Positions 1 through 64,000 of a stretch of 64,000 nt of DNA are shown here, in pieces; position 1 is the first letter of the stretch; each line of letters begins with the position of its first letter. The DNA is taken from the NCBI GenBank assembly GCA_018820855.1, contig JAHJNL010000025.1:1-64000 (forward strand). Reading direction: 5' to 3'. The translations under genes and the position numbers were made by a program. The notes under the pieces were generated by a model. The model saw only the letters and a list, made by a program, of their open reading frames with translations, did no database searches and was not told where the DNA came from. The stretch comes from Pseudomonadota bacterium. Its GTDB lineage: Bacteria; Desulfobacterota; Desulfobulbia; Desulfobulbales; Desulfocapsaceae.

Positions 1-71
1 CACGGAAGTTAAGCTCTTCTGCGCCGATGGTACTGCATGGGTGACTATGTGGGAGAGTAGGACGCCGCCGA
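1..71 (+). rRNA. rrf: 5S ribosomal RNA, 3' part
   Basis: The first 71 bases match the conserved 3' two-thirds of bacterial 5S rRNA: GGAAGTTAAG, then GCGCCGATGGTACTGC, then GGGAGAGTAGGACGCCGCCG. The 5' end lies outside the window. A strong intrinsic terminator follows, so this is probably the end of an rRNA operon. The exact 3' end is estimated from the family pattern. Confidence 0.93.
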
Positions 72-82
72 TTTCTTTATAT

Positions 83-121
83 AAAAAGCCCCGTACAGTA
101 GAAACTGTACGGGGCTTTTTT
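83..121 (+). terminator. Intrinsic terminator of the rRNA operon
   Basis: AAAAAGCCCCGTACAG pairs perfectly with CTGTACGGGGCTTTTT around a six-base TAGAAA loop, followed by a T run. It lies about 12 bases after the 5S 3' end. Confidence 0.93.
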
Positions 122-890
122 GCGTTATATCTCTTCTGTTAAGAGCGAACTGGACGACTCAGTGCACTTTGGCTTTATGAATATTCCGCTGCACACCTGC
201 TTTCCCCTCCATATACAAGTCTTTTGAATTGTGGTAAATGGTAATGCCTTAACCTTGAGCAGGAAATATATTTTTCCTGGGCAAAGAAAATAAGCTCCTT
301 CATATTGACGACTATGCGAGGGCGCAACAGTTTCTTTTCTGACAACTCAACGTTCGCTTTGCTGTTTGCTGAACTGCTGGTTCATGGCTTCCTCAAACAC
401 TACTTTCGATCAAAACTCCTAATTTTCTTCCCTACTGTTTTTCCGGCAATGCAGGATATTCTTGTCCTCTATCTTTCTTATCATCCTTAACCTCCCTCGG
501 CAGCACAGATATCAGTTGACTTTCAACAGGTAACGATTACCCAACATGTTGAATGCAGTTTTAGCCGCATCTACCTTATATTTAATAAAATATGGTGGCC
601 ATTTTTTTGTTTTTCGGACAAACTTTAAGAAATAGCGTACTAAAAGCATCTGGTAACTATACCCTGATATGTTTGAAAGAGATTGCTTATCCGCTGATTT
701 CTGGAGAAGCCGTTGTCAGGACAATTCAAAATATGATAGACATAAATAAGAGGGGAAAATATCCTGGGCCTGGAAATTTCGAACGAAATGGCATTATACT
801 GACATCTTGGAATCATTTTGATAGTTGGAAAGTCACCATCTTGGGTCATGTATTGTGGCAAGAGCGTTTTAGAGAAAACATGGAGATCGC
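122..890. other. Gene-poor stretch between rRNA operon and PAS gene
   Basis: No gene is supported here. Short open frames exist on both strands (for example 305-490 and 592-951 plus, 640-861 minus), but their translations show no recognisable domain and they contradict each other in frame. The region may hold decayed sequence, but no parent gene could be recognised. Confidence 0.5.
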
Positions 891-1988
891 ATGCAAGCAG
901 TTATCCAACTCATCAAATCAAATGAAGATTGGCTCATGGAGAGGATTTTGATGTATGCCGAAAAAACGGGATATACAGCCTATACTTCAACCCTCAAGGA
1001 GGCGTGGAGACTTTCTATCTCCGGGTTATCCAAGTCAATCATTATAGCTTTAAAACAGTTGGATGCTCCTCCAGAATTTAATCCAGAGTATGATTTTGTC
1101 TCTGACCCCATAGCCCAGTTTGGTGTACTTGAGGCTCAACTGCATAGGAAAAGAGGAATAAGCCTTTCCATGTTTATGGGCCTTTTCAAATACTATAGGC
1201 AGTCATATGTTGATCTGCTTGAGACTGTCGACGGTAATACACTTGACCGCAAAACGTGCACCCTGTTTGTCAATCGTATCTTCGATATTATTGAAATCTC
1301 GTTTTGCACTGAATGGCTTGGAATAGAAGATGATCAAGTCATCATAAAAATGCAAAAAAGCAATAGGGATATGACCAATGAAAAAAACAGATATCTGACG
1401 ATATTTGAAAGCATTCCTAACCCTATCTTTCTCATCGGTCATGATGGCGTTATCCAAAATATGAATGCTATTGCCTCAAACTCTTTTACCACAGAGTCTG
1501 TAGCCGGTGGACATTACTACCATCCACAGTCGGGTAGTGGCCAGAATGATACTATGGTATCTAAGAAAACAAGCGCTGATAGTGAAATGACAGTTTTCTG
1601 TTTGTTGCCATGGCTGCAAAAGGAGTTGCAGGATTTCAAGGAAGGCAAACTTGAACAAAATCCTTTTATTAAGGAAACCACCATTTCCAACAAAGACTTA
1701 AAATTTAATGTACAGATCTCAGCGATGCTCGATGTGAGCCATAAATTCGAGGGGATGATATTGATACTGGAAGATATCACGAAACTCGCTGCCGCAGAAA
1801 AAGAGGTTAAAAAGCTGGCCGGGCTTATTCCAATTTGTTCCTATTGTAAGAATATCCGAGATGACAAAGGATATTGGAATCAACTTGAGAAATACATCCA
1901 GGACCATTCTGAAGTGGAATTTAGCCATGGCATCTGTCAGGAATGCGCCAAGAAATACTATCCTGACTTAGACATCTTTGAGGACTGA
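891..1988 (+). CDS. PAS-domain signalling protein with a Cys4 tail
   Basis: This 365-residue protein is probably soluble and sensory. Residues 1-165 are alpha-helical, with an HRKRG...LGLFKYYRQ-type segment seen at the head of many Desulfobacterota PAS proteins. A PAS fold follows (about 165-300, starting YLTIFESIPNPIFLIG). The tail has two CxxC pairs, C316/C319 and C349/C352, in the contexts PICSYCKNIRDD and GICQECAKKYYP. This tail is common at the ends of PAS and receiver proteins and is probably a small metal-binding module. There is no kinase, GGDEF or HD output domain, so the partner is unknown. The start is supported by GGAG at 882-885, five bases before the ATG. The gene stands alone, with gaps on both sides. 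Confidence 0.8.
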   Translation: MQAVIQLIKSNEDWLMERILMYAEKTGYTAYTSTLKEAWRLSISGLSKSIIIALKQLDAPPEFNPEYDFVSDPIAQFGVLEAQLHRKRGISLSMFMGLFKYYRQSYVDLLETVDGNTLDRKTCTLFVNRIFDIIEISFCTEWLGIEDDQVIIKMQKSNRDMTNEKNRYLTIFESIPNPIFLIGHDGVIQNMNAIASNSFTTESVAGGHYYHPQSGSGQNDTMVSKKTSADSEMTVFCLLPWLQKELQDFKEGKLEQNPFIKETTISNKDLKFNVQISAMLDVSHKFEGMILILEDITKLAAAEKEVKKLAGLIPICSYCKNIRDDKGYWNQLEKYIQDHSEVEFSHGICQECAKKYYPDLDIFED

Positions 1989-2155
1989 CAAAATTTACGG
2001 CATGCCGCAATACCGATTTCTTCAAGGTTTTATCATCCCCTTTTCCTCTCCTCCTTGACAGTTTTTTTTTTTCAGGCTACTACTTTTATCGATTATAAAT
2101 AATTTTTCCTGTTTCATCCCAGTTTAAATATCTCTAATATTCTCAAGGTGTTTCA

Positions 2156-3172
2156 ATGGCGCACACACCCCTTTCCCTTGTCGTCCTCGCCGCCGGCAAA
2201 GGGACTCGAATGAAATCAAATCAGGCAAAAGTTCTGCATGAACTTTTTTATGCCCCAATGCTGCACCATGTTCTCAACGCAGCTGCCCCTTTGCAGCCTG
2301 CAAAAACTGTTGTGGTCGTTGGTCATCAGCGCCAGACCGTGGAGGAAAGCCTTGCTGAATATTCTGTTGAAACAGTGACCCAGAAAGAACAATTGGGTAC
2401 AGGTCATGCTGTCCTCTGCACCGAACCAGTCTTAGGAAATATAAAAGGCACTGTTATGATTCTCTGCGGCGATACCCCGCTCATCCGCAGCGAAACCCTG
2501 CAGGCCATGGTCACTGAACATCAGACTCACGAGGCAATACTTACGGTGATGACAACGTTTCTCGACACCCCTACCCATTATGGTCGAGTTATCTGTGATA
2601 TCGACGACATGGTACTGTCAATTGTCGAAGAAAAAGACGCCAGCCCAGAGCAGAAGAGGATACAGGAAATCAACGCCGGAATTTACTGTGTCGATGCAGA
2701 GTTTCTTTTTGCCCATCTTCTTTCCATTGGCACAGATAACAGCCAGGGAGAAGTTTACCTCACAGATATCGTCTCTCTTGCCGTAAGAGAAGGATACCGC
2801 GTGCACAAATTCATCAATCCTTCCGCACAGGATATTCTTGGCGTGAACTCCCGTGTTGAACTTGCCGAGGCTCAGCGTGAACTGCAACTCAGGAGAAATC
2901 GTCAACTTATGTTAAACGGTGTCGGAATGATATCTCCTGATACTATTCTGGTCTCTCCTAAGACAAACATAGCTCAAGATGTCATCCTCCACCCAGGGGT
3001 TCAACTCAGCGGCGAGTCTACTATCGCATCGGGCTGTGTCATTGAAACAGGTGCCCTCCTTCATAATGTCAATCTTGCCGCTGACTGCCGGATAGGGGCT
3101 TATAGTTGTCTGAAAGAATGCAGTCTGCAGGCTGAAACGATTATTCCTCCTCACAGCAGTTCCTGTTGCTAA
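2156..3172 (+). CDS. glmU: GlmU-like UDP-GlcNAc pyrophosphorylase lacking the acetyltransferase domain
   Basis: This protein should make UDP-N-acetylglucosamine from GlcNAc-1-phosphate and UTP. The nucleotidyltransferase domain is intact: LAAGKGTRMKS near residue 11, KVLHEL, QLGTGHAV near 80, CGDTPL near 104 and NAGIY near 172. After a helical linker (about 228-250) only about three left-handed beta-helix coils follow before the stop at residue 338. Full GlmU is about 455 residues, and the missing part carries the acetyl-CoA site and catalytic His of glucosamine-1-phosphate acetyltransferase. The next gene begins 22 bases later, so no detached remainder follows. The start has AAGGTG five bases upstream. 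The uridylyltransferase assignment is firm. Loss of acetyltransferase activity is inferred from the missing region. Confidence 0.88.
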   Translation: MAHTPLSLVVLAAGKGTRMKSNQAKVLHELFYAPMLHHVLNAAAPLQPAKTVVVVGHQRQTVEESLAEYSVETVTQKEQLGTGHAVLCTEPVLGNIKGTVMILCGDTPLIRSETLQAMVTEHQTHEAILTVMTTFLDTPTHYGRVICDIDDMVLSIVEEKDASPEQKRIQEINAGIYCVDAEFLFAHLLSIGTDNSQGEVYLTDIVSLAVREGYRVHKFINPSAQDILGVNSRVELAEAQRELQLRRNRQLMLNGVGMISPDTILVSPKTNIAQDVILHPGVQLSGESTIASGCVIETGALLHNVNLAADCRIGAYSCLKECSLQAETIIPPHSSSCC

Positions 3173-3194
3173 CAACTATTGTACCGGATTCTTT

Positions 3195-4019
3195 ATGCTT
3201 CTTGTCAACGAACAACCTGTCACGTTCGACAACGCCGGAGAAGTGACCATAGGTGAAATTGCTGATCGTTATAAACCTGGTGCCGATATCTTCATAATCA
3301 ACGGTTACCCGGTAGCAGCCGAGGCTCTCGTCAGGGATGGTGATTCCTGCACTCTTATACGCAGGGGCGAAATTCCCACACCGGAAGAAATGCACATCTT
3401 GCTGTCGGCCAGACATACTCCCGGTATCCAGTATAAAATCAGGAAAAGTAGTATCGCAGTCCTTGGCCTGGGCGGACTCGGTTCCACCGTTGCCGGAGCA
3501 ATGGCTAAAATCGGTATTGGCAAGATGCTCGTATCCGATTATGATAGGGTTGATCCTAGCAATCTGAATCGACAACACTATTTTGTTGATCAGATCGGAA
3601 TGATGAAAACCAGGGCCCTGAGGGACAATCTTCTGCGGATGAATCCATCGCTCTCTTTGCAGCTTATTGAAGAGCGATTGACAGAATCTGATATTCCCGC
3701 CCTTTTCCGTCATGTTGATGTCTTGATTGAATGTTTTGATGATCCAGCCATGAAGGCTGCCACGCTTCGCTCCGTACTCACGCAGATGCCGAATGTTGCC
3801 TATATTGGATCTTCCGGTATGGCAGGATACGGAAAAAATAACAGTATTGTTACCAGAATGATCCGTCCTGGTATCTATATCGTGGGCGACGAAGAATCTG
3901 CAGCACGACCAGGACAAGGTCTGATGGCCCCTCGAGTTGGAATCGCTGCTCATCACCAGGCAAACCAGGCTCTCCGCCTGCTGCTGCAAGTTGACCCTGG
4001 ACGTATCTCTGAAAAATGA
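3195..4019 (+). CDS. thiF: ThiS adenylyltransferase ThiF, family 2, with N-terminal ThiS-like domain
   Basis: An E1-like enzyme that adenylates the C-terminus of the sulfur carrier ThiS for thiazole synthesis. Residues 1-65 form a ThiS-like beta-grasp domain that lacks a terminal GG and so cannot itself be the carrier. The Rossmann part follows, with GLGGLGS at 91-97 and DYDRVDPSNLNRQ at 115-127, the nucleotide and arginine-finger region of the family. The length of 274 residues fits the short family-2 ThiF of anaerobes rather than E. coli ThiF, and no CxxC zinc pairs are visible. It sits 22 bases after glmU and 62 bases before thiS, so co-transcription is likely. Confidence 0.9.
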   Translation: MLLVNEQPVTFDNAGEVTIGEIADRYKPGADIFIINGYPVAAEALVRDGDSCTLIRRGEIPTPEEMHILLSARHTPGIQYKIRKSSIAVLGLGGLGSTVAGAMAKIGIGKMLVSDYDRVDPSNLNRQHYFVDQIGMMKTRALRDNLLRMNPSLSLQLIEERLTESDIPALFRHVDVLIECFDDPAMKAATLRSVLTQMPNVAYIGSSGMAGYGKNNSIVTRMIRPGIYIVGDEESAARPGQGLMAPRVGIAAHHQANQALRLLLQVDPGRISEK

Positions 4020-4081
4020 CTGAGGAACTCTCACATGAGACACCCTCAACCTGCATAAACCTGTACACATAACACAACAGA

Positions 4082-4282
4082 ATGAACATCACTCTCAACG
4101 GCAAGCAAAAGGATCTTCCTTCTGCCTCCACTCTTACACAGCTTCTGACCAGTCTCGGACTTCCAGCGGAAACGCTGGTCATCGAGTTAAACGCTTTAAT
4201 CATCCAGCCTGATTCCTATAGTGAGACAACACTTTCAGAGGGAGATCGCGTGGAAATAATACGATTTGTTGGAGGCGGCTGA
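4082..4282 (+). CDS. thiS: Sulfur carrier protein ThiS
   Basis: A 66-residue beta-grasp protein that carries sulfur as a C-terminal thiocarboxylate to ThiG. It starts MNITLNGK and ends in VGGG; the terminal GG is the functional signature. It is followed by thiG one base after its stop, and the thiG ribosome-binding site lies inside its last codons, which suggests translational coupling. No TPP riboswitch is recognisable upstream of thiF or thiS. Confidence 0.93.
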
Positions 4283-4283
4283 C

Positions 4284-5066
4284 ATGCTGATCATCGCAGG
4301 AACTGAATTCAGGTCCCGACTTTTTCTCGGAACAGGTAAATTCTCCTCTTCGACTGTCATGGCTGAGGCCATAGATGCATCCGGTTGCCAGATGGTTACC
4401 GTGGCACTGCGGCGTGTAGATCTGCAAAATCCTGATGACGACATCATGAAGGCCTTGAGTCAGCGCAACTACACATTTCTACCCAATACCTCGGGTGCAA
4501 GAGACGCCGAAGAGGCAATCCGCCTTGCTCATCTTGCCCGAGCCGCATCCGGTTCCAACTGGCTCAAACTCGAGGTCACACCTGACCCCAGGACCCTTTT
4601 GCCGGACCCGATCGAAACCCTGCGTGCCACCGTTACGCTTGTCAAAGAGGGTTTCATCGTCTTGCCATACATGAATGCAGATCCTATCCTGGCTCTTAAA
4701 CTTCAGGATGCAGGTGCCGCCGCTGTCATGCCCCTTGGCTCGCCCATTGGCACAAACCAGGGCATTCTCACCGACTTCCAGATAGCAATCATCATTGAAC
4801 AGGCCCGAGTCCCTGTTGTGGTGGATGCCGGCATTGGTGCTCCTTCCCATGCTGCCTATGCCATGGAAATGGGTGCGGATGCGGTTCTTGTCAATACCGC
4901 CATTTCCGTAGCCGGAAATCCAGTTGCCATGGCTACTGCCTTTGCCAAGGCTGTGGAGGCCGGCAGAACTGCATTTGAAGCAGGCCTGGGCCAAAGAAGC
5001 AAACAGGCCAGTGCTTCTTCCCCTGAGACTGGCAAACTCTCAGCAAATCTTGATTTCCTCTCCTAA
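4284..5066 (+). CDS. thiG: Thiazole synthase ThiG
   Basis: Condenses 1-deoxyxylulose-5-phosphate, dehydroglycine (from ThiH) and ThiS-thiocarboxylate sulfur to the thiazole phosphate. It is a TIM barrel of 260 residues. The Schiff-base lysine is K95 in NWLKLEV, and the C-terminal phosphate-binding loops [11 protein letters not shown] and [11 protein letters not shown] are present. The ATG at 4284 is chosen over the in-frame TTG at 4266 because GGAGG at 4271-4275 is ideally placed before it. It lies between thiS and thiH with gaps of one and four bases. Confidence 0.95.
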
Positions 5067-5070
5067 GCGC

Positions 5071-6174
5071 ATGTTCGAGCCTCCCGAATTCAAACAACTC
5101 AGCGAACAAATCCTCGGCAGAACGACAGCAGATGTAGAGAAGGCCTTGTCCTGCAAACGCCCCGAGCTCGCCAACCTTGCCGCCCTGCTTTCTCCGGCAG
5201 CCGAACCCTACCTGCAGCAGATGGCCGCCCGTGCCTCGGAAATCACCCTGAACAGATTCGGCAGAACAACTCAGCTTTATGCCCCCATCTATCTTTCCAA
5301 CTACTGCACCAATCGCTGTGTCTATTGCGGATTTTCAGCAGACAATCATATCAAACGAAAGTGTCTGACACTGGATGCGGCTGAATCCGAGGCTGCAATT
5401 CTTCATGATCGTGGATTTCGCCATATTCTTCTCGTCTCAGGGGAGGCTGAAAATGCCGTAAACGTTGAGTACATGGAAGCAATTGCCCTTCGCTTGCGTG
5501 ACAAGTTCGCTGCAGTTTCAATTGAAATTCAGCCCTTGTCCACAGAAGACTATCATCGACTTTTTCTCGCAGGAATTACAGCAGTCGCCGTTTATCAGGA
5601 GACCTATGACCGTGATCTCTACAGAAAGGTCCATCTCTCCGGCAAAAAAACTGACTATGACTACCGGCTGCAAACCCCTGCCCGCGCTGCTGCCGCCGGC
5701 ATGCGTGAAGTCGGCATAGGTCCCCTCTTAGGCCTCTCCGACTGGCGTGCTGAAGGACTGAGCATTGCTCACCATCTCCATTGGTTGCGGAAACAATTCT
5801 GGTCCACAGCCTTTACGGTTTCGTTTCCACGTATGCGACCGGCAGCCGGTGAGTTTGCCCCCCTGCAACTGGTGTCAGAACGAAATCTCAGTCAACTCAT
5901 CTTTGCCCTTCGCCTTTTTGATCCCGATGTCGGCCTCCTCGTCTCCACCAGGGAGGAAGCCCGTTACCGTGACGGAATGATAGGTCTTGGCCCCACCCGC
6001 TACTCAGCAGGATCCTGTACTGCCCCTGGAGGCTATGGCGATAGTGACTCTGAAGGAGAGCAGTTCAGTGTTGGAGACAACAGGTCCCTGGAAGAAGTCT
6101 GTGCGGCAATCAGGAAAAAAGGTTTTGATCCTGTATACAAGGATTGGGACAGGGAATTTCAACATTCTACATGA
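5071..6174 (+). CDS. thiH: 2-iminoacetate synthase ThiH (tyrosine lyase)
   Basis: A radical-SAM enzyme that cleaves tyrosine to dehydroglycine and p-cresol, the route used when the oxygen-dependent glycine oxidase ThiO is absent. The cluster-binding motif is C79-x3-C83-x2-C86 (CTNRCVYCG). The downstream segments GIGPLLGLSDWR and SFPRMRPA are typical. It has 367 residues, the usual ThiH length. A longer in-frame extension back to 4924 lies within thiG and is rejected in favour of the ATG four bases after the thiG stop. The thiF-S-G-H order gives a complete anaerobic thiazole branch; thiC, thiD and thiE are not in the window. Confidence 0.95.
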   Translation: MFEPPEFKQLSEQILGRTTADVEKALSCKRPELANLAALLSPAAEPYLQQMAARASEITLNRFGRTTQLYAPIYLSNYCTNRCVYCGFSADNHIKRKCLTLDAAESEAAILHDRGFRHILLVSGEAENAVNVEYMEAIALRLRDKFAAVSIEIQPLSTEDYHRLFLAGITAVAVYQETYDRDLYRKVHLSGKKTDYDYRLQTPARAAAAGMREVGIGPLLGLSDWRAEGLSIAHHLHWLRKQFWSTAFTVSFPRMRPAAGEFAPLQLVSERNLSQLIFALRLFDPDVGLLVSTREEARYRDGMIGLGPTRYSAGSCTAPGGYGDSDSEGEQFSVGDNRSLEEVCAAIRKKGFDPVYKDWDREFQHST

Positions 6175-6279
6175 AAAACATCATCTTTACCGATTATGGC
6201 AGTTGAGCACATCTGCAATCTATCAAAACTAACTACGCAAACTATTAATCCATTTTCTTCTAATTGAGCGGAGCAAATT

Positions 6280-7569
6280 ATGAGCGATCTAAAAAAAATG
6301 TATACCACCATTCTTGGAGACAGCTTTCCCATGGATATGACCATCTCTTTTGGTGACCAGACTCTGGTGTATCGCAAACGCACCTGGGGCATAAAAATGG
6401 AAGATGGCTCGATTGATGAACGCGGTATCCGCTACGGCGAGAATCCTGATCAGGAGGCTGCACTTTACGAGTTGGTCAACGGTAACCTGACGCTGGGTAA
6501 CTGCAGTTTTATCGAGCCCGGCAATGGCCTGGTCTCTGCCATTACCGTGGAAGACATGTTGCAGGTGGGAAAGCATCCTGGAAAAATAAACCTGACAGAT
6601 GTCGATAACGGCCTCAACATTATCAAGTATCTGACTGATAAGCCCGCTGCTGTTATCCTCAAACACAATAATCCCTGCGGTGCAGCAATAGGGACTACTC
6701 TTTTTGATGCCTACAACAAAGCTAACCGCTGCGACCGCATTGCTGCCTTTGGCGGGGCTGTTATCATCAATCGACCGGTAGATAACGATACGGCGCGCTT
6801 GATGGCGGAAAACTACCTGGAAGTTGTCTGCGCCCCTGAATTTGAAGAAGGCAGTCTGGAAATTCTCGCAAGTCGGAAAAACCTGCGCGTCATCAGGATG
6901 AAAAACATCGACCGCCTGGCCGACTTTGAAAAATTCCGCTTCGTCGATTTCAAGAGTCTCATAGACGGCGGTATCATCGCTCAGCAGTCTGCAGTGAACT
7001 CCATTCGTTCCATAAAAGACCTCAAACCTGCAATCGTCACCAGAAAGGGCCAGGAATACAAATGCGACAGAGAGCCGACCCAGCGGGAAATAGATGACAT
7101 GCTCTTTGGCTGGGCCGTTGAACACGGAGTGACCTCAAACTCGGTCCTCTATATCAAAGATGGCTGCACCGTGGGAATAGGTACCGGCGAACAGGACCGT
7201 GTCGGTGTTGCTGAAATCGCGGTTCATAAGGCCTATATCAAATATGCCGACATCCTCTGTTTCGACGCCTATAAGATCCCTTACGCAGATCTCTGCCTGG
7301 AAATCTCCAAAGGAACACGAGACAAAGCGGAGAAAGAGGCCATAGACGCCCAGGTCCAGAAAGACCGGGCAAATCTGCCGGGTTCCGTCATGATTTCAGA
7401 CGCCTTTTTCCCATTCAGAGACGGTGCCGATGTCGGAATCAGTCAGGGAGTGACCGCCATCCTCCAGGCAGGTGGTTCCATGCGTGACTTTGAGACCATC
7501 GAGGCCTGCAATGAAGCAAATCCGAAGGTAGCCATGATGTTCACCGGGCAACGCTCATTCAAACATTAA
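6280..7569 (+). CDS. purH: AICAR transformylase, single-domain PurH
   Basis: Predicted to formylate AICAR to FAICAR in the ninth step of purine synthesis. The protein has 429 residues and matches only the AICAR-transformylase part of PurH: RYGENP at 51-56, the catalytic K128-H129 in KHNNPCG, FGGAV, and the C-terminal SDAFFPFRDG and PKVAMMFTGQRSF. The N-terminal IMP cyclohydrolase (MGS-like) domain of the usual 510-530-residue PurH is absent; only about 40 unrelated residues precede the domain. Cyclisation to IMP must come from another gene. CGGAG lies six bases before the ATG. A hairpin terminator follows. Confidence 0.88.
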   Translation: MSDLKKMYTTILGDSFPMDMTISFGDQTLVYRKRTWGIKMEDGSIDERGIRYGENPDQEAALYELVNGNLTLGNCSFIEPGNGLVSAITVEDMLQVGKHPGKINLTDVDNGLNIIKYLTDKPAAVILKHNNPCGAAIGTTLFDAYNKANRCDRIAAFGGAVIINRPVDNDTARLMAENYLEVVCAPEFEEGSLEILASRKNLRVIRMKNIDRLADFEKFRFVDFKSLIDGGIIAQQSAVNSIRSIKDLKPAIVTRKGQEYKCDREPTQREIDDMLFGWAVEHGVTSNSVLYIKDGCTVGIGTGEQDRVGVAEIAVHKAYIKYADILCFDAYKIPYADLCLEISKGTRDKAEKEAIDAQVQKDRANLPGSVMISDAFFPFRDGADVGISQGVTAILQAGGSMRDFETIEACNEANPKVAMMFTGQRSFKH

Positions 7570-7645
7570 TTGTTACTCTCCAGAGTGAAGGCTGAAGGTA
7601 ACATGATCCTTTTGCACGGTTAACTCCGATCCCCCCGGTATAGAC

Positions 7646-7684
7646 AAAAAAAGCGGGAAAGGCTACCAGCCCTACCCGCTTTTT
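7646..7684. terminator. Bidirectional terminator between convergent genes
   Basis: AAAAAGCGGG pairs with CCCGCTTTTT, and an inner GGCT/AGCC stem can close the loop. A-rich and T-rich flanks on the two sides allow it to act for purH (plus) and for the converging deacetylase gene (minus). Confidence 0.85.
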
Positions 7685-7715
7685 GCTTATCAGCTTCCCC
7701 TCTCCAGGGAAACCA

Positions 7716-8666
7716 TTATTTACCGGAATTCAATTTCATCACCAGTTCCTGGGCACTCACCAGACGAACTCGCTCCAGAAATTTCCCCCGACAGGTGGTC
7801 AATGCAGAAAGCGTTGCCTCGTTGGGATGTCCTATACCTATTGCCCACCCCTCCTTTTCTGCACTCAGCACCAGCTTTTCCAACTGTTTACAGACCTTAT
7901 CCGGAGAATGGACATTATCGAGAAAGATATGACGTCGTGCAGCAGGAACATTGGCAGCACGCGCGGCAGCAAGCCCCTGACTGGCAGCTGTGGTGAAACT
8001 GTCCACATAAAACATGCCCTGGGCGTGAACCAGTTCCATCAGGTCCGCCATAACAGCCCGATTTTCCGTATAGAGAGAGCCCATGTGGTTGTTCATTCCG
8101 ACGGCATGCGGAACGCCTTGAAGATTTTGATAAAAGAGTGCTTTCTGCTGATTCCGGTCCTGCCCGGTCAGCAGAGCGCCCTGCCCTGGGTCCCATTCTT
8201 TACTCTTCGGTTCCATGGGCAGATGCAAGAGAACGACCCGCCCGGTCTGAAAGGCCTGCTCTTCAAGTTCCGGGGTAAACGGAGCCGAGGGCAGAAAAGA
8301 AAAGGTCAGGTTTATCGGCAGAGCAAGAAGCTGGGAGCCGATCTTTTCATGATATCCCATGTCATCAATAATAATCGCCACCATGGGTAGGCTGGAAGCT
8401 CCATCCGGCTGCAGATCCGGCGGCAACTCAGGGATAACGGGATAAGGTTCTTCAAAGACAATATCAGCCCAGTTATGTGCTTGCGAGGCGCCATGGGCAA
8501 CCGTGGTCCTGAAAAATATCACGTAGCCTGCAGCTCCCATGGAAAAGAGCAGGAGTCCGAATAGAATCAGAAAGGAAAAGAATCTGGTGGTAAACACTTT
8601 TCCATGACTCTTTTTTTTTCTTCTCCCTGTAGGAGCTCTTTTTTTTCTTTTACTACTCTGAATCAT
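7716..8666 (-). CDS. Divergent polysaccharide deacetylase family protein
   Basis: A 316-residue membrane-anchored protein of the family formerly DUF610 (YibQ-like). A Lys/Arg-rich N-terminus is followed by one membrane segment (about 30-51), then an extracytoplasmic NodB-like barrel. Motifs include MVAIIIDDMGYH (metal-binding Asp), LPFSFLPS-like NLTFSFLPSAPF, LLHLPMEP, GMNNHMGS, FYVDSFTT and AIGIGHP. It probably acts on an envelope glycan, but substrate and activity are unproven for the family. It is last in the minus-strand run HEAT-dinG-ispB-deacetylase, 72 bases after ispB, and ends at the shared terminator. Confidence 0.9.
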   Translation of the reverse strand: MIQSSKRKKRAPTGRRKKKSHGKVFTTRFFSFLILFGLLLFSMGAAGYVIFFRTTVAHGASQAHNWADIVFEEPYPVIPELPPDLQPDGASSLPMVAIIIDDMGYHEKIGSQLLALPINLTFSFLPSAPFTPELEEQAFQTGRVVLLHLPMEPKSKEWDPGQGALLTGQDRNQQKALFYQNLQGVPHAVGMNNHMGSLYTENRAVMADLMELVHAQGMFYVDSFTTAASQGLAAARAANVPAARRHIFLDNVHSPDKVCKQLEKLVLSAEKEGWAIGIGHPNEATLSALTTCRGKFLERVRLVSAQELVMKLNSGK

Positions 8667-8738
8667 AACTCACCAAACACCAGGCAACGTCCCCAGTTAA
8701 CTCGTGTAAAATCCGCTTCAGGAAAGGGCAATAGCGTC

Positions 8739-9758
8739 CTATTTATTTCTTGTCAGCACATATTCTGCCAAGACACGCAGAGTCTTTACTGGAGGCAAAA
8801 CACTTTCATCTGAAAAAATATCCAACTCTGCAACAGCATCTGCAATAAGATTCTCTGCCCGATTACGACTCAAAGAAAATCCGTCATATTTGTCAATCAA
8901 AGCAAAGGCCTCGGAAAATCCTGTGCGACGTGCTTCATCATTTTCCAGAAGGAAAAGCAATCTTTGCTTATCCTTCTGGGTGGCGGAGGTCAAGGCGGAA
9001 ATAAGAGGAAGGGTCATCTTCTCTTCCTGGAAATCATTGCCTACAGCCTTGCCGGTCTGTTTTGCATCCCCCTGATAATCAAGGAGATCATCAACAATCT
9101 GAAAGGCCGTGCCCAGGTTCAGGCCGTAACGGGACAAGGCCTGCTGCTGAGACAAAGAGGCCCCTGCGGCAAGCGCTCCGACCTCACAGGTGGCGGCCAG
9201 GAGCAAGGCTGTTTTCCCCCTGATCACAGAAAAATAATCCTCTTCGGAAAGGTTGTGGTTCCTGGCATTACGGAGTTGCAGGAACTCCCCGTCAACCATG
9301 GCATTTGTGGCCCGGCAGAAAATCTCAAGGGCTGCACGGCCGCCATGGGAACCGATCAGAAACATGGAACGGGAATGCAGAAAATCACCGCCGAGTATGG
9401 CTGCTATTTCGCCAAAGGCCTTGCTCACGGAAGGTTTTCCACGGCGGGTATCTGCCCGGTCTATCACATCATCGTGAAAGAGAGTGGCGGCATGGAGATA
9501 TTCAAAGGCAATAGCCAGATCATAGATATTATCTCCCTGCAGGCCGCACAGCCGGGCCGCCTGGACAGCAAGCAGAGGACGCAAGCGTTTTCCGCCGTTG
9601 AAAATACCATAATCAAGAATCTCGACCAGCAAGGGATCTGCCTGCCCCACCACAGCCTGCAGGTCACAGCGCATGACCTCTTCTATTTTTATTACCTCCG
9701 GCCCAATGGCAGCCAACAGCTGATTTTTGGGACTGTTCACTTCTGTATCTTCTGTCAT
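8739..9758 (-). CDS. ispB: Trans-polyprenyl diphosphate synthase (octaprenyl-type)
   Basis: Builds the long isoprenoid side chain of the respiratory quinone by adding IPP units. It is an all-alpha prenyltransferase of 339 residues with GGKRLRP, the first aspartate motif FHDDVIDRADTRRGKP (DDxxD) and the second FQIVDDLLDYQ. Bulky or small residues before the first motif set chain length, but this cannot be read reliably by eye; the overall similarity is to IspB rather than to short-chain IspA. It lies 19 bases downstream of dinG on the minus strand. Confidence 0.9.
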   Translation of the reverse strand: MTEDTEVNSPKNQLLAAIGPEVIKIEEVMRCDLQAVVGQADPLLVEILDYGIFNGGKRLRPLLAVQAARLCGLQGDNIYDLAIAFEYLHAATLFHDDVIDRADTRRGKPSVSKAFGEIAAILGGDFLHSRSMFLIGSHGGRAALEIFCRATNAMVDGEFLQLRNARNHNLSEEDYFSVIRGKTALLLAATCEVGALAAGASLSQQQALSRYGLNLGTAFQIVDDLLDYQGDAKQTGKAVGNDFQEEKMTLPLISALTSATQKDKQRLLFLLENDEARRTGFSEAFALIDKYDGFSLSRNRAENLIADAVAELDIFSDESVLPPVKTLRVLAEYVLTRNK

Positions 9759-9777
9759 ACCTGGAATTCCTTAATTG

Positions 9778-11724
9778 TCACTCTGTTGCGAAAAAATTCT
9801 CTACTTCTTCAAGGGTTCGTACTACCGGTGAAGGCGGCAGACTTGCCCGAAACATGCGGCCGTAGCCCTTTGTATAGAGACGAATATCCATAATTCCAAT
9901 AACACCTCTGTCACTTGTCGAACGCATGAGACGTCCGACGCCCTGCCTGAGAGTCAGGATGGCCCGGGGAACCTGAAACTGAAAGAAGGGTTTCCCCCCT
10001 TCCTCTTCAATGGCCTTCATCCTCGACTGGATCACCGGATCGCTGGGAACTTCAAAGGGGAGTTTGTCGATCAACACACAACTCAGCGAATCACCAGCGA
10101 CATCTACCCCTTCCCAGAAACTGGCCACTGCCAGAAGAACCGAATCGGTGTTATCGCGAAACTGTTCCAGTAAGGCCTGACGCGAGGCACTGCCCTGCAC
10201 CAGAACCGGATAATTGAGACGATCTTCAAGAAAATCCGCCAACATATCCATGGCTTTGAAACTGGTGAACAAGACAAGGGCCCGCCCCCTGCTGATCTTT
10301 AACAGATCATAGACACGCTGACAAAGAGACTGGTTATAGTTCTCGGCAGTGGGTTCTGGAAATCCATTTTCAGGTACATATAACAGAGTTTGGCCACTGT
10401 AGTCAAAGGGCGAATGAAGACGTAATGTTTCACAGGACTCGTCAATACCAAGGCGCTCCCGGACATAGGTGAAGTCGCCGCCTGTGGTAAGCGTGGCAGA
10501 GGTCATGACGCAGGATTGCACAGATGAGTAGAGATTTTTCTCAAGTTCGCCTGCCACATGGATAGGAGTCGCCGACAGACTGATAGTCCGTTCCCGCCGC
10601 TCATACCAGTGGATAAAACCGCTCTCTCTCATCTGCTCAGTTCCGGCAATATGCAAGAAATTGGCCTGCAGTTCGGCAGCCCGGGTGGCAAACAGATTCC
10701 AGACTTCGCCATGCACGGCCAGTTCCTGACAACGCTTGGAGAGCTGATTCAACCCGGCAGCAAAATTATCGACCTCCTCTTGCCATCGATCAGTTTTTTC
10801 CAGCAGCGGGATAAGCGGATACCTGCCTCTGGCAAGAGGGAACAGGGAGGCAAAGCCATCAAGACGCTGTTTCAAGCCGCGACCATAACCGACAAGACCA
10901 TCAAACTCAGAAGACGGCAGAGCTGCTTCGGCCTGCCGCTCAAGATCACCTAAGAGATCCAGGAATTGATACTGGCTGAAATGCTTACCAAAAAAATTCG
11001 AGGCCACGTTTTCCAGATGATGCGCCTCGTCAAAGATCACTGCCTGGTATCTGGGGAGAATTTCACCAAAACCTGCCTGGCGCAGGGACAGATCAGAAAA
11101 AAAGAGGTGATGATTGACAATGAGGAGCCGTGCTGATCCCGCAAGTTTACGCAGACGATTGACAAAGCAGAGAGCGAATTCCGGGCAGTCACTGCCCAGA
11201 CACTGATTGGACTGGGCGGAAATCCTGGGCCAGAGCGGTGAGCGGTCAGGAAGCCAGGAGAGCTCGGCTCTGTCACCAGTGGCAGTCGTTTTCAACCAGT
11301 GTTCAATCTTATTGCCCTCCCTGTCCTCCACTAATGGCGTTTGAGGACTACTGCGATACTGAAACCAGCGGTAGTGACAGAGATAATTCTGCCTCCCCTT
11401 TATACACAGAACGGGAATATCCACGCCCAAGACCTTCTCAAGAAGAGGAATCTCTTTTTTTATAATCTGATCCTGAAGATTAATGGTTGCGGTCGATATC
11501 ACCACCCGCTGCCCCGAAAGCAGGGCCGGAGCCAGGTACGCCAGGGTTTTTCCGATTCCCGTTTCCGCCTCCACCAGCAGTACCGCAGCCTTCCCGTCTG
11601 TCCTCCCCGCTCCCTCTTCAAGGACAGCGGCCACAGCCTCGGCCATCTGCAGCTGCCCCTCACGGGGTTCAAAGGCAGGAAGCCCTGCTGAGAGTTTCCC
11701 CCCTGATGCAAATATCTCCTTCAC
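9778..11724 (-). CDS. dinG: DinG-type iron-sulfur ATP-dependent helicase
   Basis: An XPD/DinG-superfamily 5'-3' helicase of 648 residues. Walker A is EAETGIGKT near residue 55, and the DEAH box is FDEAHHLENVA. Cysteines consistent with a 4Fe-4S cluster sit between them (YLCHYRW and CLGSDCPEFALC). Motif VI is QGVGRLMRS. No N-terminal exonuclease domain is present. The start is a GTG at 11724 that overlaps the stop of the HEAT gene (GTGA) and has GGAGG seven bases upstream, so the two are translationally coupled. Confidence 0.92.
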   Translation of the reverse strand: MKEIFASGGKLSAGLPAFEPREGQLQMAEAVAAVLEEGAGRTDGKAAVLLVEAETGIGKTLAYLAPALLSGQRVVISTATINLQDQIIKKEIPLLEKVLGVDIPVLCIKGRQNYLCHYRWFQYRSSPQTPLVEDREGNKIEHWLKTTATGDRAELSWLPDRSPLWPRISAQSNQCLGSDCPEFALCFVNRLRKLAGSARLLIVNHHLFFSDLSLRQAGFGEILPRYQAVIFDEAHHLENVASNFFGKHFSQYQFLDLLGDLERQAEAALPSSEFDGLVGYGRGLKQRLDGFASLFPLARGRYPLIPLLEKTDRWQEEVDNFAAGLNQLSKRCQELAVHGEVWNLFATRAAELQANFLHIAGTEQMRESGFIHWYERRERTISLSATPIHVAGELEKNLYSSVQSCVMTSATLTTGGDFTYVRERLGIDESCETLRLHSPFDYSGQTLLYVPENGFPEPTAENYNQSLCQRVYDLLKISRGRALVLFTSFKAMDMLADFLEDRLNYPVLVQGSASRQALLEQFRDNTDSVLLAVASFWEGVDVAGDSLSCVLIDKLPFEVPSDPVIQSRMKAIEEEGGKPFFQFQVPRAILTLRQGVGRLMRSTSDRGVIGIMDIRLYTKGYGRMFRASLPPSPVVRTLEEVENFFATE

Positions 11725-12149
11725 GCAAACTCCTCCAAAACATCCTTTACTATTTCAACCACCTGTGGAGAAGCATCGTCAAGTGCCCTGCGCACGCCCG
11801 CAAGAGCCTCCGCAGTGCCAATGATCCCCAAGACACTGACGGCCTCACCGCGAACATGCGGAGGACCACTTGCAAGCGCCTTCAGAAGAGAGGGAATTGC
11901 CAAAGAAAGATCCTGGGGATGATGGAATTTCAATTCCTCAAAAAGAACAGAGACGCCTAAGCGAACCGCAAATCGTTCATCATCGAGAATTTCTCCGACC
12001 CAATCGTAGTAGAGTGGCTCACGTTTAAACATTTCAAAAATATTTTCCACATACCCCATCTCCAGGAAATCGGCTATGACCTTTTTTAATTCCTCATCAC
12101 TCACTTCGTCTTTCAAGTCATGTATCCTCCTCTTTTTTTCTCGTGTCAT
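11721..12149 (-). CDS. Small HEAT-repeat protein
   Basis: A 142-residue cytoplasmic protein. The first 60 residues are charged helices. Residues about 60-140 form two to three HEAT/PBS-lyase-type helical pairs (FAVRLGVSVLFEEL, AIPSLLKALAS, VRGEAVSVLGIIG, AGVRRALDDASPQVVEIV). Such repeats bind other proteins. It overlaps dinG by four bases, which hints at a DinG-linked role, but none is established. It is the first gene of the minus-strand operon. Confidence 0.8.
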   Translation of the reverse strand: MTREKKRRIHDLKDEVSDEELKKVIADFLEMGYVENIFEMFKREPLYYDWVGEILDDERFAVRLGVSVLFEELKFHHPQDLSLAIPSLLKALASGPPHVRGEAVSVLGIIGTAEALAGVRRALDDASPQVVEIVKDVLEEFA

Positions 12150-12408
12150 GTGGCAACTGTTGAGGTGGCAAGGGGAACAGACTGAAGCCTATAAAAAGCT
12201 GACAAGCAGGCAGTGGAGTAAATTCAATTGCAGAGCTTTGCCTTCAACCTTCAGCCTATTTCCCCAACCAGTTGCGTCATGTGCGATTTCTCAACAGGTT
12301 ATACGATTTTTGCTTTCCTTTTTCAACCAGCCCTGTACAATCAAGCTGTAGTAACTTCCTGCTGTATTAGCAATTTTTAACCTTAGTTTTTCTTAATAGG
12401 GCTCCAGT

Positions 12409-14268
12409 ATGGTTGAACCGCCATCCTCATATCAAGCCGCTCAGACGCGCTCATCGAGCGAATACCTCGAGCCTGGGGAATCAATCGTTATTGTTGATGA
12501 TTCACCGGAAATCATCCTGATTTTTGAAAGCCTTCTCACCACTGAAGGCTTCACCGTCTTCACTGCCAAAAATGCCACCGAACTCTACCAGATCCTGGAA
12601 AAAGAAAATATAGCCTTAATCCTTCTCGACATTGAACTTCCAGACAGAGACGGAACAGAGATACTTGCAGATATTGTCCCCCGTTTTCCAGATCTGGGAA
12701 TCGTCATGCTCACCGGCAGCCTGGACCTCAATATTGCCCTGAACTGCCTGCGTCAGGGTGCTGATGACTACCTGACAAAACCGGTGACCCTGGAAGAATT
12801 CAGTCTGGCTGTCCGCAAAACCCTGCAAAAACGCAAACTGACCATCGACAACCGCAAATACCAGCGGCAACTGGAGCTCACCAACTACAGGACCAGATTT
12901 CTGCATCAGCTCAACCTGAAGATGAACAGCGCCTACCTGAGCACTATTGAATTGAATTCTGTTCTCCAGTCTATACTGGTCGGCATCACAGCCGAAGAGG
13001 GATTAAAGTTTAATCGTGCCTTTTTACTTCTCTTTAACGAGGAGCATACTGAACTGCAGGGAAAGATGGCCATCGGCCCATCATGCCGGGCTGAGGCAGG
13101 TCGTGTCTGGGATGAAATCAAGCAAAAGAACATGCACCTTAGCGATATTCTCGATGAGGTCAGGAATTGCTGCCTGGATGGTGACAGGGAAATTAACAAA
13201 ATCGTGCAAATCCTGAAAATCCCGGTGAGCGATCATAGTCATATTCTCATACAGGCCTGTACCAAACGCACAAGCATCCTCGTTGAGGAAGGCAAGGCTG
13301 AAGGAATTCCTGTATCCTCCGAACTCATTGGCATCCTCGGTGAAAACACCTTTATTGCAACACCTCTTTTCTCTCCCAAGAAATCCCTGGGGGTGCTCAT
13401 TGCCGACAACTTCGTCACTCGCCATCCTATTACAGAGGATGACATCAATTCCCTTGAGATCTTTGCAAGTCAAGCCAGTCTCGCCATTGAGCACAGCCAT
13501 CTCTACCAGGATATGCTCAGCAAGATTATAGAACTGGAACAGGTTACCCAGGAACTGGAAAAGAACAAAGACCTTCTCGTAAAAGCTGAACGTTATTCAG
13601 CCCTCGGTCATATGTCCGCGCAACTGGTTCATGCCATCCGTAACCCCATCACCTCCATCGGCGGCATTGCCAGGCTCCTTGCAAAAAAAACAACAGAGGA
13701 AAAAGACCTCAAATTCCTGGATATGCTTATTCTGGAGTCGGGAAAGATCGAATCCACTCTGGAAGATCTCTTCAACTTTGTGGGTGAAGCTAAGCCGGAA
13801 AAATATTTGCGGCCACTCTACCCCCTGATCCGCAAAAGTATCATGCTCTTCTACGGAACCATGAAAAAACAGTCTATCACTTACCAGTTGAATCTTCCTG
13901 CCCCTGATCCTCTCATCTTTATGGACTCCAAAATGATCAGACAGATGTTGCATCACCTGATCAGAAACGCTATTGAAGCCATGCCTTCCGGCGGGTTGCT
14001 TGGTATTTCCTGTGAAGAGGGTGAAGTTAATGTCACGATCACCATTACCGACACGGGAAGCGGCATTGCCAACGCCAATATGACACGGATTGCAGACCCC
14101 TTTTTCACCACCAAAACCTATGGTACCGGCATGGGGCTCACACTGGTTGAAAAAATCATAGCTGAGCACCAGGGACGCTTTTTCCTCAGTCACAGTGATG
14201 AGGGAGGCATGGTCGCCAAGATTAGCCTCCCGAAAACAGAAAGAGAAAATGTCGACCCGCAGCAATAG
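12409..14268 (+). CDS. Histidine kinase with N-terminal receiver and GAF domains
   Basis: A soluble 619-residue kinase with no membrane segment. Order: receiver (about 24-140; VIVDDSPE, phospho-acceptor Asp in LLLDIELP, Lys in YLTKPV), a GAF-like sensor domain (about 175-365), a coiled coil (about 368-395), the HisKA H-box around LVHAIRNPITSIGG, and an HATPase with RNAIEAM, DTGSGI, FFTTKTYGTGMGL. A receiver upstream of the kinase core suggests that an upstream kinase controls it, or that it regulates itself. No cognate response regulator is adjacent. Its 3' end converges with the MFS gene across 18 bases. Confidence 0.9.
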   Translation: MVEPPSSYQAAQTRSSSEYLEPGESIVIVDDSPEIILIFESLLTTEGFTVFTAKNATELYQILEKENIALILLDIELPDRDGTEILADIVPRFPDLGIVMLTGSLDLNIALNCLRQGADDYLTKPVTLEEFSLAVRKTLQKRKLTIDNRKYQRQLELTNYRTRFLHQLNLKMNSAYLSTIELNSVLQSILVGITAEEGLKFNRAFLLLFNEEHTELQGKMAIGPSCRAEAGRVWDEIKQKNMHLSDILDEVRNCCLDGDREINKIVQILKIPVSDHSHILIQACTKRTSILVEEGKAEGIPVSSELIGILGENTFIATPLFSPKKSLGVLIADNFVTRHPITEDDINSLEIFASQASLAIEHSHLYQDMLSKIIELEQVTQELEKNKDLLVKAERYSALGHMSAQLVHAIRNPITSIGGIARLLAKKTTEEKDLKFLDMLILESGKIESTLEDLFNFVGEAKPEKYLRPLYPLIRKSIMLFYGTMKKQSITYQLNLPAPDPLIFMDSKMIRQMLHHLIRNAIEAMPSGGLLGISCEEGEVNVTITITDTGSGIANANMTRIADPFFTTKTYGTGMGLTLVEKIIAEHQGRFFLSHSDEGGMVAKISLPKTERENVDPQQ

Positions 14269-14286
14269 CCCTGACGGTCACTTTTT

Positions 14287-15732
14287 TCACCCTTCCCCCA
14301 CCTCTTTCCCCTCTGCCCTCCCTTCCCCGCGCAAACCGGAAAGAAAAGCTCCGAATATGGAAAGACCTGCAGTCAGACTGAGAGTAACCTGCAGTGCATA
14401 CATAAAATTCGGGACCTGGTCCTGCTGAAAATTCTTCAGATCAAGTCCTCCGCTTATATGTGAGAAAATCAGACCAAACACCAGCCCCGCCAGGGAGACA
14501 CCTGCCAACATCCCAAAGTTTCTTGCCGTTGCCAGCATTCCGGAACTCACCCCTGTCTGATCATGCCTGATTTTCTCAAGAACAGAGGCACTGTTAGGGG
14601 AGAGGAACAGGGCCTGGCCGGCACCGAGAAGCATCAAACGCCAGGCAACCGCAATGGCTGAACTGTCAACAGAGAGAAAACAGAGAAGCATGAGGCTGCA
14701 GGCAGAGAGACCAAGCCCCGATGTCGTAAGAAACCGTGCGCCTATGCGATCATAGAGATATCCGGACATGGGCGAAACAATAAATACAGATACCGGCACC
14801 GCCATCATGACAAAACCAATCTGTTTTACAGACAGGCCCAGGATATAATCCAGGTAAAAGGGCATAAGGATAAGAACGACAAACAGTACAGTAAAGGACA
14901 GCGCCGCACAGAAAATTGCTATCCCATAGGAGCGTGTGCGAAAGAGGGAAAGAGGAAACAGGGGTTCCTGCTGTTTCAACTCCACCTTGACGAAATAGAG
15001 CAAAAAGAAAAAGACAAGTCCCCCCTCAACAAGGAGAATCCTCAAAGAGACTCCGGTGTGATGAGTGCTGAGCAGGACTGCCAGCGTTATCATCCCCGTC
15101 CAGAGGGACATCCCTAACCAATCAAAAGGAGCCTGCCGCTTTTTCCGATTATTTCTGGAAGGCAAGAGCGGCAGGAGAAAGAGCCAGCCATAGACAAAAG
15201 CCATAAGACTGACGGGCACTGTGACCAGAAAGATGGCCCGCCAGCTATAGGCATGGATAAGAAAACCGGAGATTACCGGCCCGCTCATCAGGCCAACAGA
15301 GGTGGCAATGCCGATAAGCCCCAGGGCCATGCCTAATTGACCGACCGGGAAGACCCTTTTAATAATTGCGGGACCTGTTGACATCATCATGGCAGCGCCC
15401 AGTGCCTGCAAAAAACGAAAAAACACCAACTGGCCAAGGGTAGTTGAAAGAAAACAGGCCAGGGAGCCACCTGTAAAAACCAGCATACCGATGAGGTAGA
15501 CACTCCCTTTTCCAACCCGATCGCCCATCCGCCCCCAGAACAATAAAGAGATGGTGATGGTAAGCAGATAGATAAGCACGACCCATTCGGTCTGAGGCAG
15601 AGTAGTGCCAAAACTGCGCATAATACTGGGCAGTGCCACATTGATCATGGAACTGTCCATGGTTGAGAGAAAAACTCCCACAGCAACCATCAGAAAAACA
15701 GACCATCTTTTAGAAAGGAGAAAAGGCGTCAT
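14287..15732 (-). CDS. MFS exporter, DHA2 (EmrB/QacA-like) family
   Basis: A 481-residue inner-membrane transporter with about 14 predicted helices, the DHA2 count. Characteristic segments are FLSTMDSSMINVALPSI in helix 1, LFWGRMGDRVGKG in the loop after helix 2 (motif A), and GPVISGFLI after GLMSGP (motif C, typical of antiporter exporters). It probably exports a drug-like or metabolic compound by proton antiport; the substrate cannot be read. No regulator or membrane-fusion partner is adjacent. It converges on the upstream kinase and is divergent from the porin. Confidence 0.9.
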   Translation of the reverse strand: MTPFLLSKRWSVFLMVAVGVFLSTMDSSMINVALPSIMRSFGTTLPQTEWVVLIYLLTITISLLFWGRMGDRVGKGSVYLIGMLVFTGGSLACFLSTTLGQLVFFRFLQALGAAMMMSTGPAIIKRVFPVGQLGMALGLIGIATSVGLMSGPVISGFLIHAYSWRAIFLVTVPVSLMAFVYGWLFLLPLLPSRNNRKKRQAPFDWLGMSLWTGMITLAVLLSTHHTGVSLRILLVEGGLVFFFLLYFVKVELKQQEPLFPLSLFRTRSYGIAIFCAALSFTVLFVVLILMPFYLDYILGLSVKQIGFVMMAVPVSVFIVSPMSGYLYDRIGARFLTTSGLGLSACSLMLLCFLSVDSSAIAVAWRLMLLGAGQALFLSPNSASVLEKIRHDQTGVSSGMLATARNFGMLAGVSLAGLVFGLIFSHISGGLDLKNFQQDQVPNFMYALQVTLSLTAGLSIFGAFLSGLRGEGRAEGKEVGEG

Positions 15733-16180
15733 AATTCAGAGCCTAAAAGTAGAATATTCAGAGCCAGGGGTCCGGGTACCCTCTCCCGGAAAGTGATCTG
15801 CATAACAAAATAAAAAAAAGATGCCCGTTATTGCCCATACCTTGAAAGCAGCTGCCCTGGACTGCCGGCCATTGGCCGTGCAACGAAATTATACACTATA
15901 ATTCCGGCACGTTAAACACATTCTCATAAGACACGACCGTTATATCCCAGAAAACAGCTGAGTAATTACAATGAAAAAGGAAAAACAAAAAGGAAAAACA
16001 GAACAATTTCCCCCAACAAAGGCTTGACTTTTCTTATTGCCACTTATATAAGTTGGAATATGTATAAAAATTTGTACCTGACAATTTTTTTGTACATCTT
16101 GTTTTGCTTATTCGTACTGGACAGGGAATCGCTTCTCTGTCCCATTAAAAATCATCTTACTTAATTTAAGGAGAGAAGAG
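15733..16180. other. Divergent intergenic region between MFS gene and porin
   Basis: A 448-base AT-rich gap with no supported gene. It holds the porin promoter (described separately) and a long leader of about 120 bases before the porin ATG. The MFS promoter should also be here, but no convincing minus-strand -35/-10 pair was identified. Confidence 0.6.
16024..16052 (+). promoter_or_regulatory. Sigma-70-type promoter of the porin gene
   Basis: TTGACT at 16024-16029 and TATAAG at 16047-16052, with a 17-base spacer. Transcription would start near 16060 and give a leader of about 120 bases, plausible for an abundant porin mRNA. Confidence 0.7.
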
Positions 16181-17521
16181 ATGAAAAAAGTATTTTCTAC
16201 AGTAGCAGCCCTTGGCTTGGTTGCCGGTATCGCCACCAGCGCCGCTGCCTTGGAGCTGAAAGTAAAGGGCGAGTACCTCCTTGATGGCTATTCTGTCAGT
16301 GACGGTCTCGGTATCAACAGTGGCAATGGCCTGCAGATGCAAAAAGCCGATTACTTAGTTCAAGGCGGCACCAACGCCTGGTTTGAGCATAAATTCCAGA
16401 CCGATGCTGATCTGGTCATCAACGATGCCATCACCATCAAATCCCGTATCCGTTTCATCGACTGGGGCGTGTGGGGCAATCAGGATTTTGAGAACGCTTC
16501 TACTGGAGACACCAATGTCAGCAATGGCGCCAATTTGTCCATCCGTCGCCTGTGGATGGTCTACAAATCACCCATAGGTATCTGGGAAATCGGTCGTCGT
16601 CCTGCCGGTGCCTGGGAGAACTCCTTCGTCAACACCGCTACCCGCGGCGATCGTATCATGTGGAAATCTGGTAAGATGATCAGCGACACCTTCGACATGT
16701 ACGCCTTCTATCAGAAGATCACCGAGACTGATTCCTACAGCAACGAGAATGGCCTCGACTACGATTACTACGAGGTCTACGGTGCCTTTACCGGCTACGG
16801 AAAGACATCTCTTGCCGTCGGTTACTATGACAACCAGACCCAAGACTACTTTGGTCCTGGCAGCTCAGACTCCAGCACAGACAGATGGCGCATCAAGGGT
16901 TACGGCGACTACCAGTTCACTGATATGCTCGGCCTCGAATTTGAGTTTGACTACATCAACGGACAAACCGAATATAATAACGAATTGAAAGATGACAAAG
17001 ACATCAGCGGTCTTGCCTTCATGGCTGATCTGCAGGCAGCCTTCGGTGCCACTCAGGCCAACTTCATGTACTTCTACATCTCTGGTGATGATGGAACCGA
17101 CAAGGATGATGACGCCTACAGCAGAAGCAGTGGTACCGGTGCTGACTTCGAGCCCCTGTACGTCCTCACTGGTTCAAAGACCTCTATCCTGAACAACGAT
17201 ATGGGTTCCGACAACCCATACGGTGTTGCTGCCCGTGCTGCAGGTGCGCATGGTTTTGTTGCTGCTGCTGATTTTCAGGCCACCGAGAAACTCGGCCTGC
17301 ATGGTGCCTTTGGTTATGTCTATGCTGCCGATGAAATGGCAGGATACGAGAATGACTACGGTTATGAGTTCGATGCCGGCGCCAGCTACAAACTGCTTGA
17401 CAACCTGACCTACAATCTGCACTTCGGTTATCTTTCCACTGGAGACTTCTTCAAAATGGGTACTAATGTTGAGACCAATGATATTACCCTGCTGTACAAC
17501 AACCTGAGCATGACCTTCTAA
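16181..17521 (+). CDS. Outer-membrane beta-barrel porin
   Basis: A 446-residue protein with a clear Sec signal peptide (MKKVFSTVAALGLVAG..., cleavage after the AAA near residue 23) and alternating amphipathic strands rich in Tyr, Gly and Asp. It ends in Phe (NLSMTF), the outer-membrane barrel signature read by the BAM complex. It resembles the single major porins of Desulfobulbales and allied sulfate reducers; pore specificity is unknown. AGGAGAG-type sequence (AAGGAGAGAAGAG) precedes the ATG. A strong promoter lies upstream and a perfect terminator downstream, so it is a monocistronic and probably highly expressed gene. Confidence 0.87.
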   Translation: MKKVFSTVAALGLVAGIATSAAALELKVKGEYLLDGYSVSDGLGINSGNGLQMQKADYLVQGGTNAWFEHKFQTDADLVINDAITIKSRIRFIDWGVWGNQDFENASTGDTNVSNGANLSIRRLWMVYKSPIGIWEIGRRPAGAWENSFVNTATRGDRIMWKSGKMISDTFDMYAFYQKITETDSYSNENGLDYDYYEVYGAFTGYGKTSLAVGYYDNQTQDYFGPGSSDSSTDRWRIKGYGDYQFTDMLGLEFEFDYINGQTEYNNELKDDKDISGLAFMADLQAAFGATQANFMYFYISGDDGTDKDDDAYSRSSGTGADFEPLYVLTGSKTSILNNDMGSDNPYGVAARAAGAHGFVAAADFQATEKLGLHGAFGYVYAADEMAGYENDYGYEFDAGASYKLLDNLTYNLHFGYLSTGDFFKMGTNVETNDITLLYNNLSMTF

Positions 17522-17553
17522 GAATCTTTTGATTCAAGAAGCACTGTCCGGTT

Positions 17554-17587
17554 ATCCCCTGTCGAGCAATCGACAGGGGATTTTTTA
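17554..17587 (+). terminator. Intrinsic terminator of the porin gene
   Basis: A perfect 12-bp stem, ATCCCCTGTCGA / TCGACAGGGGAT, closed by a GCAA tetraloop and followed by six Ts. Confidence 0.95.
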
Positions 17588-17601
17588 TTTTGGATAATTT
17601 T

Positions 17602-18177
17602 ATGGAATTTGAGAGAGCGACCCAGAGCAAGGCCGAACTGCGGGCTGCCCTGAAAAAAATCCGGCGCAGGCCTCATGGAAACGTCAATAAGGGGAAACTG
17701 CTCCTCTCTCCCGAAGTGTTCACCACTGCGGGTTGCGAAACCAATGTCGTCATCAGCCCCTTTTCCATCCTCGACTGTACGGGATCCATCCACATTGGCC
17801 CCTGGTGCAATTTCGGGGCTCGCAGTCGCATCTACACCCATGATCACTGCCACCAGGGTAAGGTTCCGCTTCTGACTCTCCAGGAAAAATATGGCGTAAT
17901 CTGGCAGGACAAATACATTGGCCGTGATGTCTGGATTCATGAAAATGGTATTGTCCTCTATCAGGCCTCTATTCTGCCGGACGGTTTTATCCTTGGTGCC
18001 GGCTCCGTCCTGACTAAAAACCCTGGTCCTTATGAGATATGGGCAGGAGTACCGGCAAAAAAGATCGCTGATCGCAAAGATCTCTCGCCTACCGAGATTG
18101 CTGCCTGCTTCCAACGACCCCAGTTCAAGTTGCAGGAATATTTGCACCTGGAACAACTTGAGGATACCAACTTTTAA
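17602..18177 (+). CDS. Hexapeptide-repeat O-acetyltransferase
   Basis: An acyltransferase of the left-handed beta-helix type (maltose/galactoside O-acetyltransferase-like), about 191 residues. The coil region runs from about 45 to 155 (NVVISPFSILDCTG, IHIGPWCNFGARSRIYTHDH with the likely catalytic His, DVWIHENGIVLYQASILPDGFILGAGSVLTK, IWAGVPAKKI). The GVPAKKI end is typical of acetyl-CoA-dependent sugar acetyltransferases. It lies just before the glycan cluster and probably decorates a surface polysaccharide. The ATG at 17602 is favoured over the TTG at 17590; neither has a strong ribosome-binding site, and the TTG abuts the porin terminator. Confidence 0.85.
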   Translation: MEFERATQSKAELRAALKKIRRRPHGNVNKGKLLLSPEVFTTAGCETNVVISPFSILDCTGSIHIGPWCNFGARSRIYTHDHCHQGKVPLLTLQEKYGVIWQDKYIGRDVWIHENGIVLYQASILPDGFILGAGSVLTKNPGPYEIWAGVPAKKIADRKDLSPTEIAACFQRPQFKLQEYLHLEQLEDTNF

Positions 18178-18343
18178 TTTCTCTTTCCTCCTCTTTGCCA
18201 ATAGATTACACTTGATGGCATCATAGATAAGCGAAGACTTCGAAAACATTTCATCTGAAACTATTAGCTGTTAGGACTTTGTCACAACTGCAATTGACTA
18301 CAGCTCTAAGCAAAAGAGTTCACTGGAACAACTCATTTCTCCT

Positions 18344-19540
18344 ATGTCTGACTCCCCCATCTATAATATCCTCATGTATTCCCATGACACCTATGGGCTC
18401 GGGCATATCAGACGTTCCATAGCCATTGCCAGTCATCTTTCCGGGAAAGAGGTCAATATCCTCATCCTCACCGGCTCTCCCATCGCCGGTCGTTTTACCT
18501 TTCCTGAGCAGGTAGATTTTGTCCGCATCCCGGGAATGATCAAAAAAACCAATGACGAATACCACTCCCTTTCCATTCGCATAGATCCCAACCAGGCCCT
18601 GACCATCAGGAAAAATATTATTGCCGCCACGGCCAAGGCCTTTAAACCCGACCTCTTTATCGTCGACAAAGAACCGCTCGGTTTGAAACGTGAAGTCCTT
18701 CCGACCTTAAAGTGGCTGCGAAAATCCATGCCCGCCACCAGAACGGTTCTCGGCCTTCGTGATATCCTTGACGAAGCCCCGGTGGTATGCAAGGACTGGA
18801 TGGAAAAAGATGTGTACCGCTACCTGGAAGAACTTTATGACGAAATCTGGGTCTACGGCAACCAGGAGATCTATGATCCAATTTCCGAATACCATATTCC
18901 CCCTGAACTGGGACCGAAGATACGCTTTACCGGCTATATTCCTAGAAAACAATGGCCAGCAAGCGTACGGCGCAAGATCAGAAAACGGTACAGGATCCTC
19001 CACGAGGACACCTTTATAGTGATCACCACCGGAGGCGGAGGAGACGGTTGTAAACTTCTTGACCATTACCTTTCCATGCACGATTTTTTTCCCACCTCCC
19101 TGCCTTTCAAATCTTTGATAATCACCGGCCCCTTTATGCCTAAATCCAGCCGTGAACTGATCAAGAAGCGGGCAAAACGTTACGGAATAAAATCTCTTCC
19201 TTTTCATCCGCAGATGGAACAGCTGATTGCTGCCGCCGATCTTGTCATCTCCATGGGGGGCTACAACACCATCTGTGAAATTCTCAGCCAGCAGACTCCC
19301 GCCCTCATCATTCCGCGGGAAACACCGCGAAAAGAACAACTCATTCGTGCCGAAAAATTGACAGAACAGGGGTTGATTGACTATATCCCCTGGAAAAAAG
19401 TCACCGCCCAGCTCCTTCGTGAAAAGATTTTCACTATACTCGGCAAGAGTACACAATTCCAAAACAGTATGGCATCCTTTACACTTTCAGGTCTTGAGAC
19501 CATGCGCAAGAGGGTGGAACATTTCAGGGATCTCTCATGA
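18344..19540 (+). CDS. Predicted glycosyltransferase, MurG-like (COG4671 type)
   Basis: A 398-residue cytoplasmic GT-B enzyme. The N-terminal half starts with the family's SHDTYGLGHIRRSIAIA glycine/arginine loop. The C-terminal half carries TTGGGGDG and a nucleotide-sugar-binding helix MGGYNTICEILSQQTPALIIPR, as in GT28/MurG. Donor and acceptor are unknown. It is the first gene of a tightly coupled six-gene run: its stop overlaps the next start (ATGA). A paralogue lies at 22617-23789. The start is not backed by a clear ribosome-binding site, but the motif position fits. Confidence 0.85.
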   Translation: MSDSPIYNILMYSHDTYGLGHIRRSIAIASHLSGKEVNILILTGSPIAGRFTFPEQVDFVRIPGMIKKTNDEYHSLSIRIDPNQALTIRKNIIAATAKAFKPDLFIVDKEPLGLKREVLPTLKWLRKSMPATRTVLGLRDILDEAPVVCKDWMEKDVYRYLEELYDEIWVYGNQEIYDPISEYHIPPELGPKIRFTGYIPRKQWPASVRRKIRKRYRILHEDTFIVITTGGGGDGCKLLDHYLSMHDFFPTSLPFKSLIITGPFMPKSSRELIKKRAKRYGIKSLPFHPQMEQLIAAADLVISMGGYNTICEILSQQTPALIIPRETPRKEQLIRAEKLTEQGLIDYIPWKKVTAQLLREKIFTILGKSTQFQNSMASFTLSGLETMRKRVEHFRDLS

Positions 19541-20829
19541 ATGCGGCCGCCTCGCCCTCAACTCTTGGCTATATCCTTAAGGGATACCCTCGTATTTCAG
19601 AGACATTTATCTCCAATGAGATACTCCTGCTGGAACAACTCGGGTTTCGTTTGCACCTCTTCCCCATGCGTCATCCCAGGGAAAATTTTTGTCACGATTC
19701 TGTTAAACAGATCAAGGCCAGAGTAGACTATCTTCCCACGGAACTGTTGCTGGATTTCCCCCGCCTCCTCTTACCCAACATATTTCTTGCCGTAAAACAA
19801 CCAGCCCGGTTTCGCCAGGGTTTAGCACTTGCCGCCCGGCGCTACAGAAGAAACGGCAAGATTGCCACCTTTAAACATCTCTTCCAGGCCGGATTTCTTA
19901 CCAATCAGCACCTTCTGAGAGATCCTTCCCTGACCCACCTGCACGGACATTTTGCCCATTCTCCAACTTCAGTGACCATGTTTGCAGCCCTGCTTGCCGC
20001 GCGCTCATTCAGTTTCACGGCCCATGCCAAGGATATCTATACCTCGAGCCCTGACCAGATCCGGGAAAAAATCAAGCTTGCAAGTTTTGTGGTGACCTGT
20101 ACCGACTACAACCGTCGTTATCTTGAGCAGCTGGCTCAAGATACGCAAACTCCTATTTATTGTATTTATCACGGAATCGACCTGGATCTTTTTTCCCACA
20201 CCACTGATCATAGAGATTGTACCCCTCCATATAAGCTGTTAACGATTGCCAGGATGACTGAAAAAAAGGGCCTCCCCACCCTCTACAAGGCCTTACAGAT
20301 ACTGAAAGACAAGGGCTTCCAGTTCAGCCATACCCTCATCGGAGACGGCGATGATCGGCACAAACTGCTGCAGCTCATCACAGACCTTGGCTTAGATGAC
20401 TGCTGTCGCTGGCTCGGCACCAGAACCCACACAGAGGTCCTCAAACAATTTGCAGAAAGTGACCTCTTTGTCCTGGCCTGTGAGATTGCAGCCAACGGAG
20501 ACCGTGACGGGATTCCCAATGTCCTGGTAGAAAGTCTTGCCATGGGGGTGCCGGCCCTGTCAACAACGGTCTCAGCCATTCCTGAGATCCTCATTAACCA
20601 GAAAACAGGGGTAACCGTACCGTCAGGTGATCCCCATATCATGGCAGAAAATATCGAGAAGATCCTGCTCAACAACGAACTGAGAAGGAAGGTGATTCAG
20701 GGAGGATCTCACCATACCAGGCAGCACTTCAACAACCGATCCCTGGTATCTCAACTTGGTGCCATCTTTGCAAAACAACTGGCAGGCCGTGAAGAATACG
20801 CTCTATCAACCTCGCTGCACGGCCACTGA
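19537..20829 (+). CDS. Glycosyltransferase family 4, first copy
   Basis: A 430-residue GT-B enzyme. The N-terminal domain has GYPRISETFISNE (also seen in exopolysaccharide transferases) and HLHGHFAHSPTSV. The C-terminal Glycos_transf_1 domain has LTIARMTEKKGLPTLYKAL, the donor-site glutamates in GIPNVLVESLAMGVP, and AIPEILINQKTG. It probably adds a sugar to a lipid-linked or growing surface glycan. The start overlaps the previous stop by four bases. Confidence 0.9.
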   Translation: MNAAASPSTLGYILKGYPRISETFISNEILLLEQLGFRLHLFPMRHPRENFCHDSVKQIKARVDYLPTELLLDFPRLLLPNIFLAVKQPARFRQGLALAARRYRRNGKIATFKHLFQAGFLTNQHLLRDPSLTHLHGHFAHSPTSVTMFAALLAARSFSFTAHAKDIYTSSPDQIREKIKLASFVVTCTDYNRRYLEQLAQDTQTPIYCIYHGIDLDLFSHTTDHRDCTPPYKLLTIARMTEKKGLPTLYKALQILKDKGFQFSHTLIGDGDDRHKLLQLITDLGLDDCCRWLGTRTHTEVLKQFAESDLFVLACEIAANGDRDGIPNVLVESLAMGVPALSTTVSAIPEILINQKTGVTVPSGDPHIMAENIEKILLNNELRRKVIQGGSHHTRQHFNNRSLVSQLGAIFAKQLAGREEYALSTSLHGH

Positions 20830-20849
20830 GCCTTCCTTTACAGGCTATC

Positions 20850-21965
20850 ATGCGCATCTGCTTTTACGCCCCTTTCAAACCCCTTGGCCATCCCCACCCC
20901 TCCGGAGACCTTATCATCGCCACCGGCCTTTACGACTTTCTTGTCGCACGCGGCCACCAGGTCATGATCGCCAGCAACCTTCGCAGCAGGTGGATCTACT
21001 GGAAGCCCTGGCTTTTCCCTCGGATTATCAAAGAATTTATCACAACAGCTGCCCGTATTCGTGATTTCTCTCCTGATCTTTGGTTGACCTATCACAGCTA
21101 TTACAAGGCCCCCGACCTTCTCGGCCCCTCTCTCTGTCAAAGATTTAACCTTCCTTACTGTATTTTTCAGGGAATCTACTCCAGCAAACAACGGCGCAGC
21201 CTCCGAGGCTTTCCCGGATTTTTTCTCAATCGCAGGGCCCTTCTCCAGGCCGTTCAACTCTTTACCAACAGGCTTCAGGATCAGAAAAATCTCCTCCGCC
21301 TTCTTCCCGAAGATCGTCTCAGTTATATCGGCCCAGGTATTTTCCCCGAACAGTTCTCCTATGCAGAAGAAGCCAAGGCTCTGATGCGCAGGCAGTGGCA
21401 AACAGGAAATGAACCGGTGCTCCTCAGTGCAGCCATGTTTCGCCCGGATGTCAAGACCCGTGGACTGCTCTGGCTGATCACGGCCTTAGGCAAACTGGCC
21501 GATCAGGGTATCCCCTTCAAGCTGGTCATCGCAGGAGACGGCAGTGAACGACAGGCCATTGTCACACTTGCCCAGAAACTCCTCCCCGACCGTGTCCTTT
21601 TTGTGGGTCGGCTCAAGCGGAAAGAGATGTTCCGCTTTTATTCCGGTGGAGACCTTTTTGTCTTTCCAGGAATCAGGGAATCACTGGGAATGGTCTTCCT
21701 TGAGGCCCAGTCCTGCGGACTGCCGGTTGTCGCCTTTGATAACGGCGGTATCCCTGAAGTTGTTGTACAGGGGGAAACTGCCTTGCTCACAGCACCCTTT
21801 GACGAAGACGCCTTCATTGATGCGGTCCGGACCTTGCTGCTCAATCCGTCCATACGAAAGGAGATGGGAAATGCAGCCGCCACTTATGTACGCACACACC
21901 ACGACCTGCACAACAATTATCTCAAGCTCGAACAGATCCTGATAAAACATGCACAGACTACTTAA
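20850..21965 (+). CDS. Glycosyltransferase family 4, second copy
   Basis: A 371-residue GT-B enzyme. It begins MRICFYAPFKPLGHPHPSGD (nucleotide-fold strand and glycine-rich acceptor loop). The C-terminal donor domain has VIAGDGSERQ, FVGRLKRKEMF, the catalytic-region glutamates in GIRESLGMVFLEAQSCGLPVV, and GGIPEVV. The phosphatase gene starts 17 bases before its stop. The role is inferred from the surrounding glycan genes; sugar specificity cannot be read. Confidence 0.9.
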   Translation: MRICFYAPFKPLGHPHPSGDLIIATGLYDFLVARGHQVMIASNLRSRWIYWKPWLFPRIIKEFITTAARIRDFSPDLWLTYHSYYKAPDLLGPSLCQRFNLPYCIFQGIYSSKQRRSLRGFPGFFLNRRALLQAVQLFTNRLQDQKNLLRLLPEDRLSYIGPGIFPEQFSYAEEAKALMRRQWQTGNEPVLLSAAMFRPDVKTRGLLWLITALGKLADQGIPFKLVIAGDGSERQAIVTLAQKLLPDRVLFVGRLKRKEMFRFYSGGDLFVFPGIRESLGMVFLEAQSCGLPVVAFDNGGIPEVVVQGETALLTAPFDEDAFIDAVRTLLLNPSIRKEMGNAAATYVRTHHDLHNNYLKLEQILIKHAQTT

Positions 21966-22620
21966 TAAAAGCCCAGCTCCAACTACTCTGCCAACGGTTC
22001 TGGCCCTGTTACGTCACGGCAAGACCCTGTGGAACGAAGAGGGGAGAATTCAGGGCCGCCAGGACTCACCACTCTCTCCTGCAGGAATCAGCCAGGTTCA
22101 GGAATGGGCCCGTTTCCTCTGTAACTATGAGATTCACCATATCATAGCCAGCGACCTGGGCAGGGTTCGGGAAACAGTGGCTCTCCTGCAAAAGCAACTT
22201 GACAAGGTGCCCATAGAGTGGAATCCTGCACTCCGGGAACAGTCCTGGGGCAAATGGGAGGGAAAGACATTTACCGAACTCAAAGATACGCAGGAGGAAG
22301 AACTGAAAGCCGAGATCCTGGCAGGTTGGAATTTTCGCCCTCCAGGCGGAGAGAGCAGAAAAGAAGTATTGCACCGGGCCCTGCCCGTCATCCAGCAGGC
22401 AGTCCAGCAGTGGCCCGGAAAACAGATCCTCATTGTCTGCCATGAAGGGGTTATCAAATCCCTGATCTATCATCTGGCAGAAAGGGATTTTCTACCAGAT
22501 GAAAAGAAGCTCCTGGACAAGCGCGAGCTGCACTTGCTCCAAGGCATGGACAACAGGTTGAGCATTGGCGCACTGAATATTTTGCAGACAAAGAAAAAAA
22601 TGAGAGAACAGCGATCATGA
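21949..22620 (+). CDS. Histidine phosphatase (phosphoglycerate-mutase-like)
   Basis: A 223-residue branch-1 histidine phosphatase. The catalytic LLRHGKTLWNEEGRIQG holds the phospho-accepting His (RHG) and nearby Arg. The second catalytic His lies in ILIVCHEGVI, with SDLGRVRET and WGKWEGKTF (acid/base Glu region) between them. In a glycan operon it may dephosphorylate a sugar phosphate (compare GmhB/CobC-like roles), but the substrate is unknown. It overlaps the preceding gene by 17 bases and the following one by four. Confidence 0.88.
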   Translation: MHRLLNKSPAPTTLPTVLALLRHGKTLWNEEGRIQGRQDSPLSPAGISQVQEWARFLCNYEIHHIIASDLGRVRETVALLQKQLDKVPIEWNPALREQSWGKWEGKTFTELKDTQEEELKAEILAGWNFRPPGGESRKEVLHRALPVIQQAVQQWPGKQILIVCHEGVIKSLIYHLAERDFLPDEKKLLDKRELHLLQGMDNRLSIGALNILQTKKKMREQRS

Positions 22621-23789
22621 AGATTGCCTGCTACTGTCAGCACGTTCTCGGCATAGGACATTTCCATCGCAGTCTCGAAATCTGCCGGGCACTGGCCAAT
22701 GATCATGAAACTGTTATGATACTTGGAGGCCCGGAAGTCCCACTGCCGAAATCGGCAGTCCGCTTCGTTACACTCCCAGGTCTGCAGATGGACAAGGAGT
22801 TTCAGCACCTCCTTCCCTGCCGGACAGGGCAGGATCTGGAAACAATCAAGTTGCTCAGAACTCGGCAGCTCTTTGACTTTTTCACGGATTTTCAACCCGA
22901 TGTCTTTCTGGTGGAGCTCTACCCCTTTGGCCGCAAGGCCTTTCGTTTCGAGCTCGATCCTCTCCTGAATTCCATTAGTGAAGGAAAGCTGCCTCCCTGC
23001 CTCCGCCTTTGCAGTCTCCGTGATATCCTGGTGGAAAAAAAGGACAAAAAAAAGTATGAAGAACGAGTCCTGAAGGTCCTCAACAACTCATTTGACGGCA
23101 TGCTCATCCATTCGGATCCCTCCTTCATTCCATTGGAAAGCAGTTTTTCGAGAACAGACGCCATTACTGTTCCGCAGCATTACACCGGTTTTATTGCCCC
23201 GCAATCAAACAGTCCAGGAAGTAGCATCGGGATACGGCAGGAGTTGCAGCTGCAAGCCGACGACAAACTCATAGTGGCCAGTATCGGAGGGGGAAGCGTA
23301 GGTGCGGAACTGCTTCGCGCCACAGCCGATGCGGTTTCACTTCTTGATGACAAAGAGTCCCTAAGCATTCATCTTTTCACCGGCCCGTACAGTGATCCGG
23401 ATTTACAGAATGATCTCCGCAAAAGAGGTGGCGGCCGTATTACCATCCATGACTTCTGCCCCAACTTTCCCGACTGGCTGGAAGAAGCCGATCTGTCCAT
23501 TTCCATGGCCGGGTACAATACCTGCATGAATCTCTTGGCAGCCGGCATTCCCGCCCTTCTCTACCCCTTTGCCCAAAACCGTGAACAACGACTGCGGGCA
23601 TCAGCATTTTTGCCCACGTCCCCTTTTGCTCTCCTGGGTACAGAGGACCTGACTCCTGCCCGCCTGGCAGAACAGATCAAAAAAATGCTGCATCTGCCGA
23701 AACAGAAGAGCAGGGCCAATCTGCATGGTGCGGCGACAACGGCAAAGCTTATTGGTGATCGGGCCGCCTGGAACGGAGAAAGTCTCTGA
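22617..23789 (+). CDS. Predicted glycosyltransferase, MurG-like, second copy
   Basis: A 390-residue paralogue of the product of 18344-19540. It begins with the same glycine/histidine loop (CQHVLGIGHFHRSLEI) and carries SIGGGSVGAELL and SMAGYNTCMNLLAAGIPALLYPF at the donor site. Two such enzymes in one operon suggest two sequential additions or two donors. The start overlaps the previous stop (ATGA), and the stop overlaps the next start (TGATG). Confidence 0.85.
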   Translation: MKIACYCQHVLGIGHFHRSLEICRALANDHETVMILGGPEVPLPKSAVRFVTLPGLQMDKEFQHLLPCRTGQDLETIKLLRTRQLFDFFTDFQPDVFLVELYPFGRKAFRFELDPLLNSISEGKLPPCLRLCSLRDILVEKKDKKKYEERVLKVLNNSFDGMLIHSDPSFIPLESSFSRTDAITVPQHYTGFIAPQSNSPGSSIGIRQELQLQADDKLIVASIGGGSVGAELLRATADAVSLLDDKESLSIHLFTGPYSDPDLQNDLRKRGGGRITIHDFCPNFPDWLEEADLSISMAGYNTCMNLLAAGIPALLYPFAQNREQRLRASAFLPTSPFALLGTEDLTPARLAEQIKKMLHLPKQKSRANLHGAATTAKLIGDRAAWNGESL

Positions 23790-24583
23790 TGGTTGCCTCT
23801 CTTTACAGAAAACTCCCTGCTGATACGGAAAACCGTCTCCAGTTTGCGGTGGACAAAGGACTCGCCAAGGGACAAGGCAAGGCCGAAATATTCTTTCGGG
23901 CCGACGATATTGGCGTACCCGGAGAGCAATTCAGTCAATTAATACAACTCTTCCTCTCTGCCGGACTGCCCCTCTGTCTTGCCGTTGTCCCCAGTTGGCT
24001 TACCGTTATCCGTTTTGAAAAACTCCTCAGTCTCACTGGAAAAGACAGTTCACAGTGGTGCTGGCACCAGCATGGCTGGCTCCATCGAAATCATGAATCC
24101 CAGGGGAAAAAACAGGAATTCGGCAGCGCCCGTCCGGTCACGGAACAGCGGGCTGATTTGGCAAAGGGAAAGGAGCGCTTGACCGCAATCATGGGCAAGA
24201 CCTTTTCCCCTTTTTTCACGCCGCCATGGAACCGCTGCAGCCTCGACACCCTTCAAGGTCTCCAGGAACTGCAATTCAAAGGTGTTTCCAGAAGCTCAGG
24301 GGCAACGCCTCTTCCCCCACCGGGACTTCCCGATATCCAGGTCAATACGGATCTCCACACCCGGAGAGAAGAAAATGCGGAGGTGGGTCTGAGCAACCTC
24401 CTGAAAGAACTTGAACAGGGGCTTACGACAGGAAGGAGCGGAATCATGATCCATCACCAGCGCATGAATCAAACAGCCTTTGATTTCCTCGCACTGTTGC
24501 TGAACCTCATCGCCTCCCATCCCGGTCTCTATCCCGTTCGTTTCCAGGAGATAATCAGGGATTATGCAGATAATTCTATTTGA
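23789..24583 (+). CDS. Polysaccharide deacetylase-like protein
   Basis: A 264-residue protein with a NodB/DUF2334-like (beta/alpha) barrel. Metal-site signatures are FRADDIGVP (catalytic and metal Asp pair), CWHQHGWLHRNHE (His motif), FTPPWNRCS (substrate Arg) and GIMIHHQRMN (catalytic His). No signal peptide is visible, so it probably acts on a cytoplasmic or membrane-attached intermediate before export. It is the last gene of the six-gene glycan operon. Together with the upstream O-acetyltransferase it suggests that acetyl groups on the glycan are both added and removed. Confidence 0.85.
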   Translation: MVASLYRKLPADTENRLQFAVDKGLAKGQGKAEIFFRADDIGVPGEQFSQLIQLFLSAGLPLCLAVVPSWLTVIRFEKLLSLTGKDSSQWCWHQHGWLHRNHESQGKKQEFGSARPVTEQRADLAKGKERLTAIMGKTFSPFFTPPWNRCSLDTLQGLQELQFKGVSRSSGATPLPPPGLPDIQVNTDLHTRREENAEVGLSNLLKELEQGLTTGRSGIMIHHQRMNQTAFDFLALLLNLIASHPGLYPVRFQEIIRDYADNSI

Positions 24584-24601
24584 GAAAAAAACGGCATCGC
24601 A

Positions 24602-24631
24602 TTGACAAAAAAGGCAGAAAAACGGTATGAT
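24602..24631 (+). promoter_or_regulatory. Sigma-70-type promoter upstream of the hybrid kinase
   Basis: TTGACA at 24602-24607 and TATGAT at 24626-24631, with an 18-base spacer. It points to the hybrid kinase gene about 215 bases downstream. The -10 box lies between the arms of an inverted repeat (24614-24638). Confidence 0.6.
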
Positions 24632-24638
24632 TTTCTGC
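24614..24638. promoter_or_regulatory. Inverted repeat over the -10 box; possible operator
   Basis: GCAGAAAA at 24614-24621 and TTTTCTGC at 24631-24638 form perfect 8-base arms around a nine-base centre that includes most of the -10 box. It could be a repressor site, or a weak terminator for the glycan operon ending 31 bases before. Only the symmetry is seen. Confidence 0.4.
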
Positions 24639-24849
24639 AGGATGAATGATTAAATAGCAGTCACAGTTCATCTGGGATACCATAAAGTCATCTGATCCCC
24701 TCTGTACTGTCATTATTTGCCGGTAGCGCCGATCTGCAGCAGAGTCCAATGATGATATTTTACGCCCTTCAGCGTTCATCATTCTCTGTTCGGTTTTCGA
24801 CATTCGATATGCAATACAGTCAACCTGTTTCTCTGTTCAGCGAAAATCT

Positions 24850-27800
24850 ATGCCGACTTTTACCCCTTCTACCAGTTGGGACCCTGCTCTCAGAAGAAAG
24901 ATTTTCCTCCTGATCCTCGGCTGCGCTGTGGCCTGCTCCTCACTGATATTTCTCACTATCAAGGGGCAAAATCTATACCTCCTCAACACCCATAGACAGC
25001 ACACTACCCTGACAGCCAATCACATTAACTCCCTCCTGACCAGACAGTTGACCACAGCCAGCAAAAAGCTCAGCCAACAACCCGATGTCCTTGCCAGTGC
25101 CCTCCACCAGACCCCGCCTGACCATCCCCTCCTCACGACACAGCTGCGCGGCATACGGGATGTCCTCTCCGCCGCCATCGTCTATGTCATGGACAGAGAC
25201 GGCCTGGTTACCGCCTGTACTCCGACCAGCAGCAACGGGGATAATCTGACCGGCAACAACTACCGTTTCCGTCCCTATTTCACCAGTGCTATCGCAGGAA
25301 AAAGCACGTGCTATCCTGCCCTTGGCATAACGACCAACAAGCGTGGACTCTACTTCAGCTCACCGATCATTGGCAACAACGGACAGCCTGTGGGTGTAGC
25401 AGTAATCAAATCCGGGATGGAACAGATCACGGCCATCCTTGACGAGGCACGACCTGAAATTTCTCTTCTTGTCTCTGAGCAAAATATCATTTTTGCTGCT
25501 TCCAAGGCCAAGAAAGACTGGATTTATCACGCTGGAAGCCCTCTGTCACCCACAGAAAGAAAAGAAATCATCAAAAGTAAACAGTTTGGCAGCAGTCCCT
25601 TAAGTGAGCTGCCTGTGGATCTCAGTCAATCCTGGGTTTTTTTGGATGGCATTTCCTATCAGGTGGTTTCCGTCCCCATAGACCTTCCGGGATGGTCTCT
25701 CAGCACACTGAAAAAAAAGCAACCACTCTATCCGCTTGCATCCACTGTTGTTCTCGTTTTTTCCCTTTTCCTGACCTACCTTCTGGTCATGAACCTGATC
25801 GCAGCCAGCACCAGGAAACAGCTGAAAAGCGGAATAGCAGCAGAGATCGAACAACGAAAAAACGCACAGGCCCGGCTGCAGGAGAGTGAAAACCGTTACC
25901 GGACTCTCTTTGAAAACTCGCAGGACGCCAACCTCCTCATCGACACACCATATATCATAGACTGCAATGAAGCGGCCCTTCGGCTCTTTGGCTATGACGA
26001 TAAGGAGGAACTGCTGCAGAGAGATCCCGCAAAACTTTCTCCTCCCCTGCAGGAGGATGGCAGCAAATCCAGGAAGAAAGCAGAAGAAATGATGAACACG
26101 GCCATTCGTAATGGGAGCCATAAGTTTCAGTGGCGTCATCTACACAAAGACGGATCACCCTTTTGGGCGGAAGTCTCCGTCACCACCATCTCTCTTCTCG
26201 ATAAAACACTCCTGCACACCATCATCCGTGATATCACCAAAAAGAAATATGAAGAGGAACAGCTTCAGCTCTATTTCCGTGCCGTCTCTCAATCCATTGA
26301 CGGTATATGTATCACCAATCTGCACGGGGTCATGCAATACACCAACCAGGCCTGGGACAGCATGCACGGATACAGAAGCGAGGAACAACTGGGAAAAAAT
26401 CTTTCAATCCATCATACCAACAAGCAGCTGGAAGAAGACCTCGCAAACATGCTGCAGGAAGTCATTCGGGTAGGTCATATGATCCAGATCATCGGCCACA
26501 GGAAAAAAGACACTGTGGAATTCCAAACCCTTACCAGTATCACAGCGCTGCTCGACAAGGAAGGAGATCCCTCTGGTTTTCTCGTCATTTCCCGTGATAT
26601 CAGCGAGAACATCGATATCGAGCAAAAATCACGGGTTCTGAGCCAGGCCGTGGAGCAGAATTTTGACGGGATAGTCCTCACAGATTTGGACGAAAGAGTC
26701 CTTCGCGCCAACGCGGCATGGGCCAACATGCATGGCTTCACTGACAAAGACAGTCTTATCGATCAACAGTTGACCATCTTCCATACCCCGGAACAGAACA
26801 AAAATGAGTTGACCCCTTTTCTCAGAAAGGTGTGGGAAAAAGGCCATCATTTTGCCGAAATAGGACACCTGCATCAGGACGGCAGCCTGTTTCCAACAGC
26901 CATGAATATCTCCCTGTTCAGGGACGAACAGGATGCTCCCATAGGTCTCCTGGTTACAGCCAGGGACATTTCCATGCAGAAGGACACGGAACAGTCTCTT
27001 ATCCGGGCCAAAGAAGAGGCTGAAGCAGCGAACCAGGCCAAAGGTGAATTTCTGGCAAACATGAGCCATGAAATCCGGACGCCCATGAACGGCATCATGG
27101 GCATGACCAGACTGCTCATGGACAGCCCGCTTGCTCCTGAACAGCAGAACCAGCTGCGGATGGTGCAATCTTCGGCAACACGACTCCTTGGCATAATCAA
27201 TGACATTCTCGACTTTTCCAAGATAGAGGCCGGAAAACTGCTTCTTGAAGAAGTTACATTCTCCCTTGAAGAAAAGCTCGACGAACTGTTTACCCTCATG
27301 GCCCAAAAGGCTGCCGAACGTCATATTGAACTGAAGAAACAGATTCCCGATGAAATCCCCACGCATCTCATCGGAGATCCATCCCGCCTGACACAGATTC
27401 TGATCAATCTGGTCAACAATGGATTGAAGTTTACAGAAAACGGATCGGTTTCAATCAATATTACCCTTGAAGAATCAACGCAGAGCGACTGCCTTCTCCG
27501 TTTTGCTATTCAGGACACGGGAATTGGGATTCCAAAGGAAAAACAGGCAATTATTTTCCAATCTTTTTCTCAGGCCGACACCTCCCATACCAGAAAATAT
27601 GGCGGAACCGGACTCGGGCTCACCATCTCCTCTCAACTCTGCCGACTGATGGGGGGAGAAATCGGTCTTGAAAGTGAAGAGGGCACAGGGGCAACCTTTT
27701 GGTTTACCAGTCGTTTCAAAATTCCCCTGAATACACACAAAAAAGAGGACAGCAACCTGGGGACCTTTGTCCAGAGCGGTCTCAGCCGCCAGGAAATACT

Positions 27801-28542
27801 CCAAGGGATGAGAATTCTGCTGGCCGAAGATGAATTCATCAATATGACTCTGGCCCTTGCCCTGCTCAATCAGGAAGGACTTCAGGTCACCACGGCTGTC
27901 AATGGCCGTGAGGCTGTGGAGTGCTTCCGCAAAGGGTCTTTTGATGCCATACTGATGGATATCCAGATGCCGGAATTGGATGGTTACCAGGCCACGGCTG
28001 CCATCCGCGCCCACGAAAAGCTCCATGCCGGCCATGTTCCCATCATCGCCATGACAGCCCATGCCATGCAGGGCGATCGGGAAAAATGTCTTGCCTCAGG
28101 CATGGATGACTATATCAGTAAACCCCTTGATCCGGAAACCATGTTCCTGGTCATTGAGCGACAGCTTGTCAACAGTGTACTGGTGGCTGACGATCAACCT
28201 GTAAGCCGAACCATCGCCGCCAAAATTTTCATGGACCTGGGGTGGCAGGTCACCCTTGCGGAAAATGGAAAACAGGCCCGCTACGAGTGTACCCGCTCCC
28301 AGTTTGATCTGATTTTCATGGATATCCAGATGTCAGATATAGACGGCATGGAAACAACAGAGCAGATCAGAAAACGGGAGCAGAAAACAGGAAAACATAC
28401 CAGTATCATTGCCCTCACGGTCCTGTCTGAAAACAAGGATCGGCAGAAATGGCTGGATGCCGGCATGGATGCCTTTCTTGAAAAGCCTATTACTGCAGCA
28501 AAGATCCAGGAAACCCTTGAAAAGCTCTCAATAACACAGTAA
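24850..28542 (+). CDS. Membrane hybrid histidine kinase with Cache, three PAS and two receiver domains
   Basis: A 1,230-residue sensor. Order: membrane segment (about 17-40), periplasmic Cache-type domain (about 45-285; IVYVMDRDGLVTACT, FRPYFTSAIAGKS, GLYFSSPI), second membrane segment (about 295-318), three PAS/PAC units (about 345-470, 475-595, 600-725), HisKA with the phospho-His in FLANMSHEIRTPMNGIMG, HATPase (LVNNGLKFT, DTGIGIPKE, GGTGLGLTI), then two C-terminal receivers with acceptor Asp in LMDIQMPELDG and FMDIQMSDIDG. It probably senses a small molecule outside the cytoplasm. No HPt or output regulator is adjacent. The gene lies between the glycan and ABC loci and could control either; this is not shown. 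Confidence 0.92.
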   Translation: MPTFTPSTSWDPALRRKIFLLILGCAVACSSLIFLTIKGQNLYLLNTHRQHTTLTANHINSLLTRQLTTASKKLSQQPDVLASALHQTPPDHPLLTTQLRGIRDVLSAAIVYVMDRDGLVTACTPTSSNGDNLTGNNYRFRPYFTSAIAGKSTCYPALGITTNKRGLYFSSPIIGNNGQPVGVAVIKSGMEQITAILDEARPEISLLVSEQNIIFAASKAKKDWIYHAGSPLSPTERKEIIKSKQFGSSPLSELPVDLSQSWVFLDGISYQVVSVPIDLPGWSLSTLKKKQPLYPLASTVVLVFSLFLTYLLVMNLIAASTRKQLKSGIAAEIEQRKNAQARLQESENRYRTLFENSQDANLLIDTPYIIDCNEAALRLFGYDDKEELLQRDPAKLSPPLQEDGSKSRKKAEEMMNTAIRNGSHKFQWRHLHKDGSPFWAEVSVTTISLLDKTLLHTIIRDITKKKYEEEQLQLYFRAVSQSIDGICITNLHGVMQYTNQAWDSMHGYRSEEQLGKNLSIHHTNKQLEEDLANMLQEVIRVGHMIQIIGHRKKDTVEFQTLTSITALLDKEGDPSGFLVISRDISENIDIEQKSRVLSQAVEQNFDGIVLTDLDERVLRANAAWANMHGFTDKDSLIDQQLTIFHTPEQNKNELTPFLRKVWEKGHHFAEIGHLHQDGSLFPTAMNISLFRDEQDAPIGLLVTARDISMQKDTEQSLIRAKEEAEAANQAKGEFLANMSHEIRTPMNGIMGMTRLLMDSPLAPEQQNQLRMVQSSATRLLGIINDILDFSKIEAGKLLLEEVTFSLEEKLDELFTLMAQKAAERHIELKKQIPDEIPTHLIGDPSRLTQILINLVNNGLKFTENGSVSINITLEESTQSDCLLRFAIQDTGIGIPKEKQAIIFQSFSQADTSHTRKYGGTGLGLTISSQLCRLMGGEIGLESEEGTGATFWFTSRFKIPLNTHKKEDSNLGTFVQSGLSRQEILQGMRILLAEDEFINMTLALALLNQEGLQVTTAVNGREAVECFRKGSFDAILMDIQMPELDGYQATAAIRAHEKLHAGHVPIIAMTAHAMQGDREKCLASGMDDYISKPLDPETMFLVIERQLVNSVLVADDQPVSRTIAAKIFMDLGWQVTLAENGKQARYECTRSQFDLIFMDIQMSDIDGMETTEQIRKREQKTGKHTSIIALTVLSENKDRQKWLDAGMDAFLEKPITAAKIQETLEKLSITQ

Positions 28543-28628
28543 GAAAATAGATGTTTTGAGAATCTTTCTCTCACGGGTATTGGAATCAACAAAATGTCTG
28601 GAATTTTTTGCAGCAGAGGATCAGACTC

Positions 28629-29279
28629 ATGAGACGTCTCATCGTGTTGCCCTGGAAAAAATCGGTTGAAATTGCCTACAAATCCATTCGGGCACGTTTC
28701 TTTCGCTCCCTGGTAACCACCTTGACCCTGGTCCTGGCCGTCTCTTTTCTCTCCTTCAGCCAGGTGAGCATCGACATTGCTGATAAAATGCTGGCAACGG
28801 GTGACCCTTCACTCTGTCAGATGCTGATGCGCTGCGGCTATGATATCCTTCCCGGTGATACCAGCCTTGCCGCATCTCCCAAGCAACGCTGGATCATCAC
28901 CCTTTCTCTGCTTGTCTGTGTTGTGGGAATCATCAACGCACAGCTGATGTCAGTCACGGAACGATTTCGGGAGATCGGCACCATGAAATGCCTGGGCGCC
29001 CTTGATCGGTTCATTGTCCGACTCTTTGTCATGGAGGCAGCCATGCAGGGTTTTGCAGGTGCCTCATTCGGAGCAGTATTGGGAGGAATTTCCGCCTTCC
29101 TTGCCGCCCTTTTCCGTTTCGGCCCTGACACCATCAGCCTTTTTCCCTGGCAGGCCATCTTTGTTTCTGTCTCCACAGCTTTTGTTACCGGTATCGGTTT
29201 GAGCCTGCTCGGTGTCCTCTATCCGGCAATTATCGCGGCACGTATGCAACCGGTGGAAGCCATGCGGGTGGAACAATAA
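28629..29279 (+). CDS. Minimal FtsX-like ABC permease
   Basis: A 216-residue inner-membrane protein with the FtsX/MacB permease core of four helices: the first near residues 22-44, then three at the C-terminus. The conserved ERFREIGTMKCLGA segment contacts the ATPase, and the family's PVEAMR ending is present. The large periplasmic domain of MacB is almost absent (about 40 residues). The ATG at 28629 has GAGGA eight bases upstream and is preferred over the TTG at 28608. The next gene encodes the matching ATPase, and a much larger FtsX permease follows, so the pair could form a heterodimeric membrane unit. Confidence 0.87.
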   Translation: MRRLIVLPWKKSVEIAYKSIRARFFRSLVTTLTLVLAVSFLSFSQVSIDIADKMLATGDPSLCQMLMRCGYDILPGDTSLAASPKQRWIITLSLLVCVVGIINAQLMSVTERFREIGTMKCLGALDRFIVRLFVMEAAMQGFAGASFGAVLGGISAFLAALFRFGPDTISLFPWQAIFVSVSTAFVTGIGLSLLGVLYPAIIAARMQPVEAMRVEQ

Positions 29280-29517
29280 GACAGGTTTCAGATAACACAG
29301 GTTACGTCTCAAGCAACGGGAAAGGCATATTTGTCAAACAACGCAGCTGGAGTTTGGGAATCGACTAACCATCTTATGCAAATGCGAATCTGCCAACTTA
29401 CCTTAAAATTCACGACAAAAAGCATTCAGACAGACATGCCCACTGATCACATGGTTTATATGTTATATCATTATACTCTACCAGAAACCTTGAGCACTCT
29501 CTTAACGAGGCCTGACA

Positions 29518-30246
29518 ATGTCTGAAAAACTTATCGTCCGCGTCACAGGAGTCACTAAAGATTTTGACCTGGGAAAGATCGTGGTCAAGGTCCTGAAAGG
29601 CATTGATCTTGAAATCGAAACCGGAAAATATGTCTCCATCATGGGCCCTTCAGGATCAGGAAAATCCACTCTTTTCAATATGATCGGCGGCCTGGACAAA
29701 CCCACTCAGGGCAAGGTCTTTATCGACGAGGTGGACATTGCCCAACTCGATGCCTATGAACTGGCATGGTTACGCTGCCGAAAAATCGGTTACATCTTCC
29801 AGACCTTCAATCTGATCCCGGTCATGACAGCCCTTGAAAATGTCACCCTTCCCATGACCTTTGCCGGAACACCAAACGAAGCTGCCGTGCACCGGGGAAT
29901 GAAGCTCCTCAGTCAGGTCGGACTTGAAGGAAGACACGGACATAAACCGGCAGAACTCTCCGGCGGCCAACAGCAACGAGTGGCCGTGGCCAGAGCTCTA
30001 GCCAACAATCCATCCATCATCCTCGCCGATGAACCCACCGGCAACCTGGATCTCTCCACCGGAGAAGAGATTATCTCCCTGTTAAAACAACTCAGCCAGG
30101 AACAGGGAACAACTGTTATCTCCGCCACCCATGACTTCAAGATGCTGAACGTCTCAGACCAGGTGATCTGGATACGCGATGGGCGTGTGGACAAGATACA
30201 GGAACGAGCTGAACTGGAAATCCACACTGGAGGAATGAGCAGCTGA
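29518..30246 (+). CDS. ABC transporter ATP-binding protein, LolD/MacB type
   Basis: A 242-residue ATPase. Walker A is GPSGSGKST, the Q-loop is IFQTFNLIP, the signature is LSGGQQQR, Walker B is ILADEPTGNLD, and the H-loop His is in SATHDFKML. The DEPTGNLD and Q-loop forms are typical of the LolD/MacB/FtsE group, which drives mechanotransmission across the membrane rather than classic substrate import. It lies between the two FtsX-like permeases. Confidence 0.94.
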   Translation: MSEKLIVRVTGVTKDFDLGKIVVKVLKGIDLEIETGKYVSIMGPSGSGKSTLFNMIGGLDKPTQGKVFIDEVDIAQLDAYELAWLRCRKIGYIFQTFNLIPVMTALENVTLPMTFAGTPNEAAVHRGMKLLSQVGLEGRHGHKPAELSGGQQQRVAVARALANNPSIILADEPTGNLDLSTGEEIISLLKQLSQEQGTTVISATHDFKMLNVSDQVIWIRDGRVDKIQERAELEIHTGGMSS

Positions 30247-30275
30247 GCTTCTGCATAAGCTGCTTGCTGACGCCC

Positions 30276-33200
30276 ATGTCCCTCTTCCTACCCTCCTTGT
30301 TCAGGATCATCGCCCCTCTTCTTCTGATCCTGACTGTCAACTCCTCCTGGGCAGCCGCCTCCCCCCTGCTCTCTTTACAAGAACAGACAAGCAGGCTCAG
30401 CAGTTATGCAGAGAGAACCACAGGCAGTGAAGGATGCAGGAGTGGTGCGTCTTTTATCCGGGAGCAATTTCTAGCCATGGGGCTGACTGCCGAGACCTAC
30501 AGTTTTCCTGTCTCAGTTCGGCAGATAACAGGTGCCAGTCTGCAGGTAGGAGAAAAAAGCGTTCCCCTCAATAATTTAGTCTATAACGCCATTACTCCAG
30601 AGGCCACCAATGGAAAACTGAGTGGTCCTCTGTACTATGTCGGGTCTGGGAAATGGTCGGAAGTGCAAGGGGCACGGATCGACAAGGCCATCATCCTCAT
30701 AGATGCCGATTCCGGTCAAAACTGGCAGCAATTGGCATCGCTTGGTGCACAGGCCATTATCTATCTCAACCGGGATGGACGCCGATCGAAATACCTCTTC
30801 CAGGAAAAGGAAGAACTGACCCCCATTCAACTGCCCTGTTTTTGGATGGAAAAAGAAGAGTTCCTGCAGATCTTTCCTGCTCTTACGTCCCTCAAACCGG
30901 GACTTCTCCTCTCTAAGAGTGTGACCCTCTCCTCCTCGATTCACTGGCAGGAGATCATGGCCGAGAACATCTATGCCCTGATCCCCGGTTCCGATCCAGA
31001 GTTAAAAAAAGAGCTCTTGCTTCTTGAGGCCTTCTATGACAGTTCCGCATTTGTCGCGGGCCGTGCTCCTGGCGCAGACGAGGCAGCCTCCATTGCCACC
31101 CTGCTGCATACAGCTCACAACCTGCAGCAGCACCCTCCTGCGCGATCAGTACTCCTGGTGGCCACCAGCGGCCACAGCCAATCCCTCGCAGGTCTGCGGG
31201 ATCTCATCTGGAGCATCAACAGCAAATCAAAAACGTTACGAGAACAAAAGAAACAGCTCAAAACCTCTTTAGATAACACCGAGAAAAATCTGAAAATCCT
31301 GGAAGGTCTCAGCTGGCCGCTGCAGAAAGATGAGGCACGTGACAAAATCCTTGCCCAGGCCATGGCTGACCATCTTAAGCTTTCTGTGGATTCCGTTTCC
31401 AGGGATCTGATCAGCCTCCGCTTACAACAGGACAACAGTAGCGCCGGCAAAGAGGCGATCAGAAAACTATCCAAAACCCGCCTCCTCTATCGACGCATTG
31501 GCTGGCGCAGCTCTTTTCACGATATGGGGAAAGAGGAAACAAAACTCTTTCAAGAGGCCATCCCCCCGGCCACCAAAAGCAACGAAAACAAAAAACAAGA
31601 AATCAAGACCCACCTGAAGGCCCTGAAGAGCGCCCACGAGTTCAGAGAATTGGTCAATGAATATGATGTGGCCGCCATGGTCTCGTTGCATCTTTCCAGC
31701 CATGGGAACGGCCTGGGGGCATTTCACCAGGGTTTTCTTTACAATCTGAAGGCTGGAGTCAACCGAACCGGAATTTATTCGGTAGTGGCCGATCTCCTCG
31801 ATGAAGCTGCAGCCAACAGTTCCAGCAACACTCCCTATATCAACACCCTCCGTCCCAGTCGTCTCCGCTCCTGGGACTCCTGGTTTCTCGATCAGCCTCC
31901 ACTGGGCGGAGAAGTCACCTCCCTTGCCGGCTTTCTCGGCATCAGTTTAGTCAGCACCGGAGATGCTCGCTCATCCTGGGGAACCCCTTGGGACACCGCG
32001 CAAAACATCAACTGGACAAACCTTGAAAATCAGGCGCGTCTTATCAACGATATGATCCTGGCCATGGCCGGTAGCGCAAAGCTGCATTCCGGCAAACTCC
32101 CCCGCGAAGGTTTTGCAACCGTTAGCGGACGTGCCAATCTCCTCCTTCAGGGCGAGCTCTTCGCCGACTATCCTGCGGCGAAGACCACCCTGCTTGCCTA
32201 TCAGGGCATGCAAAAATATTACACCACTGTGGATTCAGCCGGAACATTTCAGATCAAAGGCGTAGCAGACAAAAAGCATGTCCTGGACAAGGTCATCATC
32301 GAAGGCTATCGCTTTGATGAGGAAACAGGACAGGTCCTCTGGGCCATTGATAAAAAAGAGACCGGAAAAAATAATTACCGCCTGAAGATCCGTAAGCAGG
32401 AAGTCAAGACTGACCTCATCCTCTTCAGCTGCAAAGAGACCACCATCTTTGGCCTGCTCGAACCCCGTAACTTTCAGTACCTGACGAAAATAGACCTTCT
32501 GGACGGTCGCCGCGATGCCCCGCCTCAGCATTACTGGTACAGCCGTATCGACACACGCAGTTCCACCATGGCCTCCATCTATACAGAACCGGGAACCTGG
32601 CTCAAGGCCACCCTGTCCGACAACGTTCTCACCCGTAAGATGATCCTCACCAATGGCACCCCGAAAAACCCCATGGGTTTCGGTTTTGCGGTGAACCAGT
32701 ATAATGCCATTCACAACACGGTCTACCAGACTGCCCGCGATATCTGGACACTCCTTGCCCCAAGGATTGAAAATCTGGAGAGCCACGGCATCTTTGACGG
32801 CAAAATCAACGAACTCAAGGCACGTGGCATGAATGCCCTGCACAGGGCCGAGTCCAGCCTGGCAGAGTATGACTACGAAACCTTCAGCAATGCTGCCTCA
32901 GAATCTCTGGCCCTGGCAGACCGGGTCTACGTCCAGGTGGAAAAAACGCAGAAGGATGTCCTCTTCGGAGTACTCTTCTACATTGCCCTGTTTGTTCCCT
33001 TTGCCTTCTGCATGGAACGTTTTCTTTTTAATTTTGCGAACATCTATAAACGTATCATAGCCTTCAGTGGAATCCTGCTCATCCTCATCGCTGTCATCCG
33101 CCAGGTCCATCCCGCCTTTCAACTGGCATACAGCCCCACAGTGGTCATTCTCGCCTTCTTTATCATCGGCTTGTCGCTGATGGTCAGCCTCATTATCTTT

Positions 33201-35099
33201 TTCCGCTTTGAAGAAGAAATGATACTCCTGCAACGCCGGGCCAGTCATAAACGTCCTGCCGAAATCAGTCACTGGAAGGCCTTTACCGCTGCTTTTTTTC
33301 TTGGCGTTTCCAACCTGCGGCGCAGACGAATCCGTACCGTTCTCACCTGTCTGACTCTCATCATTCTCACCTTTACCATCATGAGTTTTACCACGGTAAA
33401 ATCAGGAAAACGCCAAAGCAGGCTTTTTTTCCTGGAAAGAGCTCCCTATCAGGGACTGCTCCTGAAAAAAGTCGACTGGCGAAGCCTGCCTGTGGAAGCG
33501 GTAAGCATTCTTGTGGACGGATTTCAAGATGCGACTGGTATCGCTCCCCGTATCTGGCTTGAAGCAAAAGAGGCCACCCAGGCCGTACATGTTCCGCTGC
33601 AGCACAACGAGAACAATGCTGAGCTGCAGGGACTGATTGGACTCTCACCCTCTGAAGCAGAGGTCACCGGGCTCGACAGGCTCCTCACTGCAGGACGCTG
33701 GTTCACCAGTGATGACCGCTTGGCTATCATCCTGGAGCAGAATATGGCCAATGCACTCGGGGTGCGAGCCAACGGCACTGAAAAAATAAAACTCTGGGGC
33801 CAGGACTTTACCGTGATCGGCAGTTTTGCCGGAACCTCTTTCGATCAAACCCTGGACCTTGACGGTGAACCCCTTACCCCGGTCACCTTTCCGGAGGAAT
33901 CAGGGACAGAGATCACCGAGGTGGAGCAGGAGGCAATAGAATCAGGAGATGACATCCGTTCCTTTCAAGGCCGCTACCGTCACATTCCCGCCTCACAGAT
34001 AGCCATTATTCCGGCGACTACTCTTCTTACCATGGGAGGCAAGCTGAAGAATCTGGCGGTTCTCCCCCAGGAAAATGAGTCCATCAGTGGCACTGCCGAA
34101 AGATTGGTGGACCGCTTCAGTATGGCTATCTTTGCCGGAGAAAAAGACGGTGTATGGCTCTACAACCAGAGTGACGCAATACAATACAGCGGATTACCCA
34201 ACATCGTGATCCCACTCCTCATCTCCATCTTTATTGTCCTCAACACCATGATCAGCTCCGTCTACGAGCGTAAAAACGAGATTGCAATCTACACTTCAGT
34301 TGGACTTGCCCCCTCCCATGTCTCCTTTCTCTTTGTGGCCGAGGCCCTGGCCCTGGCCGTCATATCCGTGGTCATGGGCTACCTGTTCGCCCAGGTATCG
34401 GCCTCACTCTTTGCCGATACCAGACTCTGGGCAGGACTCACAGTCAACTACTCATCCATGGCAGGTGTTGCTGCCATGATTCTGGTTATCGGAGTAGTCC
34501 TGCTTTCTGTAATTTACCCGTCCCGGCTGGCAGCCCAGATCGCCATTCCTGATGTCAACAGCAGCTTTACCCTGCCGAAACCCGTTAACAACCGAATCAC
34601 CGTCACTCTGCCCTTTTTTATGAAATATGACGAGCATGATTCCATCGGAGGCTTCATCTACAGCTATTTCATCTCCCACCAGGACGTGTCCCACGGAATT
34701 TTTTCCACGGGACCGGTGGACCTGATCTTCAGCTGCTGCAATATAGACCAGATGAAGAAACTGGTACAAGATGCTGAAAAGCCACACGAAATCCACTGCA
34801 CTTATATCCGGTCAAAAGTCTGGCTTGCACCTTTCGACTTTGGTATCATGCAGTGGGTTGATATCCAGTTCTGTCCGGTTGAAGGAGATACAACCTACCT
34901 GGAAATCAAGGTCACGATGGAACGCCGATCCGGAGAGGAACAGGTCTGGCAGCGGATCAACACCTCCTTTCTTCATAACTTACGGAAACAGTTGCTGATC
35001 TGGCGCTCCATTGACGATGCAAGTCATAAACACTTTTCTGAACAGTTCAGGCAGATTGCCGCAAAGAGTCAGGCGGCAGGAGTAGAGGACCATGCATAG
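30276..35099 (+). CDS. Fusion of degenerate M28-peptidase-like ectodomain and FtsX permease
   Basis: About 1,607 residues. Order: signal/anchor (5-30); M28 aminopeptidase-like domain with PA-like insert (about 35-600); beta-rich domain (about 615-800); helical stretch; three membrane helices (about 895-985); FtsX helix 1 (about 1020-1045); MacB-like periplasmic domain (to about 1305); three more FtsX helices including SSVYERKNEIAIYTSVGL and VIYPSRLAAQ; and a cytoplasmic domain of about 170 residues. M28 metal ligands are not kept: the HYDS position reads FYDS, GAnDD reads GADEA, and the catalytic EE reads GHS. A non-catalytic binding role is therefore inferred. The ATG at 30276 is preferred over the TTG at 30264; neither has a clear ribosome-binding site. 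Confidence 0.85.
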   Translation: MSLFLPSLFRIIAPLLLILTVNSSWAAASPLLSLQEQTSRLSSYAERTTGSEGCRSGASFIREQFLAMGLTAETYSFPVSVRQITGASLQVGEKSVPLNNLVYNAITPEATNGKLSGPLYYVGSGKWSEVQGARIDKAIILIDADSGQNWQQLASLGAQAIIYLNRDGRRSKYLFQEKEELTPIQLPCFWMEKEEFLQIFPALTSLKPGLLLSKSVTLSSSIHWQEIMAENIYALIPGSDPELKKELLLLEAFYDSSAFVAGRAPGADEAASIATLLHTAHNLQQHPPARSVLLVATSGHSQSLAGLRDLIWSINSKSKTLREQKKQLKTSLDNTEKNLKILEGLSWPLQKDEARDKILAQAMADHLKLSVDSVSRDLISLRLQQDNSSAGKEAIRKLSKTRLLYRRIGWRSSFHDMGKEETKLFQEAIPPATKSNENKKQEIKTHLKALKSAHEFRELVNEYDVAAMVSLHLSSHGNGLGAFHQGFLYNLKAGVNRTGIYSVVADLLDEAAANSSSNTPYINTLRPSRLRSWDSWFLDQPPLGGEVTSLAGFLGISLVSTGDARSSWGTPWDTAQNINWTNLENQARLINDMILAMAGSAKLHSGKLPREGFATVSGRANLLLQGELFADYPAAKTTLLAYQGMQKYYTTVDSAGTFQIKGVADKKHVLDKVIIEGYRFDEETGQVLWAIDKKETGKNNYRLKIRKQEVKTDLILFSCKETTIFGLLEPRNFQYLTKIDLLDGRRDAPPQHYWYSRIDTRSSTMASIYTEPGTWLKATLSDNVLTRKMILTNGTPKNPMGFGFAVNQYNAIHNTVYQTARDIWTLLAPRIENLESHGIFDGKINELKARGMNALHRAESSLAEYDYETFSNAASESLALADRVYVQVEKTQKDVLFGVLFYIALFVPFAFCMERFLFNFANIYKRIIAFSGILLILIAVIRQVHPAFQLAYSPTVVILAFFIIGLSLMVSLIIFFRFEEEMILLQRRASHKRPAEISHWKAFTAAFFLGVSNLRRRRIRTVLTCLTLIILTFTIMSFTTVKSGKRQSRLFFLERAPYQGLLLKKVDWRSLPVEAVSILVDGFQDATGIAPRIWLEAKEATQAVHVPLQHNENNAELQGLIGLSPSEAEVTGLDRLLTAGRWFTSDDRLAIILEQNMANALGVRANGTEKIKLWGQDFTVIGSFAGTSFDQTLDLDGEPLTPVTFPEESGTEITEVEQEAIESGDDIRSFQGRYRHIPASQIAIIPATTLLTMGGKLKNLAVLPQENESISGTAERLVDRFSMAIFAGEKDGVWLYNQSDAIQYSGLPNIVIPLLISIFIVLNTMISSVYERKNEIAIYTSVGLAPSHVSFLFVAEALALAVISVVMGYLFAQVSASLFADTRLWAGLTVNYSSMAGVAAMILVIGVVLLSVIYPSRLAAQIAIPDVNSSFTLPKPVNNRITVTLPFFMKYDEHDSIGGFIYSYFISHQDVSHGIFSTGPVDLIFSCCNIDQMKKLVQDAEKPHEIHCTYIRSKVWLAPFDFGIMQWVDIQFCPVEGDTTYLEIKVTMERRSGEEQVWQRINTSFLHNLRKQLLIWRSIDDASHKHFSEQFRQIAAKSQAAGVEDHA

Positions 35100-35143
35100 C
35101 AGGAAGTTCTCAGCACCACAGATCCCCCAAGGGCACTATTATC

Positions 35144-37141
35144 ATGCATGAGCAACAGAAAACAGGATCAGTCATACGGCTGCGGGCCATTGTCACAGGA
35201 ATAGTGCTGGCCGTTAGCATCTGCCTGCTCACTCCGTTTAACAACATCTATCAGCAGGCAACTCCCCTCGGCGGTGGCCATTTTCCCCTGGCACCCTTTT
35301 TCATTTTTCTTCTTCTCACCATCCTTATTGCCATAACCACTAAGCTCTTTCGTTCCAGGTCCCCATTTCTCTCCGGAAACGAGCTCTTGATTATCTGGAT
35401 AGAAATGGTCATCGGCTCAGGAATCGCCTATACAGGGCTTGCCCGCACCTTGCTCCTCAATCTCACGGCTCCTATCCATTTCGCCTCTGTCAGTAACCAA
35501 TGGGAAAAGAGCCTGCACAGCATCCTCCCCTCCGGAATCACGCCAAGCGACAGCGGAGCCATCGAAATGCTGTATACCGGTCTACCCGGCGGACGTGATA
35601 TGAACTGGCTGGAAGTGGCCTCGGCGATCCCCTGGCAGCCATGGCTGACACCCCTTATGCTCTGGGGCTGTTTTATTCTCTTATCCTACTGTTTCATGCT
35701 CTTTGTCATCAATCTCCTCTCTCGTCAGTGGATCCATAATGAACGGATAAACTTCCCCCTGCTTCGTGTTCCAGAGATGCTGAGCAGATCCCTTGACGAT
35801 GGAAAGCTTGGCTCATTTTTCAGCAACCGCTTTCTCCTGGCCGGTCTCCTCTTGCCGATTGGTCTCCATTTTCTTAACGGTTTTCACTTTTATTATCCCT
35901 CCGTCCCCCAGTTACCGACCTTGATCCTTGCCGGCCCCTACTTCCCGGATCACGGTCTCTTCTCCGGCTTCCAGAAACTCAAGATATATATCTATCCGGC
36001 TTTTATCGGCTTTGCCTTTCTTACTTCACGACAGATCTCCTTCAGCTTCTGGTTCTTCTTTATTCTCGGCGGACTGTTATTCGGCATCCTTGGCCTCCTG
36101 GGTTATACCATACCCGCCTCCGAGCTCGGCATCACCTTTGGCCCTACGCTGGCCAGACCTGAAGAGACACAGATGATCGGGGCCTACGGGATCTTCTTTT
36201 TCTTTCTCCTCTGGCTGGCAAGAGCACACCTCATGGAGGTGACCAGAGAATCTCTTTTCCTTGTAAAACCCAGTAAGTCACGAACTGAATGGTTTGATGT
36301 CCGTCTTTCTTTCTGGGGAAGCATCTTCTGTTTCGGGGCTCTGCTCTTCTGGGCAACCTGGCTGGGCATGAGTCTGACCACAGCCTTCTTTTTCCTCTGT
36401 GTTGCTTTTATGATCATGCTGGTGGCAACCCGGATTATCTGCCAAGGCGGCCTTGCCTACTTCACCCTCCCCGCCGCCCCCATGGACGTCTTATTGGCCA
36501 CAGGCGGGACCAAACTCTTCAGCGGGGTGAACGGCCTGATCTGCGGAATGGCTCAGAAGGCACTCTTTGTCGACCTCCGTGAATCCCTGATGCCCTCACT
36601 TCTGCACGCCCGCAAACTGAGTCATGGCAGCAGTACCGGACTCCTTATTTTTTCCGGACTTTTTTTCACCATTCTTGCAAGTCTCGTGGCCTCAATTCTT
36701 GCTATGATGACCCTCTACTATCGCTACGGCATCCGGGAATTACAGATGGAATGGGCAAGCCGGACCACGGTGACGGTCTTTGAAAATGTCCACAGGCTGC
36801 TCACTGCTCCCACGGAAACAGGGAGCTGGATCACCTTTTTTGCCATTACCGGAGCTGTGATCATGCTGATCCTGGTCATCTGTTACCACCGCTTTTACTG
36901 GTGGCCCATTCACCCCTTGGGCTATCTGACTGCCTACAGTTCAGCAATGCGCATCCTCTGGGTCAGTTTCTTTGTCGGCTGGGCCTGTAATGCGCTCTGC
37001 ATGCGCTACGGTGGTGTCTCTCTTTTTAAAAAGGTTCAGTTTTTCTTTATCGGCCTCATCATCGGTGACTTTCTGATGGGAGGAGGCTGGGCTATAGTTG
37101 GACTTTTCACAGATTCCGGTTACCAGGTACTTCCTGACTGA
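35144..37141 (+). CDS. DUF6785-type polytopic membrane protein
   Basis: A 665-residue inner-membrane protein with about 14-16 hydrophobic segments and no signal peptide. Recognisable stretches are LTPFNNIYQQATPLGGGHFP near the start, RINFPLLRVPEML, and ICQGGLAYFTLPAAPMDVLLATGG. I assign it to the DUF6785/DUF6784 group by memory of these features, a family with no known function that is distantly OPT-like. It starts 44 bases after the FtsX fusion and 92 bases before another large polytopic protein, so all three are likely co-transcribed. Confidence 0.72.
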   Translation: MHEQQKTGSVIRLRAIVTGIVLAVSICLLTPFNNIYQQATPLGGGHFPLAPFFIFLLLTILIAITTKLFRSRSPFLSGNELLIIWIEMVIGSGIAYTGLARTLLLNLTAPIHFASVSNQWEKSLHSILPSGITPSDSGAIEMLYTGLPGGRDMNWLEVASAIPWQPWLTPLMLWGCFILLSYCFMLFVINLLSRQWIHNERINFPLLRVPEMLSRSLDDGKLGSFFSNRFLLAGLLLPIGLHFLNGFHFYYPSVPQLPTLILAGPYFPDHGLFSGFQKLKIYIYPAFIGFAFLTSRQISFSFWFFFILGGLLFGILGLLGYTIPASELGITFGPTLARPEETQMIGAYGIFFFFLLWLARAHLMEVTRESLFLVKPSKSRTEWFDVRLSFWGSIFCFGALLFWATWLGMSLTTAFFFLCVAFMIMLVATRIICQGGLAYFTLPAAPMDVLLATGGTKLFSGVNGLICGMAQKALFVDLRESLMPSLLHARKLSHGSSTGLLIFSGLFFTILASLVASILAMMTLYYRYGIRELQMEWASRTTVTVFENVHRLLTAPTETGSWITFFAITGAVIMLILVICYHRFYWWPIHPLGYLTAYSSAMRILWVSFFVGWACNALCMRYGGVSLFKKVQFFFIGLIIGDFLMGGGWAIVGLFTDSGYQVLPD

Positions 37142-37233
37142 CAAAAGCTTCGGGGAGAAAGGCGGAAGACTGAGGGCAAGAAAATCCGTTCTTGTTTCAG
37201 CCTTTCCCCCTAATCACCTAATAATTTGATATT

Positions 37234-39192
37234 ATGTATGATGACAAGGAATTAAAAGAATATCGCGATCTCCTTAAACCTCCCGACCATTTTGAAGAGG
37301 GGTTTGACTGGAAGACCATTGTCGGAGCCGTTTTCATAGGCTTCCTGATGATGCCGGGCTCCATGTATCTGCAGCTGGTGATTGGCCAGGGCATCGGACC
37401 GGCAGCGCGCTGGGTAACGATCATCCTCTTTGCCGAGGTGGCCAAGAGGGCGCATTCCGAGCTGAAACAGCAGGAGATCTTTCTCCTCTACTACATGGCC
37501 GGTGCTGCCCTTGCCTCCCCCTTTTCCGGACTCCTCTGGAATCAGTATCTGGTCCAGTCCGATGCGGCAAGGATGCTGGGTCTGACCGAGTTTATCCCGT
37601 CCTGGGTAGCCCCTGGCGCGGATTCCCAATCCATGGTGGAGAGGACCTTTTTCCACAGGGACTGGCTGGTCCCCATCCTCCTCCTGGTCGGGGCTCAAAT
37701 CATTCAGCGTATTGACCATTTCGGTCTCGGCTATGCCCTGTATCGCATCACCTCCGATGTGGAAAAGCTTCCCTTTCCCATGGCCCCGGTGGGTGCTCTG
37801 GGCACCATGGCACTTGCTGAATCCACAGAAGAAAAGAAAAAGAGCTGGAAATGGCGAGTCTTTTCCATAGGCGGAGTCATCGGCCTGGTCTTTGGTGCCT
37901 TCTATGTCCTCCTCCCCATTGCCTCAGGTCTGATTTTCACCGAACCCATCCGCCTCATCCCCATCCCCTGGATTGAACTGACCGAACACACTGAAGACCT
38001 TCTGCCGGCAGTGGCAACAGGTATCCAGCTGGATCTGGGGCTGGTTTTTATCGGTATGGTACTGCCGTTTTGGGCAGTCATCGGCGGACTCATCGGACTT
38101 ATCATCACCATTATCCTCAACCCGATTCTGTATACCCAAGGCATCCTGCAACGCTGGCATCCCGGCATGGCCACCGTTGACACGGTCTTTGCCAATAACT
38201 TTGATTTTTACATGAGCTTTGGTATCGGCCTGGGATTGGCCATTGGCGTCATCGGGGTCTGGTCCGTATTCAGATCCTACCGCAGCACGAAAGAACATAT
38301 GGGAACCCTGAAAGATCTCTTTGAACCGCCTGCCGGGCGCGGAGATTTTAATTTCTGGATCTCCATTGCCATCTACTTTTTTTCAACCCTTGCCTATGTG
38401 GGACTCTGCGTCTGGCTGGTCCCTTCCTTTCCCTGGATCTTTTTCCTGGCCTACGGCTTTATTTACACCCCCATTATCTCCTATATCACTGCCAGGATGG
38501 AGGGTATTGCCGGACAGTTTGTCAGCCTCCCCCTGGTGCGGGAAGCCAGTTTCATTGCAGGAGCACGCTTTTTCGGCTACCAGGGGCTGGAAATCTGGTA
38601 TGCCCCCATCCCCATTCACAACTATGGTGAGGCCACCGTGCAGTTCAGACAGATTGAACTTACCGGGACCTCTATCCGAGGGATTATCAAGGCGGAGATC
38701 GTGGTCTTTCCCATCGTCATGGTGGCCAGCCTGCTCTTTTCCCAATTTATCTGGCGACTGGCTCCCATCCCCTCGAGCAGCTACCCTTACGCTCAGGAAT
38801 TGTGGCATCTCCAGGCCCTCAATACCCTGCTGATGCAGACATCTACCCTGGAAGGAAACTCCATGTTCTACCAGGCCCTGAATGCAGGCACAGTTTTCTC
38901 CGGTCTTGGTTTTGGCCTGGTCATGTATTTTATCCTCAGCCTCTTTGGCCTCCCCATTCTTCTCATCTATGGAGTGGTCAGGGGACTCGGTCAATCCACC
39001 CCGCACGGCCTGATCCTGGAAGTCCTGGGTGCTTTTCTCGGCCGCTACTTTTTCCTCAAACGCTACGGCCCCATGTGGCGGCAATATGCCCCGGTACTCC
39101 TGGCAGGATTTTCCTGTGGTATGGGCCTCACCGGCATGCTGGCCATGGGTCTGGCCCTTATCATGAAATCTCTGGGCCATATGGCCTATTGA
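37234..39192 (+). CDS. OPT-like 'peptide transporter' membrane protein
   Basis: A 652-residue membrane protein with about 14-16 helices. It is similar in plan to its upstream neighbour and starts with a charged cytoplasmic head (KEYRDLLKPPDHFEEGF). Segments such as GFLMMPGSMYLQLVIGQGIGPAARWVTIILFAEVAKR and FPMAPVGALGTMALAE recall the oligopeptide-transporter (OPT) superfamily, for which bacterial members are often labelled peptide transporters. The substrate is unproven. It is the last gene of the locus; a 21-bp perfect inverted repeat begins at the base after its stop codon. Confidence 0.75.
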   Translation: MYDDKELKEYRDLLKPPDHFEEGFDWKTIVGAVFIGFLMMPGSMYLQLVIGQGIGPAARWVTIILFAEVAKRAHSELKQQEIFLLYYMAGAALASPFSGLLWNQYLVQSDAARMLGLTEFIPSWVAPGADSQSMVERTFFHRDWLVPILLLVGAQIIQRIDHFGLGYALYRITSDVEKLPFPMAPVGALGTMALAESTEEKKKSWKWRVFSIGGVIGLVFGAFYVLLPIASGLIFTEPIRLIPIPWIELTEHTEDLLPAVATGIQLDLGLVFIGMVLPFWAVIGGLIGLIITIILNPILYTQGILQRWHPGMATVDTVFANNFDFYMSFGIGLGLAIGVIGVWSVFRSYRSTKEHMGTLKDLFEPPAGRGDFNFWISIAIYFFSTLAYVGLCVWLVPSFPWIFFLAYGFIYTPIISYITARMEGIAGQFVSLPLVREASFIAGARFFGYQGLEIWYAPIPIHNYGEATVQFRQIELTGTSIRGIIKAEIVVFPIVMVASLLFSQFIWRLAPIPSSSYPYAQELWHLQALNTLLMQTSTLEGNSMFYQALNAGTVFSGLGFGLVMYFILSLFGLPILLIYGVVRGLGQSTPHGLILEVLGAFLGRYFFLKRYGPMWRQYAPVLLAGFSCGMGLTGMLAMGLALIMKSLGHMAY

Positions 39193-39251
39193 GATCTTCT
39201 GAATAAGAACGATAGGCGATTGCACCACTCATCGTTCTTATTCAGAAGATC
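39193..39251. repeat. Perfect 21-bp inverted repeat after the transporter gene
   Basis: The sequence at 39193-39213 is exactly complementary to 39231-39251, with a 17-base loop. It begins right after the stop codon. No T run follows, so it is not a standard intrinsic terminator; it could stabilise the mRNA 3' end or serve as a protein-binding site. Confidence 0.85.
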
Positions 39252-39465
39252 CTGAAAGAATATTTAAATATTCTTTTTCTGATGATTATGGTATCCTCTT
39301 GCATATAAACAGCTTAACATCTTTGCTATTACAGCTGGCAAAGATTACGGCAACACTCAGGATAGACATCGAAAGAAGAGTCCTGTATCCATCTTTCCAC
39401 CACTGGAAATTCCCCAGTAGCTCTTCCGCCTATGCCGCTGACAACGAATTGTTTTTCCTTTCCGG

Positions 39466-41004
39466 ATGTCTTTCCAGAAGATTTTCGGAACTCTGCTAAA
39501 CAAAAAGCAGAAACGGGTCGATATTACTCTTATGACAGTCGCAACTCAGCATAGCCACGGCCAAAACGAATCACTGCCCACTTTTTCCTTCAAAGCCGGT
39601 TCCCTGCCAATTGCCGTTAAACTGGCACTGATTATTACCACAGTTATCATCGTCGGTATGGGGCTGCTCAGTCTCTTTATCCTGGGCAATCAAAGCACCG
39701 TTTTTGACCAGCAGACAGATGCCTATGCATCAGCTCTCGGCGACCAACTCTCCACAGCAGCCATCGAACCGGTCCTGGCCGGTGACCTACAGGCCATAGA
39801 TCAACTTACCAGCAACCTGGTAGACAACGAAGGGATAGAAGGAGTTGCCATATTCTCGGACCAGTCAAAGATGCTTTCCTCAATCGGTATCAACCCGGAA
39901 CAGGCTCCTCCCCTTATTCTTCCAGAACAGCCGCTGTACTGGCATATCGGCGAAACCAACAAGATCGGCCTCACTTCCTATGTCCGCGAAATCACCTTCC
40001 GGGACCTGACCGTTGGCTACTGTCTTATTACCTTCGACCGTTCGTTCATGAACACCGCTTACGGCAACACCATTCGCACAATTTCCGCAATCACCGCCCT
40101 CATGGTTCTCTTAGGCATCATTGTCGCTGCCTTTCTCAGCAAACAACTCTCCCGCCCCATTAAACATCTTGTTGAGGGTAGCCAAGAAATTTCCCGCGGA
40201 AATTACCGATATCGTTTTCAAGAACGTCGCCAGGATGAGCTGGGTCAGCTCATGGGATCCCTGAACACCATGACTGAAGGGTTACTTCGCAAGGAACAGG
40301 TGGAACAGACATTTTCCCGCTATGTCTCACCCAATGTGGCCTGTGCCCTGATGAACAACCTGGAAAAGATCCATCTCGGCGGCAGTCATGTGGAAGCCAC
40401 GGTACTCTTTGCCGACATCTCTGGTTTTACGACCCTCAGTGAAGGATTGGAACCCACAGCAATTAACAGTCTGCTCAACGAATATTTCACTCTCATTGAT
40501 CAGATTGCCGGGAAGCATGGAGGCCATATTGACAAATACATCGGAGATTGCGCCATGATCCTCTTTGGCGTCCCTCTCCATGACAAAGAACATGGTATCA
40601 ATGGGGTCAGCTGTGGTGTAGAGATTCAACAAGTGATTAAAGAGTACAATCTCACCCGTAAGAAACAGCGAAAGATTACCGTTGAATTCAGTATAGGCAT
40701 TAACAGTGGAACCATGCTGGCCGGAAATATGGGGTCAGAAAGACGAATGGAATATACGGTGGTCGGCAATGCCGTCAACCTTGCCTCCCGCCTCTCTTCC
40801 ATTGCCACCGCCGGTGAGGTGATCGTCACCAGGGAATTGCACGACACCCTGGGGCTTGCCGCACTCTTCGAAACCTACCAGTCCGGCACCATAGAACTGC
40901 GGGGAAAGACGACACCGGTAGAAGTCTGGCACATTGGACACCAGCTGCGAATGATCTCATCCCCCGAACTCTTTGACATTCATACTCCAAGCATAGTTCA
41001 CTGA
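39466..41004 (+). CDS. Membrane class III adenylate cyclase with HAMP domain
   Basis: A 512-residue protein predicted to make cAMP. After an N-terminal tail it has a membrane helix (about 50-72), a periplasmic domain of about 140 residues, a second helix (about 208-228), a HAMP domain (LSRPIKHLVEGSQEIS) and the cyclase domain (about 300-495). Metal-binding Asp residues are in FADISGFT and YIGDCAMILFG. The purine-selecting pair reads Lys (DKYIGD) and Thr (EYTVVGN), as in class IIIb adenylate cyclases. Transition-state Asn and Arg are in NAVNLASRL. The start could instead be the ATG at 39532; neither has a good ribosome-binding site. The lipoprotein gene follows after seven bases. Confidence 0.88.
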   Translation: MSFQKIFGTLLNKKQKRVDITLMTVATQHSHGQNESLPTFSFKAGSLPIAVKLALIITTVIIVGMGLLSLFILGNQSTVFDQQTDAYASALGDQLSTAAIEPVLAGDLQAIDQLTSNLVDNEGIEGVAIFSDQSKMLSSIGINPEQAPPLILPEQPLYWHIGETNKIGLTSYVREITFRDLTVGYCLITFDRSFMNTAYGNTIRTISAITALMVLLGIIVAAFLSKQLSRPIKHLVEGSQEISRGNYRYRFQERRQDELGQLMGSLNTMTEGLLRKEQVEQTFSRYVSPNVACALMNNLEKIHLGGSHVEATVLFADISGFTTLSEGLEPTAINSLLNEYFTLIDQIAGKHGGHIDKYIGDCAMILFGVPLHDKEHGINGVSCGVEIQQVIKEYNLTRKKQRKITVEFSIGINSGTMLAGNMGSERRMEYTVVGNAVNLASRLSSIATAGEVIVTRELHDTLGLAALFETYQSGTIELRGKTTPVEVWHIGHQLRMISSPELFDIHTPSIVH

Positions 41005-41011
41005 TACAGTT

Positions 41012-42088
41012 ATGAAGTATTTCCTTCTTCTCATGCCCCTTTTGTTTCTGCATGGCTGCGCCCCTCTCGGTCATTTGGATTCCGGAGCAGATCGAGTTCA
41101 GCTGGTTGATCAATACCTTGCGGAACAGGACTACAGTAAAGCTCTTGCCCTTATTGCCAACACTTCCAAAGACGACCCCCAGGCCCTGGATCTTAAAAAA
41201 AGACGAAAAATAATCCTCGACCAGCTGCAAACATTCGAACAGCAGACAATAGCCCTTGCCCTCAAACAGGAACGCAGCAACGACTGGCCGGGAGCCAAGC
41301 TTACCTATGAAGAAGCACTGAAAAAACTCAACATATCCAAGACGCTGGATGAGGAACGAGAGGCCATGCTCAAGCGTTTTCAGAACAGAATGAAGGCATT
41401 GGAGTATGAAGAACTCATTGTGACGGGGGAGTGGCTCAGGAAAAAACTTCCCCTGCTGCACAGCCTCCACGCAGGCGATCCGGGAGATATGATCATTAAA
41501 TGGAGATTGTCCCGTACTGAAAATGAGGCCAGGGAAACTGCCCAGGAATTGCTCAAATGTGGTGAACAAATGCTCGCCGAGAGCAATCTTGCCATGGCTC
41601 AGCGCATCCTGCCCCTGGCTGCGGAACTGGACCCTGAACTGGATACGGAAGCAGCAGTCAGTCAGCTGGAGAATAGGCTGACTGCCAGAAAAGACAAAAA
41701 GCTGAAGGACAGGCGCCGGGCCGCCCAAAAAAAAGACGAAGAAGCAATTGAGGCATTCAACAGGGCCATGGCCCACGGCAAGCTGTCCGAGGCCCGTCTC
41801 TATCTCGCTCACCTCAGTCCGACAATACAAACATCCGTGGCCGCTGAACTGATGCAAGAGCGCCTGGAAAGAGCCATATCCGAGTATATCCTGGAAGAGC
41901 TTTCCGTTGGAGACTCTTTTTATCGGGCAGGGGAATACCAACAGGCGATCAAGGCCTGGCAGAATGTTCTCACACTCGAACCTGACAATGAAACAGTCCA
42001 AAGCAAACTGAAAAGGGCAGAAAAGGTGGTTGAGAAACTCACCACCTTGCAGAAACGTCAGAAAAAATCAGTCATTGAGTTGCAATAA
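41012..42088 (+). CDS. TPR-containing lipoprotein
   Basis: A 358-residue lipoprotein. The signal peptide ends in the lipobox LHGC, with Cys16 as the lipidation site. The mature part is almost wholly helical, with tetratricopeptide-like repeats at both ends (YLAEQDYSKALALIA; YRAGEYQQAIKAWQNVLTLEPDNETVQSKL) and a charged coiled-coil centre. It is probably a periplasmic scaffold. It lies seven bases after the cyclase gene and is likely co-transcribed, which suggests it may work with the cyclase's periplasmic domain; this is inference. Confidence 0.87.
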   Translation: MKYFLLLMPLLFLHGCAPLGHLDSGADRVQLVDQYLAEQDYSKALALIANTSKDDPQALDLKKRRKIILDQLQTFEQQTIALALKQERSNDWPGAKLTYEEALKKLNISKTLDEEREAMLKRFQNRMKALEYEELIVTGEWLRKKLPLLHSLHAGDPGDMIIKWRLSRTENEARETAQELLKCGEQMLAESNLAMAQRILPLAAELDPELDTEAAVSQLENRLTARKDKKLKDRRRAAQKKDEEAIEAFNRAMAHGKLSEARLYLAHLSPTIQTSVAAELMQERLERAISEYILEELSVGDSFYRAGEYQQAIKAWQNVLTLEPDNETVQSKLKRAEKVVEKLTTLQKRQKKSVIELQ

Positions 42089-42141
42089 GCGATCGTCCTT
42101 TCAGTCACCCTCCTGTTTCAGCAGAGTAATCGATAACATGC

Positions 42142-42675
42142 TCACCCCTCTGGCGGATCTTCCCGCCAGGCCTCCGGCGAGATATTGCCAAGCAGGGAAC
42201 TGCCCTGGTCAACAAAACGGTTTATGTGAAGCTTGATAATCTTCTGCACCATAACCTTATAGGAATCCGGGAAACGTTCCATGACCTTGGTAAAAGCCTC
42301 GCGACTGATGGTCAGCAAGACCACATCTGTCCAGGCCCTGGCTGAGAAAAACCAGTCAAATTCCGCCAATAGTGCCAGTTCACCAAAATAGTTAACAGAT
42401 TCTGCGTGAAGCAGCTGCATATGAAAACGACGCTCTTTATAGGTTTGGAAAATATCCACCTTGCCCGACACGATAAGAAAGAGGCGGTCGCCACGGGCAC
42501 CTCTGCTTATGATCTCCTCCCCCTTAGCGTATTCTTCTCTTTTGGCAAGATAGGCAAACATCTTTGCTACCCCGGCAGGTGCGCCGGAGAATATAGGCAC
42601 CCTGGTTAAGAACTCCTGTGTGCCCGTGATCTTGCTCAGCACGTTCAGATCAAGATTCTGCTCTGGCGAGGTCAT
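42142..42675 (-). CDS. Cyclic-nucleotide-binding domain protein
   Basis: About 177 residues with one cNMP-binding domain (about 25-140). The beta-barrel reads GEEIISRGARGDRLFLIVSGKVDIF, and the phosphate-binding cassette is FGELALL with the Arg in FSARAW. No DNA-binding helix-turn-helix follows, so it is not a CRP-type transcription factor. The ATG at 42675 is chosen because AAGGAG lies seven bases upstream; a longer frame back to 42759 overlaps the ABC gene much more. It still overlaps that gene by 26 bases and is translated after it, which suggests a regulatory subunit for the transporter. Confidence 0.87.
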   Translation of the reverse strand: MTSPEQNLDLNVLSKITGTQEFLTRVPIFSGAPAGVAKMFAYLAKREEYAKGEEIISRGARGDRLFLIVSGKVDIFQTYKERRFHMQLLHAESVNYFGELALLAEFDWFFSARAWTDVVLLTISREAFTKVMERFPDSYKVMVQKIIKLHINRFVDQGSSLLGNISPEAWREDPPEG

Positions 42676-45214
42676 AAAACGCTCCTTTTCGCTCCATGAG
42701 TTCATCATATGTTCCCTGTTCAACAATTCGTCCTGCCTTGAGGACAACAATCCGATCATAAGCCGGGGTCAGGTCCAGTCGATGAATAACGGCAATTACC
42801 GTCTTTTTGCCCTTGTAATCGGTTTCAAGCAGCCCCTGGATACGGGCCTGGGAAGTGTTGTCGAGACTGGCAGTTGCCTCATCCATAATCAAGATAGGCG
42901 CATCCTTAAGAAATGCCCTGGCAATGGCGAGCTTCTGCTTTTGCCCTCCTGATAACCGGTCGCCTTTACTGCCCACCTCGAAATCCAGACCGATATCCAT
43001 TACCTCATCAAGAAGACGCTCATCTTGAAAGGCCTGTCCGGCAAGATTACGCAGTTGTTCATCAAGCGCCTGTTCCGACTTCACCGCACCGAACAGGATA
43101 TTATCAAGTAAGGTGTGGGTGTACATATACTCGCTTGGACAAAAAGGAATGAAATCTACTGGTTCACCGAATTGAGGCGCCTTCACACAAGGGGTCCAGG
43201 CCTCGAGTATCCTGCTGTGATCCATGTGAATGTGCACTACTATTTCCTGAAATCGACGGCGTGCCGCAAGAATTTTGGCCTCCATGGCAGAAGGCAGGGA
43301 AACAATCGAATGTTTCTGGGGGATAAAGCGCAGGGCCAGGATGAGCAGGAGACGGCGCGCCTCTTTTTCCTTTGGTTGCGGACCTGTCAGTTTTTTAATC
43401 AAGTTACTATAGGTTGTAAACTCATCGGCTTCCATGGGGTTATCACGGAAAAAGAATTCATCATCCTGGAAATCGGCGAGCAGAGGGACCGATTGTGTGG
43501 CTATGGCATAGCCCAGGGTCAACAAAGGTTGTTCCAGATTCATTTCCTGAAGCAGTTCTATAAAACTGGGATTATCAGGTAAACGTTCTACGGCAAATTG
43601 ACCGCTTAAACTGTCGCCAAAAACGATATTATCGCGGATGCTGGAATAGTGCAGGTAAGCTGTCGCATCATAAAACTCAATGGCCTTCTCAAAAGCGCTC
43701 TTTAAGCTGGTCTGTATAATCTGCCGCATACGCAGAAATTTTTCCCTGAAAGGTTTACATTGCTCCGGTGTCAGTACCGCCTGCAGACCAAAGCGAATAA
43801 TGTCATCCTGCAGACCGACCTGGCGGATCACAGCAAGGACAGAGGATCTATCCGGAGGCGGACTGTCAGCAGTTACCGCCTGGATTCCATAGAGCAGATT
43901 ATCACGTATGGTACCGGAAAAAATAAAGGGCTGCTGGGCAATCATGGCGACATTACTGCAGATATCAAGTTTAGTTAAGTCACCAATCTGATGATTATCA
44001 ATACTGACAGTTCCCTGACTCGCGTCATAGAGCTGGGCTATAAGCAGAGAGAGCGTGGATTTTCCTGAACCTGAATACCCCACAAGGGCAACCTGCTCGT
44101 TGGCTTTGATGTCAAGATTGATATTTTCAAGGAGCTTGACTCCGCTGGGAACCGTGAATGTAATATTTTTCATACTTATATTACCCTTCAGGGTGAACGG
44201 CGCGCGGTTGAAAGGGAGTAAGGCGTGTTCAGGATCAAGGTCGAAGGTCTTCATAATCTGTCTGTATCTTACATGGGCATCCTGGTAATCCTGATAATAC
44301 TCAATGAGTTCCTTCCACGGATCATAAACCTTTTCATAAGCGGAGAGGAAGGCCACTAGTGCACCGAGGGTGAACTGACCATTGATTGCCATGTAGCCGC
44401 CCACAAGAAAAAGGATAAAAGGGCCCATTGACTGAAAAAGATTGTTGGCAAACTTAATACCGTACTTAACAATGAACAGCTTTTTCATCAAAGTATACAG
44501 CTGGTGAACATACGAAGAGAGCTTCTCCTCTTCCAGGCGATAACTGGCGTTGCCATGGATCTCATGGATTCCGGAAATGGACTCATTCACCACATTGGCC
44601 ATGAATCGTGTCGTCTTCACCCGTTTTTTATTGAGCTTGTTGTACTTCTTTTGCAGATACGGAATAACTATGATCTCAAGAGGGTATACCCCCATGCTCA
44701 GGAGAGCCAGCAGCGGATTGAGATTAAACATGAAGCCTATGAATACGACAAAAGTCAGTACACTGGTAACGGGGATGGCCAGCGCCCCACCCAGAAAAAA
44801 GCCGATGGCATTCAGTTCAGCGGTCATGGCCGATATAACGGTACCCGGCTGCATTTTCCGATAAAACTGCAGAGGCAACTGCAGGACGTGATGATAAAGT
44901 TCTGTGCGCATCTCCACCAGAATTTTCTGCCCGATATAGAGCTGAATGACATTGGTGGCATATTTCAGCAAACTGGCAATGGTGACCGCACCGATATAGA
45001 GTCCGCAATAGAGGAAGAGCAGATGGGTATCCTTGAGATAAATGGCCTCATTGATGATACGCTTCTGCATCTCCAGGGGATAGACCTTGAAAAAGAGACT
45101 GATGACAATGATCGACAGCAGGAATAACTGCATGGGTCGATGGCGCCTGAGTATCCAGTAAAAGAGTGGCCGATCGCTGATACGGACACTTTTATCTGCT
45201 GCAGTTTTTTTCAT
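42650..45214 (-). CDS. ABC exporter with a large insertion in its ATPase domain
   Basis: An 854-residue permease-ATPase half-transporter; type I exporters are about 580. The six-helix membrane domain spans about 30-330. The ATPase parts are split: Walker A GYSGSGKST (379-387) and Q-loop AMIAQQP (423-429) come early, but LSGGQ (754-758), Walker B ILIMDEA (774-780) and the H-loop His (near 811) come about 325 residues later, against the usual 50-60. The inserted part repeats the post-Q-loop motif: TIRDNLLYG (435), SIRDNIVFG (525), TLLDNILFG (701). All catalytic motifs are present. It overlaps the downstream cNMP-binding gene. The substrate is unknown. Confidence 0.9.
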   Translation of the reverse strand: MKKTAADKSVRISDRPLFYWILRRHRPMQLFLLSIIVISLFFKVYPLEMQKRIINEAIYLKDTHLLFLYCGLYIGAVTIASLLKYATNVIQLYIGQKILVEMRTELYHHVLQLPLQFYRKMQPGTVISAMTAELNAIGFFLGGALAIPVTSVLTFVVFIGFMFNLNPLLALLSMGVYPLEIIVIPYLQKKYNKLNKKRVKTTRFMANVVNESISGIHEIHGNASYRLEEEKLSSYVHQLYTLMKKLFIVKYGIKFANNLFQSMGPFILFLVGGYMAINGQFTLGALVAFLSAYEKVYDPWKELIEYYQDYQDAHVRYRQIMKTFDLDPEHALLPFNRAPFTLKGNISMKNITFTVPSGVKLLENINLDIKANEQVALVGYSGSGKSTLSLLIAQLYDASQGTVSIDNHQIGDLTKLDICSNVAMIAQQPFIFSGTIRDNLLYGIQAVTADSPPPDRSSVLAVIRQVGLQDDIIRFGLQAVLTPEQCKPFREKFLRMRQIIQTSLKSAFEKAIEFYDATAYLHYSSIRDNIVFGDSLSGQFAVERLPDNPSFIELLQEMNLEQPLLTLGYAIATQSVPLLADFQDDEFFFRDNPMEADEFTTYSNLIKKLTGPQPKEKEARRLLLILALRFIPQKHSIVSLPSAMEAKILAARRRFQEIVVHIHMDHSRILEAWTPCVKAPQFGEPVDFIPFCPSEYMYTHTLLDNILFGAVKSEQALDEQLRNLAGQAFQDERLLDEVMDIGLDFEVGSKGDRLSGGQKQKLAIARAFLKDAPILIMDEATASLDNTSQARIQGLLETDYKGKKTVIAVIHRLDLTPAYDRIVVLKAGRIVEQGTYDELMERKGAFYDLARAES

Positions 45215-45572
45215 GCCGGATAACGGGTAAGAGAGGGATACGTTGAGTGGTTATATCAGACCAGGCACAACTCTTTTAAGATTGTCACTGGATTCTCGAA
45301 AAATTGCAAGGTGTATTGTCACGAATAACCGTACAACAGCAACGAACACCAGACAATTTTCCGTTCTGTAAGCAATTACAGATTCCGGCAAGCAGTTATG
45401 ATCTGTTTACACTGGAATGAAGATCTATTCCATGATACATGGTAATATAGAGTATCTGTTTTTAAGACAGCAGGCGTTTTGCACGTTCCTTTTATATTGA
45501 GGTACACGAACGGCGAATAAATCAGAGCCACTCTCAACCTCAAACGTTTTTATCCACCGCAGGAGTACCTTT
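45215..45572. other. Divergent intergenic region
   Basis: A 358-base AT-rich gap between the ABC exporter (minus) and a secreted protein (plus). Promoters in both directions must be here, but no strong -35/-10 pair was seen. A short inverted repeat, TGGAAT (45413-45418) and ATTCCA (45427-45432), could be a binding site; evidence is weak. Confidence 0.4.
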
Positions 45573-46172
45573 GTGAAAACCTTGGCCTTCCCTGGTACAT
45601 TACTTTTTTTCTTGCTTCTCCTCCTTCTCCCCGAGACGATGCCGGCAGAAGAGATCCCCCATGAGATTGGAGGATTTGTTTTAGGCAGCAATGTCACCGA
45701 CTATCCGGACATAGAATATTCCAACTTTCTGAAAGAAGTTGTAATTTACGATTGGCACGGTTTTGACAAAGGAATTATCTCTTACGGTATTTGCGAATTT
45801 CCCGGAGAGATTGTCAAAATAAAATTGAAGTATGGTGATTCCAGCAAATCCTTTTTCAAAACCCTTCTGAAAAAATATACAGAAAAATATGGGAAACCAA
45901 CCGAATGGAAAGGAGACTCTTTTGGCATTCTCCACATCTGGAAATGGAAGTTTGTCGACAAGGAAAACAACCATATTCACATGATCCTTCAGCATAATAC
46001 CCGGAACGCAAATGAGAATATAGGCAACATGGTCAAACTCTATTATCCGGATCGGATTGAACTGGAACAGCTCTGTTTCACCAAGAAATGCACTACACCT
46101 GCAGACATGAACAAGATGATGCAGCAAAAGATGCCGAAACAGGACGACTGGGAGTATCTGATTCCAAAATGA
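45573..46172 (+). CDS. Secreted protein of unknown function
   Basis: A 199-residue protein that I do not recognise. It has a signal peptide (hydrophobic core about 8-20, likely cleavage after MPAEE/PA near 25). The mature domain begins EIGGFVLGSNVTDYPD and contains KIKLKYGDSSKSFFKTLLKKYTEKYGKPTEWKGD, similar in style to small periplasmic proteins of sulfate reducers that follow a 'G-F-x-L-G' pattern. Two Cys near the end (LCFTKKC) may pair. The GTG start has AGGAG seven bases upstream. The next gene begins seven bases after the stop, so the two are probably co-transcribed. Confidence 0.75.
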   Translation: MKTLAFPGTLLFFLLLLLLPETMPAEEIPHEIGGFVLGSNVTDYPDIEYSNFLKEVVIYDWHGFDKGIISYGICEFPGEIVKIKLKYGDSSKSFFKTLLKKYTEKYGKPTEWKGDSFGILHIWKWKFVDKENNHIHMILQHNTRNANENIGNMVKLYYPDRIELEQLCFTKKCTTPADMNKMMQQKMPKQDDWEYLIPK

Positions 46173-46179
46173 TTCTGCA

Positions 46180-47055
46180 GTGACACCTTTCATCAACACA
46201 TGGCGGACCATTGGCTGGAACGGTCTCACTCTGTCTTGTCCTGAAAAATGGGAAGCCATTGTCTCCGGAAAGAGGCATCTCCTCTTCGAAGAGGATTTTG
46301 ACCCGATTTTCGAATTACGATGGCAAAAAAACGATGACAGCAACAAAAACCCTGCGGACTCCATTCTGCTCAATCTTAAAAAGGTGGCCGGCCTGTGCAG
46401 GCAAAGACAGCTATCCACCTCCTGGCAGCAATTAGAAAAAAGCTATAAAATCATTCCGCTGGCAGCAGAACAAGACGCTGATCAAAAGGGGGCCCTTCTC
46501 ACCTGTCGACAATGCGGGATCAGCCTCCTTCTCTATTTCTTCCGTCCCCATGCCATGCAGCATCCGGATTTACTAAAGGTTCTTTCTTCCCTGAGCTGCC
46601 ATGGCCCGAAGAAAGGAGATACCCTGTGGTCAATCCAGGATTTTCAAATCCTGCTCCCCGACAGGTATCAGCTCAGCAGTTACAGTTTTGCTGCCGGCCT
46701 GACCCGGCTCACATTCATCGACTGCGGACTCACCATGCATCTCTGCCGGCTGGCCCAGGCATCTCTTCGTCTGCAGACGACTCCGCTTGCTGACTTCATG
46801 ATCCTTCTCAGCGGCATTCCTGTTCCGAAAGGAGAAATCGCCCACCAGGCCCAGTTAGTCTATCACAGCAATCATCCCTCTATTTTCCGGCAGATTCTCA
46901 CTCGGCTCAAGCGTAAACCTTCCTTTCACAGGATGATCTTGCGTCACCACCCAGAATATGATCGTCTGTGCGGGTTATTTTTTGAGGACACAAAACCTAT
47001 TCCCGAGGAACAGGCCAACACCATTCTTGACAGCTATGAAATTCACACCCTCTGA
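46180..47055 (+). CDS. Uncharacterised protein paired with a PqqD-like protein
   Basis: A 291-residue soluble protein without signal peptide or membrane helix. The N-terminal segment WNGLTLSCPEKWEAIVSG...LLFEEDFDPIFELRW resembles a domain often found beside PqqD-like proteins in Desulfobacterota, from memory. It contains several Cys (near 92, 130, 133, 161) without a clear metal motif. The start is a GTG at 46180, seven bases after the upstream stop; no strong ribosome-binding site is visible. The downstream PqqD-like gene starts inside its last 20 bases. No function is assigned. Confidence 0.7.
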   Translation: MTPFINTWRTIGWNGLTLSCPEKWEAIVSGKRHLLFEEDFDPIFELRWQKNDDSNKNPADSILLNLKKVAGLCRQRQLSTSWQQLEKSYKIIPLAAEQDADQKGALLTCRQCGISLLLYFFRPHAMQHPDLLKVLSSLSCHGPKKGDTLWSIQDFQILLPDRYQLSSYSFAAGLTRLTFIDCGLTMHLCRLAQASLRLQTTPLADFMILLSGIPVPKGEIAHQAQLVYHSNHPSIFRQILTRLKRKPSFHRMILRHHPEYDRLCGLFFEDTKPIPEEQANTILDSYEIHTL

Positions 47056-47416
47056 TAACTCCTCCTCGTTCAATCGAACTCAAGCTCTGGAGTGCGTCCC
47101 CACACAAAATGACACCATCCAGTGGCAGCAACTTGACAACGGAGAAATCCTCTTCACCTATCCACTCCCTCTGAATTCCTTTTTTAAGGCACTGCATCGA
47201 AAATTCGGCAAAAGCAAGGAAACCGTTCCGTTTAAAAAGCTGCAGCTGGATCGGATGGGAAGCTTTGTCTGGATTGAAATTGATGGCAAAAAATCCGTGC
47301 GGGAAATCATCTGTAATTTTGCTGAAGCCCACAAAGTAACTACCCAGGAAGCAGAACATGCCGTAACAGCCTTTTTAAAAACCCTGGGACAGAGAGGATT
47401 AATAGCTCTGCGCTGA
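47036..47416 (+). CDS. PqqD-like peptide-binding protein
   Basis: About 126 residues. The C-terminal two-thirds match the PqqD fold (LDRMGSFVWIEIDGKKSVREIICNFAEAHKVTTQEAEHAVTAFLKTLGQRGLIAL), a winged-helix-like chaperone that presents precursor peptides to radical-SAM modifying enzymes. The D/N-GxxS-x-xEI pattern followed by a helical 'FLKTLGQRGLI' ending is characteristic. No radical-SAM enzyme or short precursor peptide is visible next to it, so a peptide-maturation role is unproven. The ATG at 47036 overlaps the upstream gene by 20 bases; a longer frame to 46958 is less likely. Confidence 0.75.
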   Translation: MKFTPSDNSSSFNRTQALECVPTQNDTIQWQQLDNGEILFTYPLPLNSFFKALHRKFGKSKETVPFKKLQLDRMGSFVWIEIDGKKSVREIICNFAEAHKVTTQEAEHAVTAFLKTLGQRGLIALR

Positions 47417-47540
47417 TTACCTCAGAATCTATTTTCACGGGACTCATAGAAGTAGGGCCAGAGCAGCACCAGATAACAGACCAACACTTTTGAAATAATC
47501 TTATCAACAACAAAAGAGAGGAACTCGCGACATCGCTTTC

Positions 47541-47726
47541 TTCAAGGTCAAGGGAGAAGCATGCGTTATAACTATCAGTGCTGGGGCCAGTGTATATGAC
47601 CCAACAGAAACCGCCATGGTGGTCCGGGACATGGCGGCTTTGATTCATCAGGCTGACTCCCAGCTCTATCGAGCCAAAGCCAACGGTCGCAATAGAGTCC
47701 AGGCGTCAGGCGTTGCCTCACCCTAG
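47541..47726 (+). pseudogene. Remnant of a GGDEF (diguanylate cyclase) gene
   Basis: The plus-strand frame ending at the TAG at 47724-47726 reads VITISAGASVYDP, then AALIHQADSQLYRAKANGRNRV, which is the C-terminal end of a GGDEF domain. The catalytic GGDEF segment and everything before it are missing: upstream sequence in this frame has no start codon and no GGDEF motif, and the PqqD-like gene ends about 125 bases before. It is a decayed 3' fragment of about 60 codons. Confidence 0.72.
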
Positions 47727-48207
47727 AGCTTTACCCACCTGAGCTTATCCCTCTATTGGTCCAGCCTCCATTGTTGCAAAAAGACCGGAACAGAGAAAGC
47801 CGAAGATTCGTCTTGTTAACACACAATACGCGCAGAACAGACTCATTTTATTTCTGCTTAACACCGACAGCCGCATCTCTCGAAGCAGCAACACCCCCTA
47901 ACGCCCACTATAACAACAAGTTGTACTTCAACTCCGGAAAAGTAGTATTCCTGCCATATCAATCCCAAAGGAACATACTTACGCAAAAGCAACCGCTCAC
48001 ATTCAATATAGTTATTCGGCGTTAACAATTAACAAGTGTAACTACATATTTTATAAATAAAAAAAATCCATTCCTATTGATAATACCCTGACAATACGAT
48101 AAGATACTCAAATAGTGTCAAAAAGCCGTCAGTGGTAACAGAATAAAACTGGCAAGCAGTCTTTCTCAATTACGATTTTTTCAGTCAACCAACCACAGGG
48201 ATACATT
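47727..48207. other. AT-rich intergenic region before the beta-propeller gene
   Basis: No gene is supported in these 481 bases. An open frame at 47756-48025 has no recognisable features. The part from about 48000 is strongly AT-rich and holds a plausible promoter for the next gene. Confidence 0.5.
48077..48105 (+). promoter_or_regulatory. Candidate sigma-70 promoter of the beta-propeller gene
   Basis: TTGATA at 48077-48082 and TAAGAT at 48100-48105, with a 17-base spacer, about 100 bases before the ATG at 48208. In AT-rich DNA such pairs also occur by chance. Confidence 0.4.
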
Positions 48208-51200
48208 ATGGATCGGCATTCGCTAAACAAAAAACTTCACATCGCTGGATATCGTTTCACCTCTTTTATTCTGTTTTTGTTCGTAATGCTCGCACCATTG
48301 CATAGCACTCTGGCGGCATTGCCGGAATCTCGAAACGAATTATTACAGTTTACTGCCGGCGGACATGTGCTGGGATTCAAGAATGACAGTGTCTATATCG
48401 CCGGTGGCGATCACATGTTGAAAGTTGAATTTACCGGAACGACTGGAGCATACCCTGTGGCAAACAAAGCCACACAAAGCGCGTCTGATGCACAAGCGTT
48501 CAACTATGTGACCTACAACGATCTCTGGCCGGGAGTCGATCTTGTCTATAAGGGAACGGCCAACGGCATTTTTGAAAGCACTTGGCAAATCGCACCGGGA
48601 AGCACTCCCGAACAAATCCGCTTGCGCTACAATGCTCCGATAGAAATTGACCCCAGCGGTGACCTGAAGATCAGCTATGAGACCGGCTGGATGCGCGAAT
48701 CAGCGCCAATTGCCTGGCAGCAGATAGATGGCCGCCGCATTCCTGTACAGATTGCATTTAACATCATTGAAGCATCAGATGGTAAAGCAGATGTCGGTTT
48801 CAACCTGGGCCAATACAATCCGTCCCACCCGCTGCTGATCGATCCGATTTTGGATTGGAACACCTTCCTGGGATCGTCAGAGTTGGATGAAGGCTATGCA
48901 ATGACACTCGACGATTCCGACAATATCTATCTGGCCGGCATCAGCGCTGCCACCTGGGGATCCCCAGTAGTGAGCTATCCCGGCGGAAGCGGAAACGCAT
49001 TTGTCGCCAAACTGGACTCAACTGGTGCACTGCAATGGCATACTTTTTTGGGCTCAGAAGAAAGCTATGACAAAGGGACAGGCGTAGCTGTTGACAGCAG
49101 CGGTAATGTATATGTAACAGGTACCAGTTCCTCCACTTGGGGTTCACCAGTAATTGCCCATGGGGGAGGAGGAGGAGACGCATTTGTCGCCAAACTTAAC
49201 AGTTCCGGAAATCGTCTATGGAACACCTTTATCGGATCAACAGGTTACGATGAGGGAAGCGGTATTGTCGTAGACAGTACTGCTAACATCTATTTTATCG
49301 GCACTAAAAACGGGCAGGCATTCGCTACAAAAATGAACACAAATGGCTTTGTTCTGTGGAATAAGTTCATGGGGGAACCGACAAGTGCCGACAAAGGTCT
49401 TGGCATCGCACTGGACGGCGCCAACAATGTCTATGTGGTTGGGGAAAGCATGCTTAGCTGGGGGACGCCGATAACTGCCCACACCGGAGACGGCACTTGG
49501 CCCAGCGTATTCACGGCAAAGATTAATAACAGCGGAGCCCTGCAATGGAATACCTTCATGGGGTCAGCCAACACTGATATGGGCGGTGCCATCACCGTGG
49601 ACACCACCGGCAATGCCTATGTAACCGGCACCAGCGATTCTGACTGGGGATCCCCCTTAAACGCCTTTGCAGCAGGTGGTACGAACGCATTCGTCCTCAA
49701 ACTTGATACAGACGGCGCGCGTGTGTGGCAGACATTCATCGGATCAACAGACGTCAACGTCTGGGGAAAGGCCATCACTCTGGACAGTACCGGCAATCCG
49801 CATCTGGCCGGTTACAGTAATGCCTCCTGGGGCACACCAATAAATGCCCACGCAGGTGGCAGCACTGATGCCTATGCCGCTAAGCTGGACACATTCGGTT
49901 CACTGCAATGGAATACGTTCATGGGGTCGACAGAAGCAGATGAAGGCAGAGCCATTGCGGTGGACCTTGCCGGCAATGTTTACGTAGCCGGCGACAGCGT
50001 TGCCAGCTGGGGTGCACCAATAAATGCCTACGCAGGAAATCGGGATGTGTTTGTTGCTGAAATTTGCGCATCCTGCTATACGGTAAGCACCTCAGCACCT
50101 GTGGATGAAGGTTTTTTTACTCCGACAGTACAGGGAGTTACCAGCGGTGACACCACCACCTTTGATGTCACAGCCAATACCGGCTATACAATCGACACCG
50201 TAACAGGTTGCGGCGGCACATGGACAGAAAGCAACCCATACACCACCGGTGAAATCAGCGACGACTGCACCGTCACTGCCACCTTTACCCTCAACAGCTA
50301 TACGGTGGATACCTCGGCACCTGCAGATCAGGGCAGCTTCAGCCCCACAGAACGAACCGTCAACCACGGCAGCACAACCACATTTGACGTCAATCCCGAA
50401 AACGGCTATTCCATCGACAACGTAACAGGCTGCGGCGGCACATGGACAGGCGACAACCCATACACCACCGGTGAAATCACCAGTACCTGTACTGTCACTG
50501 CCACCTTTACCCTCAACAGCTATACGGTGGATACCTCAGCACCTGTCGGCCAAGGCAGCTTCAGCCCCACAGAACAAACAGTCAACCACGGCAGTACAAC
50601 CACATTTAACGTCAATCCCGAAAACGGCTATACCATCGACACCGTAACAGGCTGCGGCGGCACATGGACAGGCGGCAACCCATACACCACCGGTGAAATC
50701 ACCAGTACCTGTACTGTAACTGCCACTTTTACCCTCAACAGCTATACGGTGGATACCTCAGCACCTGTCGGCCAAGGCAGCTTCACCCCCACAGAACAAA
50801 CAGTCTCCCACGGCAGTACAACAACATTTGCCGTCAATACCGAAAACGGCTATGCCATCGACAGCGTAACAGGCTGCGGCGGCACATGGACAGGCAGCAA
50901 CCCATACACCACCGGTGAAATCACCAGTACCTGTACTGTAACTGCCACTTTTGTCCCCGGCTACACTGTGAACACCTCGGCACCTGCCGATCAGGGCAGC
51001 TTCACCCCCACATCACAGACAGTCAACAGCGGTGAGACAGCCACATTTGATGTCAATGCCGAGAACGGCTATACCATTGACACCGTCAGCGGCTGCGGCG
51101 GCACATGGACAGGTGGCAACCCATACACCACCGGTGAGATCACCACAGATTGTACGGTGACAGCTACATTTACAGAAAAATCTGCTGGTTTTCCCTGGAC

Positions 51201-51240
51201 AATATTTATTCATCTCTTTAGTGACAGAAAAACACCGTAA
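48208..51240 (+). CDS. Secreted SBBP beta-propeller protein with C-terminal beta-repeats
   Basis: A 1,010-residue exported protein. Signal peptide about 1-36 (ends STLA-A). Next comes a domain (about 40-210, DUF7948-like) that usually precedes SBBP propellers. Seven SBBP-type repeats follow (about 216-615), each starting W-x-TF-x-GS and containing GNVYVTGTS...WGSP-like segments. Then five beta-repeats of about 74 residues occupy 624-992, each with a GCGGTW...CTVTATF pair of Cys. The 21-residue tail has no LPXTG or PEP-CTERM sorting signal. It is probably extracellular and binding or adhesive; the partner is unknown. Nothing nearby is an obvious dedicated secretion system. Confidence 0.87.
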   Translation: MDRHSLNKKLHIAGYRFTSFILFLFVMLAPLHSTLAALPESRNELLQFTAGGHVLGFKNDSVYIAGGDHMLKVEFTGTTGAYPVANKATQSASDAQAFNYVTYNDLWPGVDLVYKGTANGIFESTWQIAPGSTPEQIRLRYNAPIEIDPSGDLKISYETGWMRESAPIAWQQIDGRRIPVQIAFNIIEASDGKADVGFNLGQYNPSHPLLIDPILDWNTFLGSSELDEGYAMTLDDSDNIYLAGISAATWGSPVVSYPGGSGNAFVAKLDSTGALQWHTFLGSEESYDKGTGVAVDSSGNVYVTGTSSSTWGSPVIAHGGGGGDAFVAKLNSSGNRLWNTFIGSTGYDEGSGIVVDSTANIYFIGTKNGQAFATKMNTNGFVLWNKFMGEPTSADKGLGIALDGANNVYVVGESMLSWGTPITAHTGDGTWPSVFTAKINNSGALQWNTFMGSANTDMGGAITVDTTGNAYVTGTSDSDWGSPLNAFAAGGTNAFVLKLDTDGARVWQTFIGSTDVNVWGKAITLDSTGNPHLAGYSNASWGTPINAHAGGSTDAYAAKLDTFGSLQWNTFMGSTEADEGRAIAVDLAGNVYVAGDSVASWGAPINAYAGNRDVFVAEICASCYTVSTSAPVDEGFFTPTVQGVTSGDTTTFDVTANTGYTIDTVTGCGGTWTESNPYTTGEISDDCTVTATFTLNSYTVDTSAPADQGSFSPTERTVNHGSTTTFDVNPENGYSIDNVTGCGGTWTGDNPYTTGEITSTCTVTATFTLNSYTVDTSAPVGQGSFSPTEQTVNHGSTTTFNVNPENGYTIDTVTGCGGTWTGGNPYTTGEITSTCTVTATFTLNSYTVDTSAPVGQGSFTPTEQTVSHGSTTTFAVNTENGYAIDSVTGCGGTWTGSNPYTTGEITSTCTVTATFVPGYTVNTSAPADQGSFTPTSQTVNSGETATFDVNAENGYTIDTVSGCGGTWTGGNPYTTGEITTDCTVTATFTEKSAGFPWTIFIHLFSDRKTP
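50077..51183 (+). repeat. Five tandem 222-bp coding repeats
   Basis: Unit boundaries are about 50077, 50299, 50521, 50743 and 50962 (the fourth is one codon shorter). Units 2-4 are nearly identical in DNA; units 1 and 5 are more diverged. Each encodes YTV-x-TSAP...CGGTW...PYTTGEI...CTVTATF. Confidence 0.93.
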
Positions 51241-51258
51241 CAGATGAACAGCGCAAGG

Positions 51259-51286
51259 TAATGGGTCCTGCCTCTGGGACCCATTA
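51259..51286 (+). terminator. Hairpin after the beta-propeller gene
   Basis: TAATGGGTCC pairs perfectly with GGACCCATTA around an eight-base loop, 19 bases after the stop codon. No T run follows, so termination is uncertain. The rest of the gap to 51594 shows no gene. Confidence 0.5.
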
Positions 51287-51594
51287 CCCAAAAGCCTTAT
51301 GATTTTCACAGCAACAGAAAAAAACCAATCTGAATTTTCATGGATAAACATGAGCTGATTTTCAGAAACGGGAGCCAAAAGTCAATATATTGACAAATAC
51401 AACCTGTCGCCCACCACAACACTTGCAGCTTGCTATAAAAAACAACCCGTTACAATGCGGCAAAGGCAAGAGGTGAACTGCTACCTTTCTTTTCTAAATC
51501 AACTGGAAAGACCTGCCATAGCTATTCTGCCCGATACGTCAGCAGCACATTCACTAAGTTGGATTTTCCATCCCGTAGCCTGGTCGACACACCA

Positions 51595-52434
51595 TCATTT
51601 TTGGAAAATTCGTTTTTCCAAAGCCTGGAGATCCTGCCAGGTGGCCTTTTTCATTTCAGGATTCTGAAGAAGATAGCTGGGATGAAAGGTGGGGAGCACA
51701 GGAATTTCCAACCCATCAGCCCCTTGGTACATATGAAAACGTCCACGCAGCCTGGAAAGTGGTTGCGAGAGTCGCAACAGAGCCCTGGTGGCAACCATGC
51801 CCATGGTGCAGATCAATTCAGGCGCAGCAGCCTTGATCTGGCGTTGCAGATAAGAAAAACAGGCATCAATATGCTCTGTCTGCGGCTGAATATGCGGCCC
51901 GACCCCGCATTTTATGATATTGGTGACCAAGACTTCTTCCGGCGCAAGATGAATGGCGGCCAACATCCGTTCCAGCATTTGATCTTCCTGGGGCCCGAAG
52001 ACACTTTTCTCCAGGGCTGAAGTAAAATGTTCCGGGACAGCCAGCCAGTGACCAATGAGGAAAAGACGAATACTCCCTCCCCCCCCTTTTCCAGGGGTAA
52101 CACATTTTCGTTGACCGGCAAGTCCGCAGCTCTTACACAGTGCCACCTCTGCTGCAATTTCAGCAAGGGAGCCCTGATTAGTTTTTTTCCTGGCCGGCTC
52201 CACTCTTATTTCGCTGCGTTTTACCGGCAGAGACAACGCGTTCGTCCTATCTGGGGTTTTTTCCCGCTCACTGCTTGCAAGAAAAGAAGATAACTCGGGC
52301 GCTGCGGGATAGTCCCCGATTGAACTGATCTGGTGACAGTGAAGAACACTGCGAACATCTTGCAGAAACCGGAGGACTTCTTCTTCCATATCCCTCATCT
52401 TTCTCTCGTATTTTTCTTCTTCTCTCTTTTCCAT
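51595..52434 (-). CDS. Uracil-DNA-glycosylase-like protein with altered catalytic motif
   Basis: A 279-residue protein. Residues 1-90 are charged and variable; the rest matches the family-4/5 uracil-DNA glycosylase superfamily. The iron-sulfur Cys pattern is kept (ALCKSCGLAGQRKC; IIKCGVGPHIQP...IDACFSYL), and motif III HPSYLL is present. However, the usual motif I GEAPG...ED is replaced by IGHWLAVPEHFTS, so the normal water-activating residues are missing. It may be an inactive or differently acting member. Both flanking genes are on the plus strand. The start at 52434 has no clear ribosome-binding site, and starts at residues 13 or 16 are possible. Confidence 0.8.
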   Translation of the reverse strand: MEKREEEKYERKMRDMEEEVLRFLQDVRSVLHCHQISSIGDYPAAPELSSFLASSEREKTPDRTNALSLPVKRSEIRVEPARKKTNQGSLAEIAAEVALCKSCGLAGQRKCVTPGKGGGGSIRLFLIGHWLAVPEHFTSALEKSVFGPQEDQMLERMLAAIHLAPEEVLVTNIIKCGVGPHIQPQTEHIDACFSYLQRQIKAAAPELICTMGMVATRALLRLSQPLSRLRGRFHMYQGADGLEIPVLPTFHPSYLLQNPEMKKATWQDLQALEKRIFQK

Positions 52435-52644
52435 CTGCAGGAAAAAGGAAGAAGCGTCTTGACAAAATCAACAGAAGATAAAATAGTTAACTCTGCCTTG
52501 AATTGTTAACAGATCACTGTCTGTCTTCCATGGCACGGCTTTGAATCTTTTTTAAACGGAACACAATCTAATACCACAGCTTGGCTCCGACCTTCTGTCC
52601 GCAAGACAGGCTCATTATATTTTTTCACCCCAGGGAGTATGGAC

Positions 52645-52857
52645 ATGCCTATTTACGAATTCCACTGTGAGGACTGCGGCAAGAATTTTGAAAGCCTGGT
52701 CTTGATAGCCTCTGCAGTTAATGATCTGACCTGCAAACACTGCAACAGTTCAAACATCAAGAAAATGATTTCCGCAACCAGCTGCCAGCCAGCCAAGGGA
52801 AGTCCCATTCCGGCAGGTGCACTCTCCGGCTGCTCCTCACGTTCCGGATTTTCCTGA
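52645..52857 (+). CDS. FmdB-type zinc-ribbon protein
   Basis: A 70-residue protein with the FmdB/CxxC_CXXC_SSSS pattern: MPIYEFHCEDCGKNFE, CKHCNSSNIKK and a Ser/Cys-rich tail. The two CxxC pairs (CEDC and CKHC) bind one zinc. The family is often called a regulatory protein, but its role is not established. The ATG at 52645 is chosen because GGAG then sits seven bases upstream; at the ATG six bases earlier it would be too close. Two hairpins follow. Confidence 0.87.
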   Translation: MPIYEFHCEDCGKNFESLVLIASAVNDLTCKHCNSSNIKKMISATSCQPAKGSPIPAGALSGCSSRSGFS

Positions 52858-52865
52858 GCATAGCA

Positions 52866-52890
52866 ATTGGAGGCCCGTGCGGCCTCCAAT
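52866..52890. terminator. Hairpin downstream of the FmdB gene
   Basis: ATTGGAGGCC pairs perfectly with GGCCTCCAAT around a five-base loop, eight bases after the stop codon. It has no T run of its own; a second hairpin lies six bases further. Confidence 0.6.
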
Positions 52891-52895
52891 CATGA

Positions 52896-52938
52896 CAGGG
52901 GCATATCTTTCACAGGTCGATATGCCCCTGTTATTTTG
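52896..52938 (+). terminator. Intrinsic terminator downstream of the FmdB gene
   Basis: CAGGGGCATAT at 52896-52906 pairs perfectly with ATATGCCCCTG at 52920-52930, followed by TTATTTTG. Two hairpins in a row form a double terminator between FmdB and the converging ftsB gene. Confidence 0.75.
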
Positions 52939-53093
52939 TAACAATTCGCCAGCAACAACTCCTCATACGCCCCACTCCACGCTATAAAAGCTTAGCAGTG
53001 TTTCAGGTTCGCCGGAACAGGCCGACAAGACCATAACCCACGTTATGAGTCAGCCAGATCGGGATAAAGATACTGTCCAGCTGAGCTGTTACC

Positions 53094-53420
53094 TTATTTT
53101 TTCTTCTTTTCTTTGGCAAAGTCAAAAACCATCTCATTTTTCTTCAACATACCATGCTCCTCCCGGGCAACCTGTTCGAGATAGCCCTCGTCATTTTGTA
53201 ATCGTTCGACACCCTCTGCCAATTCCTTATTTTTAATAATCAGCGCCTCTGTCTGCTCTGCAAGCGCTGCCAGGTGTTTCTTCTGCTGATGCAGGAAAAA
53301 CAATCCACGACCGGGAGCAAAAACAATCCACAGGAAGACAGCCCCCAGGATACAGAGAGAAATGCGCAACAAGCGTTTCCGTTGCAGGGGGGAAAGAGAT
53401 GTTTTTCGTTTTTGTTTCAT
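53094..53420 (-). CDS. ftsB: Septum formation initiator FtsB/DivIC-like
   Basis: A 108-residue single-pass membrane protein of the divisome. After a basic cytoplasmic head comes one membrane helix (about 20-38), then a coiled coil with leucine-type heptads (HQQKKHLAALAEQTEALIIKNKELAEGVERLQNDEGYLEQVAREEHGML), the FtsB/DivIC signature, including the late YLEQVAREEHGM. It links FtsL and FtsQ. The ATG at 53420 is used; an in-frame TTG at 53447 would add nine residues. No cell-division neighbours are present. Confidence 0.87.
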   Translation of the reverse strand: MKQKRKTSLSPLQRKRLLRISLCILGAVFLWIVFAPGRGLFFLHQQKKHLAALAEQTEALIIKNKELAEGVERLQNDEGYLEQVAREEHGMLKKNEMVFDFAKEKKKK

Positions 53421-53627
53421 GGTAATAAAGTAGAATACAGGAGTCAATGTTCAGAATCGTGGCTCAAATTTTACCACAATCGCCATACAGGCTAAAAAAA
53501 TACCAGATTGCCAAATAAAATAATTTTGGCCTGCAATTCAGGCAGTTCAGAACAGATCCGATTGCATTATGTTATCTTCAGCCCTCAGCCTATGTAGCTG
53601 AACAGTTCCCTTTCAATAACAGCTTTT

Positions 53628-54050
53628 ATGAGCAAGTCGACTTCTCAATCTCTTTTTCTTGTCAGTGCCTGTCTGGTCGGTCTCTGTACCCGCTATGACG
53701 GAAAGACAAAACCCGACCCTGACTGTTTGAAATTTCTTGCGGGAAGCACCTGGATCCCTGTCTGCCCGGAACAACTGGGTGGCCTGCCTACTCCACGTCC
53801 GGCAGCAGACATCATCGACGGCGACGGCCGGGATGTTCTGCAGGGCAGAGCCCGCGTCTGCACCAAAGACGGTGAGGATGTCACCGCCTCCTTCACCAAA
53901 GGAGCCAGGCAAATTCTGGAGCTTGCCCGACTCCAGGAAATCAGCGGGGCCTGCCTCAAGTCCCGCAGTCCTTCCTGTGCCATTTCCGGAACGGTGGGAG
54001 TCACAGCCGCCCTCCTCGCCGATCACGGATATCGGCTCTACGAATTTTGA
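53628..54050 (+). CDS. DUF523 family protein
   Basis: A 140-residue protein of the DUF523 family, whose function is unknown. Conserved Cys-containing segments are SACLVGLCTRYDG near the start, PVCPEQLGGLPTPRP in the middle, and CLKSRSPSC towards the end, possibly a metal or cluster site. It ends directly against the convergent DJ-1 gene (stop codons adjoin). Confidence 0.9.
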   Translation: MSKSTSQSLFLVSACLVGLCTRYDGKTKPDPDCLKFLAGSTWIPVCPEQLGGLPTPRPAADIIDGDGRDVLQGRARVCTKDGEDVTASFTKGARQILELARLQEISGACLKSRSPSCAISGTVGVTAALLADHGYRLYEF

Positions 54051-54662
54051 TCAGCCTGGTTTACGATTTTCTCCCCAAGCAAACTCCATTTGTCTGGCTG
54101 TTTTTTCAGCAAGTTCAGATCCATACAATCTGCTCACCAGGTGTAAACTCATATCAATACCTGCCGAAATTCCAGCAGAGGTGACGACAGTGCCTGCATC
54201 TATCCAAGGCCTTGCCTCATGAACAGTCAGATTCGGGTAACTCCTGCGCAGATCGGGAATATCCTGCCAATGCGTTGTGACATTCTCGTTTGTCAACACA
54301 TCGGCTTTTGCCAGCAAAAAGGCCCCTGTGCAAACAGAGGCTACTAACTTTGCCTTCTTTGCCTGTTCAGCAATCCAGTCCAGTACCCGTGCCTTAGACA
54401 TTTCTCGGTTATGCACACCACCTGCAACAATCAAGACATCTATTTCCGGGTGATTGTGAAATCCATAAGACGGATTCACACTATAACCACCCCGGGCCAT
54501 AACGACATCGCCTTTTTCACTGACTAAAAAGACATTGAATGGATCTGCAGAGCTACAAATTCTTGATGCAGTCGAAAAAACCTCAAATGGCCCGGAAAAA
54601 TCCAGGACCTCAGCCTGGTCGTAAATATAAAGTGCAACATTCAATTGCTCCCTTTCACGCAT
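54051..54662 (-). CDS. DJ-1/PfpI family protein
   Basis: A 203-residue class-I glutamine-amidotransferase-like fold. The nucleophile elbow is SVCTGAFLLA (Cys), and the preceding LIVAGGVHN and later TSAGISAGIDMSLHLVSRLYG are typical of the DJ-1/PfpI group that resembles isonitrile hydratase and the N-terminal domain of GlxA-type regulators. No AraC domain follows, so it is the stand-alone enzyme-like form; the substrate is unknown. The ATG at 54662 avoids the longer frame that would overlap tatC; it begins 11 bases after the tatC stop and is likely co-transcribed with tatC. Confidence 0.87.
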   Translation of the reverse strand: MREREQLNVALYIYDQAEVLDFSGPFEVFSTASRICSSADPFNVFLVSEKGDVVMARGGYSVNPSYGFHNHPEIDVLIVAGGVHNREMSKARVLDWIAEQAKKAKLVASVCTGAFLLAKADVLTNENVTTHWQDIPDLRRSYPNLTVHEARPWIDAGTVVTSAGISAGIDMSLHLVSRLYGSELAEKTARQMEFAWGENRKPG

Positions 54663-54672
54663 CACTCCACTC

Positions 54673-55368
54673 TCATCGAATACGCATCGCCATAAGAATG
54701 ACGATCCCTGCCTCATAGAGAAGGTACAGGGGGCCTCCCATGAGCAGCATATTCACAATATCCGGAGTCGGTGTCAGCAAGGCGGCGAGAATGGCAATCA
54801 GCAGGATAGCATAACGCCTGTTTTCCGCATAAAAGCTCCTGGAAAAGACGCCTACTTTTGCCATAAACACCATGAATATGGGCAGCTCGAAAACAACGCC
54901 GAAGGCCAGGATGAATATGGTGGTAAAATTGACGAAACGTCCGACAGATATCACCGGCTGCAGATCCACCGAGCCAAACCCCAGAAGAAACTTGATGCCT
55001 AAAGGCAGGGTGACAAAATAACAGAACAGAGTCCCTGCATAAAAGAGGAGACAGGTAAAGAGGATAAAGAAAAACAATTGCCCCCCCTTTACCCCGAAAG
55101 GTTTACCCATGGCCCGCCAGAGCACGGCCATGATCCAGGGCATGAGCCCGTAGAGAGCGGCAAAAAGGGCCAACTTGACATGGGCCAGAAAAGGACCTGC
55201 TACGGAGAAGAAATAGAGCTTATCTGCCAGGTGCTCCTGGACTACGCGAAGCAATTCCGGGGAAAGAAAAAAGATCACGACGGTGGTCACCATGACACTG
55301 AGGCCAAGGGCACGGATCGACTTTCTCAATTCAGAAAGGAAGATAACCAGAGTGGTATGTGTGTCCAT
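54673..55368 (-). CDS. tatC: Twin-arginine translocase subunit TatC
   Basis: The receptor subunit for twin-arginine signal peptides, 231 residues with six membrane helices. It begins with the family's FLSELRKSI head (conserved LxELR) and contains FGVVFELPIFMVFMAKVGV and RYAILLIAILAALLTPTPDIVNMLL (FxxP.E and DP-like regions). It probably starts at the ATG at 55368; a TTG three codons upstream is possible. No tatA or tatB gene is adjacent, so the partner must be elsewhere. Confidence 0.92.
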   Translation of the reverse strand: MDTHTTLVIFLSELRKSIRALGLSVMVTTVVIFFLSPELLRVVQEHLADKLYFFSVAGPFLAHVKLALFAALYGLMPWIMAVLWRAMGKPFGVKGGQLFFFILFTCLLFYAGTLFCYFVTLPLGIKFLLGFGSVDLQPVISVGRFVNFTTIFILAFGVVFELPIFMVFMAKVGVFSRSFYAENRRYAILLIAILAALLTPTPDIVNMLLMGGPLYLLYEAGIVILMAMRIR

Positions 55369-55781
55369 TGCAGGCAAAATCTGATATCCCGGTTGATGTT
55401 TTATATGTCCAGTAAATACACTGCTTCTCGTAAAAATCTACCAGCAGGATAGCAGATGCCATTTCGAAAAGCAATTTGATAGAGGTTGATTTCAGCCCAC
55501 AGCCATGATAAAAACCTAGGCAATGCTCACTTGAGTCGATCCAGAGCAAAGAGACAAACTGACGTGCAGCCAGTGTCCGCCCAGAAATAAGATAGTTTTT
55601 CCTAAATCGAAGCGCTCCATGATCTGAACCACAGGTATCCCGCAGGAAATGCTCCCGGGGGGTGCAGCACAGTTGAAATTCCGTTTAGTAAGCTTTGAAA
55701 GTAACGAAGAGTTAGAAAAATAACAGCCGTTCCTGAACAGGCATCAGTTAACGATCATCATAACCTGAGATAAACTTCATT
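55369..55781. other. Divergent intergenic region between tatC and serS
   Basis: A 413-base gap. An open minus-strand frame (55331-55549) overlaps tatC and has no recognisable features. No promoter, RNA or T-box-like leader could be recognised before serS. Confidence 0.5.
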
Positions 55782-57059
55782 ATGCTTGAACTACGCTTTA
55801 TCAGAGAAAATCTGGATCTCATCCGCGAAAAAACAGGAAAAAGGGGCATTCCAACGGATAAAGTTGACGAATTTGCCTCTGTTGACCAGCAACGTCTGGA
55901 CCTGCTGCAGGAGGTGGAGGCCTTAAAAAATAAACGCAACATCGTCTCCAAAGAGATCGCCCAGCTCAAAAAGGGCAACACTGAAGAGCAGAAGGCGGCA
56001 GATACTCTTATTCCTGAGATGCGCAAGACCTCTGACCGAATCAAAGAGATGGATCGTAGCCTCAATGAAATTCAAATCAGGTTGCAGGATCTGGTCCTCT
56101 CCATCCCCAATCTCTGCAGCGATGATGTCCCTGCAGGACAGGATGACAGCGACAACCTGGAAGTCAAGCAATGGGGAAAAAAGCCGGAATTTTCTTTCCA
56201 GGCCAAGACCCATTGGGAAATTGGCGAGGCCCTCAACATTCTTGATTTTGAACGGGCGGCCAAGCTCTCCGGTGCCCGTTTTGCCCTCCTTACCGGATTT
56301 GCCTCTAAACTTGAGCGGGCATTAACAAACTTCATGCTTGATCTCCACACCCAGAAACACGGCTACCTGGAGGTTCTGCCCCCTTTTCTGGTCAATTCCG
56401 CGTCCATGACCGCCACGGGACAGCTGCCAAAATTTGCTGAAGACCTCTTCCGTATCAAGGACTGGGATCTCTATCTTATTCCCACCGCCGAGGTACCACT
56501 CACTAATATCTACCGCGATGAGACCCTGGATGAAAAGGACCTGCCTGTCAAATTGACCGCCTACACTCCGTGCTTCCGCTCCGAGGCCGGTTCCTATGGT
56601 CGAGACACCAAGGGGCTCATCCGACAGCACCAGTTTGACAAGGTGGAACTGGTCAAGTTTACCACTCCCGAAACATCGACTGAGGAGCTGGAAGACCTCT
56701 TGGCTGACGCAGAAGAAGTCCTGCAACTGCTGGGCCTGCACTACCGGATTGTCACCCTCTGCAGCGGCGATCTCGGTTTTTCTGCCACCAAGACCTATGA
56801 TATCGAGGTCTGGCTTCCGGGCCAGAACACCTATCGGGAGATCTCTTCCTGTTCAAACTTTCTCGACTTCCAGGCCAGGCGCGGCGGCATCCGCTATCGC
56901 CCCAATGGCCAGAAAAAAAGCAGACTGGTTCACACCCTTAACGGTTCTGGGCTTGCCGTGGGAAGGACCTTGCTTGCCGTCCTGGAAAACTACCAACAGG
57001 AAGACGGAAGCGTTGCCATTCCTGATGTTCTGACACCCTATTTCGAGAAACGATTTTAG
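55782..57059 (+). CDS. serS: Seryl-tRNA synthetase
   Basis: A class II synthetase of 425 residues, the standard length. The N-terminal long coiled-coil arm that contacts the tRNA-Ser variable loop spans about 25-105. The catalytic core has motif 2 ([21 protein letters not shown]) and motif 3 ([16 protein letters not shown]). It charges tRNA-Ser and also the selenocysteine tRNA. It stands alone between tatC (divergent) and a convergent regulator. Confidence 0.97.
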
Positions 57060-57201
57060 CTCCCCGCTTCCTGAAAAAAAAGGGGGGGGAGGACATTCGG
57101 AGAGTAGCAGTACAGGAATACCGGCAAATGGCGCTTTCCCGGCAGATACAGGCGGGTCAGCGAAAAGAGATTTCGCCTATAAAAGGAAAATCCTTTCTTG
57201 G

Positions 57202-58743
57202 CTACAGGGCCAACTGATACCGTTTTATCTTTTTAAATAACCCTTGCCTGGTTACCTGTAAGAGCTTGGCAGCCTGTGTCTTGTTCCCCTCTGTCACATT
57301 GAGGGCCTTGACGATGAGTCTTTTTTCCAGGGCCATAACCTGATCCGGCAGTGAATACTCGTTCTCCAGTGCCTGCAGATCTCCCATGCGGCTGTCTGCG
57401 GCAAAGGAACGCAAGTCACGAGAACAGGTTTCCACCTCCATCAAAAGATCATCTCCGGTCAAAGCCACCAAGCGCTCCACCTCTTTCAACAGCTGACGGA
57501 CATTACCAGGCCAGGGATATTCTTCAAAGAGGGCCAGCAGCTTGGGACTGAACCCAGCCACCTTCTTTGTAAATCGCCGATTGGTATCCTCCAGGAAAGA
57601 AAGGGCCAGGGGCAGAATATCCTCTCTTCGTTCACGCAGGGGTGGAATCTCAATTTCCACCGAAAAAAGTCGAAAAAACAAATCCTGGCGAAAATTCCCC
57701 TTTTCCACCTCTTCTGCCAGGTTGCGGTTGGTGGCTGAAATGAGACGGACATCGTAAGGGATAATAACACTACTGCCAAGCCTGCTTCCCTCCTGTTCCT
57801 GGATAGCGCGCAGGAACTTGGGCTGCACCTTCAGAGGCATCTCACCAATCTCGTCAAGGAACAGACATCCGCCTTCGGCCTCTTCAAAACGTCCCTTGCG
57901 ACTCTGGTCGGCCCCGGTAAAGGCCCCCTTTTCATGGCCGAAGAACTCACTTTCCACCAATGATTCCGGGATACAGGCGCAGTTGACCGGCAGAAAGGCC
58001 TGTCCGCGTCTTTCTCCATTTTCATGGATCATCCTGGCCACAAGCTCTTTCCCGGTACCGTTCTCTCCCTGAATCAGAACGTTGACAGGGGTATTACGAA
58101 CAACCCAGACCATTTCCAGTACCGCCCGCATAGCCGGACTCTCAGCAATAAAGCGCCCTCCCCGCACTGACGTAAGCTCCAGGCGTGTGACTTCACTATC
58201 AAGCTCATCTGCGATTTTAAGAATTTTTTTATTCAGAAGGATCGACTCTATGGAGATGGAAAGATACCCTGTAATCTCTTCCAGTTCCTCCTGGTCATTC
58301 TGATCAAAAGATCCTTTCTCCTGACTATTCAAGAGCTGTATGACACCAATAACGCCATTACCGGTGACATTTTTTATGGGTGTACAGAGGGTATTACGGC
58401 TGTCAAATCCAGTCTGTTCATCTGCCTGCAGATGATACCCGGCCACAGTATGCAGATTGTTTTCGATAACACTCCTGCCACTGGCCATAACCTGGCCGAC
58501 AATGCTCCCTTTCAAGGGAGCCTCGATAACATTTTTCTCAAGCCCGGTCCCATACATGGAAATCAGCGACCCGGTTCCTGTCTCATTGAGAAAGATGGTA
58601 CAGCGCTCCACATGCATCAACCTGGGCAGCAGTCTGATATAAAACGTTACCAAGGAATTATACTCATCCATGGTCCAGCTGCCACTCACTTGGGAGAGCC
58701 TGCGCCTGAGTAAAGAGAGGTGGTTTCCCGATTCCATATCCAT
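57202..58743 (-). CDS. Sigma-54-dependent activator with GAF sensor
   Basis: A 513-residue enhancer-binding protein. An N-terminal GAF domain (about 25-175) senses a ligand or redox state. The AAA+ domain (about 205-435) has Walker A GENGTGKE, the sigma-54-contacting GAFTGA loop in HEKGAFTGADQS, and Walker B GGCLFLDEIGEM. A Fis-type helix-turn-helix ends the protein (NKTQAAKLLQVTRQGLFKKIKRY). The intact GAFTGA implies real sigma-54 activation. No receiver is present. The ATG at 58743 has AAGG six bases upstream. It is divergent from the sigma-70-type factor gene; no sigma-54 promoter was recognised nearby. Confidence 0.92.
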   Translation of the reverse strand: MDMESGNHLSLLRRRLSQVSGSWTMDEYNSLVTFYIRLLPRLMHVERCTIFLNETGTGSLISMYGTGLEKNVIEAPLKGSIVGQVMASGRSVIENNLHTVAGYHLQADEQTGFDSRNTLCTPIKNVTGNGVIGVIQLLNSQEKGSFDQNDQEELEEITGYLSISIESILLNKKILKIADELDSEVTRLELTSVRGGRFIAESPAMRAVLEMVWVVRNTPVNVLIQGENGTGKELVARMIHENGERRGQAFLPVNCACIPESLVESEFFGHEKGAFTGADQSRKGRFEEAEGGCLFLDEIGEMPLKVQPKFLRAIQEQEGSRLGSSVIIPYDVRLISATNRNLAEEVEKGNFRQDLFFRLFSVEIEIPPLRERREDILPLALSFLEDTNRRFTKKVAGFSPKLLALFEEYPWPGNVRQLLKEVERLVALTGDDLLMEVETCSRDLRSFAADSRMGDLQALENEYSLPDQVMALEKRLIVKALNVTEGNKTQAAKLLQVTRQGLFKKIKRYQLAL

Positions 58744-59125
58744 CAATATCCTTTATATCACAAAGAGCAAAACGAAAACTTAGTTCACAATCGCAAACTA
58801 TCTTTACAAACAATAACTGTTTTATGCAACCGCCGCTTCTTTGTCAAGCGAATCCCCTTATCCACTGAATTTCACACTACGCTGCAGAGATGAACGTTTA
58901 CAAAAATGATTCACACTATTACTGCCAATGGTGCAAACGGAAACTGAGTTGTCAATATTATGACCAGTCCTCGCCTGACAAACGCTTTCAACCAAAGGGC
59001 CAAAACCAATAACATATTGAATTAACAAAACAAACACAAATACACACAAGGAGTGGTCCATTTATTGCTTATATTTTTACGAAAGGTTCTCATTAACTAA
59101 TCTCTCCCATGCTAAGGAAACGCGA
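58744..59125. other. Divergent regulatory region
   Basis: A 382-base AT-rich gap between the sigma-54 activator (minus) and the group-2 sigma factor (plus). No gene is supported. Neither a -24/-12 sigma-54 element nor a convincing -35/-10 pair was found by eye. Confidence 0.5.
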
Positions 59126-60256
59126 ATGCGACACACATACGAGGAACAGCAAGATAAAATCCCAAATAACGAGATTTCCGACCCACAACTTCACTCGATG
59201 GATGACAGACAACCGCCTTCTCTCGTTGAACAGGAGTTACAATCGACAAAACTTCTCAACCATGAAGAGGAAATCAGATACACGAAAATAATTCGACAAA
59301 ACTTCCACACAATCACCCTCAGCATCAGGGAAATCCAGTCCCCTTGCAAAAAACTGCGCACTCTGCAGAAGCTCGTGGACGGATGGGAGAAAAAAGACAA
59401 CCCGATCAAGCCGGGGAAACGCCGTCTGTGTCACATGATCGCCACTCTGGAATCAGCCTGCAAAAAACTTCCGCAAGACGATAGCCTTGTCACCCTTTTG
59501 ACACAGTGCAAAATGCTTGCCGCTGAAATCGAAACAGCCAAAGACATCCTCATCACCACCAATCTACGCCTTGTCTGTTCCATTGCCAAACGCTATACCG
59601 ACAGGGGCTTAAGCTTGGCCGACCTCACTCAGGAAGGATGTATTGGCCTGATGCGGGCAGTCTTTCGCTTTGACCATAACACCGGCAGACGCTTTTCCAC
59701 ATATGCCTCCTGGTGGATCCGACAGGCGATCACCAGGGCCATTCCGGAAAAGACCAGGACCATCAAACTGCCCGCCCACTTCCTTGTCTCCTGTAATCAT
59801 TTCAACAAATCTTTCAGTGCGTTACATAAACAGCTAGGCAGGACACCGACCATAGGCGAATTATCAAAGACCACCTATATGCCTTATAACAAGATGCTCT
59901 CCATCATGGAGACCAGCAGAGAACCTGTCTCTCTTGAAGAGCCGATAGGAGATGACAGCCAGACCCTGATAAATATCATTGCAGACAAAAATTCCTGCTC
60001 ACCTGCGGACATTGCCATAACAGCAGACCTCAGCAGACAGATAGAAAATATACTGAACACCCTCAATGACCGCGAAGCTCAGGTCATTCGTCTCCGCTTC
60101 GGGATTGGGGTGAGCTGCGAATGCACACTGGATGAGGTGGGGAAACAATTCAATGTCTCCCGTGAACGAATTCGTCAGATCGAGCAGGAGGCCCTGCAGC
60201 GCCTTCGCCACCCCAACCGGAGCGACCACATCAGATGTTTCCTGGAGAGTTGCTGA
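59126..60256 (+). CDS. Group-2 sigma-70 factor (RpoS/RpoD-like)
   Basis: A 376-residue alternative sigma factor. Region 1.2 is SLVEQELQSTKLLNHEEEIRYTKII. A lineage-specific helical insert (about 55-145) separates it from region 2 (LITTNLRLVCSIAKRYTDRGLSLADLTQEGCIGLMRAVFRFDHNTGRRFSTYASWWIRQAI), which keeps the -10-recognising YASWWIRQAI. Region 3 (RTIKLPAHF) and region 4 with a -35-binding helix-turn-helix (TLDEVGKQFNVSRERIRQIEQEAL) follow. The full region 1.1 of the housekeeping factor is absent. It probably serves a stress or stationary-phase regulon. ddl follows convergently after 28 bases. Confidence 0.9.
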   Translation: MRHTYEEQQDKIPNNEISDPQLHSMDDRQPPSLVEQELQSTKLLNHEEEIRYTKIIRQNFHTITLSIREIQSPCKKLRTLQKLVDGWEKKDNPIKPGKRRLCHMIATLESACKKLPQDDSLVTLLTQCKMLAAEIETAKDILITTNLRLVCSIAKRYTDRGLSLADLTQEGCIGLMRAVFRFDHNTGRRFSTYASWWIRQAITRAIPEKTRTIKLPAHFLVSCNHFNKSFSALHKQLGRTPTIGELSKTTYMPYNKMLSIMETSREPVSLEEPIGDDSQTLINIIADKNSCSPADIAITADLSRQIENILNTLNDREAQVIRLRFGIGVSCECTLDEVGKQFNVSRERIRQIEQEALQRLRHPNRSDHIRCFLESC

Positions 60257-60284
60257 CCCTCCAGGACAGGGAGACCGAACCTTT

Positions 60285-61223
60285 CTACTCCAGAGCCAGT
60301 TCAAGAAGCCTGCTGATCAAAGTCGTAAAATCAAGCCCTGCGGCGGCAGCAGCCTGTGGAAAAAGGCTTGTGGGAGTCATCCCGGGAATGGTGTTTGTTT
60401 CCAGAAGATAGAGAAAGCCCTCAGGGGTCAGGATCATATCGGTCCGCGAATAGCCCCTGAGTCGAAGCGCCCTGTGGGCTGTAACGGCCAAAGCTTGAGC
60501 TTTGGCCGTTATGGCTGCATCGACCTCTGCCGGACAGATCTCTCGCGTTGCTCCCTCCTTGTATTTGGCGGTATAATCAAAAAATGCATACTCCTCACCA
60601 GGGATGATCTCCACCAGAGGAAGAGGTGTCAGTTCGTTATTCCCCAGCACCCCAACCGTAAGCTCTCTTCCCGCCAGAAACTGTTCCACCATAACTTCCG
60701 AATCATAGTCGTAGGCAAGACGTACCCCCTCCAGCAACTGTTTCTCATCATGGGCAATAGTCATCCCCAGGCTTGACCCTTCACGGACCGGCTTAATCAC
60801 CAGAGGTAGCTCAAGGGTCGCCAGCAGACGAGCGGGATCCTCACTATCCTCGGGCCTTGCCATTTCCCACTCGGCCACAGGCAATCCGTGCAGGCGATAA
60901 AGTATCTTGGCCATATTTTTGTCCATGGCCAGGGCACTGCCCAACACCCCTGATCCTTGATAGGGGATATCGAGGAGGTCAAGATAGCCCTGCATTGTCC
61001 CATCCTCTCCATAGTTCCCATGAAGCAGGATAAAAGCAACATCAATAGAGTCAGCGTCACGGGCCAGCAGGGCCAGATCGGTTTTCGGATCATACCTGCG
61101 GATATCATATCGTTCTCGATCTATAGCCGCTTCAAATCCGGCAGCACCGGCCAGAGATACCTCCCGCTCTCCTGAGCGTCCACCGGCAAGCAGCGCCACT
61201 CGAATTTTCCTGTTCTTTTCCAC
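60285..61223 (-). CDS. ddl: D-alanine--D-alanine ligase
   Basis: An ATP-grasp ligase that joins two D-alanines for peptidoglycan precursors. Motifs are LLHGNYGEDGTMQGYLDLLDIPYQGSGVLGSALAMDKNMAK, KPVREGSSLGMTIA, and LLETNTIPGMTPTSLFP at the C-terminus (metal-binding Glu/Asn). About 312 residues, the usual length. The GTG at 61223 is preferred because AAGGAG lies five bases upstream; the GTG two codons earlier is too close. It stands alone, not in a mur cluster. A perfect 13-bp hairpin lies inside the gene. Confidence 0.95.
   Translation of the reverse strand: MEKNRKIRVALLAGGRSGEREVSLAGAAGFEAAIDRERYDIRRYDPKTDLALLARDADSIDVAFILLHGNYGEDGTMQGYLDLLDIPYQGSGVLGSALAMDKNMAKILYRLHGLPVAEWEMARPEDSEDPARLLATLELPLVIKPVREGSSLGMTIAHDEKQLLEGVRLAYDYDSEVMVEQFLAGRELTVGVLGNNELTPLPLVEIIPGEEYAFFDYTAKYKEGATREICPAEVDAAITAKAQALAVTAHRALRLRGYSRTDMILTPEGFLYLLETNTIPGMTPTSLFPQAAAAAGLDFTTLISRLLELALE
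60482..60511. repeat. Perfect 13-bp hairpin inside ddl
   Basis: TAACGGCCAAAGC and GCTTTGGCCGTTA form a perfect stem with a four-base TTGA loop, within codons for the AKAQALA region of Ddl. Confidence 0.8.
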
Positions 61224-61659
61224 AACCACTCCTTCAATTCTTATTTTTTTGTAAAAAGCAAAAATGCTGAATAGCGAACAAGGGAGCAGACAATTGCGAA
61301 GCAGCTTGCCCCATCATCCGGCATCACCCATTCTGTGTATACGTTTTCTCAGAACCGCACGAGCCCCCTCCTCCCCACAACTCAAATTTGGCACAACGAC
61401 CCTGCCTATAAGGATCCTCGTATTATTTACTGTGAGGAACATTGCTTTTTTTATTATATATAACGTACACCGCGGGCGCCACGACAACTCCTTGAAACTT
61501 CAGTTGGAGTGAACAGCGCACTCTGGAGTGCGGCCGATCTTTTTGCAGCAAATCACTCAAGGATGTCGACAAGTGCCCACTATTATACATCAAGGATTTG
61601 CCAACATCCAGGTAGACTGAGACTTCCTTGCTGTTTTTTTCCCTGTTGCCGGGTATGAT
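61224..61659. other. Divergent intergenic region between ddl and glcD
   Basis: A 436-base gap with no supported gene. An open minus-strand frame (61423-61845) overlaps glcD and is its shadow. An AT-rich tract near 61441-61465 could hold a promoter, but no well-spaced pair was found. Confidence 0.5.
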
Positions 61660-63084
61660 ATGAACATGAATCCAGATCTCTTCCACAAAATTGCGGCAAT
61701 AGTCGGACGTGAACATTGCAGCACCTCTCTCGAAGACCTGCACTGCTACTCTTACGACGGCAGCAAGCAGAGCTTTCTTCCCGAGGCAGTAGCCCTGCCT
61801 GACTCGACAGAACAGGTCGCGGCTCTCCTGAAATTGGCCGATCATTATGAATTTCCGGTGGTGGCACGTGGCGCAGGAAGCGGGATGACCGGAGGTGCGC
61901 TGCCCACAGCAGGTGGCCTGGTACTGGCATGCTCCCGCCTCAACCGCATCCTCGAGATTGATGCAGACAATCAGATCGCGATTGTCCAGCCAGGCGTGAT
62001 CACCGGAGAATTCCAGCAGGCACTGAAAAAATACAAGCTTCTCTACCCACCCGATCCGGCCAGCCTCAAGTTCTGCACCATGGGCGGAAATGTTGCCGAA
62101 TGTGCCGGTGGCCCTTCAGCCATAAAATACGGAGTGACCAAAGACTCCATTATCGGCCTGGAGGTGGTGCTGGCAAACGGTGACATACTCACCACCGGTA
62201 CCCGTACAGAAAAAGGGGTTGTGGGCTATGACCTGACCAGACTCTTTATCGGTTCCGAAGGCACCCTCGGCATCGTCACCAAAATAATTACCAGACTCCA
62301 GCCTCTGCCTGAGTGGAAAGAAACCTTCCTCCTGCAATCCACCTCCCTGCAAAAATCCACAGAACTGGTGGCCAGAATCCTGCAGAACAACATTCTTCCC
62401 TGCACCCTGGAATACATGGATCGAACCGCCCTGCGAATTGTCTCCGACCTCCTTCCCAAAGCACCTGCAGAAAACATTCAGGCCATGCTCATCATTGAAA
62501 TTGATGGCAACAGGGAACATGTCCATGATATGGTGGAGCGCCTCAAAACACTTACGCAACGCGAAACCCACTGCAGCCTGCAGCAGGCAATAAGCGAAGA
62601 GGACATCAGGGAAATATGGCAGGCCAGACGCTCCATTTCACCTGCCTGTTATAAGCTCAGTCCAGCCAAGACCAGTGAAGACGTTGTGGTGCCCAGGACA
62701 CGTATCCCTGACCTTGTCCGCTTCTGCGAAACCTTGTCGCAACGGTTGGCACTCACAATCCTCACCTTTGGACACGCCGGAGACGGCAACATTCACGTCA
62801 ACATCATGACAGCCGACCGCTCCCCCCAGGAATCAGCAAAATCCGCAGAGGCCAAGACACAACTCTTTCAGGAGGTCATTCGACTGGGAGGCACACTTTC
62901 AGGAGAACATGGCGTAGGAATCACCAAATCTTCTTTTCTCAGCCTTGAACTTGATACGACCAGCATCAGAGTAATGCGCAGCCTGAAAAATCTTTTCGAC
63001 CCCAAAAATATCCTGAACCCCGGGAAAATATTTCCTCCTGAGAGCGAAAACGACACCGCTCACTTTTCAGGAAAAATCCATTGA
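61660..63084 (+). CDS. glcD: FAD-linked oxidase, GlcD/D-lactate dehydrogenase type
   Basis: A 474-residue flavoprotein that oxidises a 2-hydroxyacid such as glycolate or D-lactate and passes electrons to a partner Fe-S protein. The PCMH-type FAD-binding domain spans about 35-215 (VARGAGSGMTGGALPTAGG, GGNVAECAGGP, GTEGTLGI-like GSEGTLGIVTKI). The C-terminal FAD-oxidase domain ends with FGHAGDGNIHVNI and SGEHGVGITKS (metal/substrate His residues). No glcE or glcF-like partner is next to it, so physiological substrate and partner are unknown. Confidence 0.9.
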   Translation: MNMNPDLFHKIAAIVGREHCSTSLEDLHCYSYDGSKQSFLPEAVALPDSTEQVAALLKLADHYEFPVVARGAGSGMTGGALPTAGGLVLACSRLNRILEIDADNQIAIVQPGVITGEFQQALKKYKLLYPPDPASLKFCTMGGNVAECAGGPSAIKYGVTKDSIIGLEVVLANGDILTTGTRTEKGVVGYDLTRLFIGSEGTLGIVTKIITRLQPLPEWKETFLLQSTSLQKSTELVARILQNNILPCTLEYMDRTALRIVSDLLPKAPAENIQAMLIIEIDGNREHVHDMVERLKTLTQRETHCSLQQAISEEDIREIWQARRSISPACYKLSPAKTSEDVVVPRTRIPDLVRFCETLSQRLALTILTFGHAGDGNIHVNIMTADRSPQESAKSAEAKTQLFQEVIRLGGTLSGEHGVGITKSSFLSLELDTTSIRVMRSLKNLFDPKNILNPGKIFPPESENDTAHFSGKIH

Positions 63085-63109
63085 CAGAAAGCTAACTTTT
63101 TCTTATATA
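63081..63109 (+). promoter_or_regulatory. Strong sigma-70 promoter of rpsU, overlapping the glcD stop
   Basis: TTGACA at 63081-63086 and TATATA at 63104-63109, with a 17-base spacer. The TGA stop of glcD (63082-63084) lies inside the -35 box. Transcription would start near 63116, about 95 bases before rpsU. Confidence 0.75.
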
Positions 63110-63146
63110 AAGAAGCTTATTGTTTTTACTTTTGTATTTTTTATTG

Positions 63147-63181
63147 AAAACCCGAGATACACATGCATCTCCGGCGTTTTT
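63147..63181 (+). terminator. Terminator-like hairpin in the rpsU leader
   Basis: AAAACCCGAGAT at 63147-63158 can pair with ATCTCCGGCGTTTT with small bulges, followed by a run of Ts. It may terminate glcD, but because it lies downstream of the rpsU promoter it could also attenuate rpsU transcription. Confidence 0.45.
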
Positions 63182-63211
63182 GCTAACTATATTGTTCTAA
63201 CGGAGCCCCAA

Positions 63212-63403
63212 ATGATAGAAGTTGAAGTTCGAGGAGATCTTGAATACGCCATCCGTCAACTGAAAAAGAAACTGCAGATTGATGGAATCAAAAGAGAACT
63301 GAAGCGTCGCGAGCAGTATGAAAAACCCAGTGTGCAAAAACGTCGCAAACAGGCAGAAGCTCGCCGTAAGCTTCGCAAGTTCAACCGCGTCAGACGGGGT
63401 TGA
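63212..63403 (+). CDS. rpsU: 30S ribosomal protein S21
   Basis: A 63-residue basic protein of the small subunit that helps initiation by binding near the anti-Shine-Dalgarno region. It starts MIEVEVRGDLEYAIRQLKKK and has the typical Arg/Lys-rich C-terminus (RRKQAEARRKLRKFNRVRR). GGAG lies six bases before the ATG. It has its own strong promoter and a leader hairpin. It is followed by a tyrosine-recombinase gene in a different frame. Confidence 0.97.
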   Translation: MIEVEVRGDLEYAIRQLKKKLQIDGIKRELKRREQYEKPSVQKRRKQAEARRKLRKFNRVRRG

Positions 63404-63487
63404 AAGCAGGGTTAGAAATTTCCTAAAATGCCCTCTGCAGCTTGTATGTAGCGGGCGTTTCGTTTTTCTTTCCCCCTTCCCCCCTAT

Positions 63488-64000
63488 ATTGCCATCGACA
63501 CCACACGCCTCCCTCGAGAGTTCGTTTCCGCAAGAGAACTTTTTCTCCACTACCTGATCACGGAGAAACGTTTTGCCGAAAACACTATCAAGGCCTACGA
63601 GGCCGATATCGATTTATTTTTTGCATTTCTTCGGCAAAACGCAAAAGCAACATCCCTGCAGCAGGTCAAGACTGCACACATCCACAGCTTTCTGGAACAA
63701 TGCCGGACCAGGCAGATTTCCCATCGCAGTAACGCCAGAAGGATGTCGGCACTGAAAAGTTTTTTTTCTTTTTTGTATACCCAGGGTCAGACCCGCACCA
63801 ACCCTTTTAGCGCTGTCACGATCCCCAAAAGCGGGAGAACATTACCTCATGCCCTGTCCGTGGACCAGGTAGACAGACTGCTGACGCCGCCAGCTGTCTG
63901 CAGCCCTCTGCTACAACGCAATTACACCATGCTCCGGCTCCTCTATTCCACAGGTCTCAGGGTCTCGGAACTGGTCAACCTGCCCCTTGCTGCCTGCAAT
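63488..64000 (+). CDS. Tyrosine recombinase XerC/XerD-like, 5' part, cut by the window edge
   Basis: The frame runs off the window. It encodes the N-terminal SAM-like DNA-binding domain (FLHYLITEKRFAENTIKAYEADIDLFFAFL; RRMSALKSFFSFL; NPFSAV) and the start of the catalytic domain (RNYTMLRLLYSTGLRVSELVNL, containing the first catalytic Arg, R in GLRVSEL). This is the Xer chromosome-dimer-resolution family, or a related integrase. No in-frame ATG, GTG or TTG lies at the expected start; the placed start is an ATT at 63488, chosen only as a marker. The open frame extends further upstream. The first in-frame ATG lies well inside the domain, near residue 85. Confidence 0.8.
   Translation, partial: MAIDTTRLPREFVSARELFLHYLITEKRFAENTIKAYEADIDLFFAFLRQNAKATSLQQVKTAHIHSFLEQCRTRQISHRSNARRMSALKSFFSFLYTQGQTRTNPFSAVTIPKSGRTLPHALSVDQVDRLLTPPAVCSPLLQRNYTMLRLLYSTGLRVSELVNLPLAACN

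Follow-up and report, generated by a model that had tools for sequence, protein, structure and literature searches.

A conserved five-gene membrane unit of Desulfobacterota and its association with glycan genes

Five adjacent genes, here named A to E, constitute one conserved unit and one system, and their association with glycan genes is strong. They were analysed in a window of 64,000 nucleotides, the whole stretch of DNA studied, from contig JAHJNL010000025.1 of a member of the Desulfocapsaceae (Desulfobacterota). Our best reading is of a type VII ABC machine (A, B and C) and a carrier pair (D and E), both acting late in an envelope-glycan pathway. That A to E are the part of an undescribed Desulfobacterota pathway of this kind that works in the inner membrane and the periplasm, mechanism included, has a probability of about one half; the substrate, the direction and the mechanical role are what we infer. 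Five poorly labelled membrane genes are thereby defined as a module whose pathway can be tested. If the reading is true, type VII ABC motors and OPT-fold carriers gain a role in the surface-glycan assembly of sulfate reducers.

Five genes in tandem and their products

The open reading frame call of the window contains five long frames in tandem, real and all on the + strand, in agreement with the original prediction of five consecutive genes.

28608-29279, + strand: gene A, minimal FtsX permease (TTG start; PF02687 match)
29518-30246, + strand: gene B, LolD/MacB-type ATPase (ABC_tran, 1.3e-34; motifs intact)
30264-35099, + strand: gene C, pseudo-M28/FtsX giant of 1611 aa (FtsX and Peptidase_M28 matches)
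35144-37141, + strand: gene D, DUF6785 and DUF6784 protein (548 and 123 bits)
37234-39192, + strand: gene E, polytopic protein without a Pfam family (no Pfam match at E<=1)

An in-frame ATG at 28629 is a plausible alternative start of gene A and may be the real one. A consensus scan for promoters and terminators gave counts equal to those of shuffles and thus carried no information on promoters. The assignments first made for A and B, a minimal FtsX permease and a LolD/MacB-type ATPase, hold. Gene A matches PF02687 with 61.1 bits (cut-off 25.5), and its closest NCBIfam models are LolC/E, below the curated cut-offs. Its hydropathy profile has four hydrophobic stretches, the first and second only ~35 residues apart. 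Gene B retains Walker A, signature, Walker B and H-loop; its top NCBIfam relatives are LolD, MacB and DarD, each under its own cut-off (for LolD, 228.5 bits against an equivalog cut-off of 307.75).

The proposed fusion of a dead peptidase with FtsX in gene C was likewise confirmed. Peptidase_M28 is matched at residues 235-315 (33.2 bits, above the profile cut-off) and FtsX at residues 1316-1426 (43.4 bits, cut-off 25.5), the FtsX part aligning with MacB, LolC and LolF chains. Behind a signal-peptide-like start, hydropathy, the only basis for this layout, predicts a periplasmic ectodomain of ~860 residues that extends to about residue 895 and encloses the degenerate M28 domain. Three further hydrophobic segments follow at 896-984, and then a MacB-like permease part with segments at 1022-1047, a domain at 1047-1305 between the first and second permease segments, FtsX segments at 1305-1429 and a C-terminal domain. 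If the M28 motif is, as we take it to be, the His of HxD (the first metal ligand) and a Glu-Glu pair, C resembles family M28 in profile but differs in its site: alignment columns, judged by eye, lack these metal-ligand and catalytic positions in 29/29 homologues.

Gene D is, as originally suggested, a DUF6785-type protein, and it is confidently modelled with the fold of OPT/YSL transporters. The AlphaFold2 model (pLDDT 88.9) aligns with barley YS1 (7wsr) over 555 residues (Z 22.7, rmsd 4.3), whereas the next-best structure entry reaches Z 7.2 over 127 residues; Foldseek places the model with OPT/YSL at E 1e-7. The difference from these transporters lies in sequence and setting, with 11% identity to YS1, DUF6785 and DUF6784 as the only Pfam matches at E<=1 and none to OPT (PF03169), and a glycan-synthesis context. 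A profile of D compared with four bacterial OPT proteins gave a weak match out of register. DUF6785/DUF6784, named in no paper found by our literature search, thus acquires a fold and a genomic context. No relatives of D were found in viral contigs.

Gene E is perhaps a distant OPT relative. Among 45 aligned homologues the best Pfam match had E 0.1, the hits being scattered over unrelated families, and 0/45 matched PF03169 at E<=10. One homologue outside these 45 (genome G216) scored 18.7 bits against PF03169 (cut-off 25.8), and profile comparison gave a weak in-register C-terminal match to OPT (P 0.02); the AlphaFold2 model of E is poor (pLDDT 38). The claim of two OPT-like proteins therefore stands for D by fold, fails for D by the OPT Pfam model, and is weakly supported for E. 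Descent of D and E from a detectable duplication was rejected, as they have no profile similarity, the E alignment being of very low diversity; a PDB sequence search with both profiles returned nothing notable. Within the phylum, the identity between E and its homologues is 71-97%. Its identity to the protein of the window exceeds that of seryl-tRNA synthetase in 19/19 genomes (71-85% vs 38-73%), so that a strongly constrained function is indicated for a protein unnamed in Pfam and NCBIfam.

Glycan genes upstream and an exporter downstream

A glycan gene set precedes A to E at 17.5-24.6 kb of the window, and genes for a cyclic-nucleotide-binding protein and an exporter, ABC2, lie downstream at 42.1-45.2 kb. 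The original prediction left out both groups. With them, the 'envelope process' that it proposed gains a concrete identity.

17590-18177, + strand: O-acetyltransferase-like protein (WbbJ-like NCBIfam match far below cut-off, no Pfam)
18344-19540, + strand: GT28a, MurG-like glycosyltransferase and pathway marker (GT28 C-terminal domain)
19537-20829, + strand: GT4a glycosyltransferase (best NCBIfam relative EpsE, below cut-off)
20850-21965, + strand: GT4b glycosyltransferase
21949-22620, + strand: histidine phosphatase
22617-23789, + strand: GT28b, second MurG-like glycosyltransferase
23789-24583, + strand: polysaccharide-deacetylase-like protein (DUF2334, just under cut-off)
24850-28542, + strand: hybrid histidine kinase, separating A from the glycan genes
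42142-42759, - strand: cyclic-nucleotide-binding protein, adjoining ABC2
42650-45214, - strand: ABC2, MsbA-like exporter (nucleotide-binding domain split by an insertion at about residues 470-695)

GT28a is presumably COG4671, on which our literature search found no paper. Upstream of A, glycosyltransferase genes are found in Desulfobulbales, in genomes outside that order such as Desulfatibacillum, and in one further family (f51), where a methyltransferase-like gene takes the place of the histidine phosphatase. GT28b is immediately 5' of A in several distant genomes. GT4b was not found near the other glycan genes in five genomes (G247, G120, G061, G088 and G390). Of the 44 loci that reach 8 kb or more downstream, 24 have ABC2 after E, as do 28 of 80 overall; 12 of these 28 copies are on the strand of E, 10 of them within ~225 bp.

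The hybrid histidine kinase was seen in this place in close relatives only. It bears on a reading in which the unit exerts control and not transport: A-B-C would act as a mechanotransmitter in the manner of FtsEX, with an ectodomain recruiting or activating enzymes in the periplasm that work on the cell wall or the glycan. D-E would sense or supply a signal solute. To our knowledge, FtsEX requires no polytopic carrier pair, and the constant D-E pair is therefore left unexplained. The pseudo-enzyme domain of C fits docking or sensing, and a histidine kinase and a cyclase adjoin A to E, but were again seen there in close relatives only. Mechanical signalling is a reported function of FtsEX and similar type VII ABC units. 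On balance, we regard control as rather unlikely.

Related glycan clusters occur on rhizobial plasmids and in Candidatus Manganitrophus. Homologues of GT28a, GT4a and GT28b are found in all four clusters compared (Mesorhizobium pWSM1497, R. leguminosarum pRLN2, S. meliloti pSymB and Candidatus Manganitrophus), with ABC2 and the cyclic-nucleotide protein in two and the deacetylase in two; in Candidatus Manganitrophus the deacetylase-like protein is fused to GT28b. On two rhizobial plasmids the glycosyltransferase core, ABC2 and the cyclic-nucleotide protein form one cluster, and the window holds the same genes in one neighbourhood. These clusters differ from the window in having neither D nor E, neither of which was found in the plasmid collection, and in their neighbours, which are an ABC importer operon or an ABC exporter with an 'alginate export family' protein. 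PMC5539429 links two S. meliloti genes to K-polysaccharide, but their names were not matched to the GT28a locus and the link carries no weight here.

The importer operons beside GT28a, in S. meliloti with an SBP_bac_5 binding protein and in R. leguminosarum similarly annotated, would suit uptake. D-E would then import an oligomer (a peptide, a glycan fragment or a metal chelate), A-B-C would help in its delivery, and the glycan genes would make, modify or recycle the ligand. D shares its fold with YS1, an iron-phytosiderophore importer, and the ectodomain of C matches an aminopeptidase-type family. Against this, D has no sequence-level OPT match, no receptor or TonB family occurs among the 40 window proteins scanned, and we know of no type VII ABC unit that is an importer. 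Uptake is judged unlikely.

Conservation and co-occurrence

The gene-order survey covered 80 loci, 47 of them extending 9.5 kb or more upstream of E. A to E are all together in 42 of these 47, and some of A to D are missing nearby in the other five. Order and strand are maintained across orders. Neighbours share a strand in every pair scored (A-B 51/51, B-C 53/53, C-D 59/59, D-E 75/75), with median gaps of 60, 29, 17 and 72 bp, respectively. Rare adjacency elsewhere, or unrelated phylogenies of D and E, would have spoken for separate families; neither is found.

Of 297 Desulfobacterota genomes drawn across the phylum, the same 20 carry both D and E and no other carries either; these 20 also contain A and C in every case and belong to 12 families, and B is present in 19/19 carriers checked. 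Cultured carriers of the locus include Desulfogranum marinum DSM 2058 and Desulfatibacillum alkenivorans. GT28a occurs in 20/20 genomes with E vs 4/277 without it, in which it is only 37-39% identical. Within Desulfobulbales, GT28a at E<=1e-150 is found in 19/19 genomes with C and 1/127 without. GT28a, GT4a and GT28b accompany A, C, D and E in 20/20 carriers. P values for such co-occurrence overstate independence because the genomes are related. Chance neighbourhood was rejected, given co-occurrence together with the kept order and strand.

Pairwise distances, on which the long branch of G170 weighs (GT28a only 40% and GT28b 34% identity), correlate at 0.96 for C-D, 0.94 for C-E and 0.91 for D-E, and lower, at 0.72, for B with E. 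GT28a correlates with each of C, D and E at 0.82. Seryl-tRNA synthetase correlates with C, D and E at only 0.27-0.43, whereas the glycosyltransferase genes correlate fairly with it (0.54-0.68). Together with co-occurrence, order and strand, the distances support the original proposal that the five families make one system. They also bear on the notion that the five genes share an operon without being related in function, for which one may cite the genomes in which they lie partly apart (G390, G429, G216 and G248). However, A, C, D and E are present in 20/20 genomes even if apart, and the distances among C, D and E are closely correlated (0.91-0.96), making this notion scarcely credible. In G390 and G429, where A to E are dispersed over contigs, all five genes, GT28a, GT4a, GT28b and ABC2 are still present.

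Horizontal spread was rejected as the sole cause of co-occurrence. Tree groupings are held in common with seryl-tRNA synthetase by E (10/16), C (11/17) and GT28a (10/17); together with the 12 families, this favours early inheritance and later loss, perhaps with transfer in places.

A possible role in an envelope-glycan pathway

By its parts, A-B-C is of the type VII ABC kind (LolCDE, MacAB-TolC, FtsEX-EnvC, YbbAP-TesA), as judged from the FtsX-domain permeases A and C and the LolD/MacB-like ATPase B. It differs from these systems in its very unequal permeases, A being almost loopless after its first segment and C having the ~860-residue ectodomain, the pseudo-peptidase and three extra hydrophobic segments, and in being tied to D-E and to glycosyltransferases. 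A precedent is YbbAP-TesA, a type VII ABC system for which the extraction of lipids from the membrane has been proposed (PMC12646458).

The regular company of the glycan genes points to a machine, made up of A to E, that helps in the building or export of a cell-surface sugar chain. On the cytoplasmic side of the membrane, MurG-like and GT4 enzymes would assemble a glycan attached to a lipid acceptor, and ABC2 would flip the lipid-linked product. D, with its OPT fold, and its constant partner E could serve as carrier for a polar part of the product or for a precursor. The type VII ABC machine would consist of A, C and two copies of B; it would use ATP to move the permease, and this movement would be passed on to the large ectodomain of C. 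There, the dead peptidase domain may offer the product a platform for binding or docking, take it off the membrane and pass it outward. As originally suggested, D and E might move or sense a substrate bound by this domain. Several observations run against the glycan-module reading, among them the five incomplete loci, the fair correlation of the glycosyltransferases with seryl-tRNA synthetase and the lower B-E value given above. The glycan core exists without A to E, on the rhizobial plasmids and in genome G107, which has GT28a and ABC2 and no orthologue of C or A; and the OPT proteins whose role is known import their substrates, which fits export poorly.

Decoration of proteins or lipoproteins would use the same parts otherwise: the glycosyltransferases would produce an oligosaccharide linked to a lipid, D or E would take part in its transfer, and A-B-C would move the modified lipoprotein in the manner of LolCDE. 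LolD and LolC/E are nearest to B and A in NCBIfam, but all these matches are below curated cut-offs, and the fold of D is that of OPT and not of an oligosaccharide transferase. We hold decoration to be quite improbable.

Known polysaccharide pathways include Wzx/Wzy-, ABC- (Wzm/Wzt, KpsMT) and synthase-dependent ones, and the proposed envelope-glycan pathway is like them in that several glycosyltransferases, modification genes and an exporter share one locus. It may differ in its families, as no Wzx/Wzy, ABC-2-type permease or PCP/OPX family occurs among the 40 window proteins scanned. We know of no polysaccharide or glycolipid pathway with OPT-fold carriers or a type VII motor, and the titles and opening abstract lines returned by our literature search include no paper on such a pathway or system. 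A more specific form of the proposal, possible but tentative, is a new type of envelope-glycan translocation machine in which an obligate OPT-fold pair (D and probably E) works with the asymmetric A-B-C motor, whose pseudo-peptidase would be the glycan-handling arm, beside the cyclic-nucleotide-linked exporter ABC2.

The five-gene set and its conservation

The membrane locus comprises a minimal FtsX permease (A), a LolD/MacB-type ATPase (B), a giant pseudo-M28/FtsX protein (C), a DUF6785 and DUF6784 protein (D), and a polytopic protein (E). Upstream lie genes for MurG-like (GT28a, GT28b) and other (GT4a, GT4b) glycosyltransferases, and downstream an MsbA-like exporter (ABC2).

17590-24583, upstream of A: acetyltransferase-like gene, GT28a, GT4a, GT4b, histidine phosphatase, GT28b, deacetylase-like gene
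24850-28542, between the deacetylase and A: large histidine kinase of hybrid type, containing dCache and PAS domains and two receiver domains
28608-39192, one strand: open reading frames A to E
42142-42759, after E and adjoining ABC2: cyclic-nucleotide-binding protein
42650-45214, minus strand, after E: ABC2

The original prediction described the five genes as consecutive on one strand and as a candidate system, to be supported by conserved gene order in distant genomes; both points were borne out. Of 158 loci encoding E, the best 80 were kept. The sequence ahead of E spans 9.5 kb or more in 47 of them, and 42 of these 47 carry all five genes; the exceptions lack A (L066, L081) or carry D-E only (L109, L110) or E only (L089). 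Adjacent pairs in the best 80 are always co-directional (A-B 51/51, B-C 53/53, C-D 59/59, D-E 75/75), with median gaps of 60, 29, 17, and 72 bp, respectively. When 297 genomes were drawn evenly from the Desulfobacterota, D exceeded its cut-off in 20 of them, and E was found in the identical 20. C and A were present in all 20 and contiguous with D-E in 14, including G301, where two other genes lie between C and D. A contig break interrupts the set in G276 and perhaps also in G351, where D is at a contig start. E is on another contig in G216, approximately 12 kb separates C from D in G248, and in G390 and G429 the set is spread over three contigs, with A alone, B-C together, and D-E together. 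B was found in 19/19 genomes checked, G248 being left out of this check.

Patristic distances were compared across 20 genomes (19 in the case of B and of E); the correlations, which are affected by G170, a long branch in several trees, were 0.96 for C-D, 0.94 for C-E, and 0.91 for D-E. Against C, D, and E, B gave 0.72-0.84, GT28a 0.82 with each, and seryl-tRNA synthetase 0.27-0.43; the synthetase gave 0.54-0.68 against B and the GT genes. Identity of E was 71-85% compared to 38-73% for the synthetase, and was higher in each of 19 genomes.

Association with glycan genes

A-E occurs as a set and is linked to a glycan pathway, which it probably serves (probability roughly 0.8). The histidine kinase is the sole gene separating the glycan genes from A, and occupies that place in close relatives only. 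Orthologues of most glycan genes precede A in Desulfobulbales (e.g., L169-L172, L174-L179, L181, L182), and likewise in G301, G180, and G247. The distant G181 and G370 also carry glycan genes there, without the acetyltransferase, phosphatase, and deacetylase. GT28b alone is near A in G430, G326, G302, G349, and G411, and no glycan gene was found near A-E within the stretches fetched for G412, G170, G216, G248, G351, G390, and G429. Glycan genes not adjoining A-E are located elsewhere, often in small groups such as GT28a-GT4a-(GT4b) or GT28b with a phosphatase or methyltransferase; GT4b is inconstant.

At E-values up to 1e-60, GT28a is present in 24/297 genomes, namely the 20 with E (40-60% identity, the window's own excluded and G170 lowest) and four others (37-39%) that all lack C. 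Within the order, C occurs in 19/146 genomes and is fragmented in G088 and G128, the latter with one stop inside C. GT28a was detected at E-values up to 1e-150 in all 19 and in one C-less genome, G107, and weakly in two further genomes. Hypergeometric P values for this co-occurrence (1.7e-27 in the draw, 4.8e-21 in the order) are overstated, as the genomes are related. GT28b was matched at E-values up to 1.2e-56 in 14/14 E-bearing genomes tested and no better than 1e-25 in the E-less genomes tested (4/4).

The gene immediately before the glycan genes (16181-17521) encodes a beta-barrel-like protein with a weak Pfam match, a candidate exit pore. Eight further Desulfobulbales loci have a partial homologue (28-38%) in this position.

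Domains and folds

A has little besides its FtsX domain, and B is an ATPase of the LolD/MacB type whose motifs are intact. C (1611 aa) starts with a stretch resembling a signal peptide. Its large ectodomain, which contains a recognisable stretch of M28 peptidase, is followed by three hydrophobic segments (896-984) and a MacB-like permease part with an FtsX domain at 1316-1426; this topology is by hydropathy only. The make-up of A-B-C is that of a type VII ABC unit. We aligned 29 C proteins (other members 32-71% identical to the window's C) and compared columns, read by eye, with what we take to be the canonical M28 motifs. In none of the 29 is the Glu-Glu pair kept (G-H stands there in 17), and the first metal His has given way to F, S, P, or R. 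The peptidase, already called degenerate in the window's C, is, by the loss of these residues, dead in all 29.

D and E had both been called OPT-like, a label that stands for D and is weak for E. D matches DUF6785 (548 bits) and DUF6784 (123 bits), families that no paper in the literature searched names. Its AlphaFold2 model (49-sequence alignment; pLDDT 88.9, pTM 0.90) retrieved barley YS1 alone with Foldseek at E-values up to 0.001 (7wst, 7wsr; 1e-7). VIA-align to YS1 gave Z 22.7 over 555 residues (rmsd 4.3), the runner-up Z 7.2 over 127. YS1 is tied to the OPT family because four bacterial PF03169 proteins of the phylum match 7wsr at 8e-26. The model predicts an OPT fold for D, although D has no PF03169 match. 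E falls into no Pfam or NCBIfam family. Its homologue in G216 gave a below-cut-off match (7.9e-4) to PF03169 over the C-terminal 115 positions of that model, and the E profile aligned in register with the OPT profile end (P 0.02, weak). E may be a distant relative of OPT.

Clusters in other phyla, ABC2, and proposed roles

Beyond Desulfobacterota, plasmids, 14 control genomes, and viral contigs were covered. DUF6785 was found in 0/14 control genomes, and the viral contigs held no relative of D. D and E had no match in the plasmid collection, whereas GT28a and GT28b matched 275 and 264 plasmid records (mostly rhizobia, all <60% identity), and the rhizobial clusters share GT28a, GT4a, and GT28b with the window. 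Ten Escherichia plasmid records also match GT28a. Gene identities in the rhizobial clusters come from annotations, Pfam, and homology comparison. Mesorhizobium pWSM1497 carries GT28a, GT4a, GT28b, then a methyltransferase, ABC2, the cyclic-nucleotide protein, a metallohydrolase, a deacetylase, and GT4b. R. leguminosarum pRLN2 has GT28a-GT4a-GT28b-ABC2-cyclic-nucleotide protein behind an ABC importer operon. On S. meliloti pSymB the GTs adjoin such an operon, which includes an SBP_bac_5 protein, as well as a polysaccharide lyase and a nucleotide-sugar dehydrogenase. An importer operon of this kind immediately precedes GT28a on two of the rhizobial plasmids (L183, L216; SBP_bac_5 Pfam-confirmed in S. 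meliloti only) and is possibly a functional stand-in for A-E. In Candidatus Manganitrophus, GT28b and a deacetylase domain are fused, and behind the fusion come a further GT, an ABC exporter, and a protein of the 'alginate export family'. Given these clusters with other transporters, the GTs, plus ABC2 in two rhizobia, seem to form an older glycan core that other phyla combine with transporters of other kinds, A-E being the combination seen in Desulfobacterota.

ABC2 follows E in 28 of the best 80 of 158 loci, and in 24/44 with at least 8 kb there; it was not seen in the other 20. Twelve of the 28 are on E's strand (10 within ~225 bp) and 16 on the opposite strand, 1-5 kb off, and the cyclic-nucleotide protein is beside ABC2 in 25. 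Whole-genome search located ABC2 in 5/5 genomes (E-bearing G351, G390, G429, and G248, plus G107). Its nucleotide-binding domain is split by a ~220-residue insertion, and homologues on two rhizobial plasmids are 26% identical over nearly the whole length. ABC2 is perhaps a cyclic-nucleotide-controlled exporter. An adenylate/guanylate cyclase and a TPR protein (39466-42088) lie directly after E in close relatives only (L032, L034, L044), and cyclases are annotated near rhizobial clusters too.

Type VII ABC units drive the movement of periplasmic parts with ATP, and the usual substrates of GT28 enzymes are lipid acceptors. For YbbAP-TesA, extraction of hydrophobic molecules from the membrane has been proposed (PMC12646458). 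Combining these points suggests a division of labour. A-B-C would, tentatively and by analogy, extract a lipid-linked glycan or hand it on, with the ectodomain of C as a handling arm. D-E would carry a polar part of the lipid-linked glycan, with about even chances that it moves a pathway intermediate, and ABC2 would flip this glycan.

Elsewhere in the window are a thiamine gene row (3195-6174; ThiF with a ThiS-like domain, ThiG, and a radical SAM protein with a BATS domain) and a protein of 1010 residues (48208-51240) that carries DUF7948 and SBBP beta-propeller repeats.
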